Below, piece after piece: positions 1 through 64,000 of a stretch of DNA of 64,000 nucleotides. Where the stretch lies: positions 99,579 through 163,578 of IMG/VR virus record IMGVR_UViG_3300012931_000015; one strand, written 5' to 3'. Positions within the stretch are counted from its first letter, which is position 1; each line of letters starts with the position of its first letter. The position numbers and the translations under genes are program-made. The notes beneath the pieces are model-generated. The model searched no databases and was not told the DNA's origin. It worked only from the letters and a program-made list of their open reading frames with translations. Source of the stretch: a virus.

Positions 1-30
1 TAAAAATTCACAATGTTTACATTTTTCCAT
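1..30 (-). CDS. Start of a small Cys-rich protein, cut by the window edge
   Basis: Only the first ten codons are visible (MEKCKHCEFL), opening with an ATG preceded by AAAAGG about nine bases upstream. The CxxC spacing suggests a zinc-binding knuckle like those in several neighbouring small proteins. It follows directly on the next gene in the same direction, so it probably belongs to the same transcript. Function unknown. Confidence 0.5.
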   Translation of the reverse strand, partial: MEKCKHCEFL

Positions 31-31
31 T

Positions 32-256
32 TTAGTTGCCTTTTAATTTCGTTAGTTTTTCCACAGTAGTTAGTTCATACTTGGCTTTTGGTCTTTGTCT
101 ATTCAATTCACTTATTTTGTCATCAATCATTATATCTTTTTTAAAGTCTTCACAACCACATTCATAATATTGTTCAAACTCTTCATAGCTTCTATCAATT
201 TCTTTTCCACAATATAAACAATAAACTTTACCATTCAGTCTTGTGTATCTTTTCAT
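32..256 (-). CDS. Small Cys-rich protein, putative zinc ribbon
   Basis: A 74-residue protein with two Cys pairs, CLYCGK near residue 13 and CGCEDF near residue 33, the usual spacing of a small zinc ribbon, followed by a charged C-terminal helix. I do not recognise the family. It is one of at least eight short Cys-rich proteins in this arm. Such phage proteins often bind host nucleic-acid machinery, but nothing here shows the partner. Confidence 0.65.
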   Translation of the reverse strand: MKRYTRLNGKVYCLYCGKEIDRSYEEFEQYYECGCEDFKKDIMIDDKISELNRQRPKAKYELTTVEKLTKLKGN

Positions 257-262
257 AACAAT

Positions 263-421
263 TTATCCTTTTTTATTCTCAAATAAAATTTTTGACTTAT
301 AAATGTTTGGAGCAAAAGGTTTTCTATGTTCTATTACATCAATAATTTCATAATCCATTTTATTTGTTTTTTCTGTAATAACTTCTAACCAGTATTCTTC
401 AAATTCCTTCCAGTAAATCAT
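263..421 (-). CDS. Small hypothetical protein (52 aa)
   Basis: ATG start preceded by AAAGGATTG, ending in TAA just before the next gene. The protein begins MIYWKEFEEYW and is rich in aromatic and charged residues. It fills what would otherwise be an unusually large gap and has the same strand, spacing and ribosome-site quality as its neighbours, which is the main evidence that it is real. Function unknown. Confidence 0.6.
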   Translation of the reverse strand: MIYWKEFEEYWLEVITEKTNKMDYEIIDVIEHRKPFAPNIYKSKILFENKKG

Positions 422-444
422 TTTGCAATCCTTTATGTTTTATT

Positions 445-723
445 TTAACCATCACTAAATAACCATTTTGGTTTATCATCAATAACCAAGTCCGGTATTA
501 TATTATAATTATCTTTTAAAAATGGTAACTTAGCTTGTCTATTTGTATAATAAACAGGTATTCTTGTAGCAATATATTTTAAACCATCATCTGCTTCCTG
601 CTCATATCTCATAGTAGCAAGTATTACTTTATAGTTAAAATTTACTTGATTATTTATTATAATATTCATAAGTTCAGGGAATTCAGTATAAGTGCCGTCA
701 TAGTCTAATAAAATTGTTCTCAT
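445..723 (-). CDS. HAD-like phosphatase, small
   Basis: The N-terminus reads MRTILLDYDGTYTEFPE, the DxDGT nucleophile motif of haloacid dehalogenase-type phosphohydrolases. A second acidic motif near the end (DLVIDDKP) fits HAD motif IV. At 92 residues it is a minimal, cap-less member, resembling phage proteins related to nucleotide or polynucleotide phosphatases. I chose the ATG at 723 over an upstream start because it places the nucleophile at the usual distance from the N-terminus, has AAAAAGG upstream and removes an overlap with the preceding gene. Substrate unknown. Confidence 0.75.
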   Translation of the reverse strand: MRTILLDYDGTYTEFPELMNIIINNQVNFNYKVILATMRYEQEADDGLKYIATRIPVYYTNRQAKLPFLKDNYNIIPDLVIDDKPKWLFSDG

Positions 724-739
724 AATATTTGTTACCTTT

Positions 740-1087
740 TTAACACTCAAAATAAAATTTTAAAAAATGTTTATCAGTAATAGGTACAAAAATATACCCC
801 GAAAAATCATCACCCGTATATCCACAACTCTGATCTACATAGACACCTTTAAACCAATAAGGCTCTGTCTGGTATTCTCCAAACACCTTTCTTTTTCTTA
901 CAATACCTTCTATGCTGCAACCACCGGATTCTTCTAAATATTCAAGAAGTTTATTATATCTGTATTTAGTCAAATGTTTTTTAATAACCGATAAATAACA
1001 ATCATTTTCATCTGCTTTCTCGTGTTCTAAATCCATTAATAATCTATTGTAGTTATCAAATACTTCGTGTTCTTCAGCTTCGTTCAT
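740..1087 (-). CDS. Hypothetical protein
   Basis: A 115-residue soluble protein with an acidic helical first half and a second half rich in Gly, Tyr and Phe. There is no recognisable motif or signal peptide. It lies in the run of closely spaced minus-strand genes with AAAGGAT upstream of its ATG. Function unknown. Confidence 0.7.
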   Translation of the reverse strand: MNEAEEHEVFDNYNRLLMDLEHEKADENDCYLSVIKKHLTKYRYNKLLEYLEESGGCSIEGIVRKRKVFGEYQTEPYWFKGVYVDQSCGYTGDDFSGYIFVPITDKHFLKFYFEC

Positions 1088-1095
1088 ACTACTTA

Positions 1096-1479
1096 TTATC
1101 CTTTAAATATTTTTTCAATTGGTTTCCACATTATAATTTGTTCCCATGTATTAATTCTTTTTGACCACGATTCTCCATCAAAAGCAGAAACATCATAAAG
1201 AAATATTCCATCTTCTTTATTTTTATTTTTTACTGCAACTAAAACAAGTTCATCTATATATCCATTATTTAAAGATGGTAAACTATCATTAATATTTATC
1301 CATGATTTATTCTGTGTTTGTTGTGCGAGTTCAAGTTTGGGAATAATCCAATCATATACATCTTTTTGACCAGCTCTAATAAGATTAGAATATATCTGAT
1401 CTGGCTTCTTAGGAGAATCATAATATTTTTGATTATTTTTTTGCTCTTTAATATCTTCAATTATTTTTTCTATTGTCAT
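1096..1479 (-). CDS. DUF551-like phage protein
   Basis: The C-terminal half has the pattern of the phage DUF551 domain: W-I-x-I-x-D-S-L-P, then V-L-V-A-V, ending with MWKPIEKI. This domain is common in small phage proteins and its role is unknown. The first 55 residues are helical and Lys-rich. The gene follows the 48-aa gene on its 5' side with only five bases between them. Confidence 0.6.
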   Translation of the reverse strand: MTIEKIIEDIKEQKNNQKYYDSPKKPDQIYSNLIRAGQKDVYDWIIPKLELAQQTQNKSWININDSLPSLNNGYIDELVLVAVKNKNKEDGIFLYDVSAFDGESWSKRINTWEQIIMWKPIEKIFKG

Positions 1480-1484
1480 ACTAT

Positions 1485-1631
1485 TTACCCATTAAATAAA
1501 CCATAATTCTTCCAAGTATTTTTTAATTTTACTAAATGATAATCACAATATAAACCATTAAGATTTAATATCTCGCAATTCTTTACTTCATTATCATTAA
1601 GTTCTTTTTTGCAATCTATACAATATGCCAT
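1485..1631 (-). CDS. Small Cys/His-rich protein (48 aa)
   Basis: Reads MAYCIDCKKEL, then GLYCDYHL around residue 29. The CxxC plus CxxH arrangement suggests one zinc site. Its start almost abuts the stop of the next gene (two bases between). No family recognised. It resembles the 52-aa protein encoded next to the helicase (19532-19690), which also has paired Cys and a C-x-Y-H stretch. Confidence 0.65.
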   Translation of the reverse strand: MAYCIDCKKELNDNEVKNCEILNLNGLYCDYHLVKLKNTWKNYGLFNG

Positions 1632-1632
1632 A

Positions 1633-1776
1633 CTATTTACCTGCTTTTTCTTTATATTTAAAATAGTCTTTTAAAACTTTTTCAGCACACCCATAATATC
1701 CCATCCATTCAGTTCTTCCGGTATCTTCACACCAAGTAATAAAAGCTTTTATATTTTTATATTCATCTGTGTACAT
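1633..1776 (-). CDS. Small hypothetical protein (47 aa)
   Basis: An ATG-started ORF beginning MYTDEYKNIKAFITWCED, ending Lys-rich and terminating with TAG two bases before the next gene. Preceded by AAAGGAAATAAAAG. Its placement between two coding genes without overlap is the reason to accept it. Function unknown. Confidence 0.6.
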   Translation of the reverse strand: MYTDEYKNIKAFITWCEDTGRTEWMGYYGCAEKVLKDYFKYKEKAGK

Positions 1777-1789
1777 CTTTTATTTCCTT

Positions 1790-2035
1790 TTATATTTTAA
1801 CCGTTTCAAATTTATAAATATTTTCAGGTGTCCAGAATGAATGATAAAGAGGTTTATGATCCGGTAAAGGAAAACTTTCTTTACATTCAATTTCTAATAT
1901 TATATTTCTACCTGTTTTCTTATTCCAATTAATAGCTGATTGTAAATACTTCCAACCTCTAACCGGACTTATTATAAAACCTGTTTGTTTATATCTTAAT
2001 AGTTTTTTATTGGTCGTGCAATGATATAATTTCAT
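1790..2035 (-). CDS. Hypothetical protein, possible tiny ART-like fold
   Basis: An 81-residue protein starting MKLYHCTTNKKLLRYKQTGF. The opening LYHxTT...GF pattern resembles the first strand and His motif of small ADP-ribosyltransferase-like (DarT/RES/KptA-type) domains, and KPLYHSFWTPENIY near the end is a second aromatic-rich strand. The length is well below a complete transferase, so I treat this only as a resemblance. Its start overlaps the stop of the preceding gene by four bases (ATGA), suggesting coupled translation. Confidence 0.5.
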   Translation of the reverse strand: MKLYHCTTNKKLLRYKQTGFIISPVRGWKYLQSAINWNKKTGRNIILEIECKESFPLPDHKPLYHSFWTPENIYKFETVKI

Positions 2036-2367
2036 ATTATTTTTGTAACTTTGTCTTTGTCTTTTTCTTCTACTTCTGAATTATTATTAACATAATTAAG
2101 AGCTTCTTTTATAAAACTTACCATAGCATCACATTCTTTTTTTGTTTCATAATCATAAACAAAAATTTTATTATCATATTGTTCTTCTACCCCCCTCATA
2201 TAAAAACAATTCGAGGATAAATATGAAAATGATATTGATATTAACTTAAAACCGTCTTTTTCAAAGATACAATCTTTATCTCTTAAATTTTCATCCTGTT
2301 CTAAAATCTTGCCAAACAACACATTTTCATAGCGATACAATTCAATTTTTAATTTTTCTTTTGACAT
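2032..2367 (-). CDS. Hypothetical protein
   Basis: A 111-residue protein beginning MSKEKLKIELYRYENVLFG. The ATG at 2367 has AAAAAGGAGAAATAAT upstream, far better than a start 11 codons earlier, which has no ribosome site. The protein alternates beta-strand and charged segments and ends in an acidic Lys/Glu tail. No family recognised. Confidence 0.65.
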   Translation of the reverse strand: MSKEKLKIELYRYENVLFGKILEQDENLRDKDCIFEKDGFKLISISFSYLSSNCFYMRGVEEQYDNKIFVYDYETKKECDAMVSFIKEALNYVNNNSEVEEKDKDKVTKII

Positions 2368-2393
2368 ATTATTTCTCCTTTTTATTTTGGTTA

Positions 2394-2597
2394 TTACCAA
2401 TGATCCTTCACGTAACTTTCAAAATCTTCTATAAGACTATCATTATGAAAAGGGTCAATATTACTTCCTCTTATATGATTAGCTAAATCAGGATTCATAT
2501 CATATAAAGTATTAAAATATGTTTGTCCTAATCTCCATTTAGGATTAGCCATGAAATTATATGATACTCTTTCTTTGTATTCTTCGATAATATTCAT
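2394..2597 (-). CDS. Small hypothetical protein (67 aa)
   Basis: Starts MNIIEEYKERVSYNF and has a mixed polar composition with several aromatic residues. There is no Cys cluster, membrane segment or known motif. Retained because of strand, spacing and a normal start. Confidence 0.6.
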   Translation of the reverse strand: MNIIEEYKERVSYNFMANPKWRLGQTYFNTLYDMNPDLANHIRGSNIDPFHNDSLIEDFESYVKDHW

Positions 2598-2617
2598 ATT
2601 TATTTTTACCTCTACTT

Positions 2618-2788
2618 TTAAAATGGATTAAAATTTAAATCAGTATAATACTTGCTATGATCTATTCTATTATCTATACCTTTTCTTATTTTTAATATTT
2701 CAAATATATTTTTGTTATTCATATTTATTGTTTTACAAATGTGTTTGTCTTTTAGAAATTTTATAAAAAGCTTTTTATCATCGTTCAT
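2618..2788 (-). CDS. Small hypothetical protein (56 aa)
   Basis: Starts MNDDKKLFIKFLKDKH, basic and Asn/Ile-rich. The ATG overlaps the TGA of the peptidyl-tRNA hydrolase gene (ATGA), so it is probably translated by coupling from that gene. Function unknown. Confidence 0.6.
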   Translation of the reverse strand: MNDDKKLFIKFLKDKHICKTINMNNKNIFEILKIRKGIDNRIDHSKYYTDLNFNPF

Positions 2789-3198
2789 AATAATTTTAAA
2801 TGTCCTGTTATTTCATTAACATTTTCATTCCAGCCTAAAATAGCACCACAGGTAATAGTTTTAACTCCATGAAATTCTGTTAAACCATTATCTTCAATAA
2901 GTGATGTATAAAGAAAATTTGCTTTTGCTCTATTTATTAAGTGTATGAGTTCCTGCTCTGAATCAACCTGTAAACATATTTTAGTAAATATTCCATTTAA
3001 CCAATCATCCATTAAACTTCTCGAACCTTTAGTTATAATTATAGAATATTCTTTTTCTTTTTCCGTATTTATTCTTCCATCTGCCATTAAATCAAGAATT
3101 AATTTTAGAGAAGCATGACTCCCCATAGCCACCATTTTGCCTTTTCTCATATTGAGATCAGTTCTCATAAGAATTACCATTTTTGATTTACTTTCCAT
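2785..3198 (-). CDS. pth2: Peptidyl-tRNA hydrolase, Pth2 family
   Basis: A 137-residue protein matching Pth2 end to end. The N-terminal signature is present as RTDLNMRKGKMVAMGSHA, the middle has KICLQVDSEQELIHL, and the C-terminus has TSLIEDNGLTEF followed by ITGHLKLL. Pth2 enzymes cleave peptidyl-tRNA in the cytosol to recycle tRNA. The family is best known from archaea and eukaryotes and occurs sporadically in bacteria and phages. The length (about 115-140 aa) is normal and the catalytic Lys and Asp regions are kept. In a phage it may rescue peptidyl-tRNAs during rapid translation; that is inference. Confidence 0.9.
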   Translation of the reverse strand: MESKSKMVILMRTDLNMRKGKMVAMGSHASLKLILDLMADGRINTEKEKEYSIIITKGSRSLMDDWLNGIFTKICLQVDSEQELIHLINRAKANFLYTSLIEDNGLTEFHGVKTITCGAILGWNENVNEITGHLKLL

Positions 3199-3210
3199 TA
3201 GTCTAATCCT

Positions 3211-3414
3211 TTAAAAAATATATGTTTTATCATCTTCAATTAATTCACCATTATCTAATTTGGTAATATTAAAAACATCTTTTAGGGTTTTTCCTTTCAT
3301 TTGTGCATAACTTATACTACCTCGTTTTATATCTTTTTCTATATCCATATGAGCTTTGTTTATATTTTCTAATATTGAATTTGCGTGCACTTCATATTCT
3401 TGTTCGTTTAACAT
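3211..3414 (-). CDS. Small hypothetical protein (67 aa)
   Basis: Starts MLNEQEYEVHANSILENINK. An acidic helical N-terminal half is followed by a short beta-like tail. No motif recognised. It lies three bases from the next gene. Confidence 0.6.
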   Translation of the reverse strand: MLNEQEYEVHANSILENINKAHMDIEKDIKRGSISYAQMKGKTLKDVFNITKLDNGELIEDDKTYIF

Positions 3415-3416
3415 TT

Positions 3417-3824
3417 TTACCAGCTTCTATGTTTTTCATGAATAGTTTCAATTCCATCATATTCATCTATTACCCATTCTATATTATCTGGTATTTCAAC
3501 TATTTCTAAATCAGCATATTTTGAATTTGCTTCTCCCCCTAATTCTTCAACAACTTTCACTAAAATAGGGTTTGATCTATTTTCATAACTATTAGCCCAA
3601 GTATCCCAATATCTGCCCAACAAAGAATAAGTTTTACTGCTTTCATTCAAATTATTGTCAAAAATTACTTTTTCATCATACAACGGATTTCTAATAACCA
3701 ATCCGTTTTTATCTCTCTGTTCTTCTTCATATTTTATAACAGGTATTCCATATTCTATAAGCTTTTCATAAGCTTTTTCACTTAACCCAAAACCACCAAA
3801 ACATTTATTCACTACTACCTTCAT
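3417..3824 (-). CDS. Conserved phage protein with NKCFGGFGLS motif
   Basis: The N-terminus MKVVVNKCFGGFGLSEKA and the C-terminus EYDGIETIHEKHRSW match, from memory, a phage protein of unknown function that opens with N-[KR]-C-[FY]-G-G-F-[GS]-L-S and ends in an IxEYDG...EKHR[TS]W tail. The middle contains N-R-S-N-P-I-L-V-x-V-V-E-E-L-G, also typical. The family is widespread in phages of diverse hosts; no function is established. Confidence 0.75.
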   Translation of the reverse strand: MKVVVNKCFGGFGLSEKAYEKLIEYGIPVIKYEEEQRDKNGLVIRNPLYDEKVIFDNNLNESSKTYSLLGRYWDTWANSYENRSNPILVKVVEELGGEANSKYADLEIVEIPDNIEWVIDEYDGIETIHEKHRSW

Positions 3825-3848
3825 TATCTTTCTCCTTTTTTTCTATTC

Positions 3849-4676
3849 TTACCAGCCATTATAATCAATATTAAATAAATTGTCAACAATTTTTACATTC
3901 ACAACATGATTTATACCTGGTACAGGTACATGAAATAATTTAAGATTTTTATCACATATAGCGTTTATATTACCCGTTATATTTATTATGCTATCATGGC
4001 TTCTATCCAAAACCGTTTGACTTGTACTTCGATACTTCAACTGCAAATCTCGTCTAACTGTTGTCATGTGGTGCATCAATAAATCTTCCGGCTTGAATAT
4101 CCAATGCGGATTATGTCTATCAATATTATATCCTCTAGTTGGATCAATAAAAACATTTTTTAAGCTATTTGTTCCAAGCTTCTTTTTCGGGTCAAGCTTA
4201 CAAATGAAGGGAATATGTATTCTCGATACTTGAGTATTTTGATAGATAGGTAATTTGTGATATTCAATAAGTCTACAATAACTATATTGATATTTAGTTT
4301 CTTCAATAAAGTTTTTTGCTTTTATGAATTGATCTGTTTCAAATAGCTCATCCACATCAAGCATTAAAAAATGGTCATAGCCTCTATTATAGCAATGAGT
4401 TCTTAAATAGTTTCGTTTTTCTATTTCGGTGTTTTTTGCTTCTCTGGAATTGTTAGCAAATAGTTTGATTGGAAAACATAGAAGTTCATCAATTAGTTTT
4501 TGTTTTTTTAAATCTTTTAGTATATCGAGATCGTAAGGGCTTATTTTTGATTTTCCCCACCAATCCTGCTCGGAGTAACTGACAACTATCCAGTCAACAT
4601 TTTCTCGTATTTGTTTTATTGAATAGGGTAATAATTCACAACCACTAAAAACGCTATAAGCTACTGCTAATTTCAT
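3849..4676 (-). CDS. Glycosyltransferase-like protein (GT-A fold)
   Basis: A 275-residue protein with an N-terminal strand-loop (MKLAVAYSVFSGCELLPYSI), a predicted Rossmann-like half and a DxD motif, LMLDVDELFE, near residue 104. This is the nucleotide-sugar/metal site expected in GT-A glycosyltransferases. C-terminal motifs include HHMTTVRRDLQLKYRS. Phages use such enzymes to glycosylate their own DNA bases, virion proteins or host surface sugars; the target cannot be read from sequence. The gene start overlaps the stop of the coiled-coil gene by four bases. Confidence 0.65.
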   Translation of the reverse strand: MKLAVAYSVFSGCELLPYSIKQIRENVDWIVVSYSEQDWWGKSKISPYDLDILKDLKKQKLIDELLCFPIKLFANNSREAKNTEIEKRNYLRTHCYNRGYDHFLMLDVDELFETDQFIKAKNFIEETKYQYSYCRLIEYHKLPIYQNTQVSRIHIPFICKLDPKKKLGTNSLKNVFIDPTRGYNIDRHNPHWIFKPEDLLMHHMTTVRRDLQLKYRSTSQTVLDRSHDSIINITGNINAICDKNLKLFHVPVPGINHVVNVKIVDNLFNIDYNGW

Positions 4677-5170
4677 TTAGTTTTTACAAATTCATCAATT
4701 AAGCTATTAACCATTAATGTTAGTTTACTTCTAAAAACCTGATCTTGTTTCATTTGATTTAAAAGTTTGTCAACATTTCCATCAATGCCAGTTATTACTG
4801 TTCTAGCAATTTTATTTAATAATGCTTCTTTAACATTTTCCCTAAACTCTATTGATGCTATTTCACTGCTTACTATATTATCAAAAACTGATTCTATTTC
4901 TTTTTGATATTTTGTTATTATATTTTCTGCATATTTTTTCAAAGGAGAATTATAATCAACCAAAACTTTTTTTAAAGCGTCTCTTATAGAATCATTAACA
5001 GCATAAAGTACATCTTTTTCTAAAGTGATAGGTAATTCTTTTTTATCCACTTTAAGAATAATATCTTCTACTTGTTTTTTTACTTCTGCTTTAAAAAATT
5101 CATTTTCTCGTCTAATGTCTGTCATTAATTGCTGTATTTCTTTTAATGTTTGATTTTCTTTTTCTGTCAT
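4673..5170 (-). CDS. Coiled-coil hypothetical protein
   Basis: A 165-residue highly helical protein with heptad-like hydrophobic spacing across almost its whole length and no Cys or aromatic core. The first 30 residues (MTEKENQTLKEIQQLM...) are strongly coiled-coil-like. It may be an oligomeric adaptor; function unknown. It sits between a zinc-ribbon gene and the glycosyltransferase and overlaps the latter. Confidence 0.65.
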   Translation of the reverse strand: MTEKENQTLKEIQQLMTDIRRENEFFKAEVKKQVEDIILKVDKKELPITLEKDVLYAVNDSIRDALKKVLVDYNSPLKKYAENIITKYQKEIESVFDNIVSSEIASIEFRENVKEALLNKIARTVITGIDGNVDKLLNQMKQDQVFRSKLTLMVNSLIDEFVKTK

Positions 5171-5171
5171 T

Positions 5172-5321
5172 CTAATTCTCCTTTTTATCTACCCATACTA
5201 TAACTTCATTACAATCAGGACAATTAGAATCTCCAATATCTATACCTCGTTTTCCTTGACATTTTGGACAAACAACAACATCAAGAAAGGGTATTAATCC
5301 TTTTTTATTTATTTCTATCAT
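5172..5321 (-). CDS. Small zinc-ribbon protein (49 aa)
   Basis: Contains CPKCQGKRG and CPDCNE about 19 residues apart, a classic CxxC...CxxC zinc ribbon, flanked by short strands. The start is preceded by GGAGAAACAAATAGA. Tiny zinc ribbons of this type bind nucleic acid or proteins; the specific role is unknown. Confidence 0.7.
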   Translation of the reverse strand: MIEINKKGLIPFLDVVVCPKCQGKRGIDIGDSNCPDCNEVIVWVDKKEN

Positions 5322-5322
5322 T

Positions 5323-5403
5323 CTATTTGTTTCTCCTTTTGCTTCTAATATATACTACAACTAAAATAACTTTTATTAAAATTGAAATTAAATATTTTTT
5401 CAT
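5323..5403 (-). CDS. Possible very small membrane peptide (26 aa)
   Basis: ATG-started ORF, MKKYLISILIKVILVVVYI followed by a basic tail (RSKRRNK). This looks like a single membrane segment with a positive C-terminus. It fits exactly between two neighbours without overlap and its start shares sequence with the stop of the 36-aa gene on its 5' side. At this length it could be chance. Confidence 0.35.
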   Translation of the reverse strand: MKKYLISILIKVILVVVYIRSKRRNK

Positions 5404-5404
5404 A

Positions 5405-5515
5405 CTATGAATTAAAAATTATCAAAACAACTGCTGTTACCACAACTAGAGCAATAAGTATTACTCCGGCATGATCTTCTAATTTTCCTATAAACTTTAA
5501 TGTTTTTAGTTTCAT
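5405..5515 (-). CDS. Small membrane protein (36 aa)
   Basis: A basic N-terminus (MKLKTLKFIGKLEDH) is followed by one hydrophobic segment, AGVILIALVVVTAVVLIIF. It is preceded by AAAAGGAAAATAGT. A single-span phage inner-membrane protein of unknown role. Confidence 0.5.
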   Translation of the reverse strand: MKLKTLKFIGKLEDHAGVILIALVVVTAVVLIIFNS

Positions 5516-5574
5516 ACTATTTTCCTTTTCACTCTAAACAATCTTCTGCTTTTATACCGAGTTTACTCTCCCAT

Positions 5575-6042
5575 TTATCTACTATACTTTTTTTGTGAGT
5601 TATTGTTTGTTGATCTGCATAACTCTTTTTGCTCTTCGGAACAATTATTAAACATAAAATCACAACCTTTGCACATATTTTCTGCTTCCATAACTATTTC
5701 CTTTCCCACACATTCAGATTTTTCATCACAGCTTTTACAAATACTACCTGTTAAATTTGCATCTACAAATACTTCCCATCCTGAATCATTGTTACTATTA
5801 ATTGGTATACCACATCTTACACAAAATTTAGTATTTAATGATTGAAATGGTTTTCCTTCTACTCCTAAAGTAAAATTATCCATTTCTTCTTCACATTGTT
5901 TAACATGTAACTCTTCAAATCCTATTTTTATATTTTTTCCACATGTTTTGCATTTACTACAACAAGGTGTAATATGAGTATATCTAATATTCATTCTTCC
6001 TGTTTCATCATGGCAATTACAAGTACATTCATAGAAATCCAT
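5575..6042 (-). CDS. Cys-rich protein with several zinc-binding clusters
   Basis: A 155-residue protein with three Cys clusters: CTCNCH plus CCSKCKTCGK in the first 35 residues, FCVRCGIP plus CKSCDEKSEC in the middle, and CKGCDFMFNNC near residue 125. This points to three small zinc modules in a row. The first cluster resembles a treble-clef knuckle. No enzymatic motif. It starts MDFYECTC with a poly-purine ribosome site (AAAAGGGGGG). Confidence 0.7.
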   Translation of the reverse strand: MDFYECTCNCHDETGRMNIRYTHITPCCSKCKTCGKNIKIGFEELHVKQCEEEMDNFTLGVEGKPFQSLNTKFCVRCGIPINSNNDSGWEVFVDANLTGSICKSCDEKSECVGKEIVMEAENMCKGCDFMFNNCSEEQKELCRSTNNNSQKKYSR

Positions 6043-6079
6043 TATATTACCCCCCTTTTAATAATTAAATATATATTAT

Positions 6080-6301
6080 TTATTCTATTTTTTCAATATT
6101 TTTAATTATGTAATTAAATAATTTTTTATTCATTTTGTGCCAATCACTATCACATAATAAATCATTAAATCGTAATGTATTCATCGCATCCTTACACTTA
6201 TTAATATTATTTTTTCCCTTATATTTAAAACCTTGTTCTTCTAACTGAACAACTAAAGATTTTGATATTACACCAAAAGATAAATTAATAGTATCACTCA
6301 T
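6080..6301 (-). CDS. Small hypothetical protein (73 aa)
   Basis: Starts MSDTINLSFGVISKSLVVQL, basic and Asn-rich towards the C-terminus. Its start overlaps the stop of the gene on its 5' side by eight bases. No recognisable domain. Confidence 0.6.
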   Translation of the reverse strand: MSDTINLSFGVISKSLVVQLEEQGFKYKGKNNINKCKDAMNTLRFNDLLCDSDWHKMNKKLFNYIIKNIEKIE

Positions 6302-6857
6302 AATGTGTATCCTTTTTCTTCCTCTCTAATACATTTATATATCTATTATCTTCATAATTATACATTTTTAATTTATATGTTTCAATCAAACTATAAAGCT
6401 GTTTTTTAAAATTACCAATTATAACTTTTCCACTATAAATACAATTATTTTCATTCATTATAGAATCAAAACCAACCAAGTATATTTTTTCATACCCCCG
6501 ATTCAAAGCTAAATTGATAAGCTCATTTCCAGTGCTAAATCCTAGATAAGTTGTAAGAGGTATTATTTCGTTAGAGGGAATTTTATATCGTTCAATAAAG
6601 TTTGAGGGGCAAGTTATGTCAAAGTGAATATTATTAAGTTGTCGATATTCACTAGCTTTTAATACTGCTCCATAATGAACAGAAGCCATCAATGATATTA
6701 TACAACCAATATTTTTTTCTTGAAAACTATAATTACAAGCCCAGACAGGAATATTTTGATTATATATTTGATTTATAAATTGTTGAATATCAGGCTTTAA
6801 TCGACTTGATCCATTACCTATTATCAATACTGATTTTGTATCTTTTTCATCATTCAT
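6294..6857 (-). CDS. Rossmann-like protein, sialyltransferase/DUF115-like
   Basis: The N-terminus has SVLIIGNGSSRL, and later come LGFSTGNELINLALNRG and KIYLVGFDS. The GNGPS-like loop, a second TG loop and a GFD motif are the pattern of MAF/DUF115 and GT29/GT42-type sialyltransferase-like proteins. I start at the ATG giving MNDEKDTKSV; a GTG three codons earlier is the alternative. The product is 187 residues, short for a full transferase. It may act in the same sugar-modification pathway as the GT-A gene about 2 kb away, which is inference from proximity. Confidence 0.5.
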   Translation of the reverse strand: MNDEKDTKSVLIIGNGSSRLKPDIQQFINQIYNQNIPVWACNYSFQEKNIGCIISLMASVHYGAVLKASEYRQLNNIHFDITCPSNFIERYKIPSNEIIPLTTYLGFSTGNELINLALNRGYEKIYLVGFDSIMNENNCIYSGKVIIGNFKKQLYSLIETYKLKMYNYEDNRYINVLERKKKDTHYE

Positions 6858-6918
6858 ATCTTTCACCGCTCATGCTAATTAGTAATTCAAACCATAAAAG
6901 GTTAAAAACACGAATTCT

Positions 6919-7167
6919 TTATTTAACTTTAATTGAATACTGAATTTTTAAAACATTTTTTGTAAAATATACACATGTTTTATCTTTGTTTATTCTTGCT
7001 ATTTCTTTTCCAGAACCATCTTTAAAAACGCCTTTATTATCTGAAAGAAATTCTAATCCCCAAATAGATAATAAACAATTCTTTAATTTTTTTACTGGTG
7101 TGTAAGATAATTTAATCTCTAGTTCATCTTCTTCTACAACTTCATTTGCATAATACTCTTTTTTCAT
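6919..7167 (-). CDS. Hypothetical beta-rich protein (82 aa)
   Basis: Starts MKKEYYANEVVEEDELEIKL and reads as alternating short strands, with a KDKTCVYFTKNVLKI tail. No family recognised. Preceded by TAAAAGGAGAAAACCT. Confidence 0.6.
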   Translation of the reverse strand: MKKEYYANEVVEEDELEIKLSYTPVKKLKNCLLSIWGLEFLSDNKGVFKDGSGKEIARINKDKTCVYFTKNVLKIQYSIKVK

Positions 7168-7191
7168 AGGTTTTCTCCTTTTATATTTGTA

Positions 7192-7641
7192 TCATTCATC
7201 TATTTCAAAGTCAACTACTATTGTCTTTTTAAATTTAAACTCAAAAGACTTATCTAACACACAAATTTTAAAGTTGTGTTTATCAACTTCATTATTATAT
7301 TTTTTTAGATACTCGTAACACTTAACCTTTACGTTGTGCATAAAAGTAGGTTTGAAGTTTAATTTTTCATCAAATATATAATATCTAGGATACTTGTGTT
7401 CCATTATCAAAATACCATTATACTTCATATCAACAGTAATTTCATCTGAATAGCTTATATCATAATTCTCTATTATATTACTATTTTCTTCTTGTTTTAT
7501 TTTTCTATTTATTTCATCTAATCTTCTTTCATTTTCTAACCAAGATATATTTCTTTTCTCATTTACATTATCACATTCAGAAAGGCATTCGTTACAATCT
7601 GAATGTTTTCCACACAACTGAAATAATTTTGCATCGCTCAT
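7192..7641 (-). CDS. Hypothetical protein with N-terminal Cys cluster
   Basis: A 149-residue protein. The first 26 residues contain LCGKHSDCNECLSECDN, four Cys with one His, which could hold one metal. The remainder is beta-rich and charged and ends FKKTIVVDFEIDE. Its ATG overlaps the stop of the neighbouring gene by four bases. Function unknown. Confidence 0.6.
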   Translation of the reverse strand: MSDAKLFQLCGKHSDCNECLSECDNVNEKRNISWLENERRLDEINRKIKQEENSNIIENYDISYSDEITVDMKYNGILIMEHKYPRYYIFDEKLNFKPTFMHNVKVKCYEYLKKYNNEVDKHNFKICVLDKSFEFKFKKTIVVDFEIDE

Positions 7642-7853
7642 ATTTTCTCCTTATTTCTTACTGCCATAGTATAATTTCCATCAGCAGATAATTTATCCAG
7701 TCTATTAGCTTCACCTTCTATTTCAATAGCAAAGTCTTTTTTAGATATTGTATCCTGATGATATGTATTATATTTTTTGCATTCATTAGAGTTACATTTT
7801 ATTTCTTCACATTTGTAACAAGGGGATATTATTTTTAAAGGTTTTTCTGTCAT
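7638..7853 (-). CDS. Small Cys-rich protein (71 aa)
   Basis: The N-terminal third reads PCYKCEEIKCNSNECKKY, four Cys in C-x2-C-x4-C-x4-C spacing, suggesting a metal site or disulfide knot. The rest is a polar helix. It overlaps the next gene by four bases and may be coupled with it; both proteins carry N-terminal Cys clusters. Confidence 0.6.
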   Translation of the reverse strand: MTEKPLKIISPCYKCEEIKCNSNECKKYNTYHQDTISKKDFAIEIEGEANRLDKLSADGNYTMAVRNKEKI

Positions 7854-7855
7854 AA

Positions 7856-8158
7856 CTATTTCTCTTTATTTAATTTTGAAAAGTGAAATCTATCACCAAT
7901 ATTATATTGTTCTTTAGTGTATAATACTAATGTTAGTTTATGAATATCACCGCCCTGATAATAGTAAGAATCATTTGATTCTACATATTCCTTCCGATAA
8001 TGTATAAAAGTTACTTCATTTACTTTTACAGAATCAACTTCAACTTGTGTGATACCAACTACCATAAAATAATCATTATCATATAGCTTTAAAGATTCCT
8101 TTGCATCACAACCAATAAAGAATAAAATAACAACAAATAAAAACACTAATTTTTTCAT
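7856..8158 (-). CDS. Phage-encoded lipoprotein
   Basis: MKKLVFLFVVILFFIGCDAKES is a textbook lipoprotein signal: two Lys, a 13-residue hydrophobic core and a lipobox FFIGC. The mature part, about 84 residues, is beta-rich and polar. A phage lipoprotein would be anchored in the host membrane, where such proteins often block superinfection or act in lysis. That role is inference from family behaviour; nothing in the mature sequence identifies it. Confidence 0.75.
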   Translation of the reverse strand: MKKLVFLFVVILFFIGCDAKESLKLYDNDYFMVVGITQVEVDSVKVNEVTFIHYRKEYVESNDSYYYQGGDIHKLTLVLYTKEQYNIGDRFHFSKLNKEK

Positions 8159-8177
8159 AATATCTCCTTCTAATTAT

Positions 8178-8393
8178 TTAAATATAAAATTTTTTAATCT
8201 TATTATCTGTATCTGGATATTCTTTTTCTTCTGCTAATAACTGAATAGTATTTAGTTGTCTATCAGAGCTAAAACCATAATCCTTATCTGTTAAATTATT
8301 TTTAACTTTTTCATAAGCTTCAGTTTCATTTTCAGCCACAACATAAAAATTGAAAGAAAATTTTTGACAAGTAACTAAATATAGTTTTTTCAT
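8178..8393 (-). CDS. Conserved small phage protein
   Basis: Reads MKKLYLVTCQKFSFNFYVVA, then ENETEAYEKV and DYGFSSDRQLNTIQLLAEE. The pattern of strand, VVAENExEAY helix, DYGFSxDR and IxLLAE matches a short protein I recall from many phages of low-GC hosts; function unknown. Its ATG overlaps the stop of the preceding gene by four bases. Confidence 0.65.
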   Translation of the reverse strand: MKKLYLVTCQKFSFNFYVVAENETEAYEKVKNNLTDKDYGFSSDRQLNTIQLLAEEKEYPDTDNKIKKFYI

Positions 8394-8734
8394 TTACTTT
8401 CTCCTGCTTTTATTGCCCCTAAGTAAAAATCAAGTAATTCCTTACCAATATAGCAATTAAACTCACCAAAGTCAATACCGATGTATTTTACTACTTGACC
8501 TTCAAATCCCTTGTGGTAATCATATTCACCTGATCCAATTTTTAGCTTTACAGCATGATTCCAAGTATCAAGTTCAAAAAATAAATCTTTTGTATATTGT
8601 AGTTTTACCCAGTTACCATGTTTTTTACTCTGCATCTCACCGTTTTTGCAAAGATAGTTTACAAACTCATTGTAAAGTTTTTTGATTTCCTCATCACTTT
8701 CATAATTAATGTTGTTCACAATTTTTCTCCTCAT
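8390..8734 (-). CDS. Hypothetical protein next to the TnpB insertion
   Basis: A 114-residue protein with a helical N-terminal part and a beta-rich middle (KLQYTKDLFFELDTWNHAVKL). The first codons, ATG AGG AGA AAA, themselves form a good ribosome site for a GTG six codons in, so either start is possible. The left end of the TnpB element lies 20-70 bases upstream, so the insertion may have replaced or displaced this gene's original promoter. Confidence 0.65.
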   Translation of the reverse strand: MRRKIVNNINYESDEEIKKLYNEFVNYLCKNGEMQSKKHGNWVKLQYTKDLFFELDTWNHAVKLKIGSGEYDYHKGFEGQVVKYIGIDFGEFNCYIGKELLDFYLGAIKAGESK

Positions 8735-8785
8735 TTTTTATCATCCTTTTTGCAAGGAAGCCCACGATTTTTGTCAAAGAATGAA

Positions 8786-8804
8786 TTACATATTAAATAT
8801 GTAA
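8786..8804. repeat. Left-end palindrome of the TnpB element
   Basis: TTACATATT, one central base, then AATATGTAA: a near-perfect 9-bp inverted repeat. IS200/IS605 left ends carry such a subterminal hairpin, which TnpA recognises as single-stranded DNA. An operator is the alternative, but its place at the element boundary favours a transposon end. Confidence 0.55.
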
Positions 8805-8866
8805 CTTATTTAAGATTATTTGTCAAATAAATTTACAAATTTTTTAACTACTTTAAAAAATATAAG

Positions 8867-8875
8867 ATACTAATA
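8867..8875 (+). promoter_or_regulatory. TACTAATA motif upstream of tnpB
   Basis: ATACTAATA, 40 bases before the tnpB start, on the tnpB coding strand. It is the same 8-mer that recurs upstream of phage virion-region genes on the other strand, here pointing in the opposite direction because the gene does. Confidence 0.4.
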
Positions 8876-8914
8876 ATAAAAGAAATGTTTTAACTAAATT
8901 ATTTTAGGTAAAAA

Positions 8915-10114
8915 ATGAAAGAAACTAAAAGACAAAACATTATTAAATCTCTTCAAGAAACGAAAGAAAAAAGAAAAACTCAAAAATGTTTGGTTTTTGA
9001 ATTAAAAATAAATTATTCTAAATTAAATAAAGTCCAAAAAGAAACATTAAAAATGTTTTTTGTAGAAGCTAAGTGGTTATATAATTTTTATTTATCAACA
9101 GATGATATTTTTAATCAATCAGATAAAATAGAAAAAGTTATAATTAAAGATAAAGATAAAAAGGATATAGAAAAAAAATTACAATATTTACCCGCTCAAG
9201 TAAAACAAACAATTCTAAAACAATTAAAACAAAATGTTTATAATTTAAGCAGAGCTAAAAAGAAAAATAATAAAGTTGGTAAATTAAAATTTAAATCTGA
9301 AATTAATTCTATTGATTTTAATCAATATGGTAATACTCATAGAATAATAAATAATAATTTATTTAAAATTGGGAGAATAAAAAAATATATTAAAGTTCAC
9401 GGTCTAAATCAAATCAAACCAGAATATGAGATTGCAAATGCAAAATTAATAAAAAAAGCAAGTGGGTATTATATTAAATTAACTTGTTTTGAAAATTTGA
9501 ATAGTAAAGATTTTAACTTTATAAATAATAAAAAAGGAGATGTAGGAATTGATTTTGGAATTAAAGATAATATTGTAACATCTGATGGAGAGTTTTTTAA
9601 TATAAAAATTCAAGAAGATGAACACTTAAAAAGATTGCAAAGAAAATTTGCAAGACAAAAAAAAGGTTCAAAGAATTTTTATAAAACAAAACAAAAAATT
9701 AAAAGATGTTATGAAAAAATATCTAATAAAAAACAAGATCAAGTAAATAAATTAGTAAATTATCTTTGTACTAGTTACACATCAATTTATATGCAAGATG
9801 AGAATTTAAAAGGGTGGCATTTAGGGCTGTTTGGGAAACAAGTTCAGCATTCAGCATTAGGAAGTATAAAACAAAAACTTTTTAAACAAAAAAATGTAAT
9901 AATTATTAATAGGTTTGAACCTACAACAAAACTTTGTCATGAATGCGGAGCTATTAATAAAGATATAAAACTATCTGATAGAATTTTTAAATGTGCCTGT
10001 GGTTATGAAGAACACAGAGATATTAAATCTGCTAAAACAATCAGATTTATAGGTAGATTTAAAAATAATTATATACCTACGGAACATAGGGATTTTAAGC
10101 CTGTGGAGAAATAA
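8915..10114 (+). CDS. tnpB: TnpB RNA-guided nuclease (OrfB, IS605-type)
   Basis: A 399-residue protein, normal for TnpB (about 370-430). It has the basic N-terminal OrfB_IS605 region, then the RuvC core: VGIDFGIKDN (Asp213), IYMQDENLKGW (Glu296) and EEHRDIKSAK (Asp369). The zinc finger between the last two is CHECG (Cys341, 344) and KCACG (Cys360, 362), the second pair being C-x-C rather than the usual C-x2-C. TnpB is a DNA nuclease guided by the omega RNA made from the element's right end; it protects the element from loss. All three catalytic acids are present, so it is probably active. Confidence 0.92.
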   Translation: MKETKRQNIIKSLQETKEKRKTQKCLVFELKINYSKLNKVQKETLKMFFVEAKWLYNFYLSTDDIFNQSDKIEKVIIKDKDKKDIEKKLQYLPAQVKQTILKQLKQNVYNLSRAKKKNNKVGKLKFKSEINSIDFNQYGNTHRIINNNLFKIGRIKKYIKVHGLNQIKPEYEIANAKLIKKASGYYIKLTCFENLNSKDFNFINNKKGDVGIDFGIKDNIVTSDGEFFNIKIQEDEHLKRLQRKFARQKKGSKNFYKTKQKIKRCYEKISNKKQDQVNKLVNYLCTSYTSIYMQDENLKGWHLGLFGKQVQHSALGSIKQKLFKQKNVIIINRFEPTTKLCHECGAINKDIKLSDRIFKCACGYEEHRDIKSAKTIRFIGRFKNNYIPTEHRDFKPVEK

Positions 10115-10200
10115 ACCTCTACTTTTTAGTGAATTTTTTCATTTAAAAGCAAGTTATGTTTCAATGAAACAGGAAGCTCATGAATTTATTCGTGGGTAGT
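10060..10200 (+). ncRNA. Candidate omega RNA (TnpB guide scaffold)
   Basis: TnpB guide RNAs overlap the 3' end of tnpB and run to the right end. Here the tail contains GTTTC-AAT-GAAAC (10158-10170) and an 8-bp stem CTCATGAA/TTCGTGGG with a UUUA loop (10177-10196), counting two G-U pairs, then GGGTAGTTCA. The guide would start near 10201 and read into the 3' end of the adjacent phage gene. The 5' limit is a guess. Confidence 0.5.
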
Positions 10201-10809
10201 TCACCAATTATAGCGCATTCCTGTATTATTGCTATTTATTTTACAATTATACCACAAATTTCTATAATGATAATTATTTGCTATCTTTTTATCTAAAGCT
10301 TCCATTTTCATTTTATGAGCTTTTAATTCATATTCATTAGCAAAACTTTTTATCCACGAAATACTTTCTTTCATTTTTAATAACTTATTTTCTTTATCTA
10401 TTTCTTTCTGAATAAGCTTTGCTCTATGACGTTGTATAAACTCTTCTGTTATCCACTTTACATTATTTAGATATTTTTGACATTGGTCAATTGTTAAATA
10501 CTCCATACCTGAAAATAGACCCCTTAAAAAATGAAAGTTCTGTAAATTTTTTTCAGACTTATGCTTTTTAGAAATCATCCATTCATCTAAATGTATTGCT
10601 ATATAACATAATAACTCCCTTTCATATCCTACCCACAATTTAGCATTTGGATGATTTATAACAGATCGCTTAGGTGTAATTAGTTTGTCATTTACATATA
10701 ATAAACTAGCTAGGATATGGATATTTTCATATATGTTAGCTTGAAGTCTTTTTGTATCAAGCATAGAAGCACTTTTATAAAAATCTTTATCTACTATCCA
10801 CGATTGCAT
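10201..10809 (-). CDS. Pyr_excise-like DNA glycosylase family protein
   Basis: The N-terminus MQSWIVDKDFYKSASMLDTK, then NHPNAKLWVGYERELLCYIA and a following DEWM..KKHKS region match the Pyr_excise family (relatives of T4 endonuclease V / DenV): M-Q-[ST]-[FW]..., D-x-x-x-S-A-x-x-L-D-x-x-R-L, and NHPxxxxWxGY. At 202 residues it is somewhat longer than T4 DenV (138). DenV removes UV-induced pyrimidine dimers; the exact substrate of this divergent member is unknown. Its stop codon abuts the right end of the TnpB element. Confidence 0.65.
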   Translation of the reverse strand: MQSWIVDKDFYKSASMLDTKRLQANIYENIHILASLLYVNDKLITPKRSVINHPNAKLWVGYERELLCYIAIHLDEWMISKKHKSEKNLQNFHFLRGLFSGMEYLTIDQCQKYLNNVKWITEEFIQRHRAKLIQKEIDKENKLLKMKESISWIKSFANEYELKAHKMKMEALDKKIANNYHYRNLWYNCKINSNNTGMRYNW

Positions 10810-10826
10810 TTTAGTTTATTTCCTTT

Positions 10827-11309
10827 TTAAATCTTTATAATTTCATAAGTATTGTATAACACATTATTTTCAATAAATCTATCATAACTTAATTTTTTTA
10901 AATCTTTATTTATATGTTTCAATCTTACCATTGATTCCTTATAAGCACTTTCTTCTAATTTATTTAATTGTTCAACAAATATTTCAATATCATTATGAGT
11001 ATAATACTTTAATTCATTACTTCCTAAAGTTGTTGCTGTAAAGGCGTGATTTATATTATCCTTTTCTTTGAAGTCCGGTCTCCAATCAATTTGAATACCA
11101 AAATTATATTCTTGATTCACTATTATATAATTGTCTGTTTTGTCTTTATACTTAGATATTATTTTATCAATACCCTTTTTTATAGTATTTATATAAATGT
11201 CTAATGTTTTACCTATTCTTTTATTATACTGCTCTACTGAATGATTTATGTCAATTATTTTTCTATTTTTATAAGCAAAAACTTGTTTATAATATTCTTG
11301 TAAATACAT
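10827..11309 (-). CDS. Paralog A of a tandem pair, possible BECR-like nuclease
   Basis: A 160-residue protein aligned along its length with the next gene: YLQE at the start, INHSVEQYNKR, a K-G-[IL]-D-K helix, a Y-x-[IF]-[IV]-N strand, an I-x-x-R-P-D turn and an EIFVEQ strand. The His-x(6)-Arg helix followed by a beta-sheet recalls DUF4258 and other BECR-fold (RelE-like) RNases, but I see no full catalytic set. Tandem duplication is clear; function is inference. Confidence 0.55.
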   Translation of the reverse strand: MYLQEYYKQVFAYKNRKIIDINHSVEQYNKRIGKTLDIYINTIKKGIDKIISKYKDKTDNYIIVNQEYNFGIQIDWRPDFKEKDNINHAFTATTLGSNELKYYTHNDIEIFVEQLNKLEESAYKESMVRLKHINKDLKKLSYDRFIENNVLYNTYEIIKI

Positions 11310-11312
11310 AGT

Positions 11313-11810
11313 TTATATTTTTACCTCTTTAAAATCTTTATAAGACTGCCCGTCTTCAAAATACAAATTAAACCATCTATCAATATAACTGTTCTCTTTG
11401 AAGTATCTAACTTTTTTATAGAATCCTATTTTATTCTGTTCAACTATTATCTCAATTTCATTTTTTAAATTATGTTCATGTTCCGAGTTTTTAAGAACGG
11501 TTGTTATTACTGCAATCAATTTGTTTTTGTTGTGTCTATCTGGTCTTATTTCAATTGGAACTTTAAGATCATATTTTTTATTTATAAATACATAATTTTC
11601 CGCATAACTCTTTAAATTATCTATATTTAATTTGTCAAGACCTTTTGATATGAGCTTATAAAAGATAATGTTTTTTAATTCAGGAAATCTTTCATGTAAT
11701 CTGCCAATGGCGTGTTCTACATCATATATTTCTATATTGTTATGTTTGAATAGTAGTTTAAAATTTTCCTGTAAATATTTACTTTCAAATAATAATGTTT
11801 TCTTTTTCAC
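11313..11810 (-). CDS. Paralog B of the tandem pair, possible BECR-like nuclease
   Basis: A 165-residue protein starting at GTG (AGGATAATT upstream). DVEHAIGRLHERFPELKN near residue 30 is very close to the H-A-x-x-R-x-x-E-R motif of DUF4258/BECR-type folds, followed by YVFINKKYDL and IEIRPDRHN strands. It shares the same order of motifs as its neighbour, with only three bases between them. BECR proteins include toxins and RNases; no partner antitoxin is obvious. Confidence 0.55.
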   Translation of the reverse strand: MKKKTLLFESKYLQENFKLLFKHNNIEIYDVEHAIGRLHERFPELKNIIFYKLISKGLDKLNIDNLKSYAENYVFINKKYDLKVPIEIRPDRHNKNKLIAVITTVLKNSEHEHNLKNEIEIIVEQNKIGFYKKVRYFKENSYIDRWFNLYFEDGQSYKDFKEVKI

Positions 11811-11817
11811 AATTATC

Positions 11818-12333
11818 CTACTTATCTTTTACAAAACTAGCAAATTCTTTTAATCCTATTAAAGTATCTATATGATAGCAATCAACATATCTTTCAAGTT
11901 TTATAATTCCTTTATTACATAATTCACTTACTTTCCCAACATAGAGTTCATTTATATCTAAATTTAATTCATTAGCAATTTTTATTAATTCTTCATTAAT
12001 AGGTTGTGCTCCGTATTCATCAGGCGATGGTGCGCCACAATGTCCTCCACTTCTTATAACACTTCCTAGAATTTTTATTCTATCAGAAGGTATAGGATAA
12101 AATTTATTGTGTAATTCTAAAGCATCTTTTAATTTTAAACCATGTTCTTGTAATTTAGTGTATGCAATCCAATAATTCCAACTACGGATAAATATCCAAT
12201 TATTTAGTATACCTTTAAAATTATATGCAACTTCCCCCTTATATTTTTCAGTTTTTACAACAGTAATGCCAGCTAAATATAATTCTTCATTAATATAATC
12301 ATCACAATCCACAACTCCGGCTAGATTTTTCAT
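11818..12333 (-). CDS. Conserved phage protein with GGHCGAPSPDEYG motif
   Basis: A 171-residue protein whose central segment IFIRSWNYWIAYT, followed by GSVIRSGGHCGAPSPDEYG, matches a conserved hypothetical family I recall from phages and prophages (F-x-R-x-W-x-Y-W ... R-V-x-G-H-C-G-x-P-x-P-E-E-Y-G). The conserved His-Cys suggests a functional site. Function not established. The gene starts four bases inside the end of the 49-aa gene. Confidence 0.65.
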   Translation of the reverse strand: MKNLAGVVDCDDYINEELYLAGITVVKTEKYKGEVAYNFKGILNNWIFIRSWNYWIAYTKLQEHGLKLKDALELHNKFYPIPSDRIKILGSVIRSGGHCGAPSPDEYGAQPINEELIKIANELNLDINELYVGKVSELCNKGIIKLERYVDCYHIDTLIGLKEFASFVKDK

Positions 12334-12479
12334 TTTTTGTCTCCATTTAACCTTTCAAAAACTTTATTAATACCGTCTTCTCTGCCTCTTTGGTACATCT
12401 CTTTTATTTTAAAATATATCTCGTTTGATTTCATTTTTTCTATTTCAGCAATAGTTGGAAATATAATTTCATTTGACAT
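12330..12479 (-). CDS. Small hypothetical protein (49 aa)
   Basis: Starts MSNEIIFPTIAEIEKMKSNE and ends with a basic stretch. The TGA overlaps the ATG of the next gene (ATGA). A TTGACA/TAATAT promoter lies about 25 bases upstream, so this is probably the first gene of its transcript. Confidence 0.6.
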   Translation of the reverse strand: MSNEIIFPTIAEIEKMKSNEIYFKIKEMYQRGREDGINKVFERLNGDKK

Positions 12480-12503
12480 TTTTTCTCCTATTTGCGATAA
12501 TTG

Positions 12504-12532
12504 ATATTATCTTAATTTAATATGTTTGTCAA
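12504..12532 (-). promoter_or_regulatory. Sigma70-like promoter, TTGACA-17-TAATAT
   Basis: Read on the minus strand: consensus -35 TTGACA (12532-12527), 17-base spacer, -10 TAATAT (12509-12504). It sits over the last codons of the preceding gene and points at the 49-aa gene 25 bases downstream. Confidence 0.65.
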
Positions 12533-12845
12533 GAAAAATTTTAACATTATTTACAATTATTTTAATATTATCATTTACAATTTTATATCCACTTCTTAAT
12601 AAATATGAAACATAATAGTAAGATCGTACACTATCACGTGTTTTATAATAAGATATTAAAGGACATTGTATAGTAATTGCTTTGTTTAGCTTTTTATAGA
12701 TTTTGTTAAAACGATATTTTCCGGCAGGGAGAATTAGTTTGCTTTCTTGATATAATAATTGTATAAGATCGTTAAGGTCATCTTGATATATATTTGTGAT
12801 GTGTTTTGAATTAATTTTGTTTAGTTTATTTTTTATACTCATCAT
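12507..12845 (-). CDS. Hypothetical basic protein
   Basis: A 112-residue protein starting MMSIKNKLNKINSK, rich in Lys, Ile, Asn and Tyr. The two adjacent ATGs (12845 and 12842) are both better placed than an upstream one that would extend the overlap with the preceding gene. No family recognised. Its 3' end contains a promoter for the next gene. Confidence 0.6.
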   Translation of the reverse strand: MMSIKNKLNKINSKHITNIYQDDLNDLIQLLYQESKLILPAGKYRFNKIYKKLNKAITIQCPLISYYKTRDSVRSYYYVSYLLRSGYKIVNDNIKIIVNNVKIFLDKHIKLR

Positions 12846-13425
12846 ATTTTTGTATTCCAAATACTATTGCATAAAGACACCAGATAAAATGATATGTTTT
12901 TTCCATACAGGAATCTTCCCAGAAATCAGATAAATCTAAATATTCTGAACTAAAATTTCTATATGCTTCCACACAAGAATATTCATCTTCCGCATAAGCA
13001 AACATATTTCGTATTTCTTCTTTTACTTCTTTTATCTCTTCTAGGCTTGTTAAATTATAACTTAACCAATTCTTATAGTATTCTATAATTCTTTCTTTAA
13101 ATCTTTTTACACTAAACTCTCTTATACCATTACCAAAAACAGATTCAGCTATACATTTTTCAGCCCAATAATAAGAGTTTATTTTTAATTCTTCATTTCT
13201 GAAAAAATTAAACATATCTGTTGTTCTTTGAAATAAGTAACTACCATAATCCCCCGTAATACATAAATGATTATCCCATGTAATTATATCGTATCTTCCA
13301 CAATAATCACCATTTTTGTTTTGTAATCTAATATGACGATTTATGTCATTATCATAAATTATTGTAAGCTTGTGATCTTTTACTACTTCTAAAAATCTTT
13401 CTTTTGTACACTCATTATTATTCAT
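12826..13425 (-). CDS. Conserved phage protein, DIITWDNHLCITGD motif
   Basis: A 199-residue protein. The segment HKLTIIYDNDINRHIRLQ, followed by YDIITWDNHLCITGDYGSYL and MFNFFR, then INSYYWAEK, is a pattern I recall from a widespread family of phage proteins of unknown function (HL-x-[IV]-x-G-D-x-G-[ST]-Y-x-F-x-R). C-terminal Trp/Phe-rich helices complete it. No known activity. Confidence 0.7.
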   Translation of the reverse strand: MNNNECTKERFLEVVKDHKLTIIYDNDINRHIRLQNKNGDYCGRYDIITWDNHLCITGDYGSYLFQRTTDMFNFFRNEELKINSYYWAEKCIAESVFGNGIREFSVKRFKERIIEYYKNWLSYNLTSLEEIKEVKEEIRNMFAYAEDEYSCVEAYRNFSSEYLDLSDFWEDSCMEKTYHFIWCLYAIVFGIQKYDEYKK

Positions 13426-13429
13426 GTCA

Positions 13430-13705
13430 TTATCCTTTTTTATTATGTTTAGGTACTATAACTTTTACTTTCTTAAACCAACCTTGATACCACTTCAAAT
13501 ATTTAATATCATAAAAAACAGAAGGGTTAGAATATTTTTCAAGTATGTTATTTTGTATAAGAATACGCACGAAAGAAGATTTTATAGGAACAAAAATAAT
13601 CACAACTTGTTTTATATAATCATTTATAATGTAATATCTTTTAATTTCAAGTACATTCTCGATATAGTTTTCTATATTTTTTATAGTTATTAAACAATTT
13701 CTCAT
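13430..13705 (-). CDS. Hypothetical basic protein (91 aa)
   Basis: Starts MRNCLITIKNIENYIENVLE, with strong Ile/Tyr/Lys bias and a very basic tail. A similar-length ORF on the opposite strand is treated as its shadow because every neighbour runs leftward and this strand has the ribosome site (AGGAGGAATAAAATT). Function unknown. Confidence 0.55.
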   Translation of the reverse strand: MRNCLITIKNIENYIENVLEIKRYYIINDYIKQVVIIFVPIKSSFVRILIQNNILEKYSNPSVFYDIKYLKWYQGWFKKVKVIVPKHNKKG

Positions 13706-13723
13706 AATTTTATTCCTCCTATT

Positions 13724-13918
13724 TTAATGAAATAACTCTTTTAATATATTAAATACTCCTTCTAATTTTTTTATGTTTTTTATAAGTGTTTCAATTTTGT
13801 ATAATTCACTATTGTTTAAATTTTTTAAACCTTCTTCAATTTCTTTTAACAAGAATTCTTTTCTTTCTTTTTCCTGTTGTTTCAGGTCTTCTTCATATTG
13901 TTCAGAATAATGACTCAT
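13724..13918 (-). CDS. Small coiled-coil protein (64 aa)
   Basis: Starts MSHYSEQYEEDLKQQEKERK and is almost wholly helical and charged, with Leu/Ile heptads in its second half. Preceded by AAAAAAGGAGAATGAAATT. No known motif. Confidence 0.6.
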   Translation of the reverse strand: MSHYSEQYEEDLKQQEKERKEFLLKEIEEGLKNLNNSELYKIETLIKNIKKLEGVFNILKELFH

Positions 13919-13922
13919 AATT

Positions 13923-14168
13923 TCATTCTCCTTTTTTATTTCTGTTTTTCCAAATACCGAGTGAACTTGTTATAAAATAAACACTAAACATAAATGCCGG
14001 AGAATAATGTTTAAAATATAAATTATATCCTACCCAGAAAAAATTAGAAATTACCCATAAGATAAAAGCAATAAATCTGTATTTTCTATTTATGCTTGTT
14101 ACTAGAAAATTTCCTATCAAAGAAACAGCAATAAAAATCCATGAGATATATTCTAAAATTTCTTTCAT
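13923..14168 (-). CDS. Small membrane protein, PnuC/SemiSWEET-like half
   Basis: An 81-residue protein with three hydrophobic segments, one including FIAFILWVISNFFWVGYNL. The arrangement (Trp/Asn-rich middle helix, [FL]-x-x-Y-x-x-x-S-x-x-G-[IL]-W-K at the end) resembles a half-size PnuC or SemiSWEET-like three-helix unit found in phage and bacterial small membrane proteins. A nicotinamide-riboside or sugar transport role is possible only if it dimerises; not shown. Confidence 0.5.
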   Translation of the reverse strand: MKEILEYISWIFIAVSLIGNFLVTSINRKYRFIAFILWVISNFFWVGYNLYFKHYSPAFMFSVYFITSSLGIWKNRNKKGE

Positions 14169-14380
14169 TATTTTTTTACCTTTTTCTTATTTTTATTTAT
14201 TTTCTTTAATTCTTTTTCTAGTATTTTCTTATCTTCTTCGGATAACCCATTGTAAGCATCATTTACAACTTTACAAATTATATTCCCTAATTTTAAATAC
14301 ATTGTTGCTATTTTTTGCCAAGCTGTTTTTATTGCTTCTATATCTTTTTCGCTCAATTTATTTATTTTTTCTTTTTCCAT
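14168..14380 (-). CDS. Small helical protein (70 aa)
   Basis: Starts MEKEKINKLSEKDIEAIKTA and ends in a poly-Lys tail (KKINKNKKKVKK). Its TAA overlaps the ATG of the next gene by one base. The basic tail could bind nucleic acid; unknown. Confidence 0.6.
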   Translation of the reverse strand: MEKEKINKLSEKDIEAIKTAWQKIATMYLKLGNIICKVVNDAYNGLSEEDKKILEKELKKINKNKKKVKK

Positions 14381-14393
14381 ACTTTTTACCTTT

Positions 14394-14585
14394 TTAAAAT
14401 AATTTATATTTTGTAATTAATTCATGTATAATATAAATCATAACCGCATTTATTCCTATAAAAATTACAAAGTCTTGAATATATTTTGTGAAGATCAGTT
14501 TTTTATGTCTTAATTGAAAAAACCCTACCATAAATAAACAATCTAGTAAACTTAAAATGATTAAATAAAATATATCCAGAATCAT
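14394..14585 (-). CDS. Small membrane protein (63 aa)
   Basis: Two hydrophobic segments (MILDIFYLIILSLLDCLFMV and FVIFIGINAVMIYII) separated by a basic loop. Preceded by AAAGGAGAAAGATAAA. Unknown role; part of a run of five small membrane-protein genes. Confidence 0.6.
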   Translation of the reverse strand: MILDIFYLIILSLLDCLFMVGFFQLRHKKLIFTKYIQDFVIFIGINAVMIYIIHELITKYKLF

Positions 14586-14610
14586 TTTATCTTTCTCCTT
14601 TATCTATTTG

Positions 14611-14838
14611 CTACCATAGTTTGAAACCTTTAAATTTATGGGTATTGGAAATTAAACATATTATTTCAGTTAGCAACCCAATGTAGCCAGAAAGCCCAAT
14701 AACAATTGCGCATTTCATATCGTGGTAATAATGTTTTTTGGCAAGTGTTGGGTATTCTTTCTGATAATATGCAAAATCCATCATATAAGCTAATAACCCT
14801 GAAAACACATAAAAAATTACTATTAATGTTACAATCAT
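14611..14838 (-). CDS. Small membrane protein (75 aa)
   Basis: An N-terminal hydrophobic segment (MIVTLIVIFYVFSGLLAYMM) and a second one after residue 45, with a polar, Tyr/His-rich loop between. ATG start with AACAGGAGAAATAA upstream. An overlapping reading frame on the same strand is less supported because it lacks a ribosome site. Confidence 0.6.
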   Translation of the reverse strand: MIVTLIVIFYVFSGLLAYMMDFAYYQKEYPTLAKKHYYHDMKCAIVIGLSGYIGLLTEIICLISNTHKFKGFKLW

Positions 14839-14850
14839 TTATTTCTCCTG

Positions 14851-15000
14851 TTATAATTTCCACACAAAAATAATAGCTAATACTTCTAGTGAAATACAAA
14901 GCAAAGTAGAAATAGTGCTTGTTATCTTTTCATCTTTTTTGAGTAAGCCTAAATATCTAACAATTGCAAAACTTAACATTACTGTAATAAATATTTTCAT
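14851..15000 (-). CDS. Small membrane protein (49 aa)
   Basis: Starts MKIFITVMLSFAIVRYLGLL, has a short charged loop (KKDEK) and a second hydrophobic helix ending IIFVWKL. Preceded by AAAAGGAGAAATT. Part of the same membrane-protein run. Confidence 0.6.
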   Translation of the reverse strand: MKIFITVMLSFAIVRYLGLLKKDEKITSTISTLLCISLEVLAIIFVWKL

Positions 15001-15012
15001 AATTTCTCCTTT

Positions 15013-15219
15013 TCACCATTTCCTCTGTTTAAACTCACTACAAAAAGTAATGCTTTTTAATTCGATTTTATCTTTATCATCAAGCCATTCCACAAACTTT
15101 CCACATTTATGCTCACAATTCATACAATCTCTTGTATCTCTGTTAAACTTTAATTCGGATTCAATTTTTTCTATAATTCTTTCAACAATCTTTTTAATAA
15201 AATTATCTATTAGCTTCAT
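15013..15219 (-). CDS. Small Cys-containing protein (68 aa)
   Basis: An amphipathic helical N-terminus (MKLIDNFIKKIVERIIEKIE) precedes CMNCEHKCG and a last Cys near the end, which could bind one zinc. Its start overlaps the stop of the preceding gene by four bases. Confidence 0.6.
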   Translation of the reverse strand: MKLIDNFIKKIVERIIEKIESELKFNRDTRDCMNCEHKCGKFVEWLDDKDKIELKSITFCSEFKQRKW

Positions 15220-15416
15220 TTACTACCTGCTTTTTTAAATGCACTGTAACTTTCATCACATTCATAACAAGCAAACATGTCTGAAACATGAATACAGTTA
15301 TTACAGTTGATCCCATTATTTAATAGTTTTTTAAGTGCATATATTTTTGATGCTTTCTTCTTTATTTCTCTTTCTAGTTTTTCAACTTTTTTAAAAATAG
15401 CCTTATCTCTTAACAC
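15216..15416 (-). CDS. Small Cys-rich protein, GTG start (66 aa)
   Basis: I start at GTG (VLRDKAIFKK) because AAAGGAAG lies just upstream and the longer ATG version would overlap the previous gene by 59 bases. A coiled-coil helix is followed by NCNNCIHVSDMFACYECDES, four Cys in two pairs, similar to the end of the neighbouring 68-aa protein, so the two may be related metal-binding proteins. Confidence 0.55.
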   Translation of the reverse strand: MLRDKAIFKKVEKLEREIKKKASKIYALKKLLNNGINCNNCIHVSDMFACYECDESYSAFKKAGSK

Positions 15417-15417
15417 T

Positions 15418-15840
15418 TTACTTCCCTTTCCTTCTAGGTGTACCCGTATTACAATGCCATATAGACACACCAGCACCTTTTAACTGAATAAAACTAAAGC
15501 ATTCATCACATTTCCAATTATAGTAGTTTTTTAGTATATTGTCATCAATTTTTATTTCTTTTTTACATTTAGGACACACAATTATTATCTCTTTCTTTTT
15601 AATATCTTTATTCATAACCTTATTATTTTCTCCTTCATTCATTTTCATTTCAATATGCTCCCAAAAAGCCATAGGATCATTCTTACAATTTTTTCCTATG
15701 TGCCAGCCATTACACCTTCTACAATGATATACAGAAGCTTTTATACCATACTTTTTCTGTAATCTTTTTAGAGCTATGTATGCTCCTTCTTTTGATTTAT
15801 GTCTAACTTTTCTTTCACAACAAATATGACGTTTAGGCAT
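15418..15840 (-). CDS. Two-domain zinc-binding protein
   Basis: A 140-residue protein. The N-terminal part (CCERKVRHKSKEGAYIALKR, then VYHCRRCNGWHIGK) resembles a small phage zinc protein with a CxxC-GWHIG motif; the C-terminal part has CPKCKKEI and CDECFSF, a second zinc ribbon, in a separate module. Possibly nucleic-acid binding. It lies in the Cys-rich cluster of this arm. Confidence 0.65.
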   Translation of the reverse strand: MPKRHICCERKVRHKSKEGAYIALKRLQKKYGIKASVYHCRRCNGWHIGKNCKNDPMAFWEHIEMKMNEGENNKVMNKDIKKKEIIIVCPKCKKEIKIDDNILKNYYNWKCDECFSFIQLKGAGVSIWHCNTGTPRRKGK

Positions 15841-15863
15841 AACAACCCGCTTTCTTTTATTTC

Positions 15864-16301
15864 TTAAAGTTTAAAATTTTCAACAATAGAACCTTTTGGT
15901 AATGTTATTTTTATTCTACCTTCTAAATCAAAGTCGGTATTTAATAAATCTAATTCATCATAACTTATTTTACGTATAGAATAACCTCTCATTGTAAATC
16001 TTATATTTGGGATAACTAAATTGTTTTCAATAATTTCACACTTACTTGTTAATAAATTAAATCTTACAAAAGCATTTCCGCTTTTTACAAAACCTGTATA
16101 ATACTCTTTATTATCTATTGTAATTGTGCCTATAAATAGGAAACAACTTCCATAAGCTTTATACTTATCTTTTATTCCAATAGATTTTAATTCATAAGAT
16201 CGAGTATATTCTTTCATTTCTTTTTCTTCAAATAACTCTTTACAAGATACAGCAAACAACAATATATTTGCTGTTACTACAAATAAAAGCAATTTTTTCA
16301 T
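15864..16301 (-). CDS. Phage-encoded lipoprotein
   Basis: The N-terminus MKKLLLFVVTANILLFAVSC has the Lys-Lys start, hydrophobic core and a lipobox FAVSC. The mature part (about 125 aa) is beta-rich and polar with one possible disulfide pair. It would be membrane-anchored in the host, but nothing identifies its role. It resembles the 7856-8158 lipoprotein only in signal type. Confidence 0.7.
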   Translation of the reverse strand: MKKLLLFVVTANILLFAVSCKELFEEKEMKEYTRSYELKSIGIKDKYKAYGSCFLFIGTITIDNKEYYTGFVKSGNAFVRFNLLTSKCEIIENNLVIPNIRFTMRGYSIRKISYDELDLLNTDFDLEGRIKITLPKGSIVENFKL

Positions 16302-16315
16302 TATTTTTCTCCTTC

Positions 16316-16510
16316 TTATTTCTTATAAAATTTTATCCACAACCATTCATGTGTTGCATAAGCAATAGCATTTATTAAGTTCAAAACAACTGTCAACACT
16401 ACACTCTTAACAAACCCTAAGCCAAAAAACATACCCATGAAATAACTTGTTATTACTGCTAATATTCTCCATGTAATTGACTTATACAGTATAATTTTTT
16501 TACTCGACAA
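16316..16510 (-). CDS. DUF2061-like membrane protein
   Basis: A 64-residue protein with the DUF2061 pattern: KSITWRILAVITSYFMGMFF, then a second membrane segment, then ATHEWLWIKFYKK, matching K-[ST]-x-[TS]-W-R-[IVL] at the start and [YTA]-x-H-E-[RW]-x-W at the end. The family is a small two-helix inner-membrane protein of unknown function. It overlaps the preceding gene by 11 bases. Confidence 0.75.
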   Translation of the reverse strand: MSSKKIILYKSITWRILAVITSYFMGMFFGLGFVKSVVLTVVLNLINAIAYATHEWLWIKFYKK

Positions 16511-16757
16511 AATCTTTCTCCGCTTTAACTATAATATTTCTAAATTTTCCGTTTAGTTCAAAATAAAAATACAATTTATCCTCTTCTAACAGTATAATCT
16601 TTTCATTTATATTAATAATTGTCTTATAAGGAATTTTATTAACTGCACAAAAATTTAACAAATAATAAAAATTCTTTTCCGTTAAAACTTGTTGTCTAAC
16701 AGCACCAAAAATAAACCCTACAAACAGTGATATAACTGCGACTAATACATACACCAT
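16500..16757 (-). CDS. Membrane-anchored small protein (85 aa)
   Basis: One N-terminal hydrophobic segment (VYVLVAVISLFVGFIFGAV) and a soluble domain of about 60 residues with alternating strands. The topology is probably N-in with the domain in the cytoplasm or periplasm; the charge pattern is not decisive. Function unknown. Confidence 0.6.
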   Translation of the reverse strand: MVYVLVAVISLFVGFIFGAVRQQVLTEKNFYYLLNFCAVNKIPYKTIININEKIILLEEDKLYFYFELNGKFRNIIVKAEKDFVE

Positions 16758-16762
16758 ATTCT

Positions 16763-16879
16763 TTACTCCTTGTTATTTTTTATAATTTTAATTATCTCAT
16801 AAATAGAAACTACCGGAACAATAATAGTATAACAATACAATATTGATATAACCACTAGCAAAACAATTTTAATCGACAT
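16763..16879 (-). CDS. Very small membrane protein (38 aa)
   Basis: Starts MSIKIVLLVVISILYCYTII and continues hydrophobic before a basic tail (KIIKNNKE). Preceded by AGGAGGTAAAGCTTTT. The strong ribosome site makes it a probable gene despite its size. Confidence 0.55.
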   Translation of the reverse strand: MSIKIVLLVVISILYCYTIIVPVVSIYEIIKIIKNNKE

Positions 16880-16902
16880 AAAAGCTTTACCTCCTAGTTA
16901 AA

Positions 16903-17061
16903 TTAAAATCTTATCTCCAGTTTAGTATTATATTTTTTCTCATAACTATCAATTGCATCTGCTAAATATCTTTTAGAATTATCTAAGTTCTGATATTTAT
17001 CATTCAAGAGATTGTCGATAGTTTTAACAATTCTTTCCAGTTCAATTATTCTCTCATCCAT
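16903..17061 (-). CDS. Small helical protein (52 aa)
   Basis: Starts MDERIIELERIVKTIDNLLN. The ATG at 17061 has GGAG six bases upstream and overlaps the end of the previous gene by eight bases; an earlier start would extend the overlap without a ribosome site. Probably coupled. Coiled-coil-like. Confidence 0.6.
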   Translation of the reverse strand: MDERIIELERIVKTIDNLLNDKYQNLDNSKRYLADAIDSYEKKYNTKLEIRF

Positions 17062-17353
17062 ATATAACTCCAGTATTAGGTAATCTTCTATCAAATTTTA
17101 TTTCAAAAGTTCTATTATTTAAACTTGAAATTGATCTCTTTTCCACTTTATACCAAACATCTTTTAATTCTAAGAAACATAACTTTGATGCTTCCGAAGG
17201 TGAAAATATTTTTAAAGCTATATTATTTTTATCTGTTACTTCTTTGAATAAAAACCAACAATTGTTTTCCCTTAAATTAGGGCTTCTATGTATTGCTGGT
17301 TTAGTTGTTTTTCTAATTTTAAAAACTTTGTTATCATCATTCAAGATATACAT
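17054..17353 (-). CDS. Hypothetical protein (99 aa)
   Basis: Starts MYILNDDNKVFKIRKTTKPA and reads as an alternating strand and loop pattern with several aromatic residues. No domain recognised. It follows the radical SAM gene by 20 bases in the same direction, so the two are likely co-transcribed. Confidence 0.6.
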   Translation of the reverse strand: MYILNDDNKVFKIRKTTKPAIHRSPNLRENNCWFLFKEVTDKNNIALKIFSPSEASKLCFLELKDVWYKVEKRSISSLNNRTFEIKFDRRLPNTGVIYG

Positions 17354-17373
17354 TATAAATCATTCTCCAATTT

Positions 17374-18240
17374 TTATTTTCTTTTATAAATTACTTTCGT
17401 CATTAAACAAGTATTATTTTGCTCACAAAATCTATCTCCAAAAGTATAATCATTATAGTATTTTTCATTCACTATATCATAAGGACACTGTATTAATTTA
17501 TACCCTATAAAATAATTAGCAAATCTACATTTATTTATATTACTACATAAGGTACTCTCAAACACCCCTCTTTTAGAAATATGAATTTCACAGTTACCTT
17601 CGTATTTCTTTAAAAATTCATGAACTAACTCTTTATACCCGATCAGAGGCATTGTTAAGTTTGTATCTTCAAAAAAATCACCTTTATCAAGCTCTCTATA
17701 ACTTGAAATAAAAAATACTTTACTATCAAATTTTTTCTCAAAGTAATCACAAGCACTTAATAAATCATCAACTTTTGTTTTTTTGGAAACCATAAAATTT
17801 GGTTCTATTTTGTTTCGTACAGAAGGTATATTATAATTAGGTTTTATATTTAAATAATTTTTAGTTAAAGAATCTATTGATAATCTTATTTTTGCTTTTC
17901 CTATACTTGAATTATCATTTTTAATATTTTTTATTTCTAATCCATTTGTATAGATAGTTGTTTTAAGCTTATAACTTTCATTTATATTAATAAAATCTTC
18001 TATTTGAGGATGAAGTAAAGGTTCACCTCCTAATAAATTTATTTGTTGAACACCTTTTTTAACTGCATCTTCAATACAAGATTTATATTCTTTTATATGA
18101 ATATCAGAATTTTTATCTTTTATAATATTTCTTACAAAACAACCTTTACAGGATAACTGACATTTGTTTGTTATAAATATTTGAAGAGTATTTCTAGTTT
18201 TTACTGGAAGTTCAATATAATCTGTCCACGGAAAATACAT
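17374..18240 (-). CDS. Radical SAM enzyme
   Basis: A 288-residue protein. Cys27-x3-Cys31-x2-Cys34 is the radical SAM [4Fe-4S] motif, and NLLGGEPLLHP near residue 71 is the GGEP motif that binds S-adenosylmethionine. The C-terminal third has at least five more Cys (TLCSNINKCRF, QCPYD, FCEQNNTC), as in SPASM/Twitch-type enzymes with an auxiliary iron-sulfur cluster. Such enzymes modify peptides, tRNA or nucleotides; QueE-like phage enzymes are shorter and lack the extra Cys. Substrate unknown. It has AAAAGGAGAAAAATT before the ATG. Confidence 0.85.
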   Translation of the reverse strand: MYFPWTDYIELPVKTRNTLQIFITNKCQLSCKGCFVRNIIKDKNSDIHIKEYKSCIEDAVKKGVQQINLLGGEPLLHPQIEDFININESYKLKTTIYTNGLEIKNIKNDNSSIGKAKIRLSIDSLTKNYLNIKPNYNIPSVRNKIEPNFMVSKKTKVDDLLSACDYFEKKFDSKVFFISSYRELDKGDFFEDTNLTMPLIGYKELVHEFLKKYEGNCEIHISKRGVFESTLCSNINKCRFANYFIGYKLIQCPYDIVNEKYYNDYTFGDRFCEQNNTCLMTKVIYKRK

Positions 18241-18253
18241 AATTTTTCTCCTT

Positions 18254-18340
18254 TTATTTTAACTCATATATTTCTTCTATTTCTGCAATCTCATGTTGAA
18301 GTATATCAATTTGCTCTCTTGCATATTTTATATCTTTCAT
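18254..18340 (-). CDS. Short helical ORF, probable remnant of a longer gene
   Basis: From the ATG at 18340 (AAGGGA upstream) it reads MKDIKYAREQIDILQHEIAE and ends in TAA, 28 residues. The same frame is open upstream to 18430 and reads WNFDTLDDLYNFIKGIEV, which looks like true protein but has no ATG, GTG or TTG; a TAG follows at 18431-18433. Either the upstream half lost its start, or it is reached by a frameshift from the preceding gene, which ends over an A8 run. Confidence 0.4.
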   Translation of the reverse strand: MKDIKYAREQIDILQHEIAEIEEIYELK

Positions 18341-18413
18341 TACTTCGATTCCCTTAATAAAATTATATAAATCATCGAGAGTATCAAAATTCCAAACATC
18401 ATTTTTTTGACTT

Positions 18414-18626
18414 TTATACTGTTTTTTTTCCTACTCTACATATTCCAAATAAAGTATAATATTCTTCATTTCCGTGATATTTATGATCTACTTTATATAA
18501 AATTGAAGTTCCTTTAGCAATATTCTCATTACCTTTAGTAACAATGTATTTAATATCTTTTTCAATTATGAGTTTTTGTTTTTGTTTTAAAAAGTTTAAT
18601 ATTTTAATTTTATCCATTTTATCCAT
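18414..18626 (-). CDS. Small hypothetical protein (70 aa)
   Basis: Starts MDKMDKIKILNFLKQKQKLI and ends GICRVGKKTV. Its last codons lie over a run of eight A, immediately before an open, start-less frame (see the next gene). Function unknown. Confidence 0.6.
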   Translation of the reverse strand: MDKMDKIKILNFLKQKQKLIIEKDIKYIVTKGNENIAKGTSILYKVDHKYHGNEEYYTLFGICRVGKKTV

Positions 18627-18631
18627 TTTAT

Positions 18632-18832
18632 TTATCCTCTTACTATTAATTTACTATAATCAATAAAATCATGCTGATCTGTATCTAGCTTATATTTTTT
18701 AACAAATTCCTTTATAGAAATAATAATATTTTTAATATCTTCATTGTTTATATCTGCTTTACTATAAAATAAAATATCATCAAATCGTTCTAGTATTGCT
18801 TTTTCATTACTTGTTACAATCATTTCTATCAT
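18632..18832 (-). CDS. Small hypothetical protein (66 aa)
   Basis: Starts MIEMIVTSNEKAILERFDDI with AAGGAAAAATT upstream. A TTGACA/TATTTT promoter lies 16-44 bases upstream, so it is probably first in its transcript. Mixed helix and strand; function unknown. Confidence 0.6.
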   Translation of the reverse strand: MIEMIVTSNEKAILERFDDILFYSKADINNEDIKNIIISIKEFVKKYKLDTDQHDFIDYSKLIVRG

Positions 18833-18847
18833 AATTTTTCCTTTTCC

Positions 18848-18876
18848 AAAATACTTTATTTTAAATATTTTGTCAA
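18848..18876 (-). promoter_or_regulatory. Sigma70-like promoter, TTGACA-17-TATTTT
   Basis: Minus strand: TTGACA at 18876-18871, 17 bases, TATTTT at 18853-18848, upstream of the 66-aa gene. Same architecture as the promoters at 12504, 19475 and 21165. Confidence 0.6.
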
Positions 18877-18884
18877 GATAAATT

Positions 18885-19082
18885 TCACTTAAAATATTTA
18901 CTTTTTCTTTTTTTAAGTTTTTGCTTTAATATCTCAAGCTCTTCATTATCTTTCATATTTTGAATAATATTAAATATATCCATTTTATCTCTTAGTATCA
19001 ATTCCATTTTTGCTTTTTCTAATTCTTGATTTATTATTCTTTCTATTTCTTTATTACTTTGACTTTTGTAATTATCATTCAT
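18885..19082 (-). CDS. Small helical protein (65 aa)
   Basis: Starts MNDNYKSQSNKEIERIINQE, a charged amphipathic helix ending in a basic KKRKSKYFK tail. No motif recognised. Confidence 0.6.
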   Translation of the reverse strand: MNDNYKSQSNKEIERIINQELEKAKMELILRDKMDIFNIIQNMKDNEELEILKQKLKKRKSKYFK

Positions 19083-19106
19083 ACTTTTTTATTATTGTAT
19101 ATCAAA

Positions 19107-19448
19107 CTACTTTTCTATATTTAGAATAGCATGATTTATAACACCTTCACCTTTATATTTTCCATTATGAATTAATCTAAATTCTTCTCCTCTACTATGA
19201 CAAGAAATAACAATTTGAGCTACACAGCCAGCCATAAATCCCGTAATTCCTCCAGCACTTATATTATCATCCGCTTTACAAATTATTCCGTGTGTTGTAT
19301 GAATATCAGGGTAATAACCTTCATGTAAAGGAGTCAAATCCTCATCTAATAATCGCATTACTTCTTTTGCTACATCAACACAACACTTACCATAAGCATC
19401 TTGATTATTACTTTCCCATTCTTTTAATGCTTCTAAGTTATTAATCAT
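19107..19448 (-). CDS. Conserved phage protein with GITGFMAGC motif
   Basis: A 113-residue protein. The segments NQDAYGKCCVDVAKEVMRLL and GITGFMAGCVAQIVISCHSR match a common phage hypothetical family I recall (N-x-D-x-Y-G-x-x-[VC] ... G-[IL]-T-G-[FA]-M-x-G-x-A-V-x-I). Its role is unknown. A TTGACT/TATACA promoter lies just upstream, making it the likely first gene of a leftward transcript into the small-gene arm. Confidence 0.7.
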   Translation of the reverse strand: MINNLEALKEWESNNQDAYGKCCVDVAKEVMRLLDEDLTPLHEGYYPDIHTTHGIICKADDNISAGGITGFMAGCVAQIVISCHSRGEEFRLIHNGKYKGEGVINHAILNIEK

Positions 19449-19474
19449 AATTTATTCTCCTTTTATATAAAAAA

Positions 19475-19503
19475 TGTATACTAAAAATTATTGTAAAAGT
19501 CAA
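19475..19503 (-). promoter_or_regulatory. Sigma70-like promoter, TTGACT-17-TATACA
   Basis: Minus strand: TTGACT at 19503-19498, 17 bases, TATACA at 19480-19475; the ATG of the next gene is 27 bases further. Confidence 0.65.
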
Positions 19504-19531
19504 GAAAAACTTTTAAAAACTTAAAAAATAT

Positions 19532-19690
19532 TTACAATTTACACTTATCACATCTGAATATAAATATTTGATTTCTTTTTTCCCAAACACAACTACTAAG
19601 AATCTCTTTATGGTAATTACAGAAAGGAAAGTTTAATTCATTTTTTGATAGATTAGAACAGACAGGATTACAAAGTTTTGATTTATCCAC
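19532..19690 (-). CDS. Small Cys-rich protein, GTG start (52 aa)
   Basis: Starts at GTG (VDKSKLCNPVC) seven bases after the helicase stop. It contains CNPVC, FCNYHKE and a final RCDKCKL, so two Cys pairs and a His, fit for a zinc site. It has no good ribosome site, so it is probably translated by reinitiation after the helicase. The clear Cys pattern is the evidence that it is coding. Confidence 0.45.
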   Translation of the reverse strand: MDKSKLCNPVCSNLSKNELNFPFCNYHKEILSSCVWEKRNQIFIFRCDKCKL

Positions 19691-19696
19691 AACATT

Positions 19697-21100
19697 TTAT
19701 TCTTTAAAAATAGTAAACCTAAAATAATTACCATCATATATATATTTCAATTTACCACCAACTTTACCCCTATTATATTTTAATACTTTGATTTCAATAA
19801 TAGGCAACCCCCCACTTTCAATTTCTAAGTCTTTTAAATCTTCTTCAAGCTGGTCATAATCGCTTATAAAAGCTTGTCTCATATATTCAAAATTCCATAT
19901 ATACAAAACTAATCTACTACCTGACGCTATTTCTGCACCACCTTTTATTGATTGAATAGTAGGTCTGTAATATTGAAGGTCTTTTACTTTTATAGCTTTA
20001 CTATTATTACGCCATATATTTTCATTTTCTTGACATATATTTAAAATGTGTGTTTCTGTACTTTTAACAAGTCTTTGTAATTTATATACACAATTTTTTA
20101 TTACCTTTGCGTCATCACCTTTTTCTGCAAAATCTAATAACATAGTTAATACATCTATTACTATAAAAACATATTTTTTACCAGTAATTGTTTGAACTTT
20201 TTTTATTAACATTTCTACATCTTTTATATATAAATTAGGATCATCAACAAGAAAAAAATTATTATATTGTCTCATTGAATGTGATACTAATTTTACATTA
20301 TTATACTCATCTCTTGTTTTAAAATTCCCCATAGAAATAGTATTAAAGGTAATATCGGAACGCATTGAAGCTATTTTTTCCATAACAATATCTTTTGAAT
20401 CTTCAAGACTTATGTATAATATAGGAATACCAGAAGGAATTAAACCATTTATTAAATGTAAAGAAAAACTTGACTTTCCTGATCCTTTCTGACCAAACAA
20501 CGTTGTCATCTCTTTTGGTCTTGCAGGATAGTTTAATAAAGCATCTAAATCTCTATCACCATAACTTGTTTTTATAGTTATTTTATTTTTTTCTTCGAGG
20601 CTGTTTAAAAAAAAGTCTTGTAATCTATTTGAGTCCCACAATAATTCATCTGTATTTTTAATTTTAACCAGAGCGTCTTTTATATTATCAAGAGATTCTT
20701 CAAATTTATCTAGCCCTGTTGTTTCTCTTAAATTATTTGAATTGGTTAAATTAAATAAATCACTAAGAAGCTCATCATTTATTTTAAATCGAATATGATC
20801 TTTTTTCAGTAAATCAATTGCATTTTCTATATTATCAAAGTTAAGAATATTATTATATATATCAGATATATGATGCTTTTCAATTTCTTTTCCACTTTCA
20901 ATAATATTATTATAAAGTGTATCTATATCAAATTGTTCTATTTTTTTATCATAGAGTAATAGAATACCACTTGATATATTTTTTGATTGGGGAAGATTAA
21001 AATATTCATTGACTTGTAAAAGATCAACCCATTTATCTGGATTGTGCATGAAGTAGCTTAATACTCGTTGTTCATTATCTCTATTAACTGATATGCTCAA
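19697..21100 (-). CDS. Replicative DNA helicase, DnaB/gp41-like
   Basis: A 467-residue protein. The Walker A is GQKGSGKS at residues 203-210, Walker B is VFIVID near 311, and IQSIKGGAEIASGSRLVLYI is the RecA-core sensor region with a helicase-like Gly-rich loop. The N-terminal 160 residues match a DnaB-type helical collar. It would unwind DNA at the phage fork as a hexamer, like T4 gp41. It has a near-perfect promoter upstream. Phage replication proteins usually pair with a primase; none is visible in this window. Confidence 0.85.
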   Translation of the reverse strand: MSISVNRDNEQRVLSYFMHNPDKWVDLLQVNEYFNLPQSKNISSGILLLYDKKIEQFDIDTLYNNIIESGKEIEKHHISDIYNNILNFDNIENAIDLLKKDHIRFKINDELLSDLFNLTNSNNLRETTGLDKFEESLDNIKDALVKIKNTDELLWDSNRLQDFFLNSLEEKNKITIKTSYGDRDLDALLNYPARPKEMTTLFGQKGSGKSSFSLHLINGLIPSGIPILYISLEDSKDIVMEKIASMRSDITFNTISMGNFKTRDEYNNVKLVSHSMRQYNNFFLVDDPNLYIKDVEMLIKKVQTITGKKYVFIVIDVLTMLLDFAEKGDDAKVIKNCVYKLQRLVKSTETHILNICQENENIWRNNSKAIKVKDLQYYRPTIQSIKGGAEIASGSRLVLYIWNFEYMRQAFISDYDQLEEDLKDLEIESGGLPIIEIKVLKYNRGKVGGKLKYIYDGNYFRFTIFKE

Positions 21101-21164
21101 ATTGTGTGATCCTTTATCTTTTACCTTTAAAATAAAACAAGCACTACTATTTCTAATAATGCTT

Positions 21165-21192
21165 ATTATAAACTATAATGCTTTGTTGTCAA
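21165..21192 (-). promoter_or_regulatory. Consensus promoter, TTGACA-16-TATAAT, for the helicase
   Basis: Minus strand: exact TTGACA at 21192-21187, 16-base spacer, exact TATAAT at 21170-21165, 65 bases before the helicase ATG. It is the strongest sigma70-type match I saw in the window. Confidence 0.75.
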
Positions 21193-21211
21193 GCAAAAAT
21201 ATTAATTATTT

Positions 21212-21421
21212 TTATTTTCCTCTTTTGCTTTTTAAATCTGACTTAGCTTTTTTAAGTTCTTCGTCATATTGCTTTTTTGTTGCTTCTTCAAACTTTATCC
21301 ATTTCCTATATAATTTCATCATGTCATGCCCTTCGCTACTAGTCTCAACTTTATAACGAATCTTATATACCAACAAAAACTGGAGATTTTCCCACGACTC
21401 TCTGTCCATCGGCAGGTACAA
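21212..21421 (-). CDS. Small ORF overlapping the end of the hub-like gene
   Basis: A frame open from a TTG (69 residues) overlaps the last 59 bases of the preceding gene in a different frame. It may start at ATG (MDRESWENLQFLLVYK) at 21409, or at MMKLYRKWIKFEEATK (21322), the only start with a ribosome site (GAAGGGC). The helical, charged C-terminus ends LKSKRGK. Nested small ORFs after a tail-assembly gene often encode assembly chaperones. Whether it is a separate product or a frameshift extension cannot be decided. Confidence 0.5.
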   Translation of the reverse strand: MYLPMDRESWENLQFLLVYKIRYKVETSSEGHDMMKLYRKWIKFEEATKKQYDEELKKAKSDLKSKRGK

Positions 21422-22436
21422 ACAATAAATTTTGAAAAAGTAACCTCCTTGACTTTATTTCATGGCAAACCGAGCATTCAAGCTCATAGTCCTCCTTGAA
21501 ACCCATTTTAAGGTCATCCATTTTCATAAACAAATTAGTTGTTATAGCTGGATCAATTTTTAAAAATTCTTTATATTTTCTTTCTCGTTCTACTTCTATA
21601 TCATTTATATGAGTTAAACATTGTGCTCTTGTATAATGTACTAAAGCTTTTAATTTTTCTTCATCTAACTCTCTCTGCATTTTTTTTGTAATGTCTCTAA
21701 GCTCATCTTTTGTAATTCCTGCTTTAGTAAAGTTATCTATTTTTTTCTGTTTAACACCATACAATTCTTGAACTTTCTGTTTTGCAAAAATTACATCATT
21801 TATTCTAGTAAATCTAAAACTATATTTTATAGGATTAAGTTCTTGCGTATCAGAATTAAATATTTCATCTTCAACTGTAATAGGCTCATGTACATTATCC
21901 GGTACGTTATAAATAATAATGTTTTTAAGATTTAGTGTATATTTTTCAATAACTCTTTCATCATCATATTTAACTTTTTCTTGACATTCACACACCCATG
22001 GAATATCAATAGAAGTTCTCCAAAAATGTGCTAAAATTGTAGCAAGTATTTCTGTAAACTCTTCCTGTGTACAATTACCACAATCAAAATCTTCATAGCA
22101 ATTTTCATTAAGTATTCTAACAAGATTTTCAACTGTATTAACTTCATTAGACAAAGTCAAATCATTAAGTTGAAGCGTTGTATAATCTTTATAGTGAAGT
22201 GTTTGAGGTGCTGAAAACTTACCTAAGCTATGCAGATTAACAGTTATATAACTACTCGGTACTAGATTAACTGATTTAGTATTATCGTAAGCACTGTTGT
22301 TATTAATGTTGTTTCCGGTTTTATTTGTAAAACTTTCTAATACTTTTTGTTTTGTTTCGGGGGGTAAATTTGATTTATTTATAAAATCATTAATATCATT
22401 TTTACCATTATTATTTTTTTTATTATCACCATTCAT
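21363..22436 (-). CDS. T4 baseplate/hub-like protein (gp26/gp51-type)
   Basis: A 357-residue protein. After a disordered Asn/Lys N-terminus, VNLHSLGKFSAPQTLHY plus YTTLQLNDLTLSN is the pattern I recall for T4-type baseplate hub assembly proteins. The middle has CGNCTQEEF, and the C-terminal zinc ribbon reads LECSVCHEI followed by LLFQNLLFVPADG. The assignment to the T4_baseplate family rests on this pattern only. It sits between the helicase and tail genes, not with the other tail genes. Confidence 0.55.
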   Translation of the reverse strand: MNGDNKKNNNGKNDINDFINKSNLPPETKQKVLESFTNKTGNNINNNSAYDNTKSVNLVPSSYITVNLHSLGKFSAPQTLHYKDYTTLQLNDLTLSNEVNTVENLVRILNENCYEDFDCGNCTQEEFTEILATILAHFWRTSIDIPWVCECQEKVKYDDERVIEKYTLNLKNIIIYNVPDNVHEPITVEDEIFNSDTQELNPIKYSFRFTRINDVIFAKQKVQELYGVKQKKIDNFTKAGITKDELRDITKKMQRELDEEKLKALVHYTRAQCLTHINDIEVERERKYKEFLKIDPAITTNLFMKMDDLKMGFKEDYELECSVCHEIKSRRLLFQNLLFVPADGQRVVGKSPVFVGI

Positions 22437-22563
22437 ACTTTTTCTTTTCTCCTTAAACTTTTAACCATTTTATTTTAATTTTTTATTTTTTTACCATACT
22501 TTGTTTAGTATAATATATGTCAAATCAACTTGTCTGTATGTTTAAATTTCCATCTATTATTAC

Positions 22564-23337
22564 TCATATAACATATTTCCAAGAAAACCCAAAAATACAT
22601 TTATTTTCTTTAATTGATTTATAAACTCTTCTATAATATTTCTTGTTTCCATATATTTTTTCTGCTCCATAAGCTTGGCAATCAAAAATTTCATTAGTTT
22701 CTAAACATAGAACTTTTTTAGACATTGGATTATTTGCACCGGTATGTTTTCCTTTTTGAGATTTACTCATTTTTTCTAAAACATATTTACTTCGTTTTTT
22801 TCCTCTATTAGCAATTCCTATTTTTTTAGCGTGCTCTTCATTTCTAATAGTATTTCTTATAGTTTCGTGTGCATTCAATAGACCCATTTTCATTCGTAAT
22901 ATTGAAACATCATTCATATTATCATAACCAATTTTTAATTTTCTTTTACGATCCTCACTAAGCTTTTTACCAAACATAGGACTTTTTTCTCCTATTCTCT
23001 TTGAATTATTCTTACTTAATTTATTTCGTATTTCTTTCATTTCTTCTTCTGTTTTTCCTAAAAAAGTATTACCTCCATCTCCACCACTAGCAATATTATA
23101 ACCTATATTTCTATTTGTAGCATTAAGCTCTTTAATCCAGAATTTTTCTAATTCATTTAATATATTATTATCTACTATATTATCTTCTAATATTTCTTTT
23201 TTAAAATTTTCTTTACCATATTTTTTAATAGCTTTATTAATATTAATACCAGACCCAAAATAATCAGGATTACAACAAGAGTCTTTACCAACATAAATTT
23301 TATTATTTATTAAATTTATTATTTTATAAATTTGCAT
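22564..23337 (-). CDS. GIY-YIG homing endonuclease (NUMOD3-type tail)
   Basis: A 257-residue protein with the N-terminal GIY-YIG nuclease fold: QIYKIINLINNKIYVGKDS, then an F-G-S-G turn and KEILEDNIVDNNILNELE. The C-terminal two thirds repeats KRxGxxxPMxG... and KKRSKYVLEKMSKSQKGKHT, the NUMOD3 DNA-binding helix repeats. Free-standing enzymes of this type spread by cutting unmodified relatives at a specific site next to their own gene. It lies between the hub-like gene and the DUF5662-like gene. Confidence 0.85.
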   Translation of the reverse strand: MQIYKIINLINNKIYVGKDSCCNPDYFGSGININKAIKKYGKENFKKEILEDNIVDNNILNELEKFWIKELNATNRNIGYNIASGGDGGNTFLGKTEEEMKEIRNKLSKNNSKRIGEKSPMFGKKLSEDRKRKLKIGYDNMNDVSILRMKMGLLNAHETIRNTIRNEEHAKKIGIANRGKKRSKYVLEKMSKSQKGKHTGANNPMSKKVLCLETNEIFDCQAYGAEKIYGNKKYYRRVYKSIKENKCIFGFSWKYVI

Positions 23338-23341
23338 AATT

Positions 23342-24007
23342 TTACCATATTTTTTCCAATATAGATATAATCAATATTATTTGTTTTTCAGAAAACTTCC
23401 AACGAATCCCATTCACTTTTGAAAACCATTCAAAAGGTGTATTATGTCTCTCCTCACTCATTGAGCAAAAATCTGCACACATTTCAGCAACATAAATATC
23501 AGGCATCTTGGTAGCATCTATCATTCCATTAGGAATAGTAGTTCCATCACGACTATTAATATCTAAAATATTTTCTTTTCTATCTTGCCAATACTCCGGG
23601 TGGTGTGGGCTATTCGTTACGTGGTGCTCCGTTGCTTTATACAAATTTTTTCTAATATCATCTGAAATATCAAACTTAATTTTATTATCGTTGCAATAGT
23701 AATCCCAAGTAATAATTATATAAGGTGTTAATTCAGGTTCTTCTAATTTTAATTTATCGTGATACCTTGCATTTTCAATTAAACCTATAAATCTATCACC
23801 AAATTTATCTTGAATAATTCTACAATATTTTTGAACTAAATTTATATGATTGTGTGTTCTTTTATAATACCAATTAGTCATTTCAGGTGTTATAATTTTA
23901 GAAAGGGGATTATCAACTGAAGATACATAAATAATATCATTTTCTTTTAAATCAATATTATCTAATCGTATATTTTCTTTTATCTTTAATTTATAAAGTT
24001 TTTTCAT
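23342..24007 (-). CDS. DUF5662-like protein with N-terminal module
   Basis: A 221-residue protein. Residues 1-30 form the shared module (MKKLYKLKIKENIRLDNIDL, then KENDIIYVSS). The rest has the DUF5662 pattern: H-I-N-x-V, ARYHDKLKLEEPELTPYI, a THHVTNSPHHPEYW-like His-rich loop (TEHHVTNSPHHPEYW) and AEMCADFCSMSEERHNTPFEW. The His/Asp arrangement suggests a metal-dependent hydrolase, similar to HD-type proteins, though unproven. I start at the Met giving MKKLYK, since the earlier start overlaps the previous gene. Confidence 0.75.
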   Translation of the reverse strand: MKKLYKLKIKENIRLDNIDLKENDIIYVSSVDNPLSKIITPEMTNWYYKRTHNHINLVQKYCRIIQDKFGDRFIGLIENARYHDKLKLEEPELTPYIIITWDYYCNDNKIKFDISDDIRKNLYKATEHHVTNSPHHPEYWQDRKENILDINSRDGTTIPNGMIDATKMPDIYVAEMCADFCSMSEERHNTPFEWFSKVNGIRWKFSEKQIILIISILEKIW

Positions 24008-24008
24008 T

Positions 24009-24437
24009 TTATAATATTCCAAATTCTCTTATACTTATCCATTTAGAAGTAGTTTTTTCTTTCCCATCATACACATCAAAGTATTTTATTACTTTATTAT
24101 TAATTTCTAAAACATTACAATAGTGTCCTGTATTCAAATAAGGGACTTGAATTGCTAAAAAATTATTTCCTCTTGGCATAGGAATTTGAGGGGATAAATA
24201 TTTTATCATAGAATATCCGGTAGCTTTCTGAAAAGCATTCCAAACAATATAACCATTATCAAAGCAACCACTTTTTTTAAGAAACTCTGCAAAAGTTTGA
24301 GGTGTATAATTGAATCCTTTATTATTAAGCTCATTAGTAATAGTTGTTAATAAACAACCATAAACGCCAATTGAAGTTCCTTTATCATACTCATAATTTT
24401 TCCATAGGGGGTCTGACTGTAAATATCTTGTTATCAT
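24009..24437 (-). CDS. Peptidase C39-like protein
   Basis: A 142-residue protein. YLQSDPLWKNYEYDKGTSIG plus VYGCLLTTITNELN fits the N-terminal Cys site of peptidase C39/NlpC-like folds (nucleophile Cys in G-C-[LS]-x-[TS]), and NTGHYCNVLEINN supplies the His, with Asp in YFDVYDGKE. Such folds act as cell-wall or peptide-processing hydrolases; in phages they may be in the tail or used for lysis. There is no signal peptide. It is four bases from the DUF5662 start. Confidence 0.65.
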   Translation of the reverse strand: MITRYLQSDPLWKNYEYDKGTSIGVYGCLLTTITNELNNKGFNYTPQTFAEFLKKSGCFDNGYIVWNAFQKATGYSMIKYLSPQIPMPRGNNFLAIQVPYLNTGHYCNVLEINNKVIKYFDVYDGKEKTTSKWISIREFGIL

Positions 24438-24457
24438 ATATTTTTCCTTTTATTTTT

Positions 24458-24637
24458 TTACCATTTGAACATTATACAATGTATTACAAAAGCAACAAAA
24501 CTAAAACCAAATACATAAAACATCCACGGATAAATACTACCATCAATTGTCTTTTTAATGCTCAAATACAAATAAATTGCTGTTGAAAGCATTATACCAC
24601 CAAACAACACTCTTACTAAGAAAGAAAGAATTTCCAT
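24458..24637 (-). CDS. Small membrane protein (59 aa)
   Basis: Starts MEILSFLVRVLFGGIMLSTA, with a short polar loop (IKKTIDGSIYP) and a second hydrophobic helix. Two membrane segments, holin-like in size but without further support. Preceded by a weak AGGTAAAATAAAG site. It lies next to the C39-like gene, which makes a lysis role conceivable. Confidence 0.5.
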   Translation of the reverse strand: MEILSFLVRVLFGGIMLSTAIYLYLSIKKTIDGSIYPWMFYVFGFSFVAFVIHCIMFKW

Positions 24638-24662
24638 AACTTTATTTTACCTCTTTTATACT

Positions 24663-25019
24663 TTAATTTATTTCTTCATAAGTTTCTTTAAAAATATCTG
24701 GTTTACAAGGATAAAATTCTCCGGCTATACCTTTAATTATATAATCTCCAATAGAAGCTAAATGATTCCCTTCCAAAGTAAATATTTTCAACCCGTTTTC
24801 TTTCACAACCTGTTCATAATCTTTCCATGACCATTTTTTTGCAGAATCATGTAAACCTGTAAAAGCAATAATTTCTTTTAAATTATCACCTTTCCAAATA
24901 ATAAACTCTACCTTAACAGGTTTTTTTACAGCTTTGCCTATTTTAATACTACTACAAAACATTTCAATGCCTCTACAGTAGTAATAGGCGGAACAATTTT
25001 TACATTCATAATTAATCAT
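24663..25019 (-). CDS. Conserved phage protein with IKGIAGEFYPCKPDIF motif
   Basis: A 118-residue protein. An N-terminal Cys cluster (CKNCSAYYYCRGIEMFC) precedes the common phage domain VEFIIWKGDNLKEIIAFTG, then FTLEGNHLASIGDYIIKG and GEFYPCKPDIFKETYE. The latter domain is widespread in phages and unassigned; the N-terminal Cys pair is an addition not usually present. Function unknown. Confidence 0.7.
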   Translation of the reverse strand: MINYECKNCSAYYYCRGIEMFCSSIKIGKAVKKPVKVEFIIWKGDNLKEIIAFTGLHDSAKKWSWKDYEQVVKENGLKIFTLEGNHLASIGDYIIKGIAGEFYPCKPDIFKETYEEIN

Positions 25020-25037
25020 TTTTATATCCTTTATATT

Positions 25038-25502
25038 TTATTCTACACCAAAAATGAATTTTATTCCTTTTGTTGCCAAAGCTTTTTGACCTTCTGAATT
25101 ATCCTTTGAAGATATACGCATCGTGTCAAATTGATCTGGTTCTAACTGTCTAAACCTGTGGTAGTTATCAGTAGTATCTACTTTTCCATATTTATATCCA
25201 TGATCTTTAAGCCAAGCTTTACTTTCACCCACACTAAATTTGTTGACATCAAATAAAATTGATTGAACTTCAGAAGCCTCTTTTAACTTCATTTCAACAT
25301 ATAATACATCGCCTTTCTTCAATGTCAAGCTTTTTTCTAAAAAAATATCTCTATCTGCTATAAGTTTTACTAACTTTTTACTTTCTATCATGCCATCTAT
25401 AACATCTTTTTTCTTCTTTTCTGTGCCTTGATTTTCTGGAACATCCACTGACCCTGTAATATCGCTTGAAACTTCTAATTCATTTAAGTTTTTATTTTTC
25501 AT
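25038..25502 (-). CDS. Module-bearing putative virion protein
   Basis: A 154-residue protein. I use the ATG at 25502 (MKNKNLNELEVSSDITGS) because an upstream start would overlap the HNH gene. Residues 41-75 carry the shared module (KKLVKLIADRD... LTLKKGDVLYVEM), then KLKE|ASEVQ, a gp21-type cleavage match. The C-terminal WLKDHGYKYGKVDTTDNYHR is a domain I recall from phage capsid-associated proteins. The opening ELEVSSDI is repeated in the protein at the right end of this window. Confidence 0.6.
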   Translation of the reverse strand: MKNKNLNELEVSSDITGSVDVPENQGTEKKKKDVIDGMIESKKLVKLIADRDIFLEKSLTLKKGDVLYVEMKLKEASEVQSILFDVNKFSVGESKAWLKDHGYKYGKVDTTDNYHRFRQLEPDQFDTMRISSKDNSEGQKALATKGIKFIFGVE

Positions 25503-25515
25503 AACTTTATAGTCC

Positions 25516-26460
25516 TTATTTATTATTTTGGTTAAAAATGTAATCAAAAACATTAGCAGATATTTTTTCTGGTAGAATATCATACAAATTATATTCTAAG
25601 ACAAAATTCCAATCTAGTTTATCTAGTTTTTCTAAATTTTCTTTTTTAGGTATTAGTCTTAGATTCTTTAAAGACCAACAATTTTTAAAGTCTAAATCAT
25701 TCATAGAAGTATATTCGTATTTTGAATGAGGAATAATATGATCCACGTGCAAAACATCTTTTTTAAGAAAATCATCAACAGTATAACCATAAGGAAGAGT
25801 AGATAATAGATGATTAATTAATTCTTCGGGTGTATAAGACAGAGCTTCAAAAGTTGGTTTTTCTTTTGATTTACCTTTTAGTGCATCTCTTATATTTTTG
25901 GAAGTTCTTCGCTTAATTTTAAACACTAAATCTTCTTTATATTTCTCATTTCTTCGCTTATTGTTTCTTTTATTAACCTCTTTTCTATTTTTCTTTTTAT
26001 ATTCTTTACTTTTTTCTATAAGTTCTTTTCTATTTTTTTGATAATATTTCTGTCTGTATTCTTTTTCTTTTTCTTGAGTTTCTGGACTTTGCCTGTATTT
26101 TCTTTTTCTTTGCAAAATAATTTCTCTATTTTCTTCATAATATTGTTTTGACTTTTCTTTATTATTTTTATGATACTCTCTATCTCTTTCATTTAATTTT
26201 TCTTTGTTTTTTTCTCTATACTGTTTTGCATAATTAAGTTTTTTATCTCTATTATTCTTATAATATTCTTTTTGTTTTTCTGATATTTTATTTTTATTTT
26301 TGTTATAAGATTCTTTTTTCTTTTGTTTTACTTTATCATTATTTTCTAATCTATATTTTTTATTATATTCTTTTGCCCATGCTTTAAGTTTTTCTTTATT
26401 TTTTTCCTTATATTTTTTTTGGGATTCTTTTCTTTTAATTTTTCTTTCTTCTTCTGTCAT
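25516..26460 (-). CDS. HNH homing endonuclease with Lys-rich repeat tail
   Basis: A 314-residue protein. The C-terminal third has the HNH motif: HVDHIIPHSKYEY, then DLDFKNCWSLKNLRLIPKKEN, the classic D-H ... N ... N core. The N-terminal 180 residues are a very basic, repetitive region with many copies of a YKEKNKEKL-like unit (about 11 residues), probably a DNA-contacting arm. It stops 13 bases before the module-bearing gene. Confidence 0.85.
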   Translation of the reverse strand: MTEEERKIKRKESQKKYKEKNKEKLKAWAKEYNKKYRLENNDKVKQKKKESYNKNKNKISEKQKEYYKNNRDKKLNYAKQYREKNKEKLNERDREYHKNNKEKSKQYYEENREIILQRKRKYRQSPETQEKEKEYRQKYYQKNRKELIEKSKEYKKKNRKEVNKRNNKRRNEKYKEDLVFKIKRRTSKNIRDALKGKSKEKPTFEALSYTPEELINHLLSTLPYGYTVDDFLKKDVLHVDHIIPHSKYEYTSMNDLDFKNCWSLKNLRLIPKKENLEKLDKLDWNFVLEYNLYDILPEKISANVFDYIFNQNNK

Positions 26461-26471
26461 ATATTTTCTCT

Positions 26472-26975
26472 TTAAGGAATTTGAAGAGCACCATATCCAT
26501 TTAAAGGAAACATTGGAAAAATTTCACTGACACTGAAATGCGCTGAAATTAATAATGTATCATCCCCACTATAATCTAAACTTAATGTGTCTCTACCCAT
26601 ATAACGAAGTCCCGTGAATCGAAAAGAAATAGTTGGTATTCCTATATCAAGGTCATCCATCATTAAAATTGCTGTTTGCTTTGCCAGTCTCTGGTTATCA
26701 CGAAACACTTTTGTCTCAAAATTCCATGAAAGGGCTTCCAGTGTCCCCAAAAACATCTGAATAGTTCCAAGTGTATCTTCTATAAATGTAATTGTTATAT
26801 CTTCTAAAAATTCAAAACCTGTAATACATTTAGTTTGTTCATCAACAGTAAAATTATAAGTAGGTATGCTACATTGTGTAATATACGGACTTACGAAAGG
26901 AAAGGTTGGAAAAAGCATAACCCATCTATTTTTATTTTGATCTTGAATGCTATATTGTACATCTAAAATATTCAC
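26472..26975 (-). CDS. Putative tail tube-like baseplate protein
   Basis: A 167-residue protein. FLEDITITFIEDTLGTIQMF and IGIPTISFRFTGLRYMGRD followed by LDYSGDDTLLISAHFSVSEI look like the tail-tube fold (gp19/gp48/gp54-type), with strand-rich repeats but little direct signature. It ends the tail gene group and has the TACTAATA motif 34 bases before its ATG. Function by position and fold impression only. Confidence 0.5.
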   Translation of the reverse strand: MNILDVQYSIQDQNKNRWVMLFPTFPFVSPYITQCSIPTYNFTVDEQTKCITGFEFLEDITITFIEDTLGTIQMFLGTLEALSWNFETKVFRDNQRLAKQTAILMMDDLDIGIPTISFRFTGLRYMGRDTLSLDYSGDDTLLISAHFSVSEIFPMFPLNGYGALQIP

Positions 26976-27008
26976 AAAATTATACCTTAAAGTAATTATA
27001 TATACTTT

Positions 27009-27017
27009 TATTAGTAT
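27009..27017 (-). promoter_or_regulatory. TACTAATA motif
   Basis: Minus strand reads GATACTAATAAAAG, 34 bases before the ATG of the tube-like gene at 26975. One of the recurrent motif copies. Confidence 0.4.
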
Positions 27018-27020
27018 CTA

Positions 27021-27062
27021 AAAACAAAAAAACTTCCATCTACAAATAAATATAGACAGAAG
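27021..27062 (-). terminator. Rho-independent terminator
   Basis: Minus strand: CTTCTGTCTA (27062-27053), 10-base loop, TAGATGGAAG (27042-27033), a 10-bp stem counting two G-U pairs, then TTTTTTTGTTTTT. It ends the transcript of the small virion gene at 27109-27387 and lies just before the promoter motif of the next gene. Confidence 0.75.
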
Positions 27063-27108
27063 CTTTTTAAAACATAAAAATACTATTAAACAGAAAACTT
27101 AATCTAAG

Positions 27109-27387
27109 TTAAGCTTTTTCCCAGAAAAGTACCGTTATAATATCACCAGCAGTTAAATTAGCACTACCAGCATCACCAATTGTTATACTACCAGTAGTAG
27201 TAGAAAAACTAGCTGTAAAGCCCGGTATATCAACGCCTGAACGTCTTACCTGCCAGATAAAACTAATATCTGCTATTGTAACATACTCTGTAGGATCATA
27301 TAAATTAATAACGATAGCATTTGCCGAAGCTTCTGCTGAAGTTACTGTGTCCTCAAAAGTAATAATATCTCTATAACTCTTTGCCAT
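27109..27387 (-). CDS. Small virion-type beta protein (92 aa)
   Basis: Starts MAKSYRDIITFEDTVTSAEA and is Ser/Thr/Gly-rich with alternating strands and no charged helices, which is typical of small virion decoration or tail proteins. It has its own terminator downstream and a TACTAATA motif upstream, implying strong separate expression. Exact place in the virion unknown. Confidence 0.65.
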   Translation of the reverse strand: MAKSYRDIITFEDTVTSAEASANAIVINLYDPTEYVTIADISFIWQVRRSGVDIPGFTASFSTTTGSITIGDAGSANLTAGDIITVLFWEKA

Positions 27388-27435
27388 TTTTATTGTTCTC
27401 CTTAAAATTTTAAATTACAGTTTTTCACTTTGTTA

Positions 27436-27444
27436 TATTAGTAA
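27436..27444 (-). promoter_or_regulatory. TACTAATA motif
   Basis: Minus strand TTACTAATA, 49 bases before the ATG at 27387. Confidence 0.4.
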
Positions 27445-27467
27445 TCTATTTTAATAAAAGTTAAAAA

Positions 27468-27683
27468 CTATTTTTCTTTGTTATCCGAAATAACTCTTTT
27501 TAAATCATCAATAGTTCTTTTGAACTTTCTAAAATTAGTTTTGTAATAAGCATCTTTTTCTTCTTTTGTAATGTCAAGTTCAAAAGCAATCTTTCCATTA
27601 ACTGTCTCATCTGATAAAACATAATCTTTTTTTAAAACTACTACACAATAAGCTACTAAATCTAAATCAGTTGTTGTTACCAT
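27468..27683 (-). CDS. DUF5659-like protein (71 aa)
   Basis: Starts MVTTTDLDLVAYCVVVLKK, then a strand (GKIAFELDI) and a helical C-terminus with KRTIDDLKRVI. The T-T-D-L-x-L-[AV]-A ... [FV]-x-F ... helix pattern fits the small DUF5659 family of phage proteins. Function unknown. Confidence 0.55.
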   Translation of the reverse strand: MVTTTDLDLVAYCVVVLKKDYVLSDETVNGKIAFELDITKEEKDAYYKTNFRKFKRTIDDLKRVISDNKEK

Positions 27684-27732
27684 TTTTTATTTTCCTTTTA
27701 TCTATTTATTTTAAATATATAATTTTAATATT

Positions 27733-27996
27733 TTATTTTTTTTGAATTTTTTTTGATAAATCAATAGCTTTATTTAATATATCAATTATATTTTTGTATT
27801 TTCCATTAAAATCTGTTATATTTAATCTCATTATAACATAAGTAAGAGTTTCTATCATTGCTGGTATATCACTATACTTAAACAATTCATCTTCAAGTCT
27901 TGCAATAGTATCATAATTTTCTTTTATTCTTAATTTACTTTCGAGTTTATTTATTTCTTCTTTTATTTTGTTGATTTCTTCTAAAGATTTTTTCAT
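27733..27996 (-). CDS. Coiled-coil protein sharing an EEINKLESKL segment
   Basis: An 87-residue protein. MKKSLEEINKIKEEINKLES followed by KLRIKE|NYDTI is a helical segment that also occurs at the internal start of the 32098-32706 gene. The IKE end again matches [LI]-x-E. I use the ATG at 27996 with AAAAAGGAAAATAAA upstream rather than the earlier start, which overlaps the neighbour. Confidence 0.6.
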   Translation of the reverse strand: MKKSLEEINKIKEEINKLESKLRIKENYDTIARLEDELFKYSDIPAMIETLTYVIMRLNITDFNGKYKNIIDILNKAIDLSKKIQKK

Positions 27997-28015
27997 ATTT
28001 TTATTTTCCTTTTTG

Positions 28016-28519
28016 TTAAATACCTGTTCCACTAAAATCAACCGTAAGCGGAGTATTATCTAAATCATTACTTGCAATACTTATAGTTGCTGTTTTTAAT
28101 CCTGTTGATAATGGTTTAAATCTAATTTTTAGAATCTGAACACCATCAGGTATAGTCTCTTCCTGTAATAGATCACCACTCTTAACAAAAGTAAAATCGG
28201 TTGTATCTCCAGTCATTGTTACTTTATCGGGTGTTCCTGTAAATTTCAATATACCACTACCAGTATTTGATAATTTTAATTCAACAAAGGTTATAGTATT
28301 AACTTCTTTGCTACCAAAAGCATAACTATCGCCATCAATGATATTTTTATTTCCAATTTCTACTGTAAGTTCCGGTACAACACGAACTACATCACCTACA
28401 AATTTACAATATCCTTCTGTACCTTGTTTTGTCTCCCTATAAGCTGCGCAATTCAGTGTGATACATGAAGCCGTATTGAGAAAAGGGCATCTATAAGTAG
28501 CTGCTACTGTATTTAACAT
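28016..28519 (-). CDS. HYDIN-like Ig-domain virion protein with N-terminal Cys cluster
   Basis: A 167-residue protein. The first 36 residues have YRCPFLNTASCITLNCAAYR and a fourth Cys (YC), a C-x7-C-x4-C ... C arrangement like the CPFxxx-C-x4-C metal motif found in phage and bacterial proteins. The rest is an Ig-like domain of the choice-of-anchor D/HYDIN type: LSNTGSGILKFTG ... F-x-F ... IPDGVQILKIRFKPLSTG ... ISIASNDLDNTPLTVDFSGTG. Probably virion surface or tail-tip; unknown. Confidence 0.7.
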   Translation of the reverse strand: MLNTVAATYRCPFLNTASCITLNCAAYRETKQGTEGYCKFVGDVVRVVPELTVEIGNKNIIDGDSYAFGSKEVNTITFVELKLSNTGSGILKFTGTPDKVTMTGDTTDFTFVKSGDLLQEETIPDGVQILKIRFKPLSTGLKTATISIASNDLDNTPLTVDFSGTGI

Positions 28520-28553
28520 TTATTTTTATCTCCTATCATTCTCGATATATAAT

Positions 28554-28562
28554 TATTAGTAT
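28554..28562 (-). promoter_or_regulatory. TACTAATA motif
   Basis: Minus strand ATACTAATA, 35 bases before the Ig-domain gene ATG. Confidence 0.45.
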
Positions 28563-28588
28563 TACTTTCTTCAATATATAAAATATGT

Positions 28589-29338
28589 CTAACCTTCACC
28601 TTCAGTATAATGTCCTAATATAGATATTCTAAAAGTAGTTAAAGAACTTAAATTATCATTAACAGTTGTTTGTATAGCATCATTTTGATTTGGTACTATT
28701 CTTACAACTTGTGATATTCCAAAGATACTTTCTATATTAAAATTAATATCAGTAGCATAAGTTCCACCACCAGCTTTATTGCTATAGGTAACTACACCAC
28801 CATAATTTCTAAAATCAGAATTTTGTTTAAAAATACCCCAATTAAAAACATAATTATCAATAAACCTCATTTCTAACCCACTAGTTATAGCGGTTATTCC
28901 TCCGAATTTACTATCATCTGCTTCTGCACTATGAGTCATCGTTAAAACAAAAGTTGTTAAATCTATAGGTATTGAAAAATTATATAATTGACATCTAAAA
29001 ACAACAGGTGTTGAACTTCCATCCACATTTAAGTCAACTTTACCACGAACAATTTTTGTAGTTGCTACCTCAAAATTACAACAAGAACGTCTATCAACAG
29101 TAATAGCATTAGTAGCCACATTTGTAACTTTAGCTTGAAAGAATCTATTGTTCTGCCATAAAGATACCCAATGATTTGTTGTTATACCATGATCTGCTGA
29201 TACATTTAATATATTAGAATCTTGAGCAAATTGAGAAGTTAGAACAATATCTGTTTTCTCTTCGGTCATTAAAAAATATCGGAAAAAGGGTGTGATTTGA
29301 TTTTGTATATTTACATTTGTTTCTGATAACCAAGACAC
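28589..29338 (-). CDS. Virion protein, tail or baseplate
   Basis: A 249-residue beta-rich protein (MSWLSETNVNIQNQITPFFR, later TDIVLTSQFAQDSNILNVSA). No specific signature, but composition, length and place between virion genes indicate a structural protein. The next gene is 10 bases away, suggesting co-translation. Confidence 0.6.
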   Translation of the reverse strand: MSWLSETNVNIQNQITPFFRYFLMTEEKTDIVLTSQFAQDSNILNVSADHGITTNHWVSLWQNNRFFQAKVTNVATNAITVDRRSCCNFEVATTKIVRGKVDLNVDGSSTPVVFRCQLYNFSIPIDLTTFVLTMTHSAEADDSKFGGITAITSGLEMRFIDNYVFNWGIFKQNSDFRNYGGVVTYSNKAGGGTYATDINFNIESIFGISQVVRIVPNQNDAIQTTVNDNLSSLTTFRISILGHYTEGEG

Positions 29339-29348
29339 TATATTTTCC

Positions 29349-29708
29349 TTACTGTGCTCTTAATAACAATCGTACTGTTCCTGATTCTCTCACAACTCTT
29401 ATAGCTGTACAAGGTGTACTACAATCTTGTGCTGTTACTATTATAGAACCTTTTACCCAATCAACCCATACTATATCAATATTTGCCAAAACATCAGCAA
29501 TTGTGTTTGTACATGTTTGAACTTTTCCAGAACTACTTGTAGCAATTTTTAAAGTTGCGGAAATTAAATGAACATTATCAGGTACAATTATTATATCTCC
29601 CTCTGTACCCGTAGAAATATTTCCTGTATCATATTCATAACCTTCATTATCTTTTTGACCTAATTTATAATTTGTTATGTCAACAGGAGACATATAAACA
29701 ATGGACAT
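29349..29708 (-). CDS. Small virion protein (119 aa)
   Basis: Starts MSIVYMSPVDITNYKLGQKD and is strand-rich (DIIIVPDNVHLISATLKIAT). There are four Cys in the second half, two close together (CSTPC). Small virion subunit by context; family not recognised. Confidence 0.6.
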   Translation of the reverse strand: MSIVYMSPVDITNYKLGQKDNEGYEYDTGNISTGTEGDIIIVPDNVHLISATLKIATSSSGKVQTCTNTIADVLANIDIVWVDWVKGSIIVTAQDCSTPCTAIRVVRESGTVRLLLRAQ

Positions 29709-29716
29709 GGTATATT

Positions 29717-30367
29717 TTAAACCTCTTCGCCTAATATTGCAACATCAACTTCCACATCAGTTGTTGAATTAGTTCCAATCTCAATACTATAAATATTATC
29801 TTCAAAACCTGTTGCCGGACTATAAACAAATATATCTTTTACCAGTAATATAACAGGTGAATCACTATTTAAATAAGTATAGTTTATTGTAATATCTTCA
29901 TTTAAATCGGGCGCACTTGAAAAGTTTAATGCTATTGCACTTGTATCATAATCTATCGTACCAAGTAATCCTGTACCACTTATAACACCTAAACCGTCAT
30001 CTGTTGCTGTATAACTTACACCATTTATTGTATAACCGATTGTAACACTTGATTCCTGAATTGAATCATAAGCTAGAGTATCACTAAAACTTATAGAACT
30101 ACCATCACCTGTTGCAAATACTTCACCTGTTATATCATTATAAACAGTCATTCTAATTTTAAACTCTGATTCATCAACAGGAGCATTAAAGATAATAAAC
30201 TTTAAATTACTAACAGTAGAAAAATCAACATTTTTCCATCCATCAGTAGATTTAATTTGATATTTTTTTTCTGTTTTAGAATCTATTGTTGTTCTAATAG
30301 TTTTATCTATTTCGGTTATTACATTAATTCCTTCAACGGAAAGTGAAAATGTGGTATTGTATGACAT
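29717..30367 (-). CDS. Virion protein with inserted GDGSS Ig-like domain
   Basis: A 216-residue protein. Residues 85-165 form the GDGSSISFSDTLAYDSIQE-type domain, with IDYDTSAIALNFSSAPDLNE later, matching a beta-sandwich inserted into many phage structural proteins (G-D-G-S-[TS]-x-x-F ... [ST]-x-x-[LV]-x-F-x-x-A-P-x-x-G/N-x-x-I-x-[VI]-x-Y). The same domain is in the sheath and capsid proteins here. Probably a tail subunit. Confidence 0.6.
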   Translation of the reverse strand: MSYNTTFSLSVEGINVITEIDKTIRTTIDSKTEKKYQIKSTDGWKNVDFSTVSNLKFIIFNAPVDESEFKIRMTVYNDITGEVFATGDGSSISFSDTLAYDSIQESSVTIGYTINGVSYTATDDGLGVISGTGLLGTIDYDTSAIALNFSSAPDLNEDITINYTYLNSDSPVILLVKDIFVYSPATGFEDNIYSIEIGTNSTTDVEVDVAILGEEV

Positions 30368-30377
30368 TCATTATTCC

Positions 30378-30965
30378 TTAGTCAAATTCTTCATCATTAA
30401 ACTTATCTGCTAATTCTTGCCAATTAACTTTATTTAATTCACTAGGGCTATCCATGTCAGGTGAACCTTTTGGGTAAAATTTCATAAACCATTTCTTTAT
30501 GCTATTTTTATCCCAAGATTTAATTTTCTTCTGCATAGCAACTCTGTCTTTATATATTTTTTCTTCATTATCAGCCCATAAAGCCATATTCCAAGTTTCC
30601 CAATTTGTCCAACCATTATATGATTCTTTCAAATTATTTTTAACAGGAATATAAACTATATCACCCTTTTCAAGTTCTATGTTTTCAATTATTTTATTTT
30701 TTGTGATTATTTTTTTAACTAATTTCATTTCTTCCACTTTCATACTCGCAATTCCTTCTATATATTTTTCTTTATTTTTAAAAAATTCATATTCTTCTTC
30801 ACTAGCAAAACCACCCCAAATATCTATATCCATATTAGGATTTTCTTTTTGAAAGACCGAAGCAATAGCATATATATCTTGCTGTGTAACTGCCCCTTTA
30901 AATAGTATTTTTTTATTTGGAGCATCACAAATAGCATAAAATTGAAATTCTTCTTTCAGTTTCAT
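30378..30965 (-). CDS. Module-bearing protein with GWxNxETWN domain
   Basis: A 195-residue protein. Residues 1-75 are a small alpha/beta domain (FYAICDAPNKKILFKG ...). Residues 80-113 are the shared module (MKLVKKIITKNKIIENIELE, then KGDIVYIPVKN), followed by LKE|SYNGWTNWETWNMALWA. The last is a GW-x-N-[WY]-ETWN motif of a small domain common in phages. An internal start with GAAGGA before MKVEEMKL is possible, giving a separate module protein. Between tail genes by position. Confidence 0.6.
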   Translation of the reverse strand: MKLKEEFQFYAICDAPNKKILFKGAVTQQDIYAIASVFQKENPNMDIDIWGGFASEEEYEFFKNKEKYIEGIASMKVEEMKLVKKIITKNKIIENIELEKGDIVYIPVKNNLKESYNGWTNWETWNMALWADNEEKIYKDRVAMQKKIKSWDKNSIKKWFMKFYPKGSPDMDSPSELNKVNWQELADKFNDEEFD

Positions 30966-30970
30966 TTATT

Positions 30971-31495
30971 TTACTTCCACTTATTACCTTCGGTTAAACC
31001 ACTAAACAAAGAATTTTTTTTACTTCCTGAACCGTTTTCAGATATAGCCACTTTTTTCATTCTTTTCTTAGCTTCTTCAACTTTATCAGCAGGTTTTTTT
31101 TCTTCTGCATCTTCTTTATCTTCAATTTCTGTTTCTTCTTTTACTTCTTCATTTTCGTCTTCATCATTATCTTCTACTTCATTTCCAACTTCTTCTTTTT
31201 TAGCACCGCATTTTTCTTGAATACCTGTGTCATCATCTTCTACATTCTGCTCATCACTATCCATAGAAGTATCTTCTTCTTTTTTTGCTCTAGCTTCTTC
31301 AGCATCATCAGCAGTGAACGGCTTCGCTTGTTTTCCCCCGAAGTTTTCTGAATTATCTTCTTCTTTTACTTTAAAGAATAATTCATCTTTTGCTTCAAGA
31401 ACATACTTACCTAACTTTATTTCTCTACCTTCAGGTAATACATATTTTTTTAAAACACTAACCTTTTGTTTTTTTTCTTCTTTTATAATACGCAT
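30971..31495 (-). CDS. Acidic, prohead-core-like protein
   Basis: A 174-residue protein. The N-terminal 42 residues are a variant module (IKEEKKQKVSVLKKYVLPEG ... LGKYVLEAKDELFF), then VKEED and 100 residues of Glu/Asp/Lys-rich, disordered sequence, ending LFSGLTEGNKWK. The acidic low-complexity middle is like T4 gp22/gp67-type core proteins and like the scaffold in this window. It also has candidate L-T-E|G and V-K-E|E sites. Immediately after a virion gene. Confidence 0.55.
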   Translation of the reverse strand: MRIIKEEKKQKVSVLKKYVLPEGREIKLGKYVLEAKDELFFKVKEEDNSENFGGKQAKPFTADDAEEARAKKEEDTSMDSDEQNVEDDDTGIQEKCGAKKEEVGNEVEDNDEDENEEVKEETEIEDKEDAEEKKPADKVEEAKKRMKKVAISENGSGSKKNSLFSGLTEGNKWK

Positions 31496-31540
31496 ATTAT
31501 TTTTCTCCTAATATATTTTTATTTTAAATATTTAATTTTT

Positions 31541-32077
31541 TTATAAATATCCGCGATCGCTCTTACTCAAATATAACATTTCCACATTTGCCTCTAACGG
31601 AGAATCTTTCTCACTATGAGAAAAACTTATTCCGTCAAGTTTAATAATTTTACATTTTCTAAACCTTATTGCATTTCTTGTAGGAACTTCTGCTCCACCT
31701 TCTTCTATATCAATAGGCTGAACAATTACATCAACACGCAAAGAATCATCGGGTAATCTAGCACCTGTTTCAGGATCACAGCTTGCATCTAACCACTGCT
31801 TTAATTGATTATAGCAACTCCAGCTTTTTGGTACATCAAAAGTAAAAGTAAAATGCTTAGTTTCTGTATGACCCCCCGTTTTCTCAAAATCTAAACCATG
31901 ATATGATCGAGTGTAAACTCCTTTTTCTTCACCTGGAACTTCAAAAGTTTTAGCTCTTATAACTAATTGAGTAACTCCATCTCCTTGTGAAAAAGGAAAA
32001 CCATTTGGGAATATCAGATTATAATGACACTTCATCTGGTCATCACCTAGAACATAAGCTGTATCTATACCTGCCAT
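31541..32077 (-). CDS. Tail tube protein, gp19-like
   Basis: A 178-residue protein. The pattern F-x-V-P-G-E-E-K-G ... GLDFEKTGGHTETKHFTFTF ... YNQLKQWLDASCDPETGARL matches T4 gp19-type tube proteins (about 160 aa). The C-terminal ISFSHSEKDSPLEANVEMLY also fits. It polymerises into the inner tube around which the sheath contracts. It lies four genes downstream of the portal with sheath adjacent. Confidence 0.85.
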   Translation of the reverse strand: MAGIDTAYVLGDDQMKCHYNLIFPNGFPFSQGDGVTQLVIRAKTFEVPGEEKGVYTRSYHGLDFEKTGGHTETKHFTFTFDVPKSWSCYNQLKQWLDASCDPETGARLPDDSLRVDVIVQPIDIEEGGAEVPTRNAIRFRKCKIIKLDGISFSHSEKDSPLEANVEMLYLSKSDRGYL

Positions 32078-32097
32078 AATTTATTTTCTCCTAAAGT

Positions 32098-32706
32098 TTA
32101 TTTATATGTAATTATATAAGATAAATTTTTACCATCTATAACAACAATTCTTCCATCATCACTTTTTACATTTGCTGAATATTGACTCATTGTTATAGTA
32201 TTAGCACCCTCAACAAAATGTATATTAGAAGCATCACCCTTAACTTTTGCAACAATAGGTATAATTGCTATGATTAAATCACCTTCTGATTTATTTCTTA
32301 CAAAAACAGATTTAGCATCCATTATTTTGTCTAAAACATCATTTGATATTTTTGCTTCTTTTATTTTAAGTTTACTTTCTAATTTATTTATTTCTTCTTT
32401 GATATTTTTAATTTCATTTTTTACTGACATTTTATTTTCCTTAAATTGAGACCAATCTTGAAAAGCATCTTCTTCATCTACTGTTCTTTTTTCAAAATCT
32501 ATATTAATTTCTTTCTTTGCAGTTTTTGTGTCAACATAAGTTATATCTTTTGATATTTTAGGATTTTTATAAGAAGGTGCGCTTTTCATACTATAAAAAG
32601 CTTGAACATATTTTTCATTATTAACAAAAATATAATCACCACCATTAAATATTCCTTGTTTGACTGATTTTTGTAATTCTTCTATATTTTTAAATTTATT
32701 GTTCAT
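32098..32706 (-). CDS. Putative virion protein with internal translation start
   Basis: A 202-residue protein. The first 92 residues (MNNKFKNIEELQKSVKQGIF) form one domain. Then comes FKENKMSVKNEIKNIKEEIN, in which AAGGAAAATAAA lies before the internal ATG (32430), so a 110-residue C-terminal product is likely. That product opens with the helix shared with the 27733-27996 protein, then KIKE|AKISN, and ends in a beta domain. It lies between sheath and tube. Confidence 0.55.
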   Translation of the reverse strand: MNNKFKNIEELQKSVKQGIFNGGDYIFVNNEKYVQAFYSMKSAPSYKNPKISKDITYVDTKTAKKEINIDFEKRTVDEEDAFQDWSQFKENKMSVKNEIKNIKEEINKLESKLKIKEAKISNDVLDKIMDAKSVFVRNKSEGDLIIAIIPIVAKVKGDASNIHFVEGANTITMSQYSANVKSDDGRIVVIDGKNLSYIITYK

Positions 32707-32715
32707 TTTCTTTCC

Positions 32716-34590
32716 TTATAAAATAGTATTAACATTAACTTCACCCTGCGGTAGTCTAATAACTTCAAGTTCTGTTTTCTCACTTGTAGGTGTAGCCTGA
32801 AATACTATAACTGCTTTAAATTTTCGCTGTTGCAATATTGAAGTAGTATTAATTCTATCATCATCTGCTAAACCAGCTAAATAAGTACAATATCCATCTG
32901 GATGATTTGCATCTCCACGAAGTATAGGATCAATCATTATTGTAAACTTACTTTCAAAAAGCTGTCTTCTATATCTATCATTAAACTTAAATTCCTGATC
33001 TCTTAAAATATCGTTGACAGTCTGATAAATAATTAAGTTCAACAATCGTCTAGTTCCTATAAAACTTGTATCCGTATTTGTAGTAATAGCTGTTCTATCA
33101 CCATAAGTCATATAACCATATTTTGGGTCATAAACATGAGGATTTAATCTTGCATCATCTAAAGCCTGAAGCTCTCCACCAACTATATCTGTAAACTCAT
33201 GTTCAAGTTCTTTAATACCTGTTCCAAGTTCTCCACCATAATTTCCATCATTTGTTCCGGCAGGAGCAAGACTATTAAATACCGGACTCATTTTTGCCAT
33301 ATTTCTTGCATCTCTTCCAACCAAAGAAGTCCAGAAGTAAGTACCCGAAACATAAGGATTTTCAACTCTACCCCAATTACAATAGAAAGCCATTTGATCT
33401 GTATTTATACTATAACCTGCTTTTGTAGCAATAATAGCAGTTGCACTAGCCTCACCAAAAGGCATTGTAACAACACCGAACGCTTTATATAATTGATAAG
33501 TCGTAACTAAATCATATATTTTTGCTATACATGAAGCTAGACCTGATGTATCGACAAGTAAATCAGCACTGTAAGTATTTTTCTTTTTAGCATAATCCCA
33601 ACTTAAATTACGCTCTGTTGCTGTAATTGCAGAACCTCGTTTACCGCTTGCTAAGTTTGTATAACTTCCTTCAGTTGTAATTGCAGTATGAGCACCTGCA
33701 TAGTTAGTATTTACAACATACGTTAAATACATATCTTCTTCAAAAACTTTTCCGATGTAAACAGGTCTACCAGCATCATTCTTTTTAGTTTCTGTTAAAC
33801 TAAACTCATAACGCCCTACATAAGCTACATTAGAATTATCATCAATTTCTTGTAAATCAACTGTATAAATTCCATCAGCACCAGAAGTTCTACTTATAAG
33901 TTTTGCCTTTAACCAAGTTGCACTTGGACTAATAGGAGTAAGTATAAATCTTATATCATCACAATCATAAGCATACTGAACATATATTTCAGTTCCACTT
34001 GCAGGAGCAGTATCAAAAACTAAAGTTAAAGCTCCCGTACTTCTTACAAGCTGTGATCCTGTATCTAAAACACTTGCTGTTAAAACTTCTGTTGCTACAT
34101 TTGAAGGTGTAACAGTATATTCAGTTTCAACATCATCGCTGTCAATAAGTATTAATTTTGTAAGTGATACATTGACATAAGGTAAATTAGTTAAAGTAGT
34201 TGTAAAAGTAACGGTTGAACCATCACCTGTATCAACTAAATCCCTAACAGGAAATTCATCAAAGTCTAAATTTGTTAAATCAGGTATACCAGCAGTTAAA
34301 GCATGAAAGCCATCAACTTTTGAAGCAACTCCACCAAATTTTGCATCGCTAAAATAAGGAGCACAAATCCAAGCAGGAGCGGTTTTAACGTATTCAATTA
34401 CTTCCATTACTTCATCATAAGTAGAAGATGGTTTTCCCAAAAATTCAATTGCTTCAAATTCTGAGCTTATCTTACGAGGAAGTTTTGTACCTCTTGATGC
34501 TTCTACTACAAAATAACCAATTTCTGTTGCATCTAAAGTATTGTAAGATGCCAAGTCGATTTCCTGTACGCTTGATCTATAAGTTGCCAT
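32716..34590 (-). CDS. Tail sheath protein, gp18-like
   Basis: A 624-residue protein. An N-terminal sheath domain (MATYRSSVQEIDLASYNTLD) and a C-terminal domain with TVNDILRDQEFKFNDRYRRQ and LRGDANHPDGYCTYLAGLAD match T4 gp18-type sheath proteins (T4: 659 aa). Residues 110-210 are an inserted GDGSTVTF Ig-like domain, partly identical in DNA with the insert in the major capsid gene. The protein forms the contractile outer tube. Confidence 0.85.
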   Translation of the reverse strand: MATYRSSVQEIDLASYNTLDATEIGYFVVEASRGTKLPRKISSEFEAIEFLGKPSSTYDEVMEVIEYVKTAPAWICAPYFSDAKFGGVASKVDGFHALTAGIPDLTNLDFDEFPVRDLVDTGDGSTVTFTTTLTNLPYVNVSLTKLILIDSDDVETEYTVTPSNVATEVLTASVLDTGSQLVRSTGALTLVFDTAPASGTEIYVQYAYDCDDIRFILTPISPSATWLKAKLISRTSGADGIYTVDLQEIDDNSNVAYVGRYEFSLTETKKNDAGRPVYIGKVFEEDMYLTYVVNTNYAGAHTAITTEGSYTNLASGKRGSAITATERNLSWDYAKKKNTYSADLLVDTSGLASCIAKIYDLVTTYQLYKAFGVVTMPFGEASATAIIATKAGYSINTDQMAFYCNWGRVENPYVSGTYFWTSLVGRDARNMAKMSPVFNSLAPAGTNDGNYGGELGTGIKELEHEFTDIVGGELQALDDARLNPHVYDPKYGYMTYGDRTAITTNTDTSFIGTRRLLNLIIYQTVNDILRDQEFKFNDRYRRQLFESKFTIMIDPILRGDANHPDGYCTYLAGLADDDRINTTSILQQRKFKAVIVFQATPTSEKTELEVIRLPQGEVNVNTIL

Positions 34591-34668
34591 AATTTATTAA
34601 TCTCCTTCTAAAGTTCAATGTTTAATTTATCTATTTTATTTATTCGTTTATTCTAATTTATTCATAAT

Positions 34669-34677
34669 TATTAGTAA
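34669..34677 (-). promoter_or_regulatory. TACTAATA motif
   Basis: Minus strand GTTACTAATA, 79 bases before the sheath ATG, directly after a 7-bp hairpin (AACTTAT/ATAAGTT) that follows the preceding gene. Confidence 0.4.
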
Positions 34678-34696
34678 CTTATTTATGTATAAGTTG

Positions 34697-35896
34697 TTAA
34701 ATCAATTCCTGTTTAAAAACATTTTGACTATTAAAATCTACATAATTACGAGTTAAAAAAATTTCAGTGAAGGGTAAATATTCCTTGCTAATAAGGTGTT
34801 TTGACTGCACGATTACCCATTTACCACTAAATTCTGTTGCTGTTCCTCTTTTCTCATATAAAGAATTAAATTTTGTACTTACTACTTGACCGGATACTGC
34901 TTTTGGAATAGCCCCCTTTAACACCAATCTCATAACTAGCCAAGCCTGTTGATTTTTATAATGACTTGCAATCCATCCATTGTACTCATCAAGTCCGAAA
35001 TCTTTATTTTTATTTACTTCTTTATCTGAATTTACAAAACCAAAAAATCTATGAGATTTAATATCACTTGCATTATTTTTTAAAACAGGCAATTTTCCAC
35101 TTTGAGGAATCATATCATTTATTTTTTTTTCTTCTTTTTTAGATTCACTCGCTTTTAAATCTAAATAGTGATATGCTGAATTATAATTATCCAGATTGCT
35201 TTCTAATTCTTTCCATATAAGCTTTAAATCATTGACTGTGAAAACTTCAAAATTTTCTGCATTACCTTGATTTAAAGTAAACTCCATAATTGATTGATTC
35301 TGTTTTAGCATATTGCTTATAGTTTCAAAATGATAGCCTCCATTAAGGTCTATAAAAGAAAACATAGGTTCTTTTCCATTATTAACACTATAAGCATATT
35401 TTAAAAGTTCATTTATAAAATCTTCATCTCTAATTAAACCTTGACCCCAAATACCATTATTCATAGTATTCTCAATTGTAGTTTTTAAAAAACCATAACT
35501 TTTCATTACTTGAGTTACTACATCACTTATTTTACCTTGATAGCTTTTTGATTTTGGATTATCTTTTAATATATTTTTATCAATGAAGTTTAGTGTGTTA
35601 TGACCAGATACATAATAATTTCTGTAAAAATCAGTTAATTGATTACCTTCCCAGACAGATTTAAATTTTATCTGATTAGAAGCATCTTCATCGTCCCCAT
35701 ATAAAAATTCCCACTCACTACCTTCAACAAAACCTAAAATTTCAGAGAATAATCCTATTTGATCTTTTATATTAACTTCTGCTTTAGGATATAATTCTTT
35801 TATACTATCACCTAAAACAATTCTGTTAAAATTACGAAAAGTATTAAGTTCTATTTGTGATTTTGTTGAAGATTTAAAACTAAATGTAAAAGCCAA
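34697..35896 (-). CDS. Putative baseplate hub / tail-tip protein
   Basis: A 399-residue protein. The N-terminal FNRIVLGDSIKELYPKAEVN and the following VEGSEWEFLYGDD suggest a tail-hub type beta domain (gp27/VgrG-like), with a helix-rich middle and C-terminal KWVIVQSKHLISKEYLPFTE. The assignment is by fold impression and position, so confidence is low. It is separated from the sheath by 106 bases. Confidence 0.45.
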   Translation of the reverse strand: MAFTFSFKSSTKSQIELNTFRNFNRIVLGDSIKELYPKAEVNIKDQIGLFSEILGFVEGSEWEFLYGDDEDASNQIKFKSVWEGNQLTDFYRNYYVSGHNTLNFIDKNILKDNPKSKSYQGKISDVVTQVMKSYGFLKTTIENTMNNGIWGQGLIRDEDFINELLKYAYSVNNGKEPMFSFIDLNGGYHFETISNMLKQNQSIMEFTLNQGNAENFEVFTVNDLKLIWKELESNLDNYNSAYHYLDLKASESKKEEKKINDMIPQSGKLPVLKNNASDIKSHRFFGFVNSDKEVNKNKDFGLDEYNGWIASHYKNQQAWLVMRLVLKGAIPKAVSGQVVSTKFNSLYEKRGTATEFSGKWVIVQSKHLISKEYLPFTEIFLTRNYVDFNSQNVFKQELI

Positions 35897-35909
35897 TTTA
35901 TTTTACCTT

Positions 35910-36377
35910 TTATTTAATAGTATTTCGTGCTTTTTTTTCTATATAATCTATTTCAGGTAATTTGTTAGAAAAATATATAATTTCCGCATAAAAATTATTA
36001 TATAATTGATCTGTTATTTGTTTTTTCCTATCTGCTAAAAGCAATGGTGATAAAGCATTTTGTTTTGCTAATTTAGGATAATTATGTAATAACATACTTA
36101 GATACATTTTTATATTTGGAGAGGGAAATTCATAACCTTTAAATGTGTACTCTTCTGTTTTACCAATAGTATTACCAGATTCTGGATCATATTCTTGTAT
36201 TTCAACTACTTGATATTTTTCCCATCCACCCCTTCCATCATCTACACGATATACTTTTTTATTAACAATAAAACCTCTCATATCAAATGATTCAATAAAA
36301 ATTGTATCGCCTTTTTTCAATATAGTGTTTCCAATATGCTTCTCTTCTTTCATTATAACTTTTTTTAATTTTTTCAT
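35910..36377 (-). CDS. Module-bearing protein
   Basis: A 155-residue protein. Residues 1-30 (MKKLKKVIMKEEKHIGNTIL, then KKGDTIFIES) are a clear copy of the shared module. The middle is beta-rich, with YRVDDGRGGWEKYQVVEIQE, and the C-terminus is helical (LLLADRKKQITDQLYNNFYA). No other domain is recognised. Located between neck and hub-like genes, among virion genes. Confidence 0.6.
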   Translation of the reverse strand: MKKLKKVIMKEEKHIGNTILKKGDTIFIESFDMRGFIVNKKVYRVDDGRGGWEKYQVVEIQEYDPESGNTIGKTEEYTFKGYEFPSPNIKMYLSMLLHNYPKLAKQNALSPLLLADRKKQITDQLYNNFYAEIIYFSNKLPEIDYIEKKARNTIK

Positions 36378-36415
36378 AAATATTTTTTTCCTTTGTTTTA
36401 TTTATACTGTTTTTG

Positions 36416-37180
36416 TTAAAAACTTGTAACACCCATTTGTTTAGGCATAACAATAACTTTTGTAAATTCAGTCCATTTTGCTATAACATTTTCTCTTAAC
36501 TTTTCTGCTTGAGCTCTCATTGTATCAACATTGACATCTATATCTAAATTATTATTTTTAATCATACCAAAAACATCTGCTATGTGATTAAGAACAAAAG
36601 CCTGTGATAATTCTATGGCTTCTTCTTTTCTTTCAAATCTTATCTCACTAAAATTATAGCTAAACTTCGCCCAAATAATACTAAGCTTTGTAGCTGCTCC
36701 AGCATAGCCTACAACTTTTCTGTTTGCTAAATCAACTACTGCTCTTTGATTTTCTCTTCTACTTATTTTCATATTTCTTAAAGTTATATCCATTTCGCGA
36801 GCTCGATCTGAACCATTGAAATTATAACGAGTTCCATAAGCCCCACCATAAGTAGTAGTTTTACTATATTGATTACCAACCAGAATATCTGCTATTCTAT
36901 TTCCTGTAAGTGATCCGGTTATATTTGCTAAACTGTTTGTCATTCTTACATCTAAAGTAGAAAAAGTATAAACATCAGGAAAAGGTACTTCAAACTCTCC
37001 ATTAACCGAAGTTTGATAACGATCTGTTTTTGGAAACCATCTAAAATATTCTTCAAGTGCTGGTTTTATACAAAGTTCTTTTAAATCAGAATCTTCTAAT
37101 ATAACTTTATCTAATAATGGATAACCAATTTTAGATTTAATACGTTTAAAATCACTTTCATTTATTATAATGTTTGACAA
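36416..37180 (-). CDS. Putative neck / head-tail connector protein
   Basis: A 254-residue protein. Its position directly downstream of the portal and upstream of the hub and sheath fits a gp13/gp14-type neck subunit, and IIINESDFKRIKSKIGYPLL, PALEEYFRWFPKTDRYQTSV and LDVRMTNSLANITGSLTGNR suggest a helix plus beta-sheet. I do not recognise a signature. Confidence 0.5.
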   Translation of the reverse strand: MSNIIINESDFKRIKSKIGYPLLDKVILEDSDLKELCIKPALEEYFRWFPKTDRYQTSVNGEFEVPFPDVYTFSTLDVRMTNSLANITGSLTGNRIADILVGNQYSKTTTYGGAYGTRYNFNGSDRAREMDITLRNMKISRRENQRAVVDLANRKVVGYAGAATKLSIIWAKFSYNFSEIRFERKEEAIELSQAFVLNHIADVFGMIKNNNLDIDVNVDTMRAQAEKLRENVIAKWTEFTKVIVMPKQMGVTSF

Positions 37181-37203
37181 AGTTTATTCCTCAATATTTT
37201 AGA

Positions 37204-39156
37204 TTATGCTTTAAAAAGTTTTCTATTTTTTCTTCCAAAATTTTCTAATAATGCTCGAATGTCTGTGTTATCCATTTCTGTTAATATTTTCTGGTTTTTA
37301 CCTTTCAAAAAAAGACTTTTTGCATTAAGAGAAAATGAAGCATTATTACAGTTAAAAAAATGTCTGTTATCTTTAATACCTTCTAGCCAATTTCTTTTTC
37401 GTCTTTCTTCATACTCTACTTTTTTTATTTCTTTTGTTGTAATAATATTTCTTACATAATTATCTGCTTCTCTTAAACCTCTAGTTCTCAAAATGTTTTT
37501 GTATTTTGATTCAGTTTTAGGTTGGGCTTGGGGTTGATTATTTGTTGGTTGTTCTTCCGGTCTAGGTTTAGCCTTTAAAGCGTCATCAACTAATTTTTCT
37601 ATTTCTTCATCTGTAAAAGGTAAAGAACTCATATAAATCATTTTTAAAACATCAGGAGGTAATGTTGCTTCTCTATCATTTAATACATTATCTTTTAAAG
37701 TTGCAATAATATCATTAGCAAAACGTAATTGATCTCCCTTGTTTCTAATAAGATCAGGATTTTGTTCTGCTTGAGGAAAAGGCATATTTAATTCAAACTC
37801 TGATTCAGGGTCAAGCCCCTTAAATGCTAAATGAATTTTTATCATCAAAGTCAATTCTTCTAATATAGAATTTTGCTGACTAAATACAGCACGACCAAAA
37901 GGCTTATACTGTTGCACTAAAGATATACCTGAATTATACCCACCACTAGAATTCGGGTCAAATATAAATAAAGGAATACCTGAAGCTAAAATTAGATTAT
38001 CTTTTAATAAAGTTACATCTGCTATATCATCAAGATTTTGTCTTGACTCTAAATAACTTACATCATATAATCCCTTAATAGTAAATTCTTTACTTCCCCA
38101 AGTAAACTCTTGTTTTGTATTTTCTTTTTCTGCTAAACCACTATTTTCATATTCAGTTGCAAACTCTAATAATTGTTCCATCATTTCTGTAGGATGAGTT
38201 TTAGGTAAATCAACTTCTATTTTTTCTCTAGGAAATTTTAAACTTCTAGCTATTGTGTGCATAGTCATAGCTGAATCATACATCCTAAAAGGAGCAACCA
38301 TATTTATCATTAATGGCATTCCGAAAGGATCAAACACACTATCATAAACTTTATTTCTAAAATGAAGAACTGACCACGGGCTAACCATAAAATCATTTAT
38401 CTGATAACCTAGTAAATATTTTTTAAATATTGCATTTGAGTCATCATAATTTTCAATATCAGCAATCATCTGTTTTAATCTTATACTATTTTGGGCTAGA
38501 TCAGCCATTGACTGTTGATTTATAAAATCAGTTTCTATCTCTAAAGGGGTAAACTCCATTCTCTGTTTCAAGTGTTCAATTTTAGTTTGGTTTACTTCTA
38601 TTACACCTTGTCCTTCTTTTGTTCCAAGATTCCAGCAAGCATTACCTTTATGAACTAAACTTCTACCAGTTGATCTTATTTTTTCAGGTATAGAAAGATT
38701 AGTAAACATATCATTTATTTCATTTTCAATTTTACTATCAGAAGAAAAGGCTTCTATAATATTCTGTTGACTATCAACCTGTACTATTTCATCAGCATAA
38801 AGTTCTACTGCACGACTATAAATAGGACTATTAAAATACATATAATCCATATCTTTATAAACATCAGTCATTACTTTAAAACTGTCATTACTATCATGAC
38901 ATTGTGATAAAAAGTAATTCCAAAGATTATCAACACGAGAAGAAGTTTTTATAAAAGAAGGAGCAACAGATTTTCTAGCATCTTTATTTATATCAGAATA
39001 AGAAACTTTTGTTTTATCCGGTACTTCAAGTTTAGGTTTAGAACCAGAAACAGTAAGTTTTCTTCCAAAGATACCAGAAAGAGTATTATTTAATTTTTTA
39101 TTATTTGAATTGCTATTACTATCTAATTGAGTTTTTTTCTTATTGTTGTCTGGCAT
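37204..39156 (-). CDS. Portal protein, gp20-like
   Basis: A 650-residue protein with the portal pattern: VYKDMDYMYFNSPIYSRAVE, ARSLKFPREKIEVDLPKTHP, LILASGIPLFIFDPNSSGGY and QYKPFGRAVFSQQNSILEEL, in the order of T4 gp20 (524 aa). A Pro/Gln/Asn linker and about 90 extra C-terminal residues (YKNILRTRGLREADNYVRNI ... LTEMDNTDIRALL) are unusual. The portal ring is the DNA gate and the neck docking site. It is the first minus-strand gene beyond the plus-strand cassette. Confidence 0.85.
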   Translation of the reverse strand: MPDNNKKKTQLDSNSNSNNKKLNNTLSGIFGRKLTVSGSKPKLEVPDKTKVSYSDINKDARKSVAPSFIKTSSRVDNLWNYFLSQCHDSNDSFKVMTDVYKDMDYMYFNSPIYSRAVELYADEIVQVDSQQNIIEAFSSDSKIENEINDMFTNLSIPEKIRSTGRSLVHKGNACWNLGTKEGQGVIEVNQTKIEHLKQRMEFTPLEIETDFINQQSMADLAQNSIRLKQMIADIENYDDSNAIFKKYLLGYQINDFMVSPWSVLHFRNKVYDSVFDPFGMPLMINMVAPFRMYDSAMTMHTIARSLKFPREKIEVDLPKTHPTEMMEQLLEFATEYENSGLAEKENTKQEFTWGSKEFTIKGLYDVSYLESRQNLDDIADVTLLKDNLILASGIPLFIFDPNSSGGYNSGISLVQQYKPFGRAVFSQQNSILEELTLMIKIHLAFKGLDPESEFELNMPFPQAEQNPDLIRNKGDQLRFANDIIATLKDNVLNDREATLPPDVLKMIYMSSLPFTDEEIEKLVDDALKAKPRPEEQPTNNQPQAQPKTESKYKNILRTRGLREADNYVRNIITTKEIKKVEYEERRKRNWLEGIKDNRHFFNCNNASFSLNAKSLFLKGKNQKILTEMDNTDIRALLENFGRKNRKLFKA

Positions 39157-39211
39157 TATTATTATCTATCCTTTATATTCAATAGTTCAAAAAAGCTTAA
39201 TCGTTTCCTTT

Positions 39212-39220
39212 TATTAGTAT
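39212..39220 (-). promoter_or_regulatory. TACTAATA motif
   Basis: Minus strand AAATACTAATAAAAGG, 56 bases before the portal ATG. Confidence 0.45.
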
Positions 39221-39323
39221 TTAAAATCTCATAATATTAAAAACCCTATTAAAAATAGTCGTTTAATAACTTAATTGTAATTGTAAAAAAAGTGTAAATA
39301 ATTAAAATATATTCAAATTATAC

Positions 39324-39352
39324 TTGACTTTTATTCTTAAAAATGGTATATT
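39324..39352 (+). promoter_or_regulatory. Extended -10 promoter of the plus-strand cassette
   Basis: TTGACT at 39324-39329, 17 bases, TATATT at 39347-39352, with TGG immediately before the -10 (extended -10). The first gene starts 30 bases later, with AAGGAG at 39369-39374. Confidence 0.75.
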
Positions 39353-39381
39353 ATGAATATAGATAATTAAGGAGATTAATT

Positions 39382-39861
39382 ATGAGAAAACTAACAAAAA
39401 CTTTTGTGTTCATTTTATTCTTATCAGCTTTGATAGGATGTAGTGCACCAACAACAACATCAGGAAATGATGACTCAGGTACAACTACTGTCTTCACCCC
39501 CTTTGTACCAACAGGGGCAGTTATAACTCCTGTATCTGGTAATGTGTTTACTATTACTTTTGCAAGCTATGATGTATCAAAACATTATGTTAATCTAACT
39601 TCTTTAACCGGAGGTCAAGCAATTATATCATTAACTATCGATGATGATTACTCATCCGCAGTATTATATTTACTTGAATCTATGAATAATACAAATGGTA
39701 AAACTAAACAGACCGTTGATATGGCAACTCATGGAGGTATAACTTCTAAGTCAAATATTTATACTTATCCTGATGGAACTATATGTTTCCAGATCGTTCG
39801 TGCTGGAGGATTTGCGGAAGCTTTCACAATGACAATTACTATAAATACTTATCAGAAATAA
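39382..39861 (+). CDS. Phage-encoded lipoprotein
   Basis: MRKLTKTFVFILFLSALIGC begins a lipoprotein signal (lipobox LIGC) followed by a Thr/Ser/Asn linker and a beta-rich domain of about 110 residues (HYVNLTSLTGGQAIISLTID). As the first gene of an independent cassette with a strong host-like promoter, it fits a moron-type surface protein, perhaps blocking superinfection. This is inference. The mature domain is not recognised. Confidence 0.8.
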   Translation: MRKLTKTFVFILFLSALIGCSAPTTTSGNDDSGTTTVFTPFVPTGAVITPVSGNVFTITFASYDVSKHYVNLTSLTGGQAIISLTIDDDYSSAVLYLLESMNNTNGKTKQTVDMATHGGITSKSNIYTYPDGTICFQIVRAGGFAEAFTMTITINTYQK

Positions 39862-39873
39862 AAAGGAGAAAAT

Positions 39874-40026
39874 ATGTTAAAAAATATCGCCGGATATTCA
39901 AATATTTCTGCGGAGAATTTTGTAAAACAATTTACTGAGAATGAATTAAAAGAATTAAAACTTGCTGTTCAACTTGAACTAAATCAAATAGCAAGGGCTA
40001 AAGCTTTAGCAAGATTAAAGAAATAA
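39874..40026 (+). CDS. Small helical protein (50 aa)
   Basis: ATG with AAAAAGGAGAAAAT upstream. Reads MLKNIAGYSNISAENFVKQF, then a Leu/Ala-rich helix ending LARLKK. It lies between the lipoprotein and ATPase genes in the same direction. Function unknown. Confidence 0.65.
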   Translation: MLKNIAGYSNISAENFVKQFTENELKELKLAVQLELNQIARAKALARLKK

Positions 40027-40065
40027 TAAGCCTTTAAAAATTAAAAGGGAGAAAAACAAAACTAT

Positions 40066-40833
40066 ATGAAAGCTTCACAATTAGCTAAATATAATAAATT
40101 AATGAAGTTGTTCAATTTTGAAAACAAAATAACCGATAAATATGAACAACTAAAAAATTTTACAAAACTTGTATCTGAAGGATCAAAAAATAGTTTAATA
40201 ATTTCAGGAGAAGCTGGGCTCTCAAAAACAACTACTGTAAATAAAACTATCAAAGAATCAGATATAAATTACGTGTGGGCTAATGTTCATATAGGAACAA
40301 TCAACGATCTTTATAAAATACTCTATACTGAAAATGGTAAAGTTATAATATTTGATGATACCGATTACCTCATACACAAAACAAAAGGTAAAAAGTTTAG
40401 GGAGATGTTATTGTCTGCAACAGAAATATCACAGAATAGAGTGTTGCAATTAAAAGATACAAAAGATAAAGAAATAAAAAGCTCTAATCATCCTAAAGGA
40501 AAATATTTGCAGAGCTTCAAGTTCACGGGCAGACTTATATTTATAACCAATCTTGATCAGAAATTTATTGATCCCTCGCTTATATCCCGAAGTCTAAAAA
40601 TAGATATTCGTTTTAATAAGTTTGAAGTCTTAGAACTCATCGAGCAAGGTATAACAACTTATTATACTAACATAGCTTTTGACTTAAAACGAGAAGTAAT
40701 AAAATTTCTTAAAGAAATTGTAAATGATATTGATAAGTTAGACTTTAGACATTATTATGATATTCTTATGTTAAGACAGAAATATAATACTAGCTGGAAG
40801 AAATGGGCTATAAGTTTATTTTTTAATGACTAG
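40066..40833 (+). CDS. AAA+ ATPase with atypical Walker A
   Basis: A 255-residue protein. Walker A reads SGEAGLSKTTTVNK, where Ser replaces the usual Gly before the Lys (G-x4-S-K-T). Walker B is VIIFDDTDYLI, and LIFITNLDQKFIDPSLISRS gives sensor 1 and an arginine-finger-like segment. The C-terminus is helical. It resembles small phage AAA+ proteins that remodel DNA-protein complexes. As part of the plus-strand cassette it may be an anti-defence or transport factor; unproven. Confidence 0.75.
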   Translation: MKASQLAKYNKLMKLFNFENKITDKYEQLKNFTKLVSEGSKNSLIISGEAGLSKTTTVNKTIKESDINYVWANVHIGTINDLYKILYTENGKVIIFDDTDYLIHKTKGKKFREMLLSATEISQNRVLQLKDTKDKEIKSSNHPKGKYLQSFKFTGRLIFITNLDQKFIDPSLISRSLKIDIRFNKFEVLELIEQGITTYYTNIAFDLKREVIKFLKEIVNDIDKLDFRHYYDILMLRQKYNTSWKKWAISLFFND

Positions 40834-40849
40834 ATAAAAAGGAAAAAAC

Positions 40850-40987
40850 ATGATACCAACATTCGCAGAACTATTACTATTAAATAAAGTAATAGAAAAA
40901 CCAAAAACAAAACGTAAGTTTTTAGGTTTCAAATTAAACAAAAAATATTATAATGAATGTTTAAAAAAATTGTCAAAAAACAAATAA
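40850..40987 (+). CDS. Small basic protein (45 aa)
   Basis: MIPTFAELLLLNKVIEKPKT, then a very basic tail with KRKFLGFKLNKKYY. Good ribosome site (AAAAAGGAAAAAAC). Function unknown; basic charge could support nucleic-acid binding. Confidence 0.6.
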   Translation: MIPTFAELLLLNKVIEKPKTKRKFLGFKLNKKYYNECLKKLSKNK

Positions 40988-41011
40988 AAAATTATAAAGG
41001 GGAGTATAATA

Positions 41012-41449
41012 ATGAAAAATATAGACAATAACTTTTTTACTTACAAAGACACACTAAACCTAACAGAAGCTTATAGCATCATAAACAGTAAAACCATATT
41101 TGATATTACCTATGATGAAATAAAAACAGCTTGTAGTATCATATTAAACGAGATAGCAAAAATAAAAGCAATAAACGAAAATGATGATGACCTTCTTTTC
41201 GGTCTAAAAGAAAACTTTGAAACAGTATATGAAAATTGCTACAAAAATAATGAAGTCTTTGATCTAGCGGAAGACGCAATCATAATGTTAAGCAGACACT
41301 TAACAGAATTACATACATGGGCTGAAATGCCAGTTCACAATATTATAATCAAAACACTTAAACGATGCAAAGTCGTAACAACTGAAAAGCTTGAAGAAAG
41401 TAAAAAGGTGTATTTTATTAAACTGAAAAATAAAAGAGGTACAAGATGA
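41012..41449 (+). CDS. Hypothetical helical protein
   Basis: A 145-residue protein starting MKNIDNNFFTYKDTLNLTEA, mainly helical with mixed charge. Its stop overlaps the next start by four bases. Function unknown. Confidence 0.7.
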   Translation: MKNIDNNFFTYKDTLNLTEAYSIINSKTIFDITYDEIKTACSIILNEIAKIKAINENDDDLLFGLKENFETVYENCYKNNEVFDLAEDAIIMLSRHLTELHTWAEMPVHNIIIKTLKRCKVVTTEKLEESKKVYFIKLKNKRGTR

Positions 41450-41760
41450 AATTAGAAATTGATTTAAACAATGATAAAATACTTGAAATATTAACAATAT
41501 CTATAACACCACGTTATGAAGGTATAGAAGAAAAAGAAATATTTACACAAATAGAACAAACTACTATCGAATTATTAATTTTCTTTTTCCGAAACTTTAG
41601 AGATAACTGGAAAACAATGAATGATAGACTTTTTACATTACATTGTAGATTTCTTTATACCTTTTTACCTGATGATATGGATCAATTATATTTTGAAAAA
41701 CAAGATTTGCAAGAAAGAAGAGATTCATTAAAATATAAATCTATTTTAGATATGAAATAA
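41446..41760 (+). CDS. Hypothetical helical protein (104 aa)
   Basis: Starts MKLEIDLNNDKILEILTISI, acidic and helical with several aromatic residues (FFFRNFRDNWKTM). Coupled to the preceding gene by an ATGA overlap. It ends the plus-strand cassette just before a bidirectional terminator. Confidence 0.7.
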   Translation: MKLEIDLNNDKILEILTISITPRYEGIEEKEIFTQIEQTTIELLIFFFRNFRDNWKTMNDRLFTLHCRFLYTFLPDDMDQLYFEKQDLQERRDSLKYKSILDMK

Positions 41761-41786
41761 AAATAGTTATCATAAATTATCCCCCT

Positions 41787-41839
41787 CTAAAAATTGCACT
41801 GATGAAGATAAAAAATTCAAAGGTGCAATTTATTTTTTT
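41787..41839. terminator. Bidirectional rho-independent terminator
   Basis: A perfect 9-bp stem, AAATTGCAC (41791-41799) and GTGCAATTT (41823-41831), with A-rich sequence on the left and TTTTTTT on the right. It lies between convergent gene ends and can stop both transcripts. Confidence 0.8.
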
Positions 41840-41845
41840 ATAACA

Positions 41846-42472
41846 TCAATCAGTAATTTTTTTAATAATGCTAGATTTATTCAACATCGGGAGCAAAACG
41901 TGTGAGCAAATATATAGGGCATGTTTGTCCAGATATGGATAATGCTCAACATTCGTACTTTTTTTAGGTAAACGATTTGTATAATTAATTCCATATAATA
42001 AACCAAAAGCATGAGCAACCGCCATAACATTAAAAAAGTAGTCCATTTGACAGCCATTTCTTATATTACTTTCCGCTATCTGTATTCGTTCTTTTTGAGA
42101 GTATTTTTTACCTGTCTTAGCAATTATAGGACGCTTTAGACTTCCGGTACGCCAGCGAAATGCAGATCGTGTACCCATAGAAATATCTCTAAAAAGAAAA
42201 GTAACCGGATAATTATGTTTTTTTATATTGTCTATTTTTTGATATGATGTAGGTTCAGATATTACATTAAAAATTATCTTGGCTTCTCTGCCGTCTTGAA
42301 TCCAAGTTTTTTTAGAATAATCATAGTGATAGTTTTGACGCTTAGTTATGTAAATTGATTTGCAGTCGAGCTCGCTTCTCCAAAATTTATCATCGAATTT
42401 TTTATAGTACAAAAAACTCAATTGTAATATTTCTTGAAGATTAATATCCCCTTTTTTTAAATTTAATGCCAT
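41846..42472 (-). CDS. Hypothetical protein
   Basis: A 208-residue protein (MALNLKKGDINLQEILQLSF). Later segments include WIQDGREAKIIFNVISEPTS and SIRNGCQMDYFFNV-like sequence (SNIRNGCQMDYFFNVMAVAH). The opening NLKKGDI is reminiscent of the shared module but lacks its other positions, so I do not include it. A TACTAATA copy lies directly upstream. Function unknown. Confidence 0.6.
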   Translation of the reverse strand: MALNLKKGDINLQEILQLSFLYYKKFDDKFWRSELDCKSIYITKRQNYHYDYSKKTWIQDGREAKIIFNVISEPTSYQKIDNIKKHNYPVTFLFRDISMGTRSAFRWRTGSLKRPIIAKTGKKYSQKERIQIAESNIRNGCQMDYFFNVMAVAHAFGLLYGINYTNRLPKKSTNVEHYPYLDKHALYICSHVLLPMLNKSSIIKKITD

Positions 42473-42477
42473 GTGGT

Positions 42478-42486
42478 TATTAGTAG
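42478..42486 (-). promoter_or_regulatory. TACTAATA motif
   Basis: Minus strand CTACTAATA, only six bases before the ATG at 42472, too close to serve as the -10 of a leadered transcript. Included as a motif copy only. Confidence 0.3.
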
Positions 42487-44217
42487 TTAAGAATTATATT
42501 TAAAGACCATATTACCACAGTCCCAGATACGGTCATACTTATTTATTTGCATATTCTGCCATTCAGTTAAATTCTCATTATAGTTATCAAATAATTTTTT
42601 CAACTTGTGTTTCTGATATTTAATTCTTGACTCTAAATATAAATGATTCTTTGTATAAAAATAATTAGGTTTTGTGTTTTCTATGAACTGAAAATTATTA
42701 TTCAAATACAAATTACCTACACTATATCTTTTGTCTGCATAAGTTATGATAGATTTTGAATAATTATTAACAAAATACTTTAAACATTTGCTAAAACCTC
42801 CTATTACTGAATAAAAGGATTTAGAAGCATATCTTATTAATTCATATTCGTAATTTAAATTATATCTTGATTTTCCAAAAATTAAACCTAATACAATTTC
42901 ATTATTATGTTCTAAACAGATATAAACATTATTTTTATTTTTCACAAATCCTTGTAAATGATTATTTTCAAAAAAATCTTTTAAATTATTATCTGAATTT
43001 TTATACAATTTTAAAATACAATTTCTTGCATATATTTTATTTGTTAATAGCCCTAATTTACTTAGAACTATAGACTTTATTATGTTAGGCTTTTCAATCC
43101 ACTCATTCTCAAATACATGAATAAGCTGTATATTATTACTTTCAAAAAATTTACTCTTATTTAAATGATAATATTTATTTTTCTCACCCGACAATTCAGA
43201 GTGCCAATAGATGCCATTATATTCTATTCCAATGTTCTTGCTAGGAACAAATATATCTAACTCATATTCCTGCTTATCTGTTTTAAACCTTTTATGCTTT
43301 TCTATATTTATCACAGAAGATAACCAATCAGCTAATTCATTTTCACCCTTAGAAGAATTATAATCTTTAGGAAAGCAATCTAAACATCTTGGTAAAGTTC
43401 CATTATCTATTGTATCATAAAATTCTTTATTACACTTTAAACATAACCATTTGTAGTTTTTATCTTTAACTCCTTCATATTCATTTATATCAAATAAAGG
43501 TTTAACAAGCTCAAAATATTTTATTTTTTCTATAAAAAATTTTTTATATTGTGTTTTAGTAGCTTTTTCCAGTATTTCTTTATTTTGGGTAACATTTTTT
43601 ACACCATAGCGTTCAATGCAAGTTTGTTCTCTTTTTTCCTTATTACGATAATTTTCATCATTATATCGCTCTAATTTAGTTTTTTTGCATTTTTTTTTAA
43701 TTTTTTCTGATTGAAAAGAACATTCAACATTAAAATTTTTCTTCGTGGTTTCTTTAATTTTATTCTTTACTTCTTCTACTTGCCCTACATTTTCTACACC
43801 ATATTTTTTTAAAGTAGTTTCTTTACACTTTTCTCTATTATTGTTAAATTTTCCGTATCGTTCTATATGTGAATTTTTAATTTTTTGTTTAATTTCGTTA
43901 CTTTTTGAAGGATGATCCACATTATAAATAGTTAATAATTTTTCTTTAATCTTATCTTTTATTTCTTCAGACTGAAAAGGATTTTCTACTCCATACTTTT
44001 TTAAATTTGTATTCTTTGTTCGTTCTAAAACACAACTTCTATTATTGCATTCCATAGCATAGTAAAGTCTGCTGAATTTTCTTGTAATTACCGTATTGCA
44101 AGTATTATGTTTATAAGTTAAAACTTTATTTTCTTTATCTAATTTTATACAAGTATAATCTAAATTACTTTTAAAAAAACTATCAATTCTTTCACTTATA
44201 GAAATTCTTTTATTCAC
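42487..44217 (-). CDS. Hef-like homing nuclease with 23-residue repeats
   Basis: A 576-residue protein. After an N-terminal Cys segment (TYKHNTCNTVITRKFSRL ... ECNNRSC) comes an array of about six or seven repeats of 23 residues (LKKYGVENPFQSEEIKDKIK ...), then CLKCNKEF/CLDCFP, then the PD-(D/E)XK/Vsr-like nuclease core YELDIFVPSKNIGIEYNGIYW. The final third (DKRYSVGNLYLNNNFQFIEN) is the GNAT-like end of phage Hef-type endonucleases. Homing role by family knowledge. Confidence 0.75.
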   Translation of the reverse strand: MNKRISISERIDSFFKSNLDYTCIKLDKENKVLTYKHNTCNTVITRKFSRLYYAMECNNRSCVLERTKNTNLKKYGVENPFQSEEIKDKIKEKLLTIYNVDHPSKSNEIKQKIKNSHIERYGKFNNNREKCKETTLKKYGVENVGQVEEVKNKIKETTKKNFNVECSFQSEKIKKKCKKTKLERYNDENYRNKEKREQTCIERYGVKNVTQNKEILEKATKTQYKKFFIEKIKYFELVKPLFDINEYEGVKDKNYKWLCLKCNKEFYDTIDNGTLPRCLDCFPKDYNSSKGENELADWLSSVINIEKHKRFKTDKQEYELDIFVPSKNIGIEYNGIYWHSELSGEKNKYYHLNKSKFFESNNIQLIHVFENEWIEKPNIIKSIVLSKLGLLTNKIYARNCILKLYKNSDNNLKDFFENNHLQGFVKNKNNVYICLEHNNEIVLGLIFGKSRYNLNYEYELIRYASKSFYSVIGGFSKCLKYFVNNYSKSIITYADKRYSVGNLYLNNNFQFIENTKPNYFYTKNHLYLESRIKYQKHKLKKLFDNYNENLTEWQNMQINKYDRIWDCGNMVFKYNS

Positions 44218-44250
44218 AAGTATAATCCTTATTTATTTTACTATTAACAA

Positions 44251-45102
44251 TTATAATTCAAAAATTATTAAATATTCTCCTTTAAAAATATTTTTGCTAC
44301 TTCTTTGAAAATGATTTAAATTATTTATACTTCCTAATTTTATTTCTTTAGTATATTTAAGATTTTCTTCTTTACATATTTTAACCATATCATATTTATA
44401 TTTATTATTTATTACAAAACTAAAATATTTATTACAATTAATTAAAGAATTTTTAACAGAAGCTCTCCACCATTTATTCAACCAATCAACATAATTGTTA
44501 TATAATATACTTGAAGTATTTTTGTTATTATATTCTTCAGTATTATAATAAGGAGGGCAGGTAAAAACTGCATCATATTTTTGATTTGGGATAAATTGAC
44601 TTGAATCTTTATTATAAAATATTTTATTCTTATTTGGAAAATCTAAATCATTAAATATAAAAATACAATTTTTATAAGTTCTTTCATCAACATCATTATA
44701 AATATAATTTATATTCATAGCCCCTAACAGTCTATGCCCCCAACCCCCACAAAAATCATAAATTGATTTTATATTATACTCTTCAATAAAAGCCTTAATC
44801 CAATAAGAACTAAAATGTGAAAAACTATTATGAATACCACTTATTTTAAACCCTCTTAAAATTTCTTTATCAGTTAAATCATATTCTGCTTTATTTAAAT
44901 ATTTTATTCTGTTTTCAATAATTTTTCGTCTAATAATAGGATCATTTTTATATAAATAATTTTCATATTCAAAAAAATGAGGCTGATAAGTTAAAATTAT
45001 TTTATTATTACAAGGATTTTTATTATAACTTCCTTTATTATTCTTCAATTTATTAAATTCTTTATTTATTTCTTTTTGAGAATATTTATATTCCAAACCC
45101 AT
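44251..45102 (-). CDS. DNA methyltransferase (class I, PPY motif)
   Basis: A 283-residue protein. DFCGGWGHRLLGAM (residues 116-129) is the S-adenosylmethionine-binding motif I, and FTCPPYYNTEEY (180-191) is the catalytic PPY loop of amino-methyltransferases (adenine-N6 or cytosine-N4). Its ATG overlaps the stop of the preceding nuclease gene by one codon, so the pair is translated together. It would protect DNA from a cognate nuclease or mark phage DNA. Confidence 0.8.
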   Translation of the reverse strand: MGLEYKYSQKEINKEFNKLKNNKGSYNKNPCNNKIILTYQPHFFEYENYLYKNDPIIRRKIIENRIKYLNKAEYDLTDKEILRGFKISGIHNSFSHFSSYWIKAFIEEYNIKSIYDFCGGWGHRLLGAMNINYIYNDVDERTYKNCIFIFNDLDFPNKNKIFYNKDSSQFIPNQKYDAVFTCPPYYNTEEYNNKNTSSILYNNYVDWLNKWWRASVKNSLINCNKYFSFVINNKYKYDMVKICKEENLKYTKEIKLGSINNLNHFQRSSKNIFKGEYLIIFEL

Positions 45103-46496
45103 TATAAAACTCTTTTAATTTGAATTATTATATCATTTTCATCCTTAAAACTAAATATTTCTAAATATCTTAAATTATTCTCAATAGCTATTTTTCTTTT
45201 TAAAGGATCAAGAATAGTCCATACATATATAGCTTTTTCATAAAAAATTTTTCTTTTTCCTTTAAAATTTATTTCTTCAAGTTTTTGTGTATATTTTCTC
45301 AATATGTTCTGATGTTCTTCATTTTTAGAATTAAAAGCTTCTTTTCCGTGTGTCCAATTTCCTTGATACTCAATGAATAAATCTTGTGCAGGCAAATAAA
45401 AATCACAAGCGTAAGGATACCTTTTATCATCTCTATACTGTCTTTTTACTTCTTTAAAATTTCTAACTAAAATATCATATATATAGTCTTCTGATGAAGA
45501 AATATTAAAACTGTTGTTTTTCTTTTTTGTATTATATATTTTTTCTTGTACTTCTTTTGTTTGAGTAGGAAATTTAGTTCCATATCTTTCTAAATTTGTA
45601 TTATCTGCTTTTTCTTTAAATTCTTTTATTTGTAAAGCATATTCTTTACCATATTTACCCTTTATTATATTTCTCATTCTTTCTGAATTTTCAAATAAAC
45701 TTTTTACCCCATATTTATTTTCACAAGTATTTTCTTTTTTTATTTTTATATTTTCATTTTGGGATACATTTTCAACTCCATATTTTTCTCTTACAGTATC
45801 TTTTACTTTTTCTTTTATTTCTTCTGCTTGAAAAACATTTTCACATCCGTATTTTTCTAAGTTAGTTTGTTCTCTTTTTGCAATTGTTTCGGGTAAAGAA
45901 AGAGGATATTTTACTCCATACTTTTCTAAATTATTATTTTCTCTAATTTTTTTTATCTCTTTATTTTGCATAGAGTGTTCAACCCCGTACCTTTCTAAAT
46001 TTGTTTTAACAATTTTTTCCCTTATTTCTTCAGATTTTGAGGCATTATCTACTCCATATCTTTCAACACAAGTCTTTTTTCTCTTTTCAATTACATCTTT
46101 ATTTTGTAAACTATATTCTGTTCCATATTTTTCTAAGCAAGTTTCTTTCATTTTTTCTTTAATCTTTTCTGATTTTGCCGGATTATCAACACCAAATTTT
46201 TCTAAATTAACTTTTTTTATTTTGTCTTTAATTTCTTCTGATTGAAAAGCATTTACTACCCCGAATTTTTCTAAAACAACACTATTTCTTTTGCTCACAA
46301 TACAATCTTTATTATTACATCCTATTCTAACTTTAAAAAACAATAATTTCTTAATTAAGATTGTTCCACAATTTAAATGCTTATATGTAATAGTTTGTTT
46401 TTCCCAATCAATATTAATAAATTCATATTCTTTATTATTTACTTCATTTTGTTTAATGAAATGTTTTTTATAATCATCTTCTGTCCATTTTTTCAT
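45102..46496 (-). CDS. Nuclease with 11 tandem 23-residue repeats
   Basis: A 464-residue protein. It has an N-terminal Cys segment (TYKHLNCGTILIKK ... IGCNNKDC), residues 75-325 with 11 repeats on the pattern L-E-[KR]-[YF]-G-V-x-N-x-x-Q-S-x-E-I-K-E-K-I-K-x-T-[NC], then a C-terminal nuclease-like domain (YACDFYLPAQDLFIEYQGNW, C-D-x(8)-D-x-F-I-E-Y-Q-G). The E-Y-Q-G with upstream D is the PD-(D/E)XK-type or Vsr-like core. It is followed by the methyltransferase with an overlapping start. Confidence 0.75.
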   Translation of the reverse strand: MKKWTEDDYKKHFIKQNEVNNKEYEFINIDWEKQTITYKHLNCGTILIKKLLFFKVRIGCNNKDCIVSKRNSVVLEKFGVVNAFQSEEIKDKIKKVNLEKFGVDNPAKSEKIKEKMKETCLEKYGTEYSLQNKDVIEKRKKTCVERYGVDNASKSEEIREKIVKTNLERYGVEHSMQNKEIKKIRENNNLEKYGVKYPLSLPETIAKREQTNLEKYGCENVFQAEEIKEKVKDTVREKYGVENVSQNENIKIKKENTCENKYGVKSLFENSERMRNIIKGKYGKEYALQIKEFKEKADNTNLERYGTKFPTQTKEVQEKIYNTKKKNNSFNISSSEDYIYDILVRNFKEVKRQYRDDKRYPYACDFYLPAQDLFIEYQGNWTHGKEAFNSKNEEHQNILRKYTQKLEEINFKGKRKIFYEKAIYVWTILDPLKRKIAIENNLRYLEIFSFKDENDIIIQIKRVL

Positions 46497-46513
46497 TTAT
46501 AACGCTCCTTATG

Positions 46514-46522
46514 TATTAGTAT
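46514..46522 (-). promoter_or_regulatory. TACTAATA motif
   Basis: Minus strand TATACTAATA, 18 bases before the ATG at 46496, immediately before AAGGAG. If it were a -10 the ribosome site would hardly be transcribed, so its role is uncertain. Confidence 0.35.
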
Positions 46523-46595
46523 AACATAAATAATTAAGTTAGCAATATAAATTTATAAAAAAATTAAAAATTTACTAAATTATTACAAAAAAGCA

Positions 46596-46626
46596 TAAAA
46601 AAAGCCCAATAATTGCTTATTGGGCT
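46596..46626 (-). terminator. Strong rho-independent terminator after the capsid gene
   Basis: Minus strand: AGCCCAATAA-GCAA-TTATTGGGCT, a perfect 10-bp stem with a 4-base loop, followed by TTTTTTT. It limits transcription from the capsid gene into the nuclease-methyltransferase block. Confidence 0.9.
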
Positions 46627-46647
46627 GTATTTAATTAAGATTTACTC

Positions 46648-48105
46648 TTAATAATTTAAATTAGAAAGTGTCAACATTCTTATATATTTCTTCTCTACTA
46701 CTTTAGCATCGCCGAAATGTGCTAACGCACCTTCAGTTTTAAAGGTCTGAGGATAAGTAAGAGTACCTGCATCAAACATCTGAATCAAAGTTCCAAAAGT
46801 TATTGCTGAATCAGCTTCATTAGCTGGATTCTTATAGATACACATTATCTCATTATTTGCAACTAAGTTAGCATCAGCAGGACATTTATAAACCTCTGCT
46901 CTACCTATCTTACCTACTAAATGCAATCCAATCTCTGGCTGTGAATAATCATCAGTCCAAGTTTTATTGAATGACAAGTAAGTACAAGCACCCGGCCCCG
47001 CAACGATCTTGCTAATAGCACCACGTTTAAGGTCATTAAATATTGCGTTACCAGCTTTGTTAATATAACCAGTAACCATCTGTGCGTGTTCCCACTCAGA
47101 ATCAGCACCAGCGTTAGCAAAGTTAGTATCCATCATGATAGTAGTATTTGATTTTCCACACCATCTACCAAGCTGTACCGCTCTGTAATCTCTTGCTTTC
47201 ATCAACTCTTCCGCTACGGATTTGGTGAGAATTTCTTTCGCATCGCCAAGACCAGTAGTACCTATAATCAATTCAACAAGTTTTGTATAGCTGAATCCTA
47301 ACGGGCTAATTTTTGCTTCAAGTTTATGCTTAACAATATTAATTTTAGCCTGACCGAACTCATCATAGTTACCTGTATTTTCAGAATCCCAGTTATATTC
47401 AACCTGAATTGAAACGCCACTTGCAGGAGCAGTATCAAAAGTAACACTTACCGAACCACTTGAATAAACGATTGTAGAACTTGCAAGTAAAGTTGATTCA
47501 CTAAAAGCACCATCGCCATCATCAAGAGCTTCATAAGCACCATTAACAACTAAAATAACTGATTTTGTTCTTAACGGAGTAGTAGTCATAGTTGCAGTAA
47601 AAGTAACGGTTGAACCATCACCTGTACCTAAAGTCTGTAACTGTTTTTCCGAAGCGAAATATCTATCAGTTGATTCATAGTATTTTGTACCGTCTACGCT
47701 CGGTGATCTTGTAGGTGTACCGTCATAAACAGCATTTACAAAATAGAAAGTATCGTCAGTTGACAACATAGGAATTTCTCTAAAGATATTTCCTAAGTTA
47801 CTATTCGGAGCACTAAGTCTTATTACTTCCAAAACTTTTTCAGGAGTCAAGCTAAAACTAGATGAAATGCTTGTTTCTTTCATCAGGGCTTTCATGTGAT
47901 TTAACTGATTCTCCATATAAACAGCAGTTTTTCTTTTTTCAGAATCAGAAAGCTTATTCCAGTTCTCAAATAATCTAGGGTATTTCTTTTTCTCAACTGT
48001 TTCCCATTTATAGACTATTTCATCATATCTCTGCTCTCTTGATTTCTCGGCTAACATTGCCTGTTCCTGCAATTTGTCAGCACTTTCTCTCATTACTGTA
48101 CGCAT
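46648..48105 (-). CDS. Major capsid protein, gp23-like
   Basis: A 485-residue protein. Helical N-terminal propeptide to about residue 77, ending ALMKE|TSISSSF, which fits [LI]-x-E processing as in T4 gp23. The rest reads as HK97-type shell sequence: SLTPEKVLEVIRLSAPNSNL, IKSxMRDY-like MKARDYRAVQLGRW, and GYINKAGNAIFNDLKRGAIS. Near residues 160-245 a GDGSTVTF Ig-like domain is inserted, shared with the sheath. It forms the head shell; two TTGACA promoters lie upstream. Confidence 0.85.
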   Translation of the reverse strand: MRTVMRESADKLQEQAMLAEKSREQRYDEIVYKWETVEKKKYPRLFENWNKLSDSEKRKTAVYMENQLNHMKALMKETSISSSFSLTPEKVLEVIRLSAPNSNLGNIFREIPMLSTDDTFYFVNAVYDGTPTRSPSVDGTKYYESTDRYFASEKQLQTLGTGDGSTVTFTATMTTTPLRTKSVILVVNGAYEALDDGDGAFSESTLLASSTIVYSSGSVSVTFDTAPASGVSIQVEYNWDSENTGNYDEFGQAKINIVKHKLEAKISPLGFSYTKLVELIIGTTGLGDAKEILTKSVAEELMKARDYRAVQLGRWCGKSNTTIMMDTNFANAGADSEWEHAQMVTGYINKAGNAIFNDLKRGAISKIVAGPGACTYLSFNKTWTDDYSQPEIGLHLVGKIGRAEVYKCPADANLVANNEIMCIYKNPANEADSAITFGTLIQMFDAGTLTYPQTFKTEGALAHFGDAKVVEKKYIRMLTLSNLNY

Positions 48106-48237
48106 ATTATTTTCCTCTTTTTATTTTTTCCATATTATTTTTTTATGAAAATCTTGTTATCGTATTTTTGATTTATCTTTTATCTGTAGGTTCTTCTGCA
48201 TGTCAATGCGAGAGGAAAGTAATTTTTTATTATTACT

Positions 48238-48265
48238 TTTATAAAATATGCTGTTACTATGTCAA
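48238..48265 (-). promoter_or_regulatory. Promoter-like site before the capsid gene, TTGACA-16-TATAAA
   Basis: Minus strand: TTGACA (48265-48260), 16 bases, TATAAA (48243-48238). It overlaps a 7-bp hairpin (GCTGTTA/TAACAGC, 48250-48275) that may end the preceding gene. A second TTGACA lies near 48206 with a weaker GATAAA. Confidence 0.5.
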
Positions 48266-48295
48266 TAATAACAGCTTTTATTTAACTTAATATTT

Positions 48296-49471
48296 TTATT
48301 TAAATCCCATCTTTCCAATCCAGTTAGTGGATTTAGTAGATGCTTCGCTTATTTTTGAAAAATTTCTCTCTTTAAACTTAGAAACTTTTTTAGTGGACTC
48401 TTTTATCTCTTCTTCATCCTCTACTTCAATTTCATCTTCTTCAGTCATAGCTTCATCTTCATCATCAACTATTTCGTCTTCTTCGGTTATCCCATCTTTA
48501 TTTTCTTCGTCATCAATAACATCTTCTTCTTCAGAAATTAGTTTTACTTCTTTTAAAGACTTAATACCAAACTTTTTACACAAAGCACTTTCAGAGATTA
48601 TAGAATCGTCTTTATCTTCTTTTTCAGAGTCTTCCGCATCACCTTCTTCTTCTTTAACTTCTACTTCGTTTTTGTCTTTTGTTTCATCTTCTTTATCATT
48701 ATTTACAAGTTCCTGTTCTAATTTCAGGAGTTTTCGTCTTAATGTTTTAATTGACTCTTTTATATTTTCTTCATCTTCAGGTTTTTTCTCATCAGAAACT
48801 TCGTCAGTCTCTTCTTTTTTTACTTCGACTTCAGCGTCTTTTTTCTCATCTTCTTTGTTGTCTTCAGGTTTAACTTCCTCTTCCTCTTTAACTTTCGATT
48901 TAGCTTTTTTTGAAGCTTCCTGTTTTTTCTTAGCGATAGATGCCTTAACAGCTTTAATTGCTTCTTTAACAACAATCTCGTCTTCGTCAACAACATCTTC
49001 AACCGGAACAACCTCTGCACCTATTACGTCAGTCTCTTCGGTCATAGTTCCATTATCAGCCTCACCCTTAGTAACATCATTAGATTCTTCATCAGAACCT
49101 TCAATTTTTGTATTCTCATCTTCTTCTTTAATACTTTTTTTGATCTCTTTAAATACACTAAGAGATTTGTTATATTTTTTTCTCAAATCTTCAAGCATAT
49201 CCTCTGTCATTTCATCTTTCTTTTTAAAATTTTCTATAACAGTAGCCTGCTCCATGATTGTTCTATTTAAATTTTCAACTAAAATATCTATGGATTTATC
49301 AACCTGCTCAACTAAAGATTTAGCTTCAGTAGCTTCTAAAACTTCTTTTATATCTTCTTTAATCTGCAAAAGTTCATCTAAACCTTCTTTTTTATTCGGG
49401 TTTTTTACGGCTTCTTTTATAGCTTTTCTCTTACTTTCTTTATAATTTGCTAATTCTAACTTTTCAGCCAT
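48296..49471 (-). CDS. Nested scaffold product from an internal start
   Basis: The ATG at 49471 (MAEKLELANYKESKRKAIKE) is preceded by AAGGAG (49486-49481) nine bases upstream, and by ATACTAATA 30 bases upstream. Both are inside the fused gene's coding sequence. It would give a 391-residue acidic scaffold, comparable to the nested scaffold Nu3 within the lambda protease gene C. The strength of the site makes a separate product likely. Confidence 0.7.
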   Translation of the reverse strand: MAEKLELANYKESKRKAIKEAVKNPNKKEGLDELLQIKEDIKEVLEATEAKSLVEQVDKSIDILVENLNRTIMEQATVIENFKKKDEMTEDMLEDLRKKYNKSLSVFKEIKKSIKEEDENTKIEGSDEESNDVTKGEADNGTMTEETDVIGAEVVPVEDVVDEDEIVVKEAIKAVKASIAKKKQEASKKAKSKVKEEEEVKPEDNKEDEKKDAEVEVKKEETDEVSDEKKPEDEENIKESIKTLRRKLLKLEQELVNNDKEDETKDKNEVEVKEEEGDAEDSEKEDKDDSIISESALCKKFGIKSLKEVKLISEEEDVIDDEENKDGITEEDEIVDDEDEAMTEEDEIEVEDEEEIKESTKKVSKFKERNFSKISEASTKSTNWIGKMGFK

Positions 49472-50221
49472 TTTGTTCGTCTCCTTAAAATTTACATTAT
49501 TATTAGTATTCACCTTTTCTGAAAGTGATATATCTTTTGACATTTTTATTTTATCGTTTTTATCTGTGGTTGTTGAAGGGGGAAGGGTTTTTGAGTTTTC
49601 TTTTACAATATTATCAGATGTAGCTCTAACTCCTTGTGAACTGTTATGTACCCAGTCAGCGAGATGGTCGAGGTCGAAAGAATCCCAACATATAACATCT
49701 ATACCTTCTTCTAAATCTTTGTAATTACTTAGTTCTTCTTCCCTGTATTCAAATTCTCCAAATCCGACTGTCGAAAATTCTATGAAATTTGCCCCTGCTT
49801 TTAAAGCATCTAAAAGTAATTTTCCATTTTCCCCAATTAAGTATAAATCTGCTTTACCTGTCTCTTCTCCTGCTTTAAAATTGTGCCAGATACCACAGGT
49901 GAGAAGCACGTTTTGAGAATCTTCTGCATGATTAGCAAAACAAGATGATCCTTCTGAAACACCTTCCTTTTGTATTCTTTCCCATAATTTTTTCGGGTAT
50001 AAACGCTTGTTGGCGTTAGGAACGTAACGGGTCACGTCAACGCCCTCTAAAACAGCTATTGCATCATACTTTTTACCTTCAGACTCTATTAATTTATTAT
50101 TTTTTTCAAGAATTCTTATATTATCAATATTACTAATTCTTAAAGGAAAACTTTCTATTAAAAGTTTTTTACCCTTTTGTTTAGCTATTTCTTCAAAATT
50201 TTTATACATCGTTTTCTCCAA
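48296..50221 (-). CDS. Prohead protease-scaffold fusion (gp21/gp22-like)
   Basis: A 641-residue protein. The protease half has His98 (FANHAEDSQN) and Ser150 (FIEFSTVGFGEF), with RYVPNANKRLYPKKLWERIQ, the pattern of T4 gp21-type serine proteases. From about residue 250 it is highly acidic and helical (EEDENTKIEGSDEESND ... EEDEIVDDEDE), like scaffold gp22. It would be cleaved itself (ANYKE|S, AIKE|A). Most myoviruses encode these as two genes; here one ORF with a nested start. Confidence 0.85.
   Translation of the reverse strand: MEKTMYKNFEEIAKQKGKKLLIESFPLRISNIDNIRILEKNNKLIESEGKKYDAIAVLEGVDVTRYVPNANKRLYPKKLWERIQKEGVSEGSSCFANHAEDSQNVLLTCGIWHNFKAGEETGKADLYLIGENGKLLLDALKAGANFIEFSTVGFGEFEYREEELSNYKDLEEGIDVICWDSFDLDHLADWVHNSSQGVRATSDNIVKENSKTLPPSTTTDKNDKIKMSKDISLSEKVNTNNNVNFKETNKMAEKLELANYKESKRKAIKEAVKNPNKKEGLDELLQIKEDIKEVLEATEAKSLVEQVDKSIDILVENLNRTIMEQATVIENFKKKDEMTEDMLEDLRKKYNKSLSVFKEIKKSIKEEDENTKIEGSDEESNDVTKGEADNGTMTEETDVIGAEVVPVEDVVDEDEIVVKEAIKAVKASIAKKKQEASKKAKSKVKEEEEVKPEDNKEDEKKDAEVEVKKEETDEVSDEKKPEDEENIKESIKTLRRKLLKLEQELVNNDKEDETKDKNEVEVKEEEGDAEDSEKEDKDDSIISESALCKKFGIKSLKEVKLISEEEDVIDDEENKDGITEEDEIVDDEDEAMTEEDEIEVEDEEEIKESTKKVSKFKERNFSKISEASTKSTNWIGKMGFK
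49501..49509 (-). promoter_or_regulatory. TACTAATA motif inside the protease gene
   Basis: Minus strand ATACTAATA, encoding Asn-Thr-Asn in the fused protein, 30 bases before the nested scaffold start. Confidence 0.45.
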
Positions 50222-50235
50222 GTAATATTCTTTAA

Positions 50236-50244
50236 TATTAGTAT
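50236..50244 (-). promoter_or_regulatory. TACTAATA motif
   Basis: Minus strand GATACTAATA, 15 bases before the ATG of the protease-scaffold gene at 50221. Confidence 0.35.
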
Positions 50245-50259
50245 CAAAAATTATTTTAT

Positions 50260-51282
50260 TTATGTAAAATCAGCATAGTAAAACACAGGACTTTTTTCAT
50301 TTAAAGAATAAATTTTCCAACCTTTATAATTGTTCGTTTTACTTTTTTCATATAAAATATGTTGAAAACCACTCACTGATAATTTTTGTTCTTCACAAAA
50401 ATTTTTTAATCCATAATTAACTTCATACCTTTCATTATTAGGCGAAAAAATAATATAAGTTTCAGTAACTTTACTATTTTTACCTTTTTTTATATTTGAT
50501 AAATGCTCTCTTTGTTCTTTTGTCCAAACTCTTCTTCTATTTGCTTCTCTAATTTTTTCTTTAGCTTCTTCTGAATGTGTTTTACCGTACATACCATTAT
50601 TTTTTCCAAGTAAATTAGGACATTTTTTATTCTTTTTTGAAACTTTTTCTGTTTTTTTAGAATAAAATTTTACTTTTCCTTTTACACCCTCAAGCCAACC
50701 ACTATCTAAATAAGCTTGTAATTCTTCAGCACTAACTAACTTTCTTTCACTACCATTAAAAATCCATTTCAAACCTCTTCTACTATCGCCTGTTTTTGGA
50801 TTTTTTACTCCCTTTTTTGCTTCACTTAACCTTTTTCTGCCCTCTTCTGTAATAAAACTTTTTCCTTTATGTGATTCACTTAATTTAAGTCTAGTTTCTT
50901 TAGAAACTTTTCTATTAGAATTTGCTAAACCAATTTTTTTAAATATAAGCTCTCTATCAGGATGATGGGTAAAGTTATCTTGACCTTCCCCACCTGTTCC
51001 TATATTGTAGCCAACAGGTCTAAAACTATTTAATTCTTTTATCCAGTATCTCTCTTTTTCAATTAATTCTTCTTTAGTCACACAGTTTTCAATTATCTCT
51101 TTTTTAAAGTTTTCTTTTCCATGCTTTTTTATTGCATATTTAATTAATTTTCCAGAACCCCAATAATTCTCAAATTTTACACTTTTTGCATTTCTTTGTA
51201 AATTAAATTTTCCAACATAAATTTTATTATTGATTAGATTAGTTATTTTATAAATAACTCCAAATATTCCTTCATTATTCAA
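50260..51282 (-). CDS. GIY-YIG homing endonuclease
   Basis: A 340-residue protein. The N-terminus has GVIYKITNLINNKIYVGKFN, the GIY-YIG core with an F-G-S-G-like W-G-S-G turn and EIIENCVTKEELIEKERYWI. Residues 100-270 carry NUMOD-type helices (KVSKETRLKLSESHKGKSFI, MYGKTHSEEAKEKIREANRR), and the C-terminus a DNA-binding helix pair. It sits between the protease-scaffold and the module-protein cluster, as a mobile intruder. Confidence 0.85.
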   Translation of the reverse strand: MNNEGIFGVIYKITNLINNKIYVGKFNLQRNAKSVKFENYWGSGKLIKYAIKKHGKENFKKEIIENCVTKEELIEKERYWIKELNSFRPVGYNIGTGGEGQDNFTHHPDRELIFKKIGLANSNRKVSKETRLKLSESHKGKSFITEEGRKRLSEAKKGVKNPKTGDSRRGLKWIFNGSERKLVSAEELQAYLDSGWLEGVKGKVKFYSKKTEKVSKKNKKCPNLLGKNNGMYGKTHSEEAKEKIREANRRRVWTKEQREHLSNIKKGKNSKVTETYIIFSPNNERYEVNYGLKNFCEEQKLSVSGFQHILYEKSKTNNYKGWKIYSLNEKSPVFYYADFT

Positions 51283-51364
51283 CTTCCCGTCTCCCTAAAC
51301 AAAAACACAACCGCTATAACTCATAATCCCCTAAATCATATAAACCTTGATTTATTAAAGGTAT

Positions 51365-51661
51365 TCAAATTCTATTCCTTATCACTGTCGCAAAAGGAAC
51401 AATAAATAAATTTGTTGATAAGCCTTTACTATCTGTAGCTACACACTGATATTCTACAATTTTATTATGTTTTAAACTTCTTACTTCATAAAAATCAACA
51501 ACTTCATTAATTATACTGCTGCCTTGTTTAAATTTATCCCCTATTTTAACACCTTTTATTTCTTCAAAACTTTCCTTCATAACTACATAAATTACATCAC
51601 CTTTTTCAAGCTCAACATTTCCTATTTTTCTGTTTTCTTTAATTATAACTTTTTTTAACAT
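51365..51661 (-). CDS. Module protein, 98 aa, MKES site
   Basis: A 98-residue protein. Residues 1-30 are the shared module (MLKKVIIKENRKIGNVELEK, then GDVIYVVMKE|SFEE), followed directly by the cleavage-like MKE|S. The remaining 68 residues are beta-rich, with EVRSLKHNKIVEYQCVATDS. This is the shortest complete member: module plus a single small cargo domain. Confidence 0.65.
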   Translation of the reverse strand: MLKKVIIKENRKIGNVELEKGDVIYVVMKESFEEIKGVKIGDKFKQGSSIINEVVDFYEVRSLKHNKIVEYQCVATDSKGLSTNLFIVPFATVIRNRI

Positions 51662-51677
51662 TATTTTTTCCTTTATT

Positions 51678-54386
51678 TTATTTATATTGTTTTATCACAC
51701 TTCTAACATTGTCAATATAATCTTCCACTTCGGTATCCCCAAATTCTTTCATATCAAACGCAATTCGGTAAATTTCTTCCATCACAGCTAAATTGAGTAA
51801 AGCATTTTTGTTATTCTTTTTTATTGCTATGTCTATTTGCTGATCTACTAAATCTCTATTTCGTTTTAATTTTGCTTTATCAAGTTTTAGTGTTTCATTG
51901 ATTAGATTTACTATTTCTTTATCAGATAAATTTCCATCTTTTGCTACACCGGACTCATTCAATTCATTTTGTTTAGCTTCACTTCTGTAAGTTTTTAAAC
52001 CGCTTTTCATATTTTTGCTACCATATTTTTGTATATAGTCTACAATTTCTTTTTTTATTAAAGCAAGTTCTTTATCATCCATTTTATCAAAATTTCTTCT
52101 TATTATCCTATTTGTTTCTGGTAATGTTCCATTTGTCTGGATACTCATATTACTTGAGTTTGGATATTTGAATCTTACTACTTGATTTCCATTAGCATCA
52201 AGCCCTTCACCTGTTACGGTTATATTTGTACCTTTTAATTCATATTCTTTTTTTGCTTCATTTAATGATTTTCTATCTTTAAATATTTTACTCATAACAT
52301 TATAAGTAGCTTGATCCTTTTCATCTATTTTTTTATTTAACTGTTTATAATTTTTTAATTTAGTTTCTAATGTTAAAAGGTAATGCTCTAAAGTTTTAAT
52401 TGGTGTACTTCTATAATAATCACCCATTTCTTTTTCAACTTCTTTTTCTAAATCAGTTATTTTAGATTCTTTAAAGTTTACATACTTATTTTCTTTTAAC
52501 CAGTCTTTTACTTCAGTATCATACACATTTAATTGTTCTTCAAAAATATCAAACTTTGCAACTAAATTATGTGTTTTTTCTGAATATATTTCTTGCTTGC
52601 TTCCGTTTTTTATTCCCCAAAACTTATAAGGAAAAGCTAATAATTTATCATAATCATTTATTGTGAATCTTATATTTTTAGGTGAAGCTTCTCTTATTTC
52701 TTTTGACTCTTTTACTTTAACAAATTCCCCTGTTCTGGTTGCACGATAAGGTTTAATTTTTTCTTTCTCGTACTTTTCTTTTTCATCTTTTGTAAAAGTC
52801 GTCCAAGTATGCACATTTGAAGAAAAACTACCATTCCTCTTCAGTCCGGCATTACCTGATAAATAATAAAATTTTTCATCTTCTTCTTTCATTTCTTTTG
52901 ATTCTTTATAATATTTTAAAATATTAAACCTTTGTGCGTCATAAAGTTGATCCCACTCTGAATCATGTTCCCCATCTGAATAATCTTTAAATAAATTTTT
53001 ATCATATTTATCAGGAAAATATTTACTAAATTTTTTTCTTTCAGGATGATCTTCAAAAGCAGATAACATATACATCATTACATGCTCTATAGAACTAACC
53101 ACATATTTGTCAGGTTTATTTTCTAATTCAGGGTAATCTTTTAATAATTTTCTATATATTTCTTTTCCATACTGTGTAAATAGTTTTTTAGAAGCAGAAG
53201 ATATGTCTTCTTTTAATTTTGCCTCTCTAAAATTATCCTTTATGCCATTTACTACCGTAACTAAGCTTTCAAATTCCCAATCACCGTTAGGTAGTTTTTC
53301 TCCGAACTGATATATATCTTCTACATCTACTTTATATTTTTTTGCTATATCAACTATCTGATTTTTAGTTAAAGAAAAATAATCTTTTTTACTACCTTTC
53401 TTCATTACTTTTTTAATGTCTAAGGTAATATCACTTTCTTTACTTTCATTTGTCTTTATTCTATCCTGCATACTTTTTAATGCTTCAGTTTCACTTTCAA
53501 GGTCTTTTTTTAATCTTTCAATTAAATCTTTATCATCATCTTCCTGTGCCTGTAAGAGATCACCTTTTAATTTATTTATTGTTTGTTTCTGATCTAAAAT
53601 ATCAGCTTTATCTTGGGCTTCATCTTCTCTCAACTTATTTTCATTTAAATCATTAAAAGGTGGGTTTTCTTTTTCTATACTTTTAATTACAGATTTAAGG
53701 TCTTTATCTTGCAGTTTTGTATCTTTTTCAATAAACTGTAAATCAGAAATCATTAAACTTCTTCTTTCACCGGACTTTACTGGAATATTAAAATAATCTA
53801 AAATTTTTCTTAGTTGACCATCAGAAAACTTATTCCAATTTATAGATTCTTTCAACTTATTTTTTTCATTTTCTTTTATTATGCTTTCACTTTTCTTACT
53901 TAAAATTGTTTTTACTTCATCATCTGTCAAATAGGCATTAAGTTTTACATTCCATTTTTTATCAAAGGATTGTAGCCATCGCTCATAATCCCCGTCTTTA
54001 TTTTTTTGAATAATTTCTTTTACATCTTTCCCATTATATTTTATTTTTCTAGTAATAATACCATTTTTTTCTAAATCCTTAAAAGCGTCTTCTTTCATTT
54101 CTTTTGATTCTTTATAATAAGGTTTAACTCTTACTGCTAAATCTCTCAAGGCATCCTTTGTTATACCATCATTATTCATTACGTTATCATACCAATCTTT
54201 ATATATCGTATAAACACCGGAATAAGGTCTGCCATAATGATATTCTCTGGTTGCCCAATTATAAATATCCTGTAATTCTTTTACATTAAAATCAGCATTA
54301 TATTCTTCAACAAATATTTCTTGACCTTTTTTTAATTCTATACCTTCAATTACACTGTCTTTCTCTACAATTATTTTTCTTAACAT
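51678..54386 (-). CDS. Large module-bearing internal protein with repeated cleavage-like sites
   Basis: A 902-residue protein. Residues 1-30 are the module (MLRKIIVEKDSVIEGIELKK, then GQEIFVEEYN). The rest has several folded-looking segments separated by KES/KEA/KED peptides: YYKESKEMKEDA, NKLKESINW, FREAKLKEDI, YYKESKEMKEED, VKESKEIREAS and NFKESKITDLE. Two of these linkers are encoded by nearly identical 31-base DNA. It resembles a polyprotein of internal head proteins. No known enzymatic domain seen. Confidence 0.65.
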   Translation of the reverse strand: MLRKIIVEKDSVIEGIELKKGQEIFVEEYNADFNVKELQDIYNWATREYHYGRPYSGVYTIYKDWYDNVMNNDGITKDALRDLAVRVKPYYKESKEMKEDAFKDLEKNGIITRKIKYNGKDVKEIIQKNKDGDYERWLQSFDKKWNVKLNAYLTDDEVKTILSKKSESIIKENEKNKLKESINWNKFSDGQLRKILDYFNIPVKSGERRSLMISDLQFIEKDTKLQDKDLKSVIKSIEKENPPFNDLNENKLREDEAQDKADILDQKQTINKLKGDLLQAQEDDDKDLIERLKKDLESETEALKSMQDRIKTNESKESDITLDIKKVMKKGSKKDYFSLTKNQIVDIAKKYKVDVEDIYQFGEKLPNGDWEFESLVTVVNGIKDNFREAKLKEDISSASKKLFTQYGKEIYRKLLKDYPELENKPDKYVVSSIEHVMMYMLSAFEDHPERKKFSKYFPDKYDKNLFKDYSDGEHDSEWDQLYDAQRFNILKYYKESKEMKEEDEKFYYLSGNAGLKRNGSFSSNVHTWTTFTKDEKEKYEKEKIKPYRATRTGEFVKVKESKEIREASPKNIRFTINDYDKLLAFPYKFWGIKNGSKQEIYSEKTHNLVAKFDIFEEQLNVYDTEVKDWLKENKYVNFKESKITDLEKEVEKEMGDYYRSTPIKTLEHYLLTLETKLKNYKQLNKKIDEKDQATYNVMSKIFKDRKSLNEAKKEYELKGTNITVTGEGLDANGNQVVRFKYPNSSNMSIQTNGTLPETNRIIRRNFDKMDDKELALIKKEIVDYIQKYGSKNMKSGLKTYRSEAKQNELNESGVAKDGNLSDKEIVNLINETLKLDKAKLKRNRDLVDQQIDIAIKKNNKNALLNLAVMEEIYRIAFDMKEFGDTEVEDYIDNVRSVIKQYK

Positions 54387-54414
54387 AATGGTTTTTACTT
54401 CCTCTTTTTTATTT

Positions 54415-54786
54415 TTATAAGTAGTTATCTAATAAACTATATAATTTATCTACATCATCATTTTTGAATTTATTCATAACAATATTATTAAATATAGTGT
54501 TATCAAGTAAATTTCTAACAAATTTAGACTTTATTCTATTATTATCTAATAATATCTCATTTTTATATTTATCTTTAAATTTTTTACCTTTCAATATATT
54601 TTCTAAAAAACTGTATAAATCTTTAAAAGACTTTATGTTTTCAAGTTCTAAATCAAATATTTCATCAGAGGTAGTAGCAATATAAGGCATTTCTTTTAAT
54701 TGCTTTTTAGGTTTTATATAAATTGTTTGACCTTTTTTCAGATTAAATTCTTTTATACTTTTAGATAAAATTAACTTTTGTAACAT
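54415..54786 (-). CDS. Module protein, 123 aa
   Basis: Residues 1-34 are the module (MLQKLILSKSIKEFNLKKGQ, then TIYIKPKKQ) followed by LKE|MPYIATTSDEIF. The cargo is a helical domain of about 85 residues (FKDLYSFLENILKGKKFKDK, then RFVRNLLDNTIF-type sequence). Next gene follows after five bases. Confidence 0.65.
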   Translation of the reverse strand: MLQKLILSKSIKEFNLKKGQTIYIKPKKQLKEMPYIATTSDEIFDLELENIKSFKDLYSFLENILKGKKFKDKYKNEILLDNNRIKSKFVRNLLDNTIFNNIVMNKFKNDDVDKLYSLLDNYL

Positions 54787-54791
54787 ACTTA

Positions 54792-55334
54792 TTATTTTCC
54801 TTCAGCGTCTTTCTTTACAGCATCTTCTAAATCTTTTAAGAAGGGTAAATAATATTTTGAATCTTTAGGAGATACTTTTTCACCTTTTTTACCTATTTCG
54901 GAAAGATGATCTAATCCCACACGAGGAGCTAAATACTTTGCATAAGGATTTTTAGAGTCAAAATGTTCTAGCTCAACTTCTCGTGAAGCATCAAGTTGTT
55001 TTTTATCAACATCACTTTCAGTTACACCTTTTTCAAAAGCTTTTCCGCCTCTTAAAAAACATTGAACTATTTTATATATTTCAAGCTCTAATTGATGAGG
55101 ATTCATATTTAATTTTTCAGCAAATGAATGTATATCTTTCTCATCATCAGTTATTTCATGTTCTTTTAAATAATCTAGTATTTTAACTCTTATTTCGTCA
55201 GTTATTTTTATATTAGGTAATTCAACTTCTTTTTCAGCTTCTTTTATTTTATTTTTACTTTCAACATAAACAATCTGACCTTTTTCTAAATTCCAATCCT
55301 TTATATTTTCAGTCAATATTATTTTTTTTAACAT
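54792..55334 (-). CDS. Module protein, 180 aa
   Basis: Residues 1-35 are the module (MLKKIILTENIKDWNLEKGQ, then IVYVESKNK) followed by IKE|AEKEVELP. The cargo starts with a helical domain (IRVKILDYLKEHEITDDEKD) and includes MNPHQLELEIYKIVQCFLRG, an H-x-x-E-x-E-type helical bundle I recall from phage proteins of unknown role. The TACTAATA motif lies 46 bases upstream. Confidence 0.65.
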   Translation of the reverse strand: MLKKIILTENIKDWNLEKGQIVYVESKNKIKEAEKEVELPNIKITDEIRVKILDYLKEHEITDDEKDIHSFAEKLNMNPHQLELEIYKIVQCFLRGGKAFEKGVTESDVDKKQLDASREVELEHFDSKNPYAKYLAPRVGLDHLSEIGKKGEKVSPKDSKYYLPFLKDLEDAVKKDAEGK

Positions 55335-55379
55335 AACAATTTAGTCCTTTAATGAAAAATTTCACGGTTTTAGTAGTAT

Positions 55380-55388
55380 TATTAGTAT
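55380..55388 (-). promoter_or_regulatory. TACTAATA motif
   Basis: Minus strand AATACTAATAATACTAC, 46 bases before the ATG at 55334; the downstream module genes would be its transcript. Confidence 0.45.
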
Positions 55389-55421
55389 TGAAATTGATAG
55401 AAAGTTATTGACGAAGTGTAA

Positions 55422-55462
55422 ATAAAAAAAGACGAGAAGTTAATTATATAACAACCCGTCTT
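55422..55462 (-). terminator. Rho-independent terminator
   Basis: Minus strand: AAGACG (55462-55457), loop of 22 bases, CGTCTT (55434-55429), then TTTTTATTT. A 6-bp stem with a long loop, moderate in strength. It ends the transcript of the NUMOD4/HNH gene before the promoter motif of the module genes. Confidence 0.55.
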
Positions 55463-55487
55463 CTTATAAAAAAATAACTATGAAAAA

Positions 55488-56153
55488 CTATATAGTAATA
55501 TCTATAACACGCTTATCATTATTTTCTAGTTTTTCCCAATAAAAACCTTTATAAAAACAAAAATTATTTACTGCGGTTTTAAATTTTTTACTTAACGTAT
55601 ATCTATCAATCCCTGTTTTATGAACATCTCTAAGACTAAGAAATGTCTCTATTTTATTGTATTCTTTATCATATTTAATAATTTTATAACTTTTTAAAAT
55701 TTTATGTTTTAAAGAAGTAGCATATTCTCTGAATCTTTTACTTAGACCAGCTCTACTAGAATCACATAAGCCCGTATCCCAAGCATGTTGCATATTATAA
55801 CTTTGTGTACACCATTCCAAATTACATACTTTATTATTACTCTTGTTACCGTCTTTATGATTTACTTGATATAAATTCTCTTTATTATTAATAAAATGTA
55901 AAGCTACTAATCTATGCACATAATAATTTTTTAATTTATTATTTTTACATAAAATTAATCGTAAATACCCATTTTCTTTTATTTCACCTATTCGTAGTTT
56001 TTCTGGCACAAAACGCTGTTGTTTTCCAAAACATACTTCTCTACTTATTGTTTTAACTTTTCCAAAATTAGATATTTTATAATACCCCGTATAATTTTCA
56101 CCGCCCCACGGGGACAAATCAATATCTTTCCATAATTCTAATGTTTCTTCCAT
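55488..56153 (-). CDS. NUMOD4/HNH homing endonuclease
   Basis: A 221-residue protein. WKDIDLSPWGGENYTGYYKI plus SNFGKVKTISREV is the NUMOD4 domain, followed by the HNH core YVHRLVALHFINNKENLYQV, NHKDGNKSNNKVCNLEWCTQ and SYNMQHAW. The C-terminus has a NUMOD1-like helix (FLSLRDVHKTGIDRYTLSKK). A free-standing homing nuclease of the type seen in T4-like phages. Confidence 0.9.
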   Translation of the reverse strand: MEETLELWKDIDLSPWGGENYTGYYKISNFGKVKTISREVCFGKQQRFVPEKLRIGEIKENGYLRLILCKNNKLKNYYVHRLVALHFINNKENLYQVNHKDGNKSNNKVCNLEWCTQSYNMQHAWDTGLCDSSRAGLSKRFREYATSLKHKILKSYKIIKYDKEYNKIETFLSLRDVHKTGIDRYTLSKKFKTAVNNFCFYKGFYWEKLENNDKRVIDITI

Positions 56154-56606
56154 CTATTTCATCACCCACTCTAAAATATTTACAATATAATAAATAGGAA
56201 TAGAAATTAATGCCCATAATATTGCATGAACAAGGTCAATTTGCCCCATAACATTTAAAGGAATTTCCTTTCCCCCGATCTCTATTACACTATGGCTATA
56301 ATCCCAAACATTCAATTTTAAAACAATATTATATAAATATCCGAAAGCAAACTCTACAGCAGTACAAATTATACCACCAATTAAGCAAAAAAGCACTATA
56401 AAACTAAGCTTATCAAAAATAGGAATCAAAGTAACCAGATAAACTAAAGACATACCAGTAGCATAAACTGGAATATTCAATAATTGTTTTAAATTCTTAA
56501 TTTTGTCAAGAAAAGTTTTACACTCATCCATTTTTCGCACGGAATAATCCAGAATAAATCCTAGACACCCCCCTAGTATAGCAATTAACAAAAATAATTT
56601 TAACAT
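56154..56606 (-). CDS. Membrane protein, CmpB/ABC-permease-like
   Basis: A 150-residue protein with four hydrophobic segments and the pattern PVYATGMSLVYLVTLIPIFD, GIICTAVEFAFGYLYNIVLK and WDYS, followed by a gly-rich loop and a last helix. It matches putative ABC-transporter permease CmpB-type (PF06541-like) small membrane proteins, though in a phage a transport role is not evident. It abuts the homing endonuclease. Confidence 0.5.
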   Translation of the reverse strand: MLKLFLLIAILGGCLGFILDYSVRKMDECKTFLDKIKNLKQLLNIPVYATGMSLVYLVTLIPIFDKLSFIVLFCLIGGIICTAVEFAFGYLYNIVLKLNVWDYSHSVIEIGGKEIPLNVMGQIDLVHAILWALISIPIYYIVNILEWVMK

Positions 56607-56622
56607 TTTTTCTCCTTTATAC

Positions 56623-56907
56623 TTAAAATAAACTTTTTATATAATTATCTATAAAAATATCATCTTCGTCATATAATTTTAGTAACATTAATGTTACAAG
56701 TTGATTTTCTACACTTACAACTTTGCATTTCAACCAATACCAATTGTTCATTTCATAGTTGTTTTTTAAACCTATGCCAACCAGATCATTTTCAATAAAT
56801 ATTTGATTTACTCTTATTTTAATAGTATTACTTGTTATATAAACTAATAAACAATCATGTATTTTATTGTTATAACTGTACTTAATTTGATTATTTTTAG
56901 ATTTCAT
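56623..56907 (-). CDS. Hypothetical protein (94-100 aa)
   Basis: Starts MKSKNNQIKYSYNNKIHDCL or six codons earlier at MSLRNVM. It reads as a small beta barrel with strands (LLVYITSNTIKIRVNQIFIE). It overlaps the end of the upstream 389-aa gene by 11 bases. No family recognised. Confidence 0.6.
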   Translation of the reverse strand: MKSKNNQIKYSYNNKIHDCLLVYITSNTIKIRVNQIFIENDLVGIGLKNNYEMNNWYWLKCKVVSVENQLVTLMLLKLYDEDDIFIDNYIKSLF

Positions 56908-58066
56908 CACGTTTCTCAAACTCATCTGTAATTACTTGAGCTATTTTATCAGCATTAAATTGAAGTGTTTGGTACACCGGAATCATGTGCTTCGAGGCAT
57001 ATATATCTGTACCATGCAAACTAGCCCAGTATCCTGAATCAGGAAATCCCGGATAAGAATGAATACTAGCATCCAATTCTTCTGCTCTTTTCCACGATCC
57101 TTGAAAAAGCCAAGAAGGTGAACTAGAAAAAAGTTTTACACTATCATAATTTTTTATCATATCTCTTACAAGTTCTATTTTGTCAATTTTTGATAAGCTT
57201 AACCAATCCTCACGAGTTTTAATCCAACTTCTTATATCCTCAAACAATATTTGAAATATATAATATTTACCTTTTGAAGTAGAACCGTCTTTTTTCACAA
57301 TAGTAACTTGTTTTTCAATTTTTCCGTCTTTTTGGGGATTAGGAATACCAATAAAACTAGGAGTTATAGAATATTGAATAAGCAATGATCCTGATTTTTT
57401 ATTATAAGTAATTCTGCTTAAATCTACTTTAGTATTACCTTCATTTTTTCTCTGATTGTAAAATTCCCAATTTCTATCACTTAATCCATTTTCATACCAA
57501 TCACTTAAACTTATCTCATTCAACTTCTCACAATCATTACTTTTATAATAAACATCAAATTTACCTTCTCGACAATCAATAAAATCACTATTGCTACTTT
57601 TCTTGTTTTCATCTAATTGAGTATAATATCTACCTGCTAAATCTAACTTTACAACAATAGCATTACTAGGTATTTTTCCGGTAAACATCGCAAGTGGTAA
57701 AGGGGGAGTAAATATTCTTCGTTCAAGTTTATTATTCTTATTTATAAAACTTTTGTAAAATGTCATATTTCTAAGCATACTTTGAGAAATTGAACGGTTT
57801 AGATGAGTGTCAAAAATTACTTCATAATAAAATTGACTCGATCTTAACATTTTACGAATATAAACATATTTCAAATCAGATAAATCTAACTGATATTTTA
57901 AGAGTAGACCAGAAGGTATATTGTTTGAGAGGATTTTATCTATTTCTTCTTCGGTTTTAATAGTTTCAGGTTTTTTATTTCTAAGAATATAAGGATTTTC
58001 TCTAATAAGTTTTTCAATATCTATACCATATTTTCTTAGAACATATAAAATAATAAATTGTAACAT
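56897..58066 (-). CDS. Hypothetical virion-region protein (389 aa)
   Basis: A 389-residue protein of mixed composition (MLQFIILYVLRKYGIDIEKL ... FSSSPSWLFQGSWKRAEELD ... HSYPGFPDSGYWASLHGTDI). The Trp/Gly/Ser-rich C-terminal half is distinctive and I recall similar proteins near terminase genes in large phages, but no function. Preceded by a TACTAATA motif nine bases from the ATG. Confidence 0.6.
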   Translation of the reverse strand: MLQFIILYVLRKYGIDIEKLIRENPYILRNKKPETIKTEEEIDKILSNNIPSGLLLKYQLDLSDLKYVYIRKMLRSSQFYYEVIFDTHLNRSISQSMLRNMTFYKSFINKNNKLERRIFTPPLPLAMFTGKIPSNAIVVKLDLAGRYYTQLDENKKSSNSDFIDCREGKFDVYYKSNDCEKLNEISLSDWYENGLSDRNWEFYNQRKNEGNTKVDLSRITYNKKSGSLLIQYSITPSFIGIPNPQKDGKIEKQVTIVKKDGSTSKGKYYIFQILFEDIRSWIKTREDWLSLSKIDKIELVRDMIKNYDSVKLFSSSPSWLFQGSWKRAEELDASIHSYPGFPDSGYWASLHGTDIYASKHMIPVYQTLQFNADKIAQVITDEFEKRDEI

Positions 58067-58074
58067 AGTATAGT

Positions 58075-58083
58075 TATTAGTAA
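58075..58083 (-). promoter_or_regulatory. TACTAATA motif
   Basis: Minus strand TTACTAATAACTATAC, nine bases before the ATG at 58066. Too close for a -10 of a leadered mRNA; recorded as a motif copy. Confidence 0.3.
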
Positions 58084-58107
58084 TAAAAAATCAAAAAACT
58101 TAATAAA

Positions 58108-58503
58108 CTATACACCCTGTCCCGATATTTTTTTTAATCCACCATAAAGTTCAAGTTTTATTCTTTCTTGAATTTCAGTTGCTTCATTATTCAATACTTG
58201 ATGAATATTTTGCAACAACACTTCAGAAGGTACAAACTTAAATAAAGTATCAAATGAAATACCACCCTTATCTTCTTTTTCCTTAATAGACATAGTTAAT
58301 TCTTTAAAGATATGAGGTATTCTTATTGTTATATCTTCATTTATAAGTACATTATCTTCATAATAATTTTCAACTTTAGAAGATAATTCTAATACAATGT
58401 ATAACACAAATGCAGAAAATACTTTATCTATTATTTCTTTATTTACACCGGACAAATTACTTAAACTATCTATAAACTTTTTTTCTTCAAACGATATTTT
58501 CAC
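58108..58503 (-). CDS. Hypothetical protein, helical (131 aa)
   Basis: Starts MKISFEEKKFIDSLSNLSGV, then LYIVLELSSKVENYYEDNVL, and a C-terminal LELYGGLKKISGQGV. The N-terminal helical hairpin followed by a strand-rich middle (DITIRIPHIFKELTMSIKEK) is compatible with a small DNA-binding or adaptor protein. No signature. Confidence 0.6.
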   Translation of the reverse strand: MKISFEEKKFIDSLSNLSGVNKEIIDKVFSAFVLYIVLELSSKVENYYEDNVLINEDITIRIPHIFKELTMSIKEKEDKGGISFDTLFKFVPSEVLLQNIHQVLNNEATEIQERIKLELYGGLKKISGQGV

Positions 58504-58580
58504 TTTTTAAATCCTTTAACTTTTTTAATTTTCATAATGACAATTTCTATCATTTTTTGTATATTTATGTCATTATGTTT

Positions 58581-58736
58581 TTACCCAAACATTTTATCTA
58601 ACTTTTTGAACTCTTTTCCATTTTCATCAAGCTGATTCAACTTTATTTTTCCTTTACTTGCATCTTCTTTTAGCTGATTTAATTCTTCCTGTGTTACTTC
58701 TTTTTCGTTTACTTTTATAGTTTCATTATTGCTCAT
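58581..58736 (-). CDS. Small acidic/basic helical protein (51 aa)
   Basis: ATG with AAGGAGGTAAAAAACT upstream. Reads MSNNETIKVNEKEVTQEELN, then QLKED, KGKIKLNQLDENGKEF, ending FKKLDKMFG. QLKED contains the L-x-E cleavage pattern, so it could be an internal head protein; that is speculative. Confidence 0.6.
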   Translation of the reverse strand: MSNNETIKVNEKEVTQEELNQLKEDASKGKIKLNQLDENGKEFKKLDKMFG

Positions 58737-58755
58737 AGTTTTTTACCTCCTTCTC

Positions 58756-60150
58756 TTAAACTTTTAATAAATAATCTTTACCTTCCATAAAATCTTTACC
58801 TTCATAAAAATTTCCATTAAATAAACATTTACCAGCACTAACTAAAATATTATGAATATCTATATTTTCATTAAAAGATTCTACATAACAAAATCCATTC
58901 TGCCAATTTTCTTTTGACTTAACGCTTGGCACTATTCCGTCTAATTTGCATAAACAAGGTATCGAGCACACTGTCATTGTATCACTACCATATCTATCAT
59001 GAACTGTTTTTGAAATCATTTCATTTCTATGTAGATGCCCTTGTATAACAGTTATCTTGTGATTATTTAAAGCAGTAGTCATTTTCAAATATTCACCGTG
59101 TACACATTTTGCATAATCATTAATCCAATATTCATCATTAGGGTAACTTTCCATAACTTCAATACCTAATTTATCTAACCCCAATAAATTTTTTAAACTC
59201 ATTACAGGCATTTTTGAATCATAAGCTTTTATATCATAAGCAAACATCATGTGTTCCATAAACTTTTTTGCCATCCTGTATTCATGATTACCTATCATAT
59301 AAATAATTTTAGAATTAGGACTTGCAATTCTTAATCTTGAAAAATAATAGCCTAATGTATTAATACTAGGTTGCAAGGTAAAATAGTATTCTTTTTTTAA
59401 TAAAAATTTAGAGGCTTCAGTGTGATCTAGCATATCACCAATAATAATTACTTCATCTGGTTTTTCCTGTTCTACTACTTGTAATACAACATCCATTGCT
59501 TTACAATCATGAAAAGCTTTAAAAGAACCACTAGAAAAGTCTCTTTCATATCCTATCTGAGCATCACCAATAATAATTGATCTTTTTATTTTATTTTTAT
59601 TATTTTTAACACTAGGAAGAGATACTTTTTCAACATTAAATATTACTGGTTCGGGTAGTTTAAATTTTGGTATATCTCTTATCTTTTTTTCTATATCAGC
59701 TTTAACCTGAAAAAGAGGGGAAACTACAATAATACCAGAAGCATTTTTAGCTCCTACTTCCCATTTATTAACTTTATATTTATTAACATAATATTTTTCT
59801 AAATCAACTTTTGCAATTGCAAGTAGATCATCCAATGTTAATATTCTTTTTGAAACTAAAGAAATACTATGAGTGTTATCATCTATGTGAACCGATTCTA
59901 TTTTATCAAGCTTAGATAAATTTTCTATATCTTCAAAACTAAAATTAGATAAAACTTCTTCTTTCAACTGTTTAAAACTTCCAAACAAATCATTATAAAG
60001 AGATTCAGAATATTTCCCAAATTTTCTATAAAATGTTCGTGTTATTTCTTTATCAGAACCTTTTTCCTGTAACCACTTTTGCAAGACTTGATAAAAATCA
60101 TCAATTATATCTTCTCGTGTTCCTTTTATTTGTTTACTTGTTTTTGCCAA
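58756..60150 (-). CDS. Calcineurin-like metallophosphoesterase next to the terminase
   Basis: A 464-residue protein. The motifs are in order: IIGDAQIGY, VIIIGDMLDHTE, YMIGNHEYR, CVHGEYLK and IQGHLHRNE, the D-x-H/Q, G-D-x-x-D, G-N-H-E, H and G-H-x-H set of calcineurin-type phosphoesterases. The 180-residue N-terminal region contains a helical part (EDIIDDFYQVLQKWLQEKGS) that may bind DNA. Phosphoesterases of this kind occur beside large terminase genes in several phages. Confidence 0.85.
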   Translation of the reverse strand: MAKTSKQIKGTREDIIDDFYQVLQKWLQEKGSDKEITRTFYRKFGKYSESLYNDLFGSFKQLKEEVLSNFSFEDIENLSKLDKIESVHIDDNTHSISLVSKRILTLDDLLAIAKVDLEKYYVNKYKVNKWEVGAKNASGIIVVSPLFQVKADIEKKIRDIPKFKLPEPVIFNVEKVSLPSVKNNKNKIKRSIIIGDAQIGYERDFSSGSFKAFHDCKAMDVVLQVVEQEKPDEVIIIGDMLDHTEASKFLLKKEYYFTLQPSINTLGYYFSRLRIASPNSKIIYMIGNHEYRMAKKFMEHMMFAYDIKAYDSKMPVMSLKNLLGLDKLGIEVMESYPNDEYWINDYAKCVHGEYLKMTTALNNHKITVIQGHLHRNEMISKTVHDRYGSDTMTVCSIPCLCKLDGIVPSVKSKENWQNGFCYVESFNENIDIHNILVSAGKCLFNGNFYEGKDFMEGKDYLLKV

Positions 60151-60179
60151 AACATTCTCCTACTTTTTATATAAATATT

Positions 60180-60207
60180 ATTTTAACTCTAAATCTTTCA
60201 ATGTCAA
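60180..60207 (-). promoter_or_regulatory. Sigma70-like promoter, TTGACA-16-TAAAAT
   Basis: Minus strand: TTGACA at 60207-60202, 16 bases, TAAAAT at 60185-60180, 30 bases before the phosphoesterase ATG. The region lies just after the terminase stop. Confidence 0.6.
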
Positions 60208-60227
60208 GCTTTTTGTTTAACTTTTTT

Positions 60228-62351
60228 TTATTTTATTCCATATAATTTTTTTAACAAATATTGGTCATTACTACCTCCAGCAAAATTATTTAATTTCAAA
60301 GCTTTATTTTTTAACCCTATTCTTCTATTTTCTTCTTCATATAAAGTTACAGGTTTTACTTCTTTATTGTGCATCATTAAATACACCGCTCTACAAGTTG
60401 CATCACTAACATCTTTTTCATATTTTCCAGCAGTTGATAACTCCCAATTTCCATTATACTTGTGAACAGGCGTTCCTTTGGATTTCAATACTTTTTCATT
60501 ACCTTTTAAATCTGTTCCACGATAAAGACTATCAAGATTATTTTTAAGATAAATATTTTTACCACACTTATACAAACCATTATATAATATTCCAACAAAA
60601 TACTGGTAAGGCTCTACTGATAAGTCAACACTAAATTGAATACAGTTTATTCCTGCTCTTTCTAAGTTCTGTTGTGTTTGCTTACTTTGAAATTGATCGA
60701 ATGCTACAACATTTATACTCAAGTGTCCTAACATCATTAAATCTAAAATAAACATATTAAGAGCGTCAAGATTTATTCCGGTTGCATCAGGAGCGATAGC
60801 TAAACTAAAATCATTCACAGCTAAAATTTCTCCATCGTGCCCGATTTCTGGATGAACAACATCAACACCCATTATACACCCTTGTATCGCCACAGCAGTA
60901 TCTATACCTATGAATCTCGGCTCTCTAGGAGCACGAAGTATTTGAAATTGACCATTACCTCTGTCAAGGAAAAACTTTTTGTATATTTGATTCCAGATTA
61001 GTTTGTCAGGTAGTATTTTAGCACCTGCTATTATTTCACCTTCTATGTTGTCTAGGTTTTCATCCCAGATGTTTTCAATGATCCTATAATCTTGCACCAG
61101 TTTAGATTCGTTGGAACTACTTATTCCCCCAATATCTTTTATACTTTCTATTAAATTTCTATTTAATTCATCATAAGTATCTATTGGAAATTTTACAATT
61201 AAATTATTCGGTATTCCTTCTTTTTGTTTTTTTTCTTTAATCAAAAAAGCAGGATGACTTCCATCCCCAACAACCACTTCAAAAGTTTCAAGTGGTCTAT
61301 TTTCCGTAGACCAAGATTTTTTCCAAGTTTTACTTTCAAAAACATTTAAATTTTCTCCTTCTAGTTTATTAGCATTTGCCCATTTTGGAAATTTCTCAGG
61401 TAATAATTCCCATCTTCTATAATATTTATAAAAACAATCTTTATTATTTCTTAAATCTACTTGAACTAATTTTTCAATCGGGGATTCAGCACAATTACTA
61501 CTAGAATCTATCGCTAAAAAACAAGGAAACCGATTCCTCAAAATTGTTCCAGATATTCTTCCATCCAATTTAGTAAATATATTTAATACATCCTCATCTG
61601 ATATATGAGCCATTTCTTTAAAGTGATTTATTTCAGATATTACACCAGAAACAATGTTTGAACCGATTACGTCTCCCACCCTACTTCCACACAAAATTAA
61701 TAATTTTGGAAATGTCAAACCTCCGGTAGTAACAATACTACACGCTTCAGAAAAATGTATAATACCTTCTGGAGTAACACCTTTTTCTCTTACACCATCT
61801 TCATATTTTACATTTTTAAAAAATTTAGAGGCATATAAAATATTTGTTAATGGGCTTAATATTAACTCTTTTGTTTTATCTTTTTTAAATGATACTAAAT
61901 AAATAGATATATTACTTAAAGGATTTAACCCATAATACAAATGAGGAAATCGCATATAATTAATATATATAATTGAATATACTATATATAATTGGTTCAA
62001 AAGAGATTTCCCACATCTCGTACTTCCGTAATTTACAATATATGTATAAGGATTTTGAGTGTTCATAGACTTAATAAAATTATCTTTAATGAAAGGATAA
62101 AGAGAATCTATCATTTCTATCGGTAAATATCCAAATTTAGGATCAATAAATTCTTCAGGAGTAGGACAAGGATGAATCCACATCATTGAGTGTAATAAAT
62201 CATGATACTTTTCTGAATTTTCAGGCTGAGAAAAAAATTTATCAACTATTTCTTTTTGTTTCAAATTCAGAGAATCATACGTTTTAATTAATTCTTCAAT
62301 TTTGTTAGATGGTATATAATTGTCATTTATATTATTTTTTGTTAATATCAT
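60228..62351 (-). CDS. Terminase large subunit, gp17-like
   Basis: A 707-residue protein. Walker A is GSTRCGKS (109-116), with a LPKLLILCGSRVGDVIGSN-type region (FPKLLILCGSRVGDVIGSNI) and SGVISEINHFKEM. The C-terminal nuclease has RFIGIDTAVAIQGCIMGVDV, VVAFDQFQSKQTQQNLERAG and DVSDATCRAVYLM, giving the RNase H-type acids. It pumps DNA into the prohead and cuts concatemers. T4 gp17 is 610 aa, so this one is a little longer. The next gene upstream is a homing nuclease. Confidence 0.9.
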   Translation of the reverse strand: MILTKNNINDNYIPSNKIEELIKTYDSLNLKQKEIVDKFFSQPENSEKYHDLLHSMMWIHPCPTPEEFIDPKFGYLPIEMIDSLYPFIKDNFIKSMNTQNPYTYIVNYGSTRCGKSLLNQLYIVYSIIYINYMRFPHLYYGLNPLSNISIYLVSFKKDKTKELILSPLTNILYASKFFKNVKYEDGVREKGVTPEGIIHFSEACSIVTTGGLTFPKLLILCGSRVGDVIGSNIVSGVISEINHFKEMAHISDEDVLNIFTKLDGRISGTILRNRFPCFLAIDSSSNCAESPIEKLVQVDLRNNKDCFYKYYRRWELLPEKFPKWANANKLEGENLNVFESKTWKKSWSTENRPLETFEVVVGDGSHPAFLIKEKKQKEGIPNNLIVKFPIDTYDELNRNLIESIKDIGGISSSNESKLVQDYRIIENIWDENLDNIEGEIIAGAKILPDKLIWNQIYKKFFLDRGNGQFQILRAPREPRFIGIDTAVAIQGCIMGVDVVHPEIGHDGEILAVNDFSLAIAPDATGINLDALNMFILDLMMLGHLSINVVAFDQFQSKQTQQNLERAGINCIQFSVDLSVEPYQYFVGILYNGLYKCGKNIYLKNNLDSLYRGTDLKGNEKVLKSKGTPVHKYNGNWELSTAGKYEKDVSDATCRAVYLMMHNKEVKPVTLYEEENRRIGLKNKALKLNNFAGGSNDQYLLKKLYGIK

Positions 62352-63692
62352 TTATTTTAAATATGTAAATTTTTCTAATAATTTTAAAACATCATTTTCA
62401 TCTTTAAAACTAAAAATTTCTAAAAAATTCAAATTATTTTCTTTTGCTATTTTTCTTTTTAAAGGGTCATTTTCTGTCCAAATATAAACAGCACTATTAT
62501 AAAATGTTTTCTTTTCATTTTTGAAATTAATTTCTTGACTTTTATTTTTCCACTTTTCTAATTTTTTTAAATGATTGGGATTATTTTCATTAAAAATTTC
62601 TCTTCCATGAGTCCAGCATCCTTGATACTCAATAAATAAGTCATATTTTGGAAGATAAAAATCACAATTAAATGGGTATCTTTTTTCGTCTTTATACTGA
62701 AAAATCAAACTACTATCAATTTTTAAAAAATATTCTTTTAATTTTTTCTCAGCTCTTGAACTACTAAAACTATTATTTATTTTTTTTGTTTTATATATTC
62801 TTTTTTGGATTATAGAGGATTGAAGGGGGCTATCAACATTATAATTTTTTCTACATGTTTCAATTTTTTTATTCTTTACTTCTTCAATTTGGCTAGGATG
62901 TTCAACACCATAACGATCTAAAAGTGTTTTTTTAAATTTTTCTTTAGCTGCCTCCGCTTGAAAAGCATTCTCAACGCCATATTTTATTAAGTTAGTTTGT
63001 TTAATTTTTTCTTTAACTTTACTATTTTGAAATGCAGCCTCACACCCATATTTTTCTAAGCAAGTTTGTTTAATTTTTTCTTTTACTTCTTTAGCTTGCC
63101 AATGATAATCCACCCCATAATTTTTTCTACAAGTATCTATTTTCTTTTGCTTAATTTCTTCTGCTTGACTAGGATTCTCTACCCCGTAACGCTCTAAAGA
63201 AACTTCTCTACCTCTTTCTCTAATTTCTTTTAATTGAAGTGTAAATTCTACACCATACTTTTCTAAATTATTTTTTTTCTTTTTATCTTTAACAGATTCC
63301 GCTTGATTAGGGCTTTCTACACCGTATTTCTCTAAAGAAGTCTTTTTTGTTTTTTCCTTTATCATATCAGACTGCATAACACTATCAACACCGTATTTTT
63401 CTCTACAAGTTTTAATCCTTTTTTCTTGGAATTCTAATAATTGAAGGGGGTGCTCTACTCCGTACTTTTTTAAATAATTTTGTTTAATTTTTTTATTAAC
63501 ACATTCTTTGTTATTACAGGAAGGACTATATAAAAATTTATATTTGTTTTTTTTAACTATTTTTCCACACACCAAATGCTTATAAGTTATCTCTCTTTTT
63601 TCTTCGTCATAGCTTATAAACTCATAATCATTGCAACAATCCTGACCAATTATATTTTTGAACTCTTTCTCTAAATCTATTTTTTTACTCAC
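62352..63692 (-). CDS. Nuclease with 10 tandem 23-residue repeats
   Basis: A 446-residue protein of the same architecture as 45102-46496: N-terminal Cys segment (TYKHLVCGKIVKKNKYKF ... CNNKEC), ten repeats (LKKYGVEHPLQLLEFQEKRI to RKNYNVDSPLQSSIIQKRIY), then FNCDFYLPKYDLFIEYQGCW, the nuclease core. Its stop abuts the terminase start, so it sits directly upstream of a conserved virion gene, a usual place for homing nucleases. Confidence 0.75.
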   Translation of the reverse strand: MSKKIDLEKEFKNIIGQDCCNDYEFISYDEEKREITYKHLVCGKIVKKNKYKFLYSPSCNNKECVNKKIKQNYLKKYGVEHPLQLLEFQEKRIKTCREKYGVDSVMQSDMIKEKTKKTSLEKYGVESPNQAESVKDKKKKNNLEKYGVEFTLQLKEIRERGREVSLERYGVENPSQAEEIKQKKIDTCRKNYGVDYHWQAKEVKEKIKQTCLEKYGCEAAFQNSKVKEKIKQTNLIKYGVENAFQAEAAKEKFKKTLLDRYGVEHPSQIEEVKNKKIETCRKNYNVDSPLQSSIIQKRIYKTKKINNSFSSSRAEKKLKEYFLKIDSSLIFQYKDEKRYPFNCDFYLPKYDLFIEYQGCWTHGREIFNENNPNHLKKLEKWKNKSQEINFKNEKKTFYNSAVYIWTENDPLKRKIAKENNLNFLEIFSFKDENDVLKLLEKFTYLK

Positions 63693-63706
63693 AACAGAAA
63701 CACCCT

Positions 63707-64000
63707 TTAACTCTTGTCAACCAATTTATCTTTTTCATCTTCTTCTTCTTTTGTATATTCATCAACAGGTTTACTTTGCATATCCTGATCCCCAACACCG
63801 TCATTGTAGACAATTCCACTAACTTTTTCCGGTCTTTCAGAACTTATATCACTACTAACTTCAAGCTCTTTAAAAAAATCCTTAACTGATTTATCCGATT
63901 TACAAAAATTATTTACGAGAGTTTTTATATTTGATTTATTTTCAACTTCTTCCAAAAGTGTTTTTGACATCTCAATTAAGAAATCATGAGCTTCACCTTG
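63707..64000 (-). CDS. C-terminal part of a protein running off the window
   Basis: The frame is open to the right edge, reading QGEAHDFLIEMSKTLLEEVE, so the ATG inside is probably not the true start. The visible end is acidic, with KDFFKELEVSSDISSERPEK, ending in a Glu/Asp/Lys tail. ELEVSSDI is repeated near the start of the module protein at 25038-25502. Function unknown. Confidence 0.55.
   Translation of the reverse strand, partial: QGEAHDFLIEMSKTLLEEVENKSNIKTLVNNFCKSDKSVKDFFKELEVSSDISSERPEKVSGIVYNDGVGDQDMQSKPVDEYTKEEEDEKDKLVDKS

Follow-up and report, generated by a model that had tools for sequence, protein, structure and literature searches.

A gp21-type protease gene fused to an acidic scaffold-like domain carries a putative nested scaffold cistron in a phage with a T4-type head module

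Here, we confirm an in-frame ATG with a ribosome site, a putative nested scaffold start, at the domain junction of a fused prohead protease-scaffold gene, located in a 64,000-nucleotide stretch of viral DNA that we refer to as the window. We consider it probable, at roughly three chances in four, that this one gene would yield two nested, 3'-coterminal products, namely a precursor in which protease and scaffold are joined, and free scaffold in excess.

RESULTS

Genome and head-gene setting

The window comprises positions 99579-163578 of a 163.6-kb viral record (A+T about 74%; coding share of the genome 88.5% by our own gene list). Because a tail sheath, a terminase and a gp23-type capsid protein were found, the record is, judging by its genes, that of a phage with a contractile tail and a T4-type head module. 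The terminase large subunit is encoded at 60228-62351 (minus strand; PHROG, E 6.7e-6; tblastn to phage terminases) and the gp23-type major capsid protein further downstream in the same cluster, at 46648-48105 (minus strand; match to PF07068 exceeding the cut-off with E 1.5e-5; match to the PHROG major head protein with E 1.6e-8). Homing endonucleases of the GIY-YIG and HNH type are interspersed among the head genes (50260-51282, 55488-56153 and 62352-63692, minus strand), and similar repeats are present at 42487-44217 (DUF7487) and 45102-46496. No close relatives were found in viral contigs with the capsid protein, protease, terminase or phosphoesterase as queries, nor in genome contigs with the capsid protein.

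Directly before the capsid gene stands the fused gene (48296-50209, minus strand), a single open frame of 637 codons plus stop with a protease-profile match, which reads from a gp21-type (S77) protease through a 51-residue linker into a 391-residue acidic scaffold-like domain. The in-frame fusion of a protease and an acidic scaffold, as given in a preliminary description of this DNA, is thereby confirmed. The full-length gene likelier starts at ATG 50209, which is preceded by GGAG, than at the listed start, an in-frame TTG upstream at 50221 that we set aside because it lacks a ribosome site. A copy of the octamer TACTAATA, located by a motif scan and considered below for its genome-wide placement, lies 26 nt 5' of ATG 50209 (50236-50243, minus strand). 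Antisense to the acidic domain runs a Ser/Phe-rich open frame of 372 codons (48327-49445, plus strand), which seems to be the mirror image of GA-rich codons and not a gene.

Protease domain

The N-terminal domain (amino acids 1-195; 49625-50209, minus strand) is, by profile and alignment, a divergent T4 gp21-type (S77) protease. The head maturation protease family phrog_207 matches the fused gene with E 1e-5, and a custom profile built from 25 related proteases finds it as the sole significant match among 482 genome ORFs (E 5e-7), mainly in the N-terminal third of the protein. The candidate catalytic residues His94 and Ser146 occupy invariant columns of the protease alignment A5, and a profile made from this alignment matches the T4 gp21 structure 5JBL with E 1.5e-14. 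The earlier assignment as a gp21-type protease is borne out by the phrog_207 and custom profiles and the conserved His94/Ser146 pair. The divergence is visible in several places: an Arg two residues past the Ser, nearly invariant in A5, is Val in the window protein, the Pfam S77 match reaches merely E 0.02, which is under the Pfam cut-off, and hhalign of the relatives against the window protein was weak (probability 7%). AlphaFold models built from the protease by itself and together with ten relatives had mean pLDDT values of 35 and 45, too poor for a fold search.

Linker, acidic domain and cleavage motifs

The linker (amino acids 196-246; 49472-49624, minus strand) is basic and rich in Ser, Thr and Asn. 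From its composition and the positions of motifs within it, we infer that IVKE|N at amino acids 202-205 is a candidate site for release of the protease. The nested cistron (48296-49471, minus strand), defined by an in-frame ATG with AAGGAG, is predicted to encode 391 amino acids of 44.8 kDa and pI 4.5 with the N terminus MAEKLELANYK. Its predicted product contains seven cleavage-like motifs of the form hydrophobic-Lys/Arg/Ser/Thr-Glu-Ser/Ala, compared with 0.96 in the shuffled protein. Such motifs cluster in two proteins of the genome, the scaffold domain and a 902-residue neighbour (51678-54386, minus strand; 7 motifs versus 0.78 expected), and because of this concentration both are likely protease substrates. 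The neighbour is probably a core or ejected protein that would be processed by the protease.

Is the acidic domain a gp22-like scaffold, as had been described? Its position in the interval between the protease and capsid genes, its acidity and its predicted cleavage motifs are those of a gp22 scaffold, but sequence homology to gp22 was not detectable, since neither phrog_237 nor Pfam gave a match to the domain. The description as gp22-like therefore holds for position, acidity and motifs and not for sequence.

Apart from this, a motif like MLKKIILxxNxxxxNLxKGQxIYVxxK recurs at the N terminus of six proteins (window 51365-51661, 51678-54386, 54415-54786, 54792-55334 and 35913-36377, minus strand; L012 6364-6699, plus strand), and four of them sit consecutively just upstream of the protease gene. 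It is a candidate signal for targeting internal head proteins to the capsid, similar to that of T4 IP/Alt.

A promoter-like octamer

Judging by its placement throughout the genome, TACTAATA behaves as a promoter motif of this phage. The 37 exact copies in the 163.6-kb record are an ordinary number for its composition, and with one mismatch allowed there is no enrichment in the window (193 versus 199 expected). Their location is distinctive: 32 of the 37 copies are intergenic, compared with 12.4% for 279 permuted octamers, while one-base variants of the octamer are intergenic in 0-25%, near background. An SD and a start codon follow next after 10 of the 37 copies (2.5% for permuted octamers). 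Within genes, antisense copies are absent (0 versus 10.0 expected), which fits a promoter that has to be avoided there, and sense copies are not enriched (5 versus 8.6 expected). Some copies end only 3-8 nt before an ATG. For those at 42472 and 58066 of the window and at 11517 and 13795 of L011, the distance is 5-8 nt, and the resulting messages would have little or no leader.

T4 late promoters depend on gp55 and have the consensus TATAAATA, whereas the motif of this phage reads TACTAATA. A search for gp55, the T4 late sigma factor, with phrog_234 and phrog_12791 gave no match, and the control likewise matched nowhere. A scan for sigma-70 promoters was uninformative (23 matches versus 19.9 expected).

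The internal ribosome site and the combined cassette

Along the minus strand, the elements of the junction are, in order, TACTAATA (49508-49501), 14 nt, AAGGAG (49486-49481), 9 nt and ATG (49471-49469). The start codon is in frame with the whole fused gene and lies exactly where the linker gives way to the scaffold domain. The AAGGAG nine bases ahead of it was described correctly; the octamer is also present where it had been reported, but separated by 14 nt instead of the 15 given. Its distance to the internal ATG is 29 nt, close to the 26 nt found at the protease start. The AAGGAG at 49481-49486 forms an anti-SD duplex of -9.9 kcal/mol, the best among the seven in-frame ATGs of the gene, and a site of this strength arises in 0.15% of synonymous recodings with the protein sequence fixed.

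Among 239 genes, in-frame internal AAGGAG/AGGAGG-ATG combinations occur twice, compared with 0.25 expected from synonymous shuffling, and the full cassette of TACTAATA, SD and in-frame ATG occurs once inside a gene (0.032 expected). RNA folding around the internal start showed no notable structure (z -1.1). Between the internal octamer and AAGGAG, an out-of-frame ATG is followed immediately by TAA (49497-49492, minus strand).

Fused and split relatives

Is the fusion special to the phage of the window? Among distant relatives gathered by tblastn and profile searches, those with a complete gene ahead of the capsid gene have a long domain attached to the C-terminal end of the protease. The fusion is also present in GenBank entries for phages of Xanthomonas, Pseudomonas, Rhizobium, Thermus, Acinetobacter, E. 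coli, Tenacibaculum and Bacillus, with phiXF1, QdP_Psa3, RHph_Y65, Ab1-TPeters, IME392, phiLo, PTm1, pT24 and SP-15 as named examples. The fusion is therefore neither new nor unique. Protease and scaffold genes are separate in KVP40, 121Q, Aswh_1, S-PM2, F361 and three Vibrio phages, and the first five of these keep the same protease-scaffold order.

We scored an in-frame ATG within 65 codons past the protease as a junction start if its SD duplex reached -4 kcal/mol or stronger, and took the expectation from the remainder of the same genes. Such a start is present in 14 of 21 fused genes versus 5.7 expected, among them six of the nine named phages; it falls at codon 207 in RHph_Y65, codon 188 in phiXF1 and codon 204 in IME392. 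The pooled rate gives P of about 3e-4, a value that is optimistic because the zone was set after the data had been seen and the genes share ancestry. In the phiXF1-related set, all nine members have the junction SD-ATG just ahead of the scaffold N-terminal motif. The SDs of most relatives comprise merely 4-5 bases, and synonymous recoding is significant singly only for the window gene, L016 and phiXF1. Seven fused genes (L024, L025, L038, PTm1, pT24, SP-15 and LR756500) have no nested start; a fusion of this kind hence does not require a free scaffold.

In the split Vibrio phages 1.031.O and 150E35-1, the protease frame ends and the separate scaffold gene has its annotated start about eight codons further on in the same frame; at this very place, the fused genes of RHph_Y65, Ab1-TPeters and IME392 carry the nested SD-ATG. 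By direct count, the Met precedes a shared Y..LGT motif by 37 residues in Ab1-TPeters and 38 in Vibrio. The window protein is too divergent from the fused GenBank relatives to align well outside motifs. We regard the recurrence of the junction start as support for a nested scaffold, short of proof. Together with the above-chance combination of octamer, SD and start, it argues for the separate scaffold product from the same frame that the preliminary description had claimed.

A search of viral contigs for the cassette of TACTAATA, SD and ATG was not specific. Among the matches listed, two cyanophage-like contigs have TACTAATA, AAGGAG and ATG between separate gp21 and gp22 genes (L126 2974-3029; L139 4788-4841, reverse strand); we do not count them as evidence.

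DISCUSSION

Based on this arrangement, we infer a division of labour between two starts. A transcript from the TACTAATA copy at 50243, translated from ATG 50209, would yield a minor protease-scaffold precursor with an expected mass near 73 kDa, whose scaffold domain would carry the protease into the prohead core, while the internal TACTAATA (49501-49508, minus strand), if it is active as a promoter, and ATG 49471 with its stronger AAGGAG would supply free scaffold in excess, from which the core is built. Cleavage within the linker, for instance at IVKE|N, could then release the protease by its own action, and it would cut the scaffold at hydrophobic-Lys-Glu|Ser/Ala sites, together with the N terminus of the capsid protein and the internal head proteins; maturation of the head would follow. 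A precursor in small amounts next to plentiful free scaffold would fit the stoichiometry of T4, with about 100 gp21 to 576 gp22 (PMC5694885).

Could the scaffold arise by translation alone, in the manner of lambda C/Nu3, from ATG 49471 on the full-length message, with the internal octamer a chance occurrence or relict? The strong SD and the recurrent junction ATG would agree with this, and since four other sense copies of TACTAATA exist within genes, where they show no excess, another one there is possible. The near-identical spacing of the octamer at both starts and the low expectation for the combined cassette speak against this explanation, which we regard as unlikely, though the most credible of the alternatives. 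We give far less weight to the idea that the fusion is a relict, in which the protease stop was lost, the old promoter and ribosome site are unused or unimportant and scaffold comes solely from the long protein. Relatives do alternate between split and fused states at the same junction, and seven fused genes do without the internal start; however, the SD of the window gene exceeds the prediction from synonymous recoding, and junction starts recur in relatives of low identity, where drift would erode them.

Slightly less probable still is that the acidic domain is no scaffold but a cleaved internal protein that enters the head carried by the protease or along with it. The missing sequence match to the gp22 family would agree with this, but the domain is acidic, carries cleavage motifs and immediately precedes the capsid gene, and many phages have this order of domains. 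We thus favour two nested products from one gene, with the internal octamer as a putative promoter.

How does this gene compare with known systems? T4 gp21 and gp22, like their counterparts in KVP40 and 121Q, share the S77 protease, the scaffold, the gp23-type capsid gene and their order, but protease and scaffold are encoded there by distinct genes, divided by a stop codon. The T4-like context that had been described stands for gene order; the fusion does not set the window phage apart. Phages phiXF1, QdP_Psa3, RHph_Y65 and their kin likewise have a fused protease-scaffold ahead of the capsid gene, but there the fused genes are annotated as single proteins. Since the annotations of the genomes covered here record the long protein only, often as 'head maturation protease', a free scaffold would be missed; in the open-access literature, we found no paper that describes a nested start in phages of this group. 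In phage P2, a single gene provides protease as well as scaffold, as gpO (PMC8508860), a likeness by description in another phage group with another protease.

The lambda C gene is a protease gene with an in-frame nested scaffold start, Nu3 (Shaw and Murialdo 1980, as cited in PMC8508860). The nesting of the scaffold start in frame within a protease gene is common to both systems, but the protease of lambda is from a different family. To our knowledge, no separate promoter serves lambda Nu3. The likeness to C/Nu3 proposed earlier is apt for the in-frame nested start with its ribosome site; given the internal promoter-like motif, however, herpesvirus UL26/UL26.5 appears to be the closest analogue. 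In HSV-1, the capsid protease is fused N-terminally to the scaffold; UL26.5, the shorter scaffold cistron, is read in the same frame, shares its 3' end with UL26 and is served by a separate promoter that lies within the protease gene (PMC4498786, PMC2949831). The likeness is one of layout only, comprising the fusion, the nested 3'-coterminal scaffold and a promoter, or in the phage a promoter-like motif, within the protease gene; the herpesvirus protease is of the S21 family, and transcription and translation are eukaryotic. Herpesvirus proteases are reportedly remote homologues of phage prohead proteases (literature cited in PMC7411985).

Tentatively, and with somewhat less than even confidence, we suggest that fused T4-type phages widely keep a nested scaffold cistron, that the window phage equips it with an internal late promoter of its own, and that loss or gain of the intervening stop codon toggles an arrangement with the layout of UL26/UL26.5 and a protease distantly homologous to the herpesvirus one. 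Related genomes in fused and split states allow a direct comparison. Our findings suggest that combining a protease with a nested scaffold to set the stoichiometry of the core, a solution familiar from lambda and herpesviruses, recurs in T4-type phages.

Follow-up and report, generated by a model that had tools for sequence, protein, structure and literature searches.

A candidate capsid-targeting tag on nine proteins of a 163.6 kb phage

The head genes and the shared module

The window, a stretch of 64,000 nucleotides, is part of a 163.6 kb phage genome with nine copies of one protein module. Its head genes include the following (here and below a slash marks a predicted cut):

46648..48105, minus strand: major capsid protein (Pfam Gp23 above cut-off), predicted maturation site LMKE/TS (residue 77)
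48296..50221, minus strand: gp21-like prohead protease fused to an acidic gp22-like scaffold (BLASTP to T4 gp21 and composition)
51678..54386, minus strand: tagged candidate polyprotein of 902 aa, about ten small domains with protease-site-like linkers between them

A T4-type capsid protein, portal and protease are all encoded in this one genome, and the protease-scaffold gene adjoins that of the 902-aa protein. By inspection of the sequences the capsid LMKE/TS lies at the same place as LLRE/ST of T4 gp24. The initial annotation had credited the phage with a protease of the T4 gp21 type, which was confirmed by BLASTP (E 4e-6 over residues 19-90), with His and Ser aligned with gp21; since no match to Pfam Peptidase_S77 was found in the record, the assignment rests on direct comparison with gp21. 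The scaffold part (residues 241-641) has a pI of 4.5 and a charge of -49. Judged by capsid protein, sheath, 902-aa protein and portal, no close relatives of the phage were found in IMG/VR or GTDB genomes; matches were limited to 21-26%, to one Xanthomonas and one Pseudomonas phage. The phage is AT-rich (26% GC) and its proteins are rich in lysine and glutamate.

The module had been described on at least eight proteins. All eight segments are present in the window sequence at the positions given for them, and a profile HMM built from them yielded nine matches (E 1e-12 to 9e-16) among all 1,141 stop-to-stop ORFs in the full record, the best non-member scoring E 0.07. The ninth copy, MKLIKKIIKESKKIGNVELEKGDVIYVPMKEA (genome positions 26364-26699, plus strand), had not been used as a seed and falls beyond the window. 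On leave-one-out analysis each of the nine outranked all non-members; an unbiased BLASTP comparison of the phage's own proteins recovered the module, with pairs down to E 1.4e-10; and a second, independent search of the genome arrived at the same nine places (E 3e-14 to 7e-18). The copies in the window are:

23924..24007, minus strand: module, DUF5662 protein; profile match 1e-13; no site after the module
25278..25379, minus strand: module and site, 181-aa protein, internal; ..YVEMKLKE/A; profile match 1.3e-12
30624..30728, minus strand: module and site, DUF7249 protein; MKLVKKIITKNKIIENIELEKGDIVYIPVKNNLKE/SYNGW; profile match 2.6e-13
36294..36377, minus strand: module, 155-aa protein; MKKLKKVIMKEEKHIGNTILKKGDTIFI; profile match 8.8e-16; no clear site
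51572..51661, minus strand: module and site, 98-aa protein; MLKKVIIKENRKIGNVELEKGDVIYVVMKE/S; profile match 3.5e-15
54309..54386, minus strand: module, 902-aa candidate polyprotein; MLRKIIVEKDSVIEGIELKKGQEIFV; profile match 1.3e-12; no [LIM]xE directly after
54691..54786, minus strand: module and site, 123-aa protein; ..YIKPKKQLKE/M; profile match 1e-12
55239..55334, minus strand: module and site, 180-aa protein; ..YVESKNKIKE/A; profile match 3.4e-14

Seven of the nine copies are N-terminal in a gene with a plausible ATG. Two had been called internal. That at 25038-25583 truly is so, barring use of a weak internal start; that at 30378-30965 is internal, yet an in-frame ATG is preceded by GAAGGA, and the gene may start there, which would make this copy N-terminal. 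The domains downstream of the module differ from copy to copy, while all of the tagged genes are situated among structural genes. Pfam places DUF5662 from residue 50 of its protein (E 2e-23), and a search for phage relatives of this cargo with which to compare start points gave no match. An acidic protein at 30971-31495 was rejected as a tenth copy, having been missed by the module profile.

Outside this genome the collections searched yielded no relative of the module. The profile search proposed in the initial annotation, productive within the phage itself, gave no match in 16 phage records; Pfam, PHROGs and PDB held nothing significant; and a degenerate DNA pattern run over IMG/VR returned 26 stretches, all of them chance or unrelated proteins.

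The fold of the module and the sites that follow it

AlphaFold2, working from shallow alignments (8 and 16 rows for the two models), predicts the module as a confident beta unit of ~27 residues. In the 902-aa protein the strands span residues 2-6, 11-13, 16-18 and 23-27, with a pLDDT of 91-92 over residues 1-20; in the 180-aa protein the corresponding value is 89-94, and residues 29-36 fall below 50. Rather than being integral to the fold, the module of the 180-aa protein is modelled as a folded tag, followed by disorder that coincides exactly with the predicted IKE/A site and then by a separate domain. Together with the differing followers and the stand-alone cyanophage relatives of DUF7249 described below, this bears out the earlier description of a module joined to otherwise unrelated domains.

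Such a unit could be a small beta domain for binding nucleic acid or protein (an SH3/KOW-like fragment) with a common intracellular partner and no relation to head assembly, and most tags are indeed basic. The stretch LKKGDxIYV also resembles the corresponding part of SH3, at chance level (best E 0.035), and the resemblance was rejected; fold searches with both models gave no significant match. With every copy among structural genes, a domain of the 902-aa protein in common with a prohead scaffold polyprotein, and linkers that look like protease sites, we find this explanation decidedly improbable.

Six of the nine copies lead into [LIM]KE/[ASM], the same sequence type as the predicted capsid site LMKE/TS, at a distance from the tag that varies between 4 and 9 residues. 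The initial annotation had counted five such proteins; no [LIM]xE[ASM] lies directly after the tag in the DUF5662 protein (24007), the 36377 protein or the 902-residue protein. [LIM]KE occurs within 12 residues of six copies against a background of 2.3%, and [LIM]xE[ASM] likewise in 6/9 against 1.8%, the latter motif having been picked post hoc and the copies being related by descent. The strict T4 signal [LI]xE, proposed earlier as the cut signal, follows the module in 4/9 (p 0.03-0.14), weakly above background and not significantly enriched. Relative to the rest of the proteome, [LIM][KR]E[ASTM] is ~7x enriched in the tagged proteins (p 6e-6; partly circular, the motif being derived from them) and ~6x in the capsid protein, portal and protease-scaffold (p 6e-4). 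In its tagged protein DUF7249 begins at residue 113 (Pfam); the cyanophage relatives of this domain are stand-alone proteins whose start, MNGW, coincides exactly with the predicted cut.

The three copies without a site, and a strict [LI]xE at or near background in the lysine/glutamate-rich proteins of an AT-rich phage (26% GC), are what would be expected if the module sent its proteins to the virion, whether head or tail, uncut, the KE residues being an ordinary charged linker. This is quite unlikely in view of the frequency of [LIM]KE after the tag, the enrichment of the same site type in core head proteins, the modelled disorder exactly at the site, and the cargo domain boundary found at a site. 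The position of the site in a disordered linker, 4-9 residues from the tag, similarly weighs against the earlier alternative of a domain with no cleavage.

The 902-residue protein

The tag on this protein had been recognized before; its site-rich character had not. It contains 16 sites of the type [LIMFYV][KRN]E[SANDT] against 2.1 expected (z 9.1, the genome maximum, for a pattern chosen after looking). They are mostly paired, at domain boundaries, and 13 of the 16 lie in, or <=3 residues from, low-confidence linkers (p 0.003). The paired linkers and one of the domains (residue numbers in brackets) are:

54090..54110, minus strand: linker 1, YKE/SKEMKE/D (93/99); modelled as helix, so not disordered
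53847..53873, minus strand: linker 2, IKE/NEKNKLKE/S (172/180); pLDDT<50 at 172-179
53625..53642, minus strand: linker 3, LNE/NKLRE/D (249/254); pLDDT<50 at 242-253
53208..53225, minus strand: linker 4, FRE/AKLKE/D (388/393); pLDDT<50 at 391-408
52884..52904, minus strand: linker 5, YKE/SKEMKE/E (495/501); site scan
52689..52709, minus strand: linker 6, VKE/SKEIRE/A (560/566); site scan
52467..52493, minus strand: linker 7, LKE/NKYVNFKE/S (632/640); pLDDT<50 at 630-642
51954..52256, minus strand: domain 9 (QTNG..LP domain), bounded by LNE/A (710) and LNE/S (811)

Domain 9 has a pLDDT of about 90, its flanks falling below 50 at 705-711 and 800-813. It shows 33% identity to ORF140 ('prohead scaffold') of Flavobacterium phage MaF61, and constitutes a stand-alone protein with matching ends in about 13 IMG/VR viral contigs: 39 and 62 residues separate the domain from its two sites, while in the stand-alone L055 protein 39 and 58 residues separate it from the ends. 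Two cargo domains, DUF7249 and domain 9, accordingly have boundaries that match those of stand-alone relatives. In MaF61, domain 9 sits inside a site-rich protease-scaffold polyprotein. Like the present system, ORF140 ('putative prohead scaffold') has a gp21-like sequence, in this case at its N-terminus, and a chain of domains with LNE, LFE and MNE sites (30 of the type [LIMF]xE[NSA]), domain 9 being common to both; unlike it, chain and protease form one ORF with no tag module. MaF61 gave no match to the module profile, and no tags of its own were seen. Searches of the remaining domains of the 902-aa protein found no known family, and no peptidase domain was found in it.

From its paired sites at domain boundaries the 902-residue protein reads as a head polyprotein, predicted to be cleaved. 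One might instead regard the tagged proteins as parts of the scaffold or core, like T4 gp67, gp68 and gp22, which are shredded and removed and not retained as cargo; the domain in common with the MaF61 'prohead scaffold', the adjoining protease-scaffold gene and a site density that recalls gp22 all accord with this. We consider it unlikely, because the inter-site domains are folded-protein-sized (60-140 aa), one of them is a stand-alone protein in other phages, and in the smaller tagged proteins only one site occurs, close to the tag.

A cargo-tag mechanism and known systems

Phages like T4 bring non-structural proteins into their heads, but the short sequence known to target them is difficult to spot in distant phages. 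A cargo tag is the best-supported explanation for the present module, though unproven. The add-on module, the gp21-like protease, the structural-gene setting and the site enrichment agree with the family of head-addressed cargo proteins initially proposed; the three tagged proteins with no site directly after the tag do not. Probably the tag docks cargo on the scaffold and is removed by the gp21-like protease, and the cargo is delivered. Most of the tags have a basic character and the scaffold a strongly acidic one; a small folded beta tag of ~27 residues would dock proteins onto the acidic core during prohead assembly. The protease would then cut the flexible linker past the tag, at [LIM]KE/[ASTM], and the cargo would stay inside the head, to be delivered with the DNA. 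In the 902-residue version a single tag would recruit about ten small domains, separated by the same protease at the paired sites. More tentatively, we propose that this amounts to a chain of ~ten small phage proteins of separate evolutionary origin, cut apart inside the head and delivered as a fixed set, and that the tag represents a novel, non-homologous class of capsid-targeting signal.

Where one folded tag recurs on nine proteins, the sequence would reveal which internal proteins a phage has; the tag also points to a new handle for packaging and to definite N-termini that can be sought. If processed as predicted, the 902-residue protein would be a phage counterpart of the viral polyprotein, cut by a capsid protease.

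In T4, internal proteins enter the core via N-terminal propeptides cut at L/I-X-E, the capsid-targeting sequence (CTS) being 10-19 residues long (PMC9026906). As with the CTS of IPI, IPII, IPIII and Alt, a short N-terminal segment is here common to otherwise unrelated proteins, a candidate gp21-type site comes next in six of the nine (in T4, MKTYQEFIAE/A in IPII and IPIII), and the capsid protein, portal and protease belong to the same families. The present module differs in being a predicted beta unit of ~27 residues found on nine proteins, including one candidate polyprotein, and on sequence comparison it bears no resemblance to MKTYQEFIAE. We regard the tag system, with its predicted packaging and cleavage, as a new variant of the T4 principle that is not homologous to the T4 sequence.

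In the inner-head (ejection) paralogs of phiKZ and SPN3US, cleavage after Glu removes an N-terminal propeptide, and the sites are redundant (PMC10052503, PMC5694885). Most of those propeptides exceed 100 residues and the paralogs have a common body, whereas the present proteins have unrelated bodies and share nothing but the tag; a Pfam scan of eight of the nine tagged proteins gave no match to the giant-phage inner-head paralog family PF12699. Polyvalent proteins, which occur in phages and conjugative elements, consist of 2-15 small domains, and their packaging and delivery have been predicted; Iyer et al. (2017, PMC5512222) themselves draw the polyprotein analogy. The 902-aa protein reads as multidomain too, with one domain existing alone elsewhere, and may be delivered. 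According to the same paper, polyvalent proteins are released by peptidase domains within the chain (PMC5512222), but no embedded peptidase was recognised in the 902-aa protein, for which cutting by the separate prohead protease at paired linker sites is predicted.

Lastly, a second, helical shared tag occurs twice:

27919..27996, minus strand: ..KIKEEINKLESKLRIKE/N; own-proteome comparison
32356..32430, minus strand: ..NIKEEINKLESKLKIKE/A; 85% over 20 aa

Head genes and the prohead protease

The phage record comprises 163,578 bases with a GC content of 26%, and the window is its final 64 kb. It encodes a T4-type capsid protein (Pfam Gp23), a T4-like portal scoring slightly below the Pfam cut-off, a contractile sheath and a distant large terminase. 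The gp21-type protease claimed in the initial annotation is also encoded: the N-terminus of a 641-aa protease-scaffold protein (48296..50221, minus strand) resembles T4 gp21 (E 4e-6 over residues 19-90), the His and Ser of gp21 being aligned with NHAED and FSTVG, and beyond this N-terminal region it is a gp22-like scaffold, acidic in character (pI 4.5, charge -49). The tail sheath (32716-34590) and major capsid protein (46648-48105) have in common a beta insert, GDGSTVTFT...VTFDTAPASG (sheath residues 170-212, capsid residues 201-243; 42% over 43 aa, E 1e-5), which appears to be a decoration-like domain serving both head and tail. Apparent homing endonuclease genes, unusually numerous, interrupt the late region.

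Apparent homing endonuclease genes and basis of assignment
22564-23337, judged from sequence
25516-26460, judged from sequence
42487-44217, judged from sequence
45102-46496, judged from sequence
50260-51282, judged from sequence
55488-56153, judged from sequence
62352-63692, family search (the sole one of the seven so checked)

A module shared by nine proteins

Eight segments had been reported to share one N-terminal module (about 35 residues there, about 27 as modelled here) joined to unrelated domains, and both points held. A profile built from the eight and searched against the whole record recovers them together with a ninth copy at genome position 26364, which adjoins a baseplate wedge gene and was absent from the seed; no other match rises above noise. 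Leave-one-out profiles recover every copy above all non-members, and the module also emerges from an unbiased search of the phage proteome against itself and from an independent genome search. The downstream parts are mutually unrelated: DUF5662 (E 2e-23) and DUF7249 (E 8e-9) are recognised, a DUF5661 match is weak and falls short of the cut-off, and the remaining families are unnamed. No relatives of the module were found outside the phage genome. The internal copy at 25038-25583 is preceded by MIE/S and followed by LKE/A (slash, predicted cut) and may thus have a site on either side. The protein at 30971-31495 has a faintly module-like N-terminus but does not match the profile and was rejected as a carrier; very acidic, 174 aa long and ending in SGLTEGNKWK, it is possibly a gp67-like core protein.

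The alternative that the module is an integral part of each fold is disfavoured by structural models and by the start points of relatives. In the AlphaFold2 model of the tagged 180-aa protein (starting at 55334, minus strand; alignment of module copies from the window), residues 1-20 reach pLDDT 89-94 and strands run from 2 to 6 and from 21 to 25; the value drops to under 50 over residues 29-36 (KIKEAEKE), and from residue 46 onwards the chain forms a separate helical domain. The module of the tagged 902-aa protein (51678..54386, minus strand) is modelled as four short strands (pLDDT 91-92 over residues 1-20). In the DUF7249 protein (module and site 30624..30728, minus strand) the predicted cut, LKE/SYNGWTNWETWN, coincides with the start of stand-alone cyanophage relatives, two of which begin MNGWANWETWN and MNGWANYETWN; a third has a 13-residue lead ending MNETYNGW. 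On these grounds we read the module as an add-on to the proteins that carry it.

Predicted cleavage sites and a proposed head-loading role

T4 gp21 cleaves after L/I-X-E (PMC9026906). Directly behind the tag, strict [LI]xE occurs in 4/9 copies, near chance (p 0.03-0.14), and [LIM]xE[ASM], a motif chosen post hoc in copies related by descent, in six of the nine against a background of about 2%. Two observations add weight to the post hoc motif: it stands at a variable distance from the tag (4 to 9 residues), and sites of this type, [LIM][KR]E[ASTM], are about 6-fold enriched (p 6e-4) in the portal, the protease-scaffold and the capsid protein. The capsid protein carries LMKE/TS 13 residues upstream of the conserved VLEVIRLSAPN, a position that we read, by inspection, as like that of LLRE/ST in T4 gp24; MAFFT leaves the two sites unaligned.

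The evidence best supports a tag for loading proteins into the head, in which case the 902-aa protein would be a precursor of several cargos. The basic tag would dock on the acidic core and be cut off by the prohead protease, the packaged cargo staying in the head for delivery; where no site follows, as in three copies, the tag is possibly left uncut. In principle this corresponds to the T4 capsid targeting sequence, suggested in a T4 review to be perhaps a general protein-loading route of T4-like phages (PMC9026906). The present tag is longer, folded and without resemblance to it in sequence, and therefore seems a new variant rather than a member. A second tag, helical, of 26-27 residues and ending IKE/[AN], is common to 27733-28041 and 32098-32706 (85% identical over 20 aa, an internal ATG preceding it in both), which fits a phage with more than one addressing segment.

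The 902-aa protein and phage MaF61

In the 902-aa protein the post hoc pattern [LIMFYV][KRN]E[SANDT] occurs 16 times, against 2.1 in shuffles (z 9.1, the genome maximum). With MKE/E at 501 included these sites form seven pairs, members 5-8 residues apart, leaving singles at 710 and 811 and one more at 831. Ten of the 16 lie strictly within low-confidence model stretches (p 0.03), and 13 within or at most 3 residues from them (p 0.003); the first pair, modelled as helix, is exceptional. Polyvalent proteins (PMC5512222) are the closest published idea, from which it differs in having no recognised embedded peptidase.

A serious rival is that the 902-aa protein is a scaffold, degraded afterwards. 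Its residues 708-826 match ORF140 of Flavobacterium phage MaF61. The ORF140 product, 1,404 aa long and carrying the annotation prohead scaffold, aligns with gp21 at its N-terminus and contains 30 [LIMF]xE[NSA] sites (for [LIM]xE[SANT], 29 against 6.2 expected, z 10.4). A pattern from this QTNG-containing domain 9 finds 15 IMG/VR stretches, about 13 of them stand-alone proteins of 67-125 aa. QTNG lies 39 and 62 residues from its two flanking sites in the 902-aa protein, 38 and 54-62 in MaF61, and 39 and 58 from the ends of one stand-alone relative (L055); shorter stand-alone proteins have less sequence on each side. Since these distances match, at least domain 9 is a small protein complete in itself, with a site at each boundary. 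MaF61 (PQ858689.1) also encodes, at 96272-99046, ORF123 (924 aa, annotated NUDIX hydrolase), rich in LNES-type sites (11 against 3.3 expected) and perhaps a second head polyprotein.
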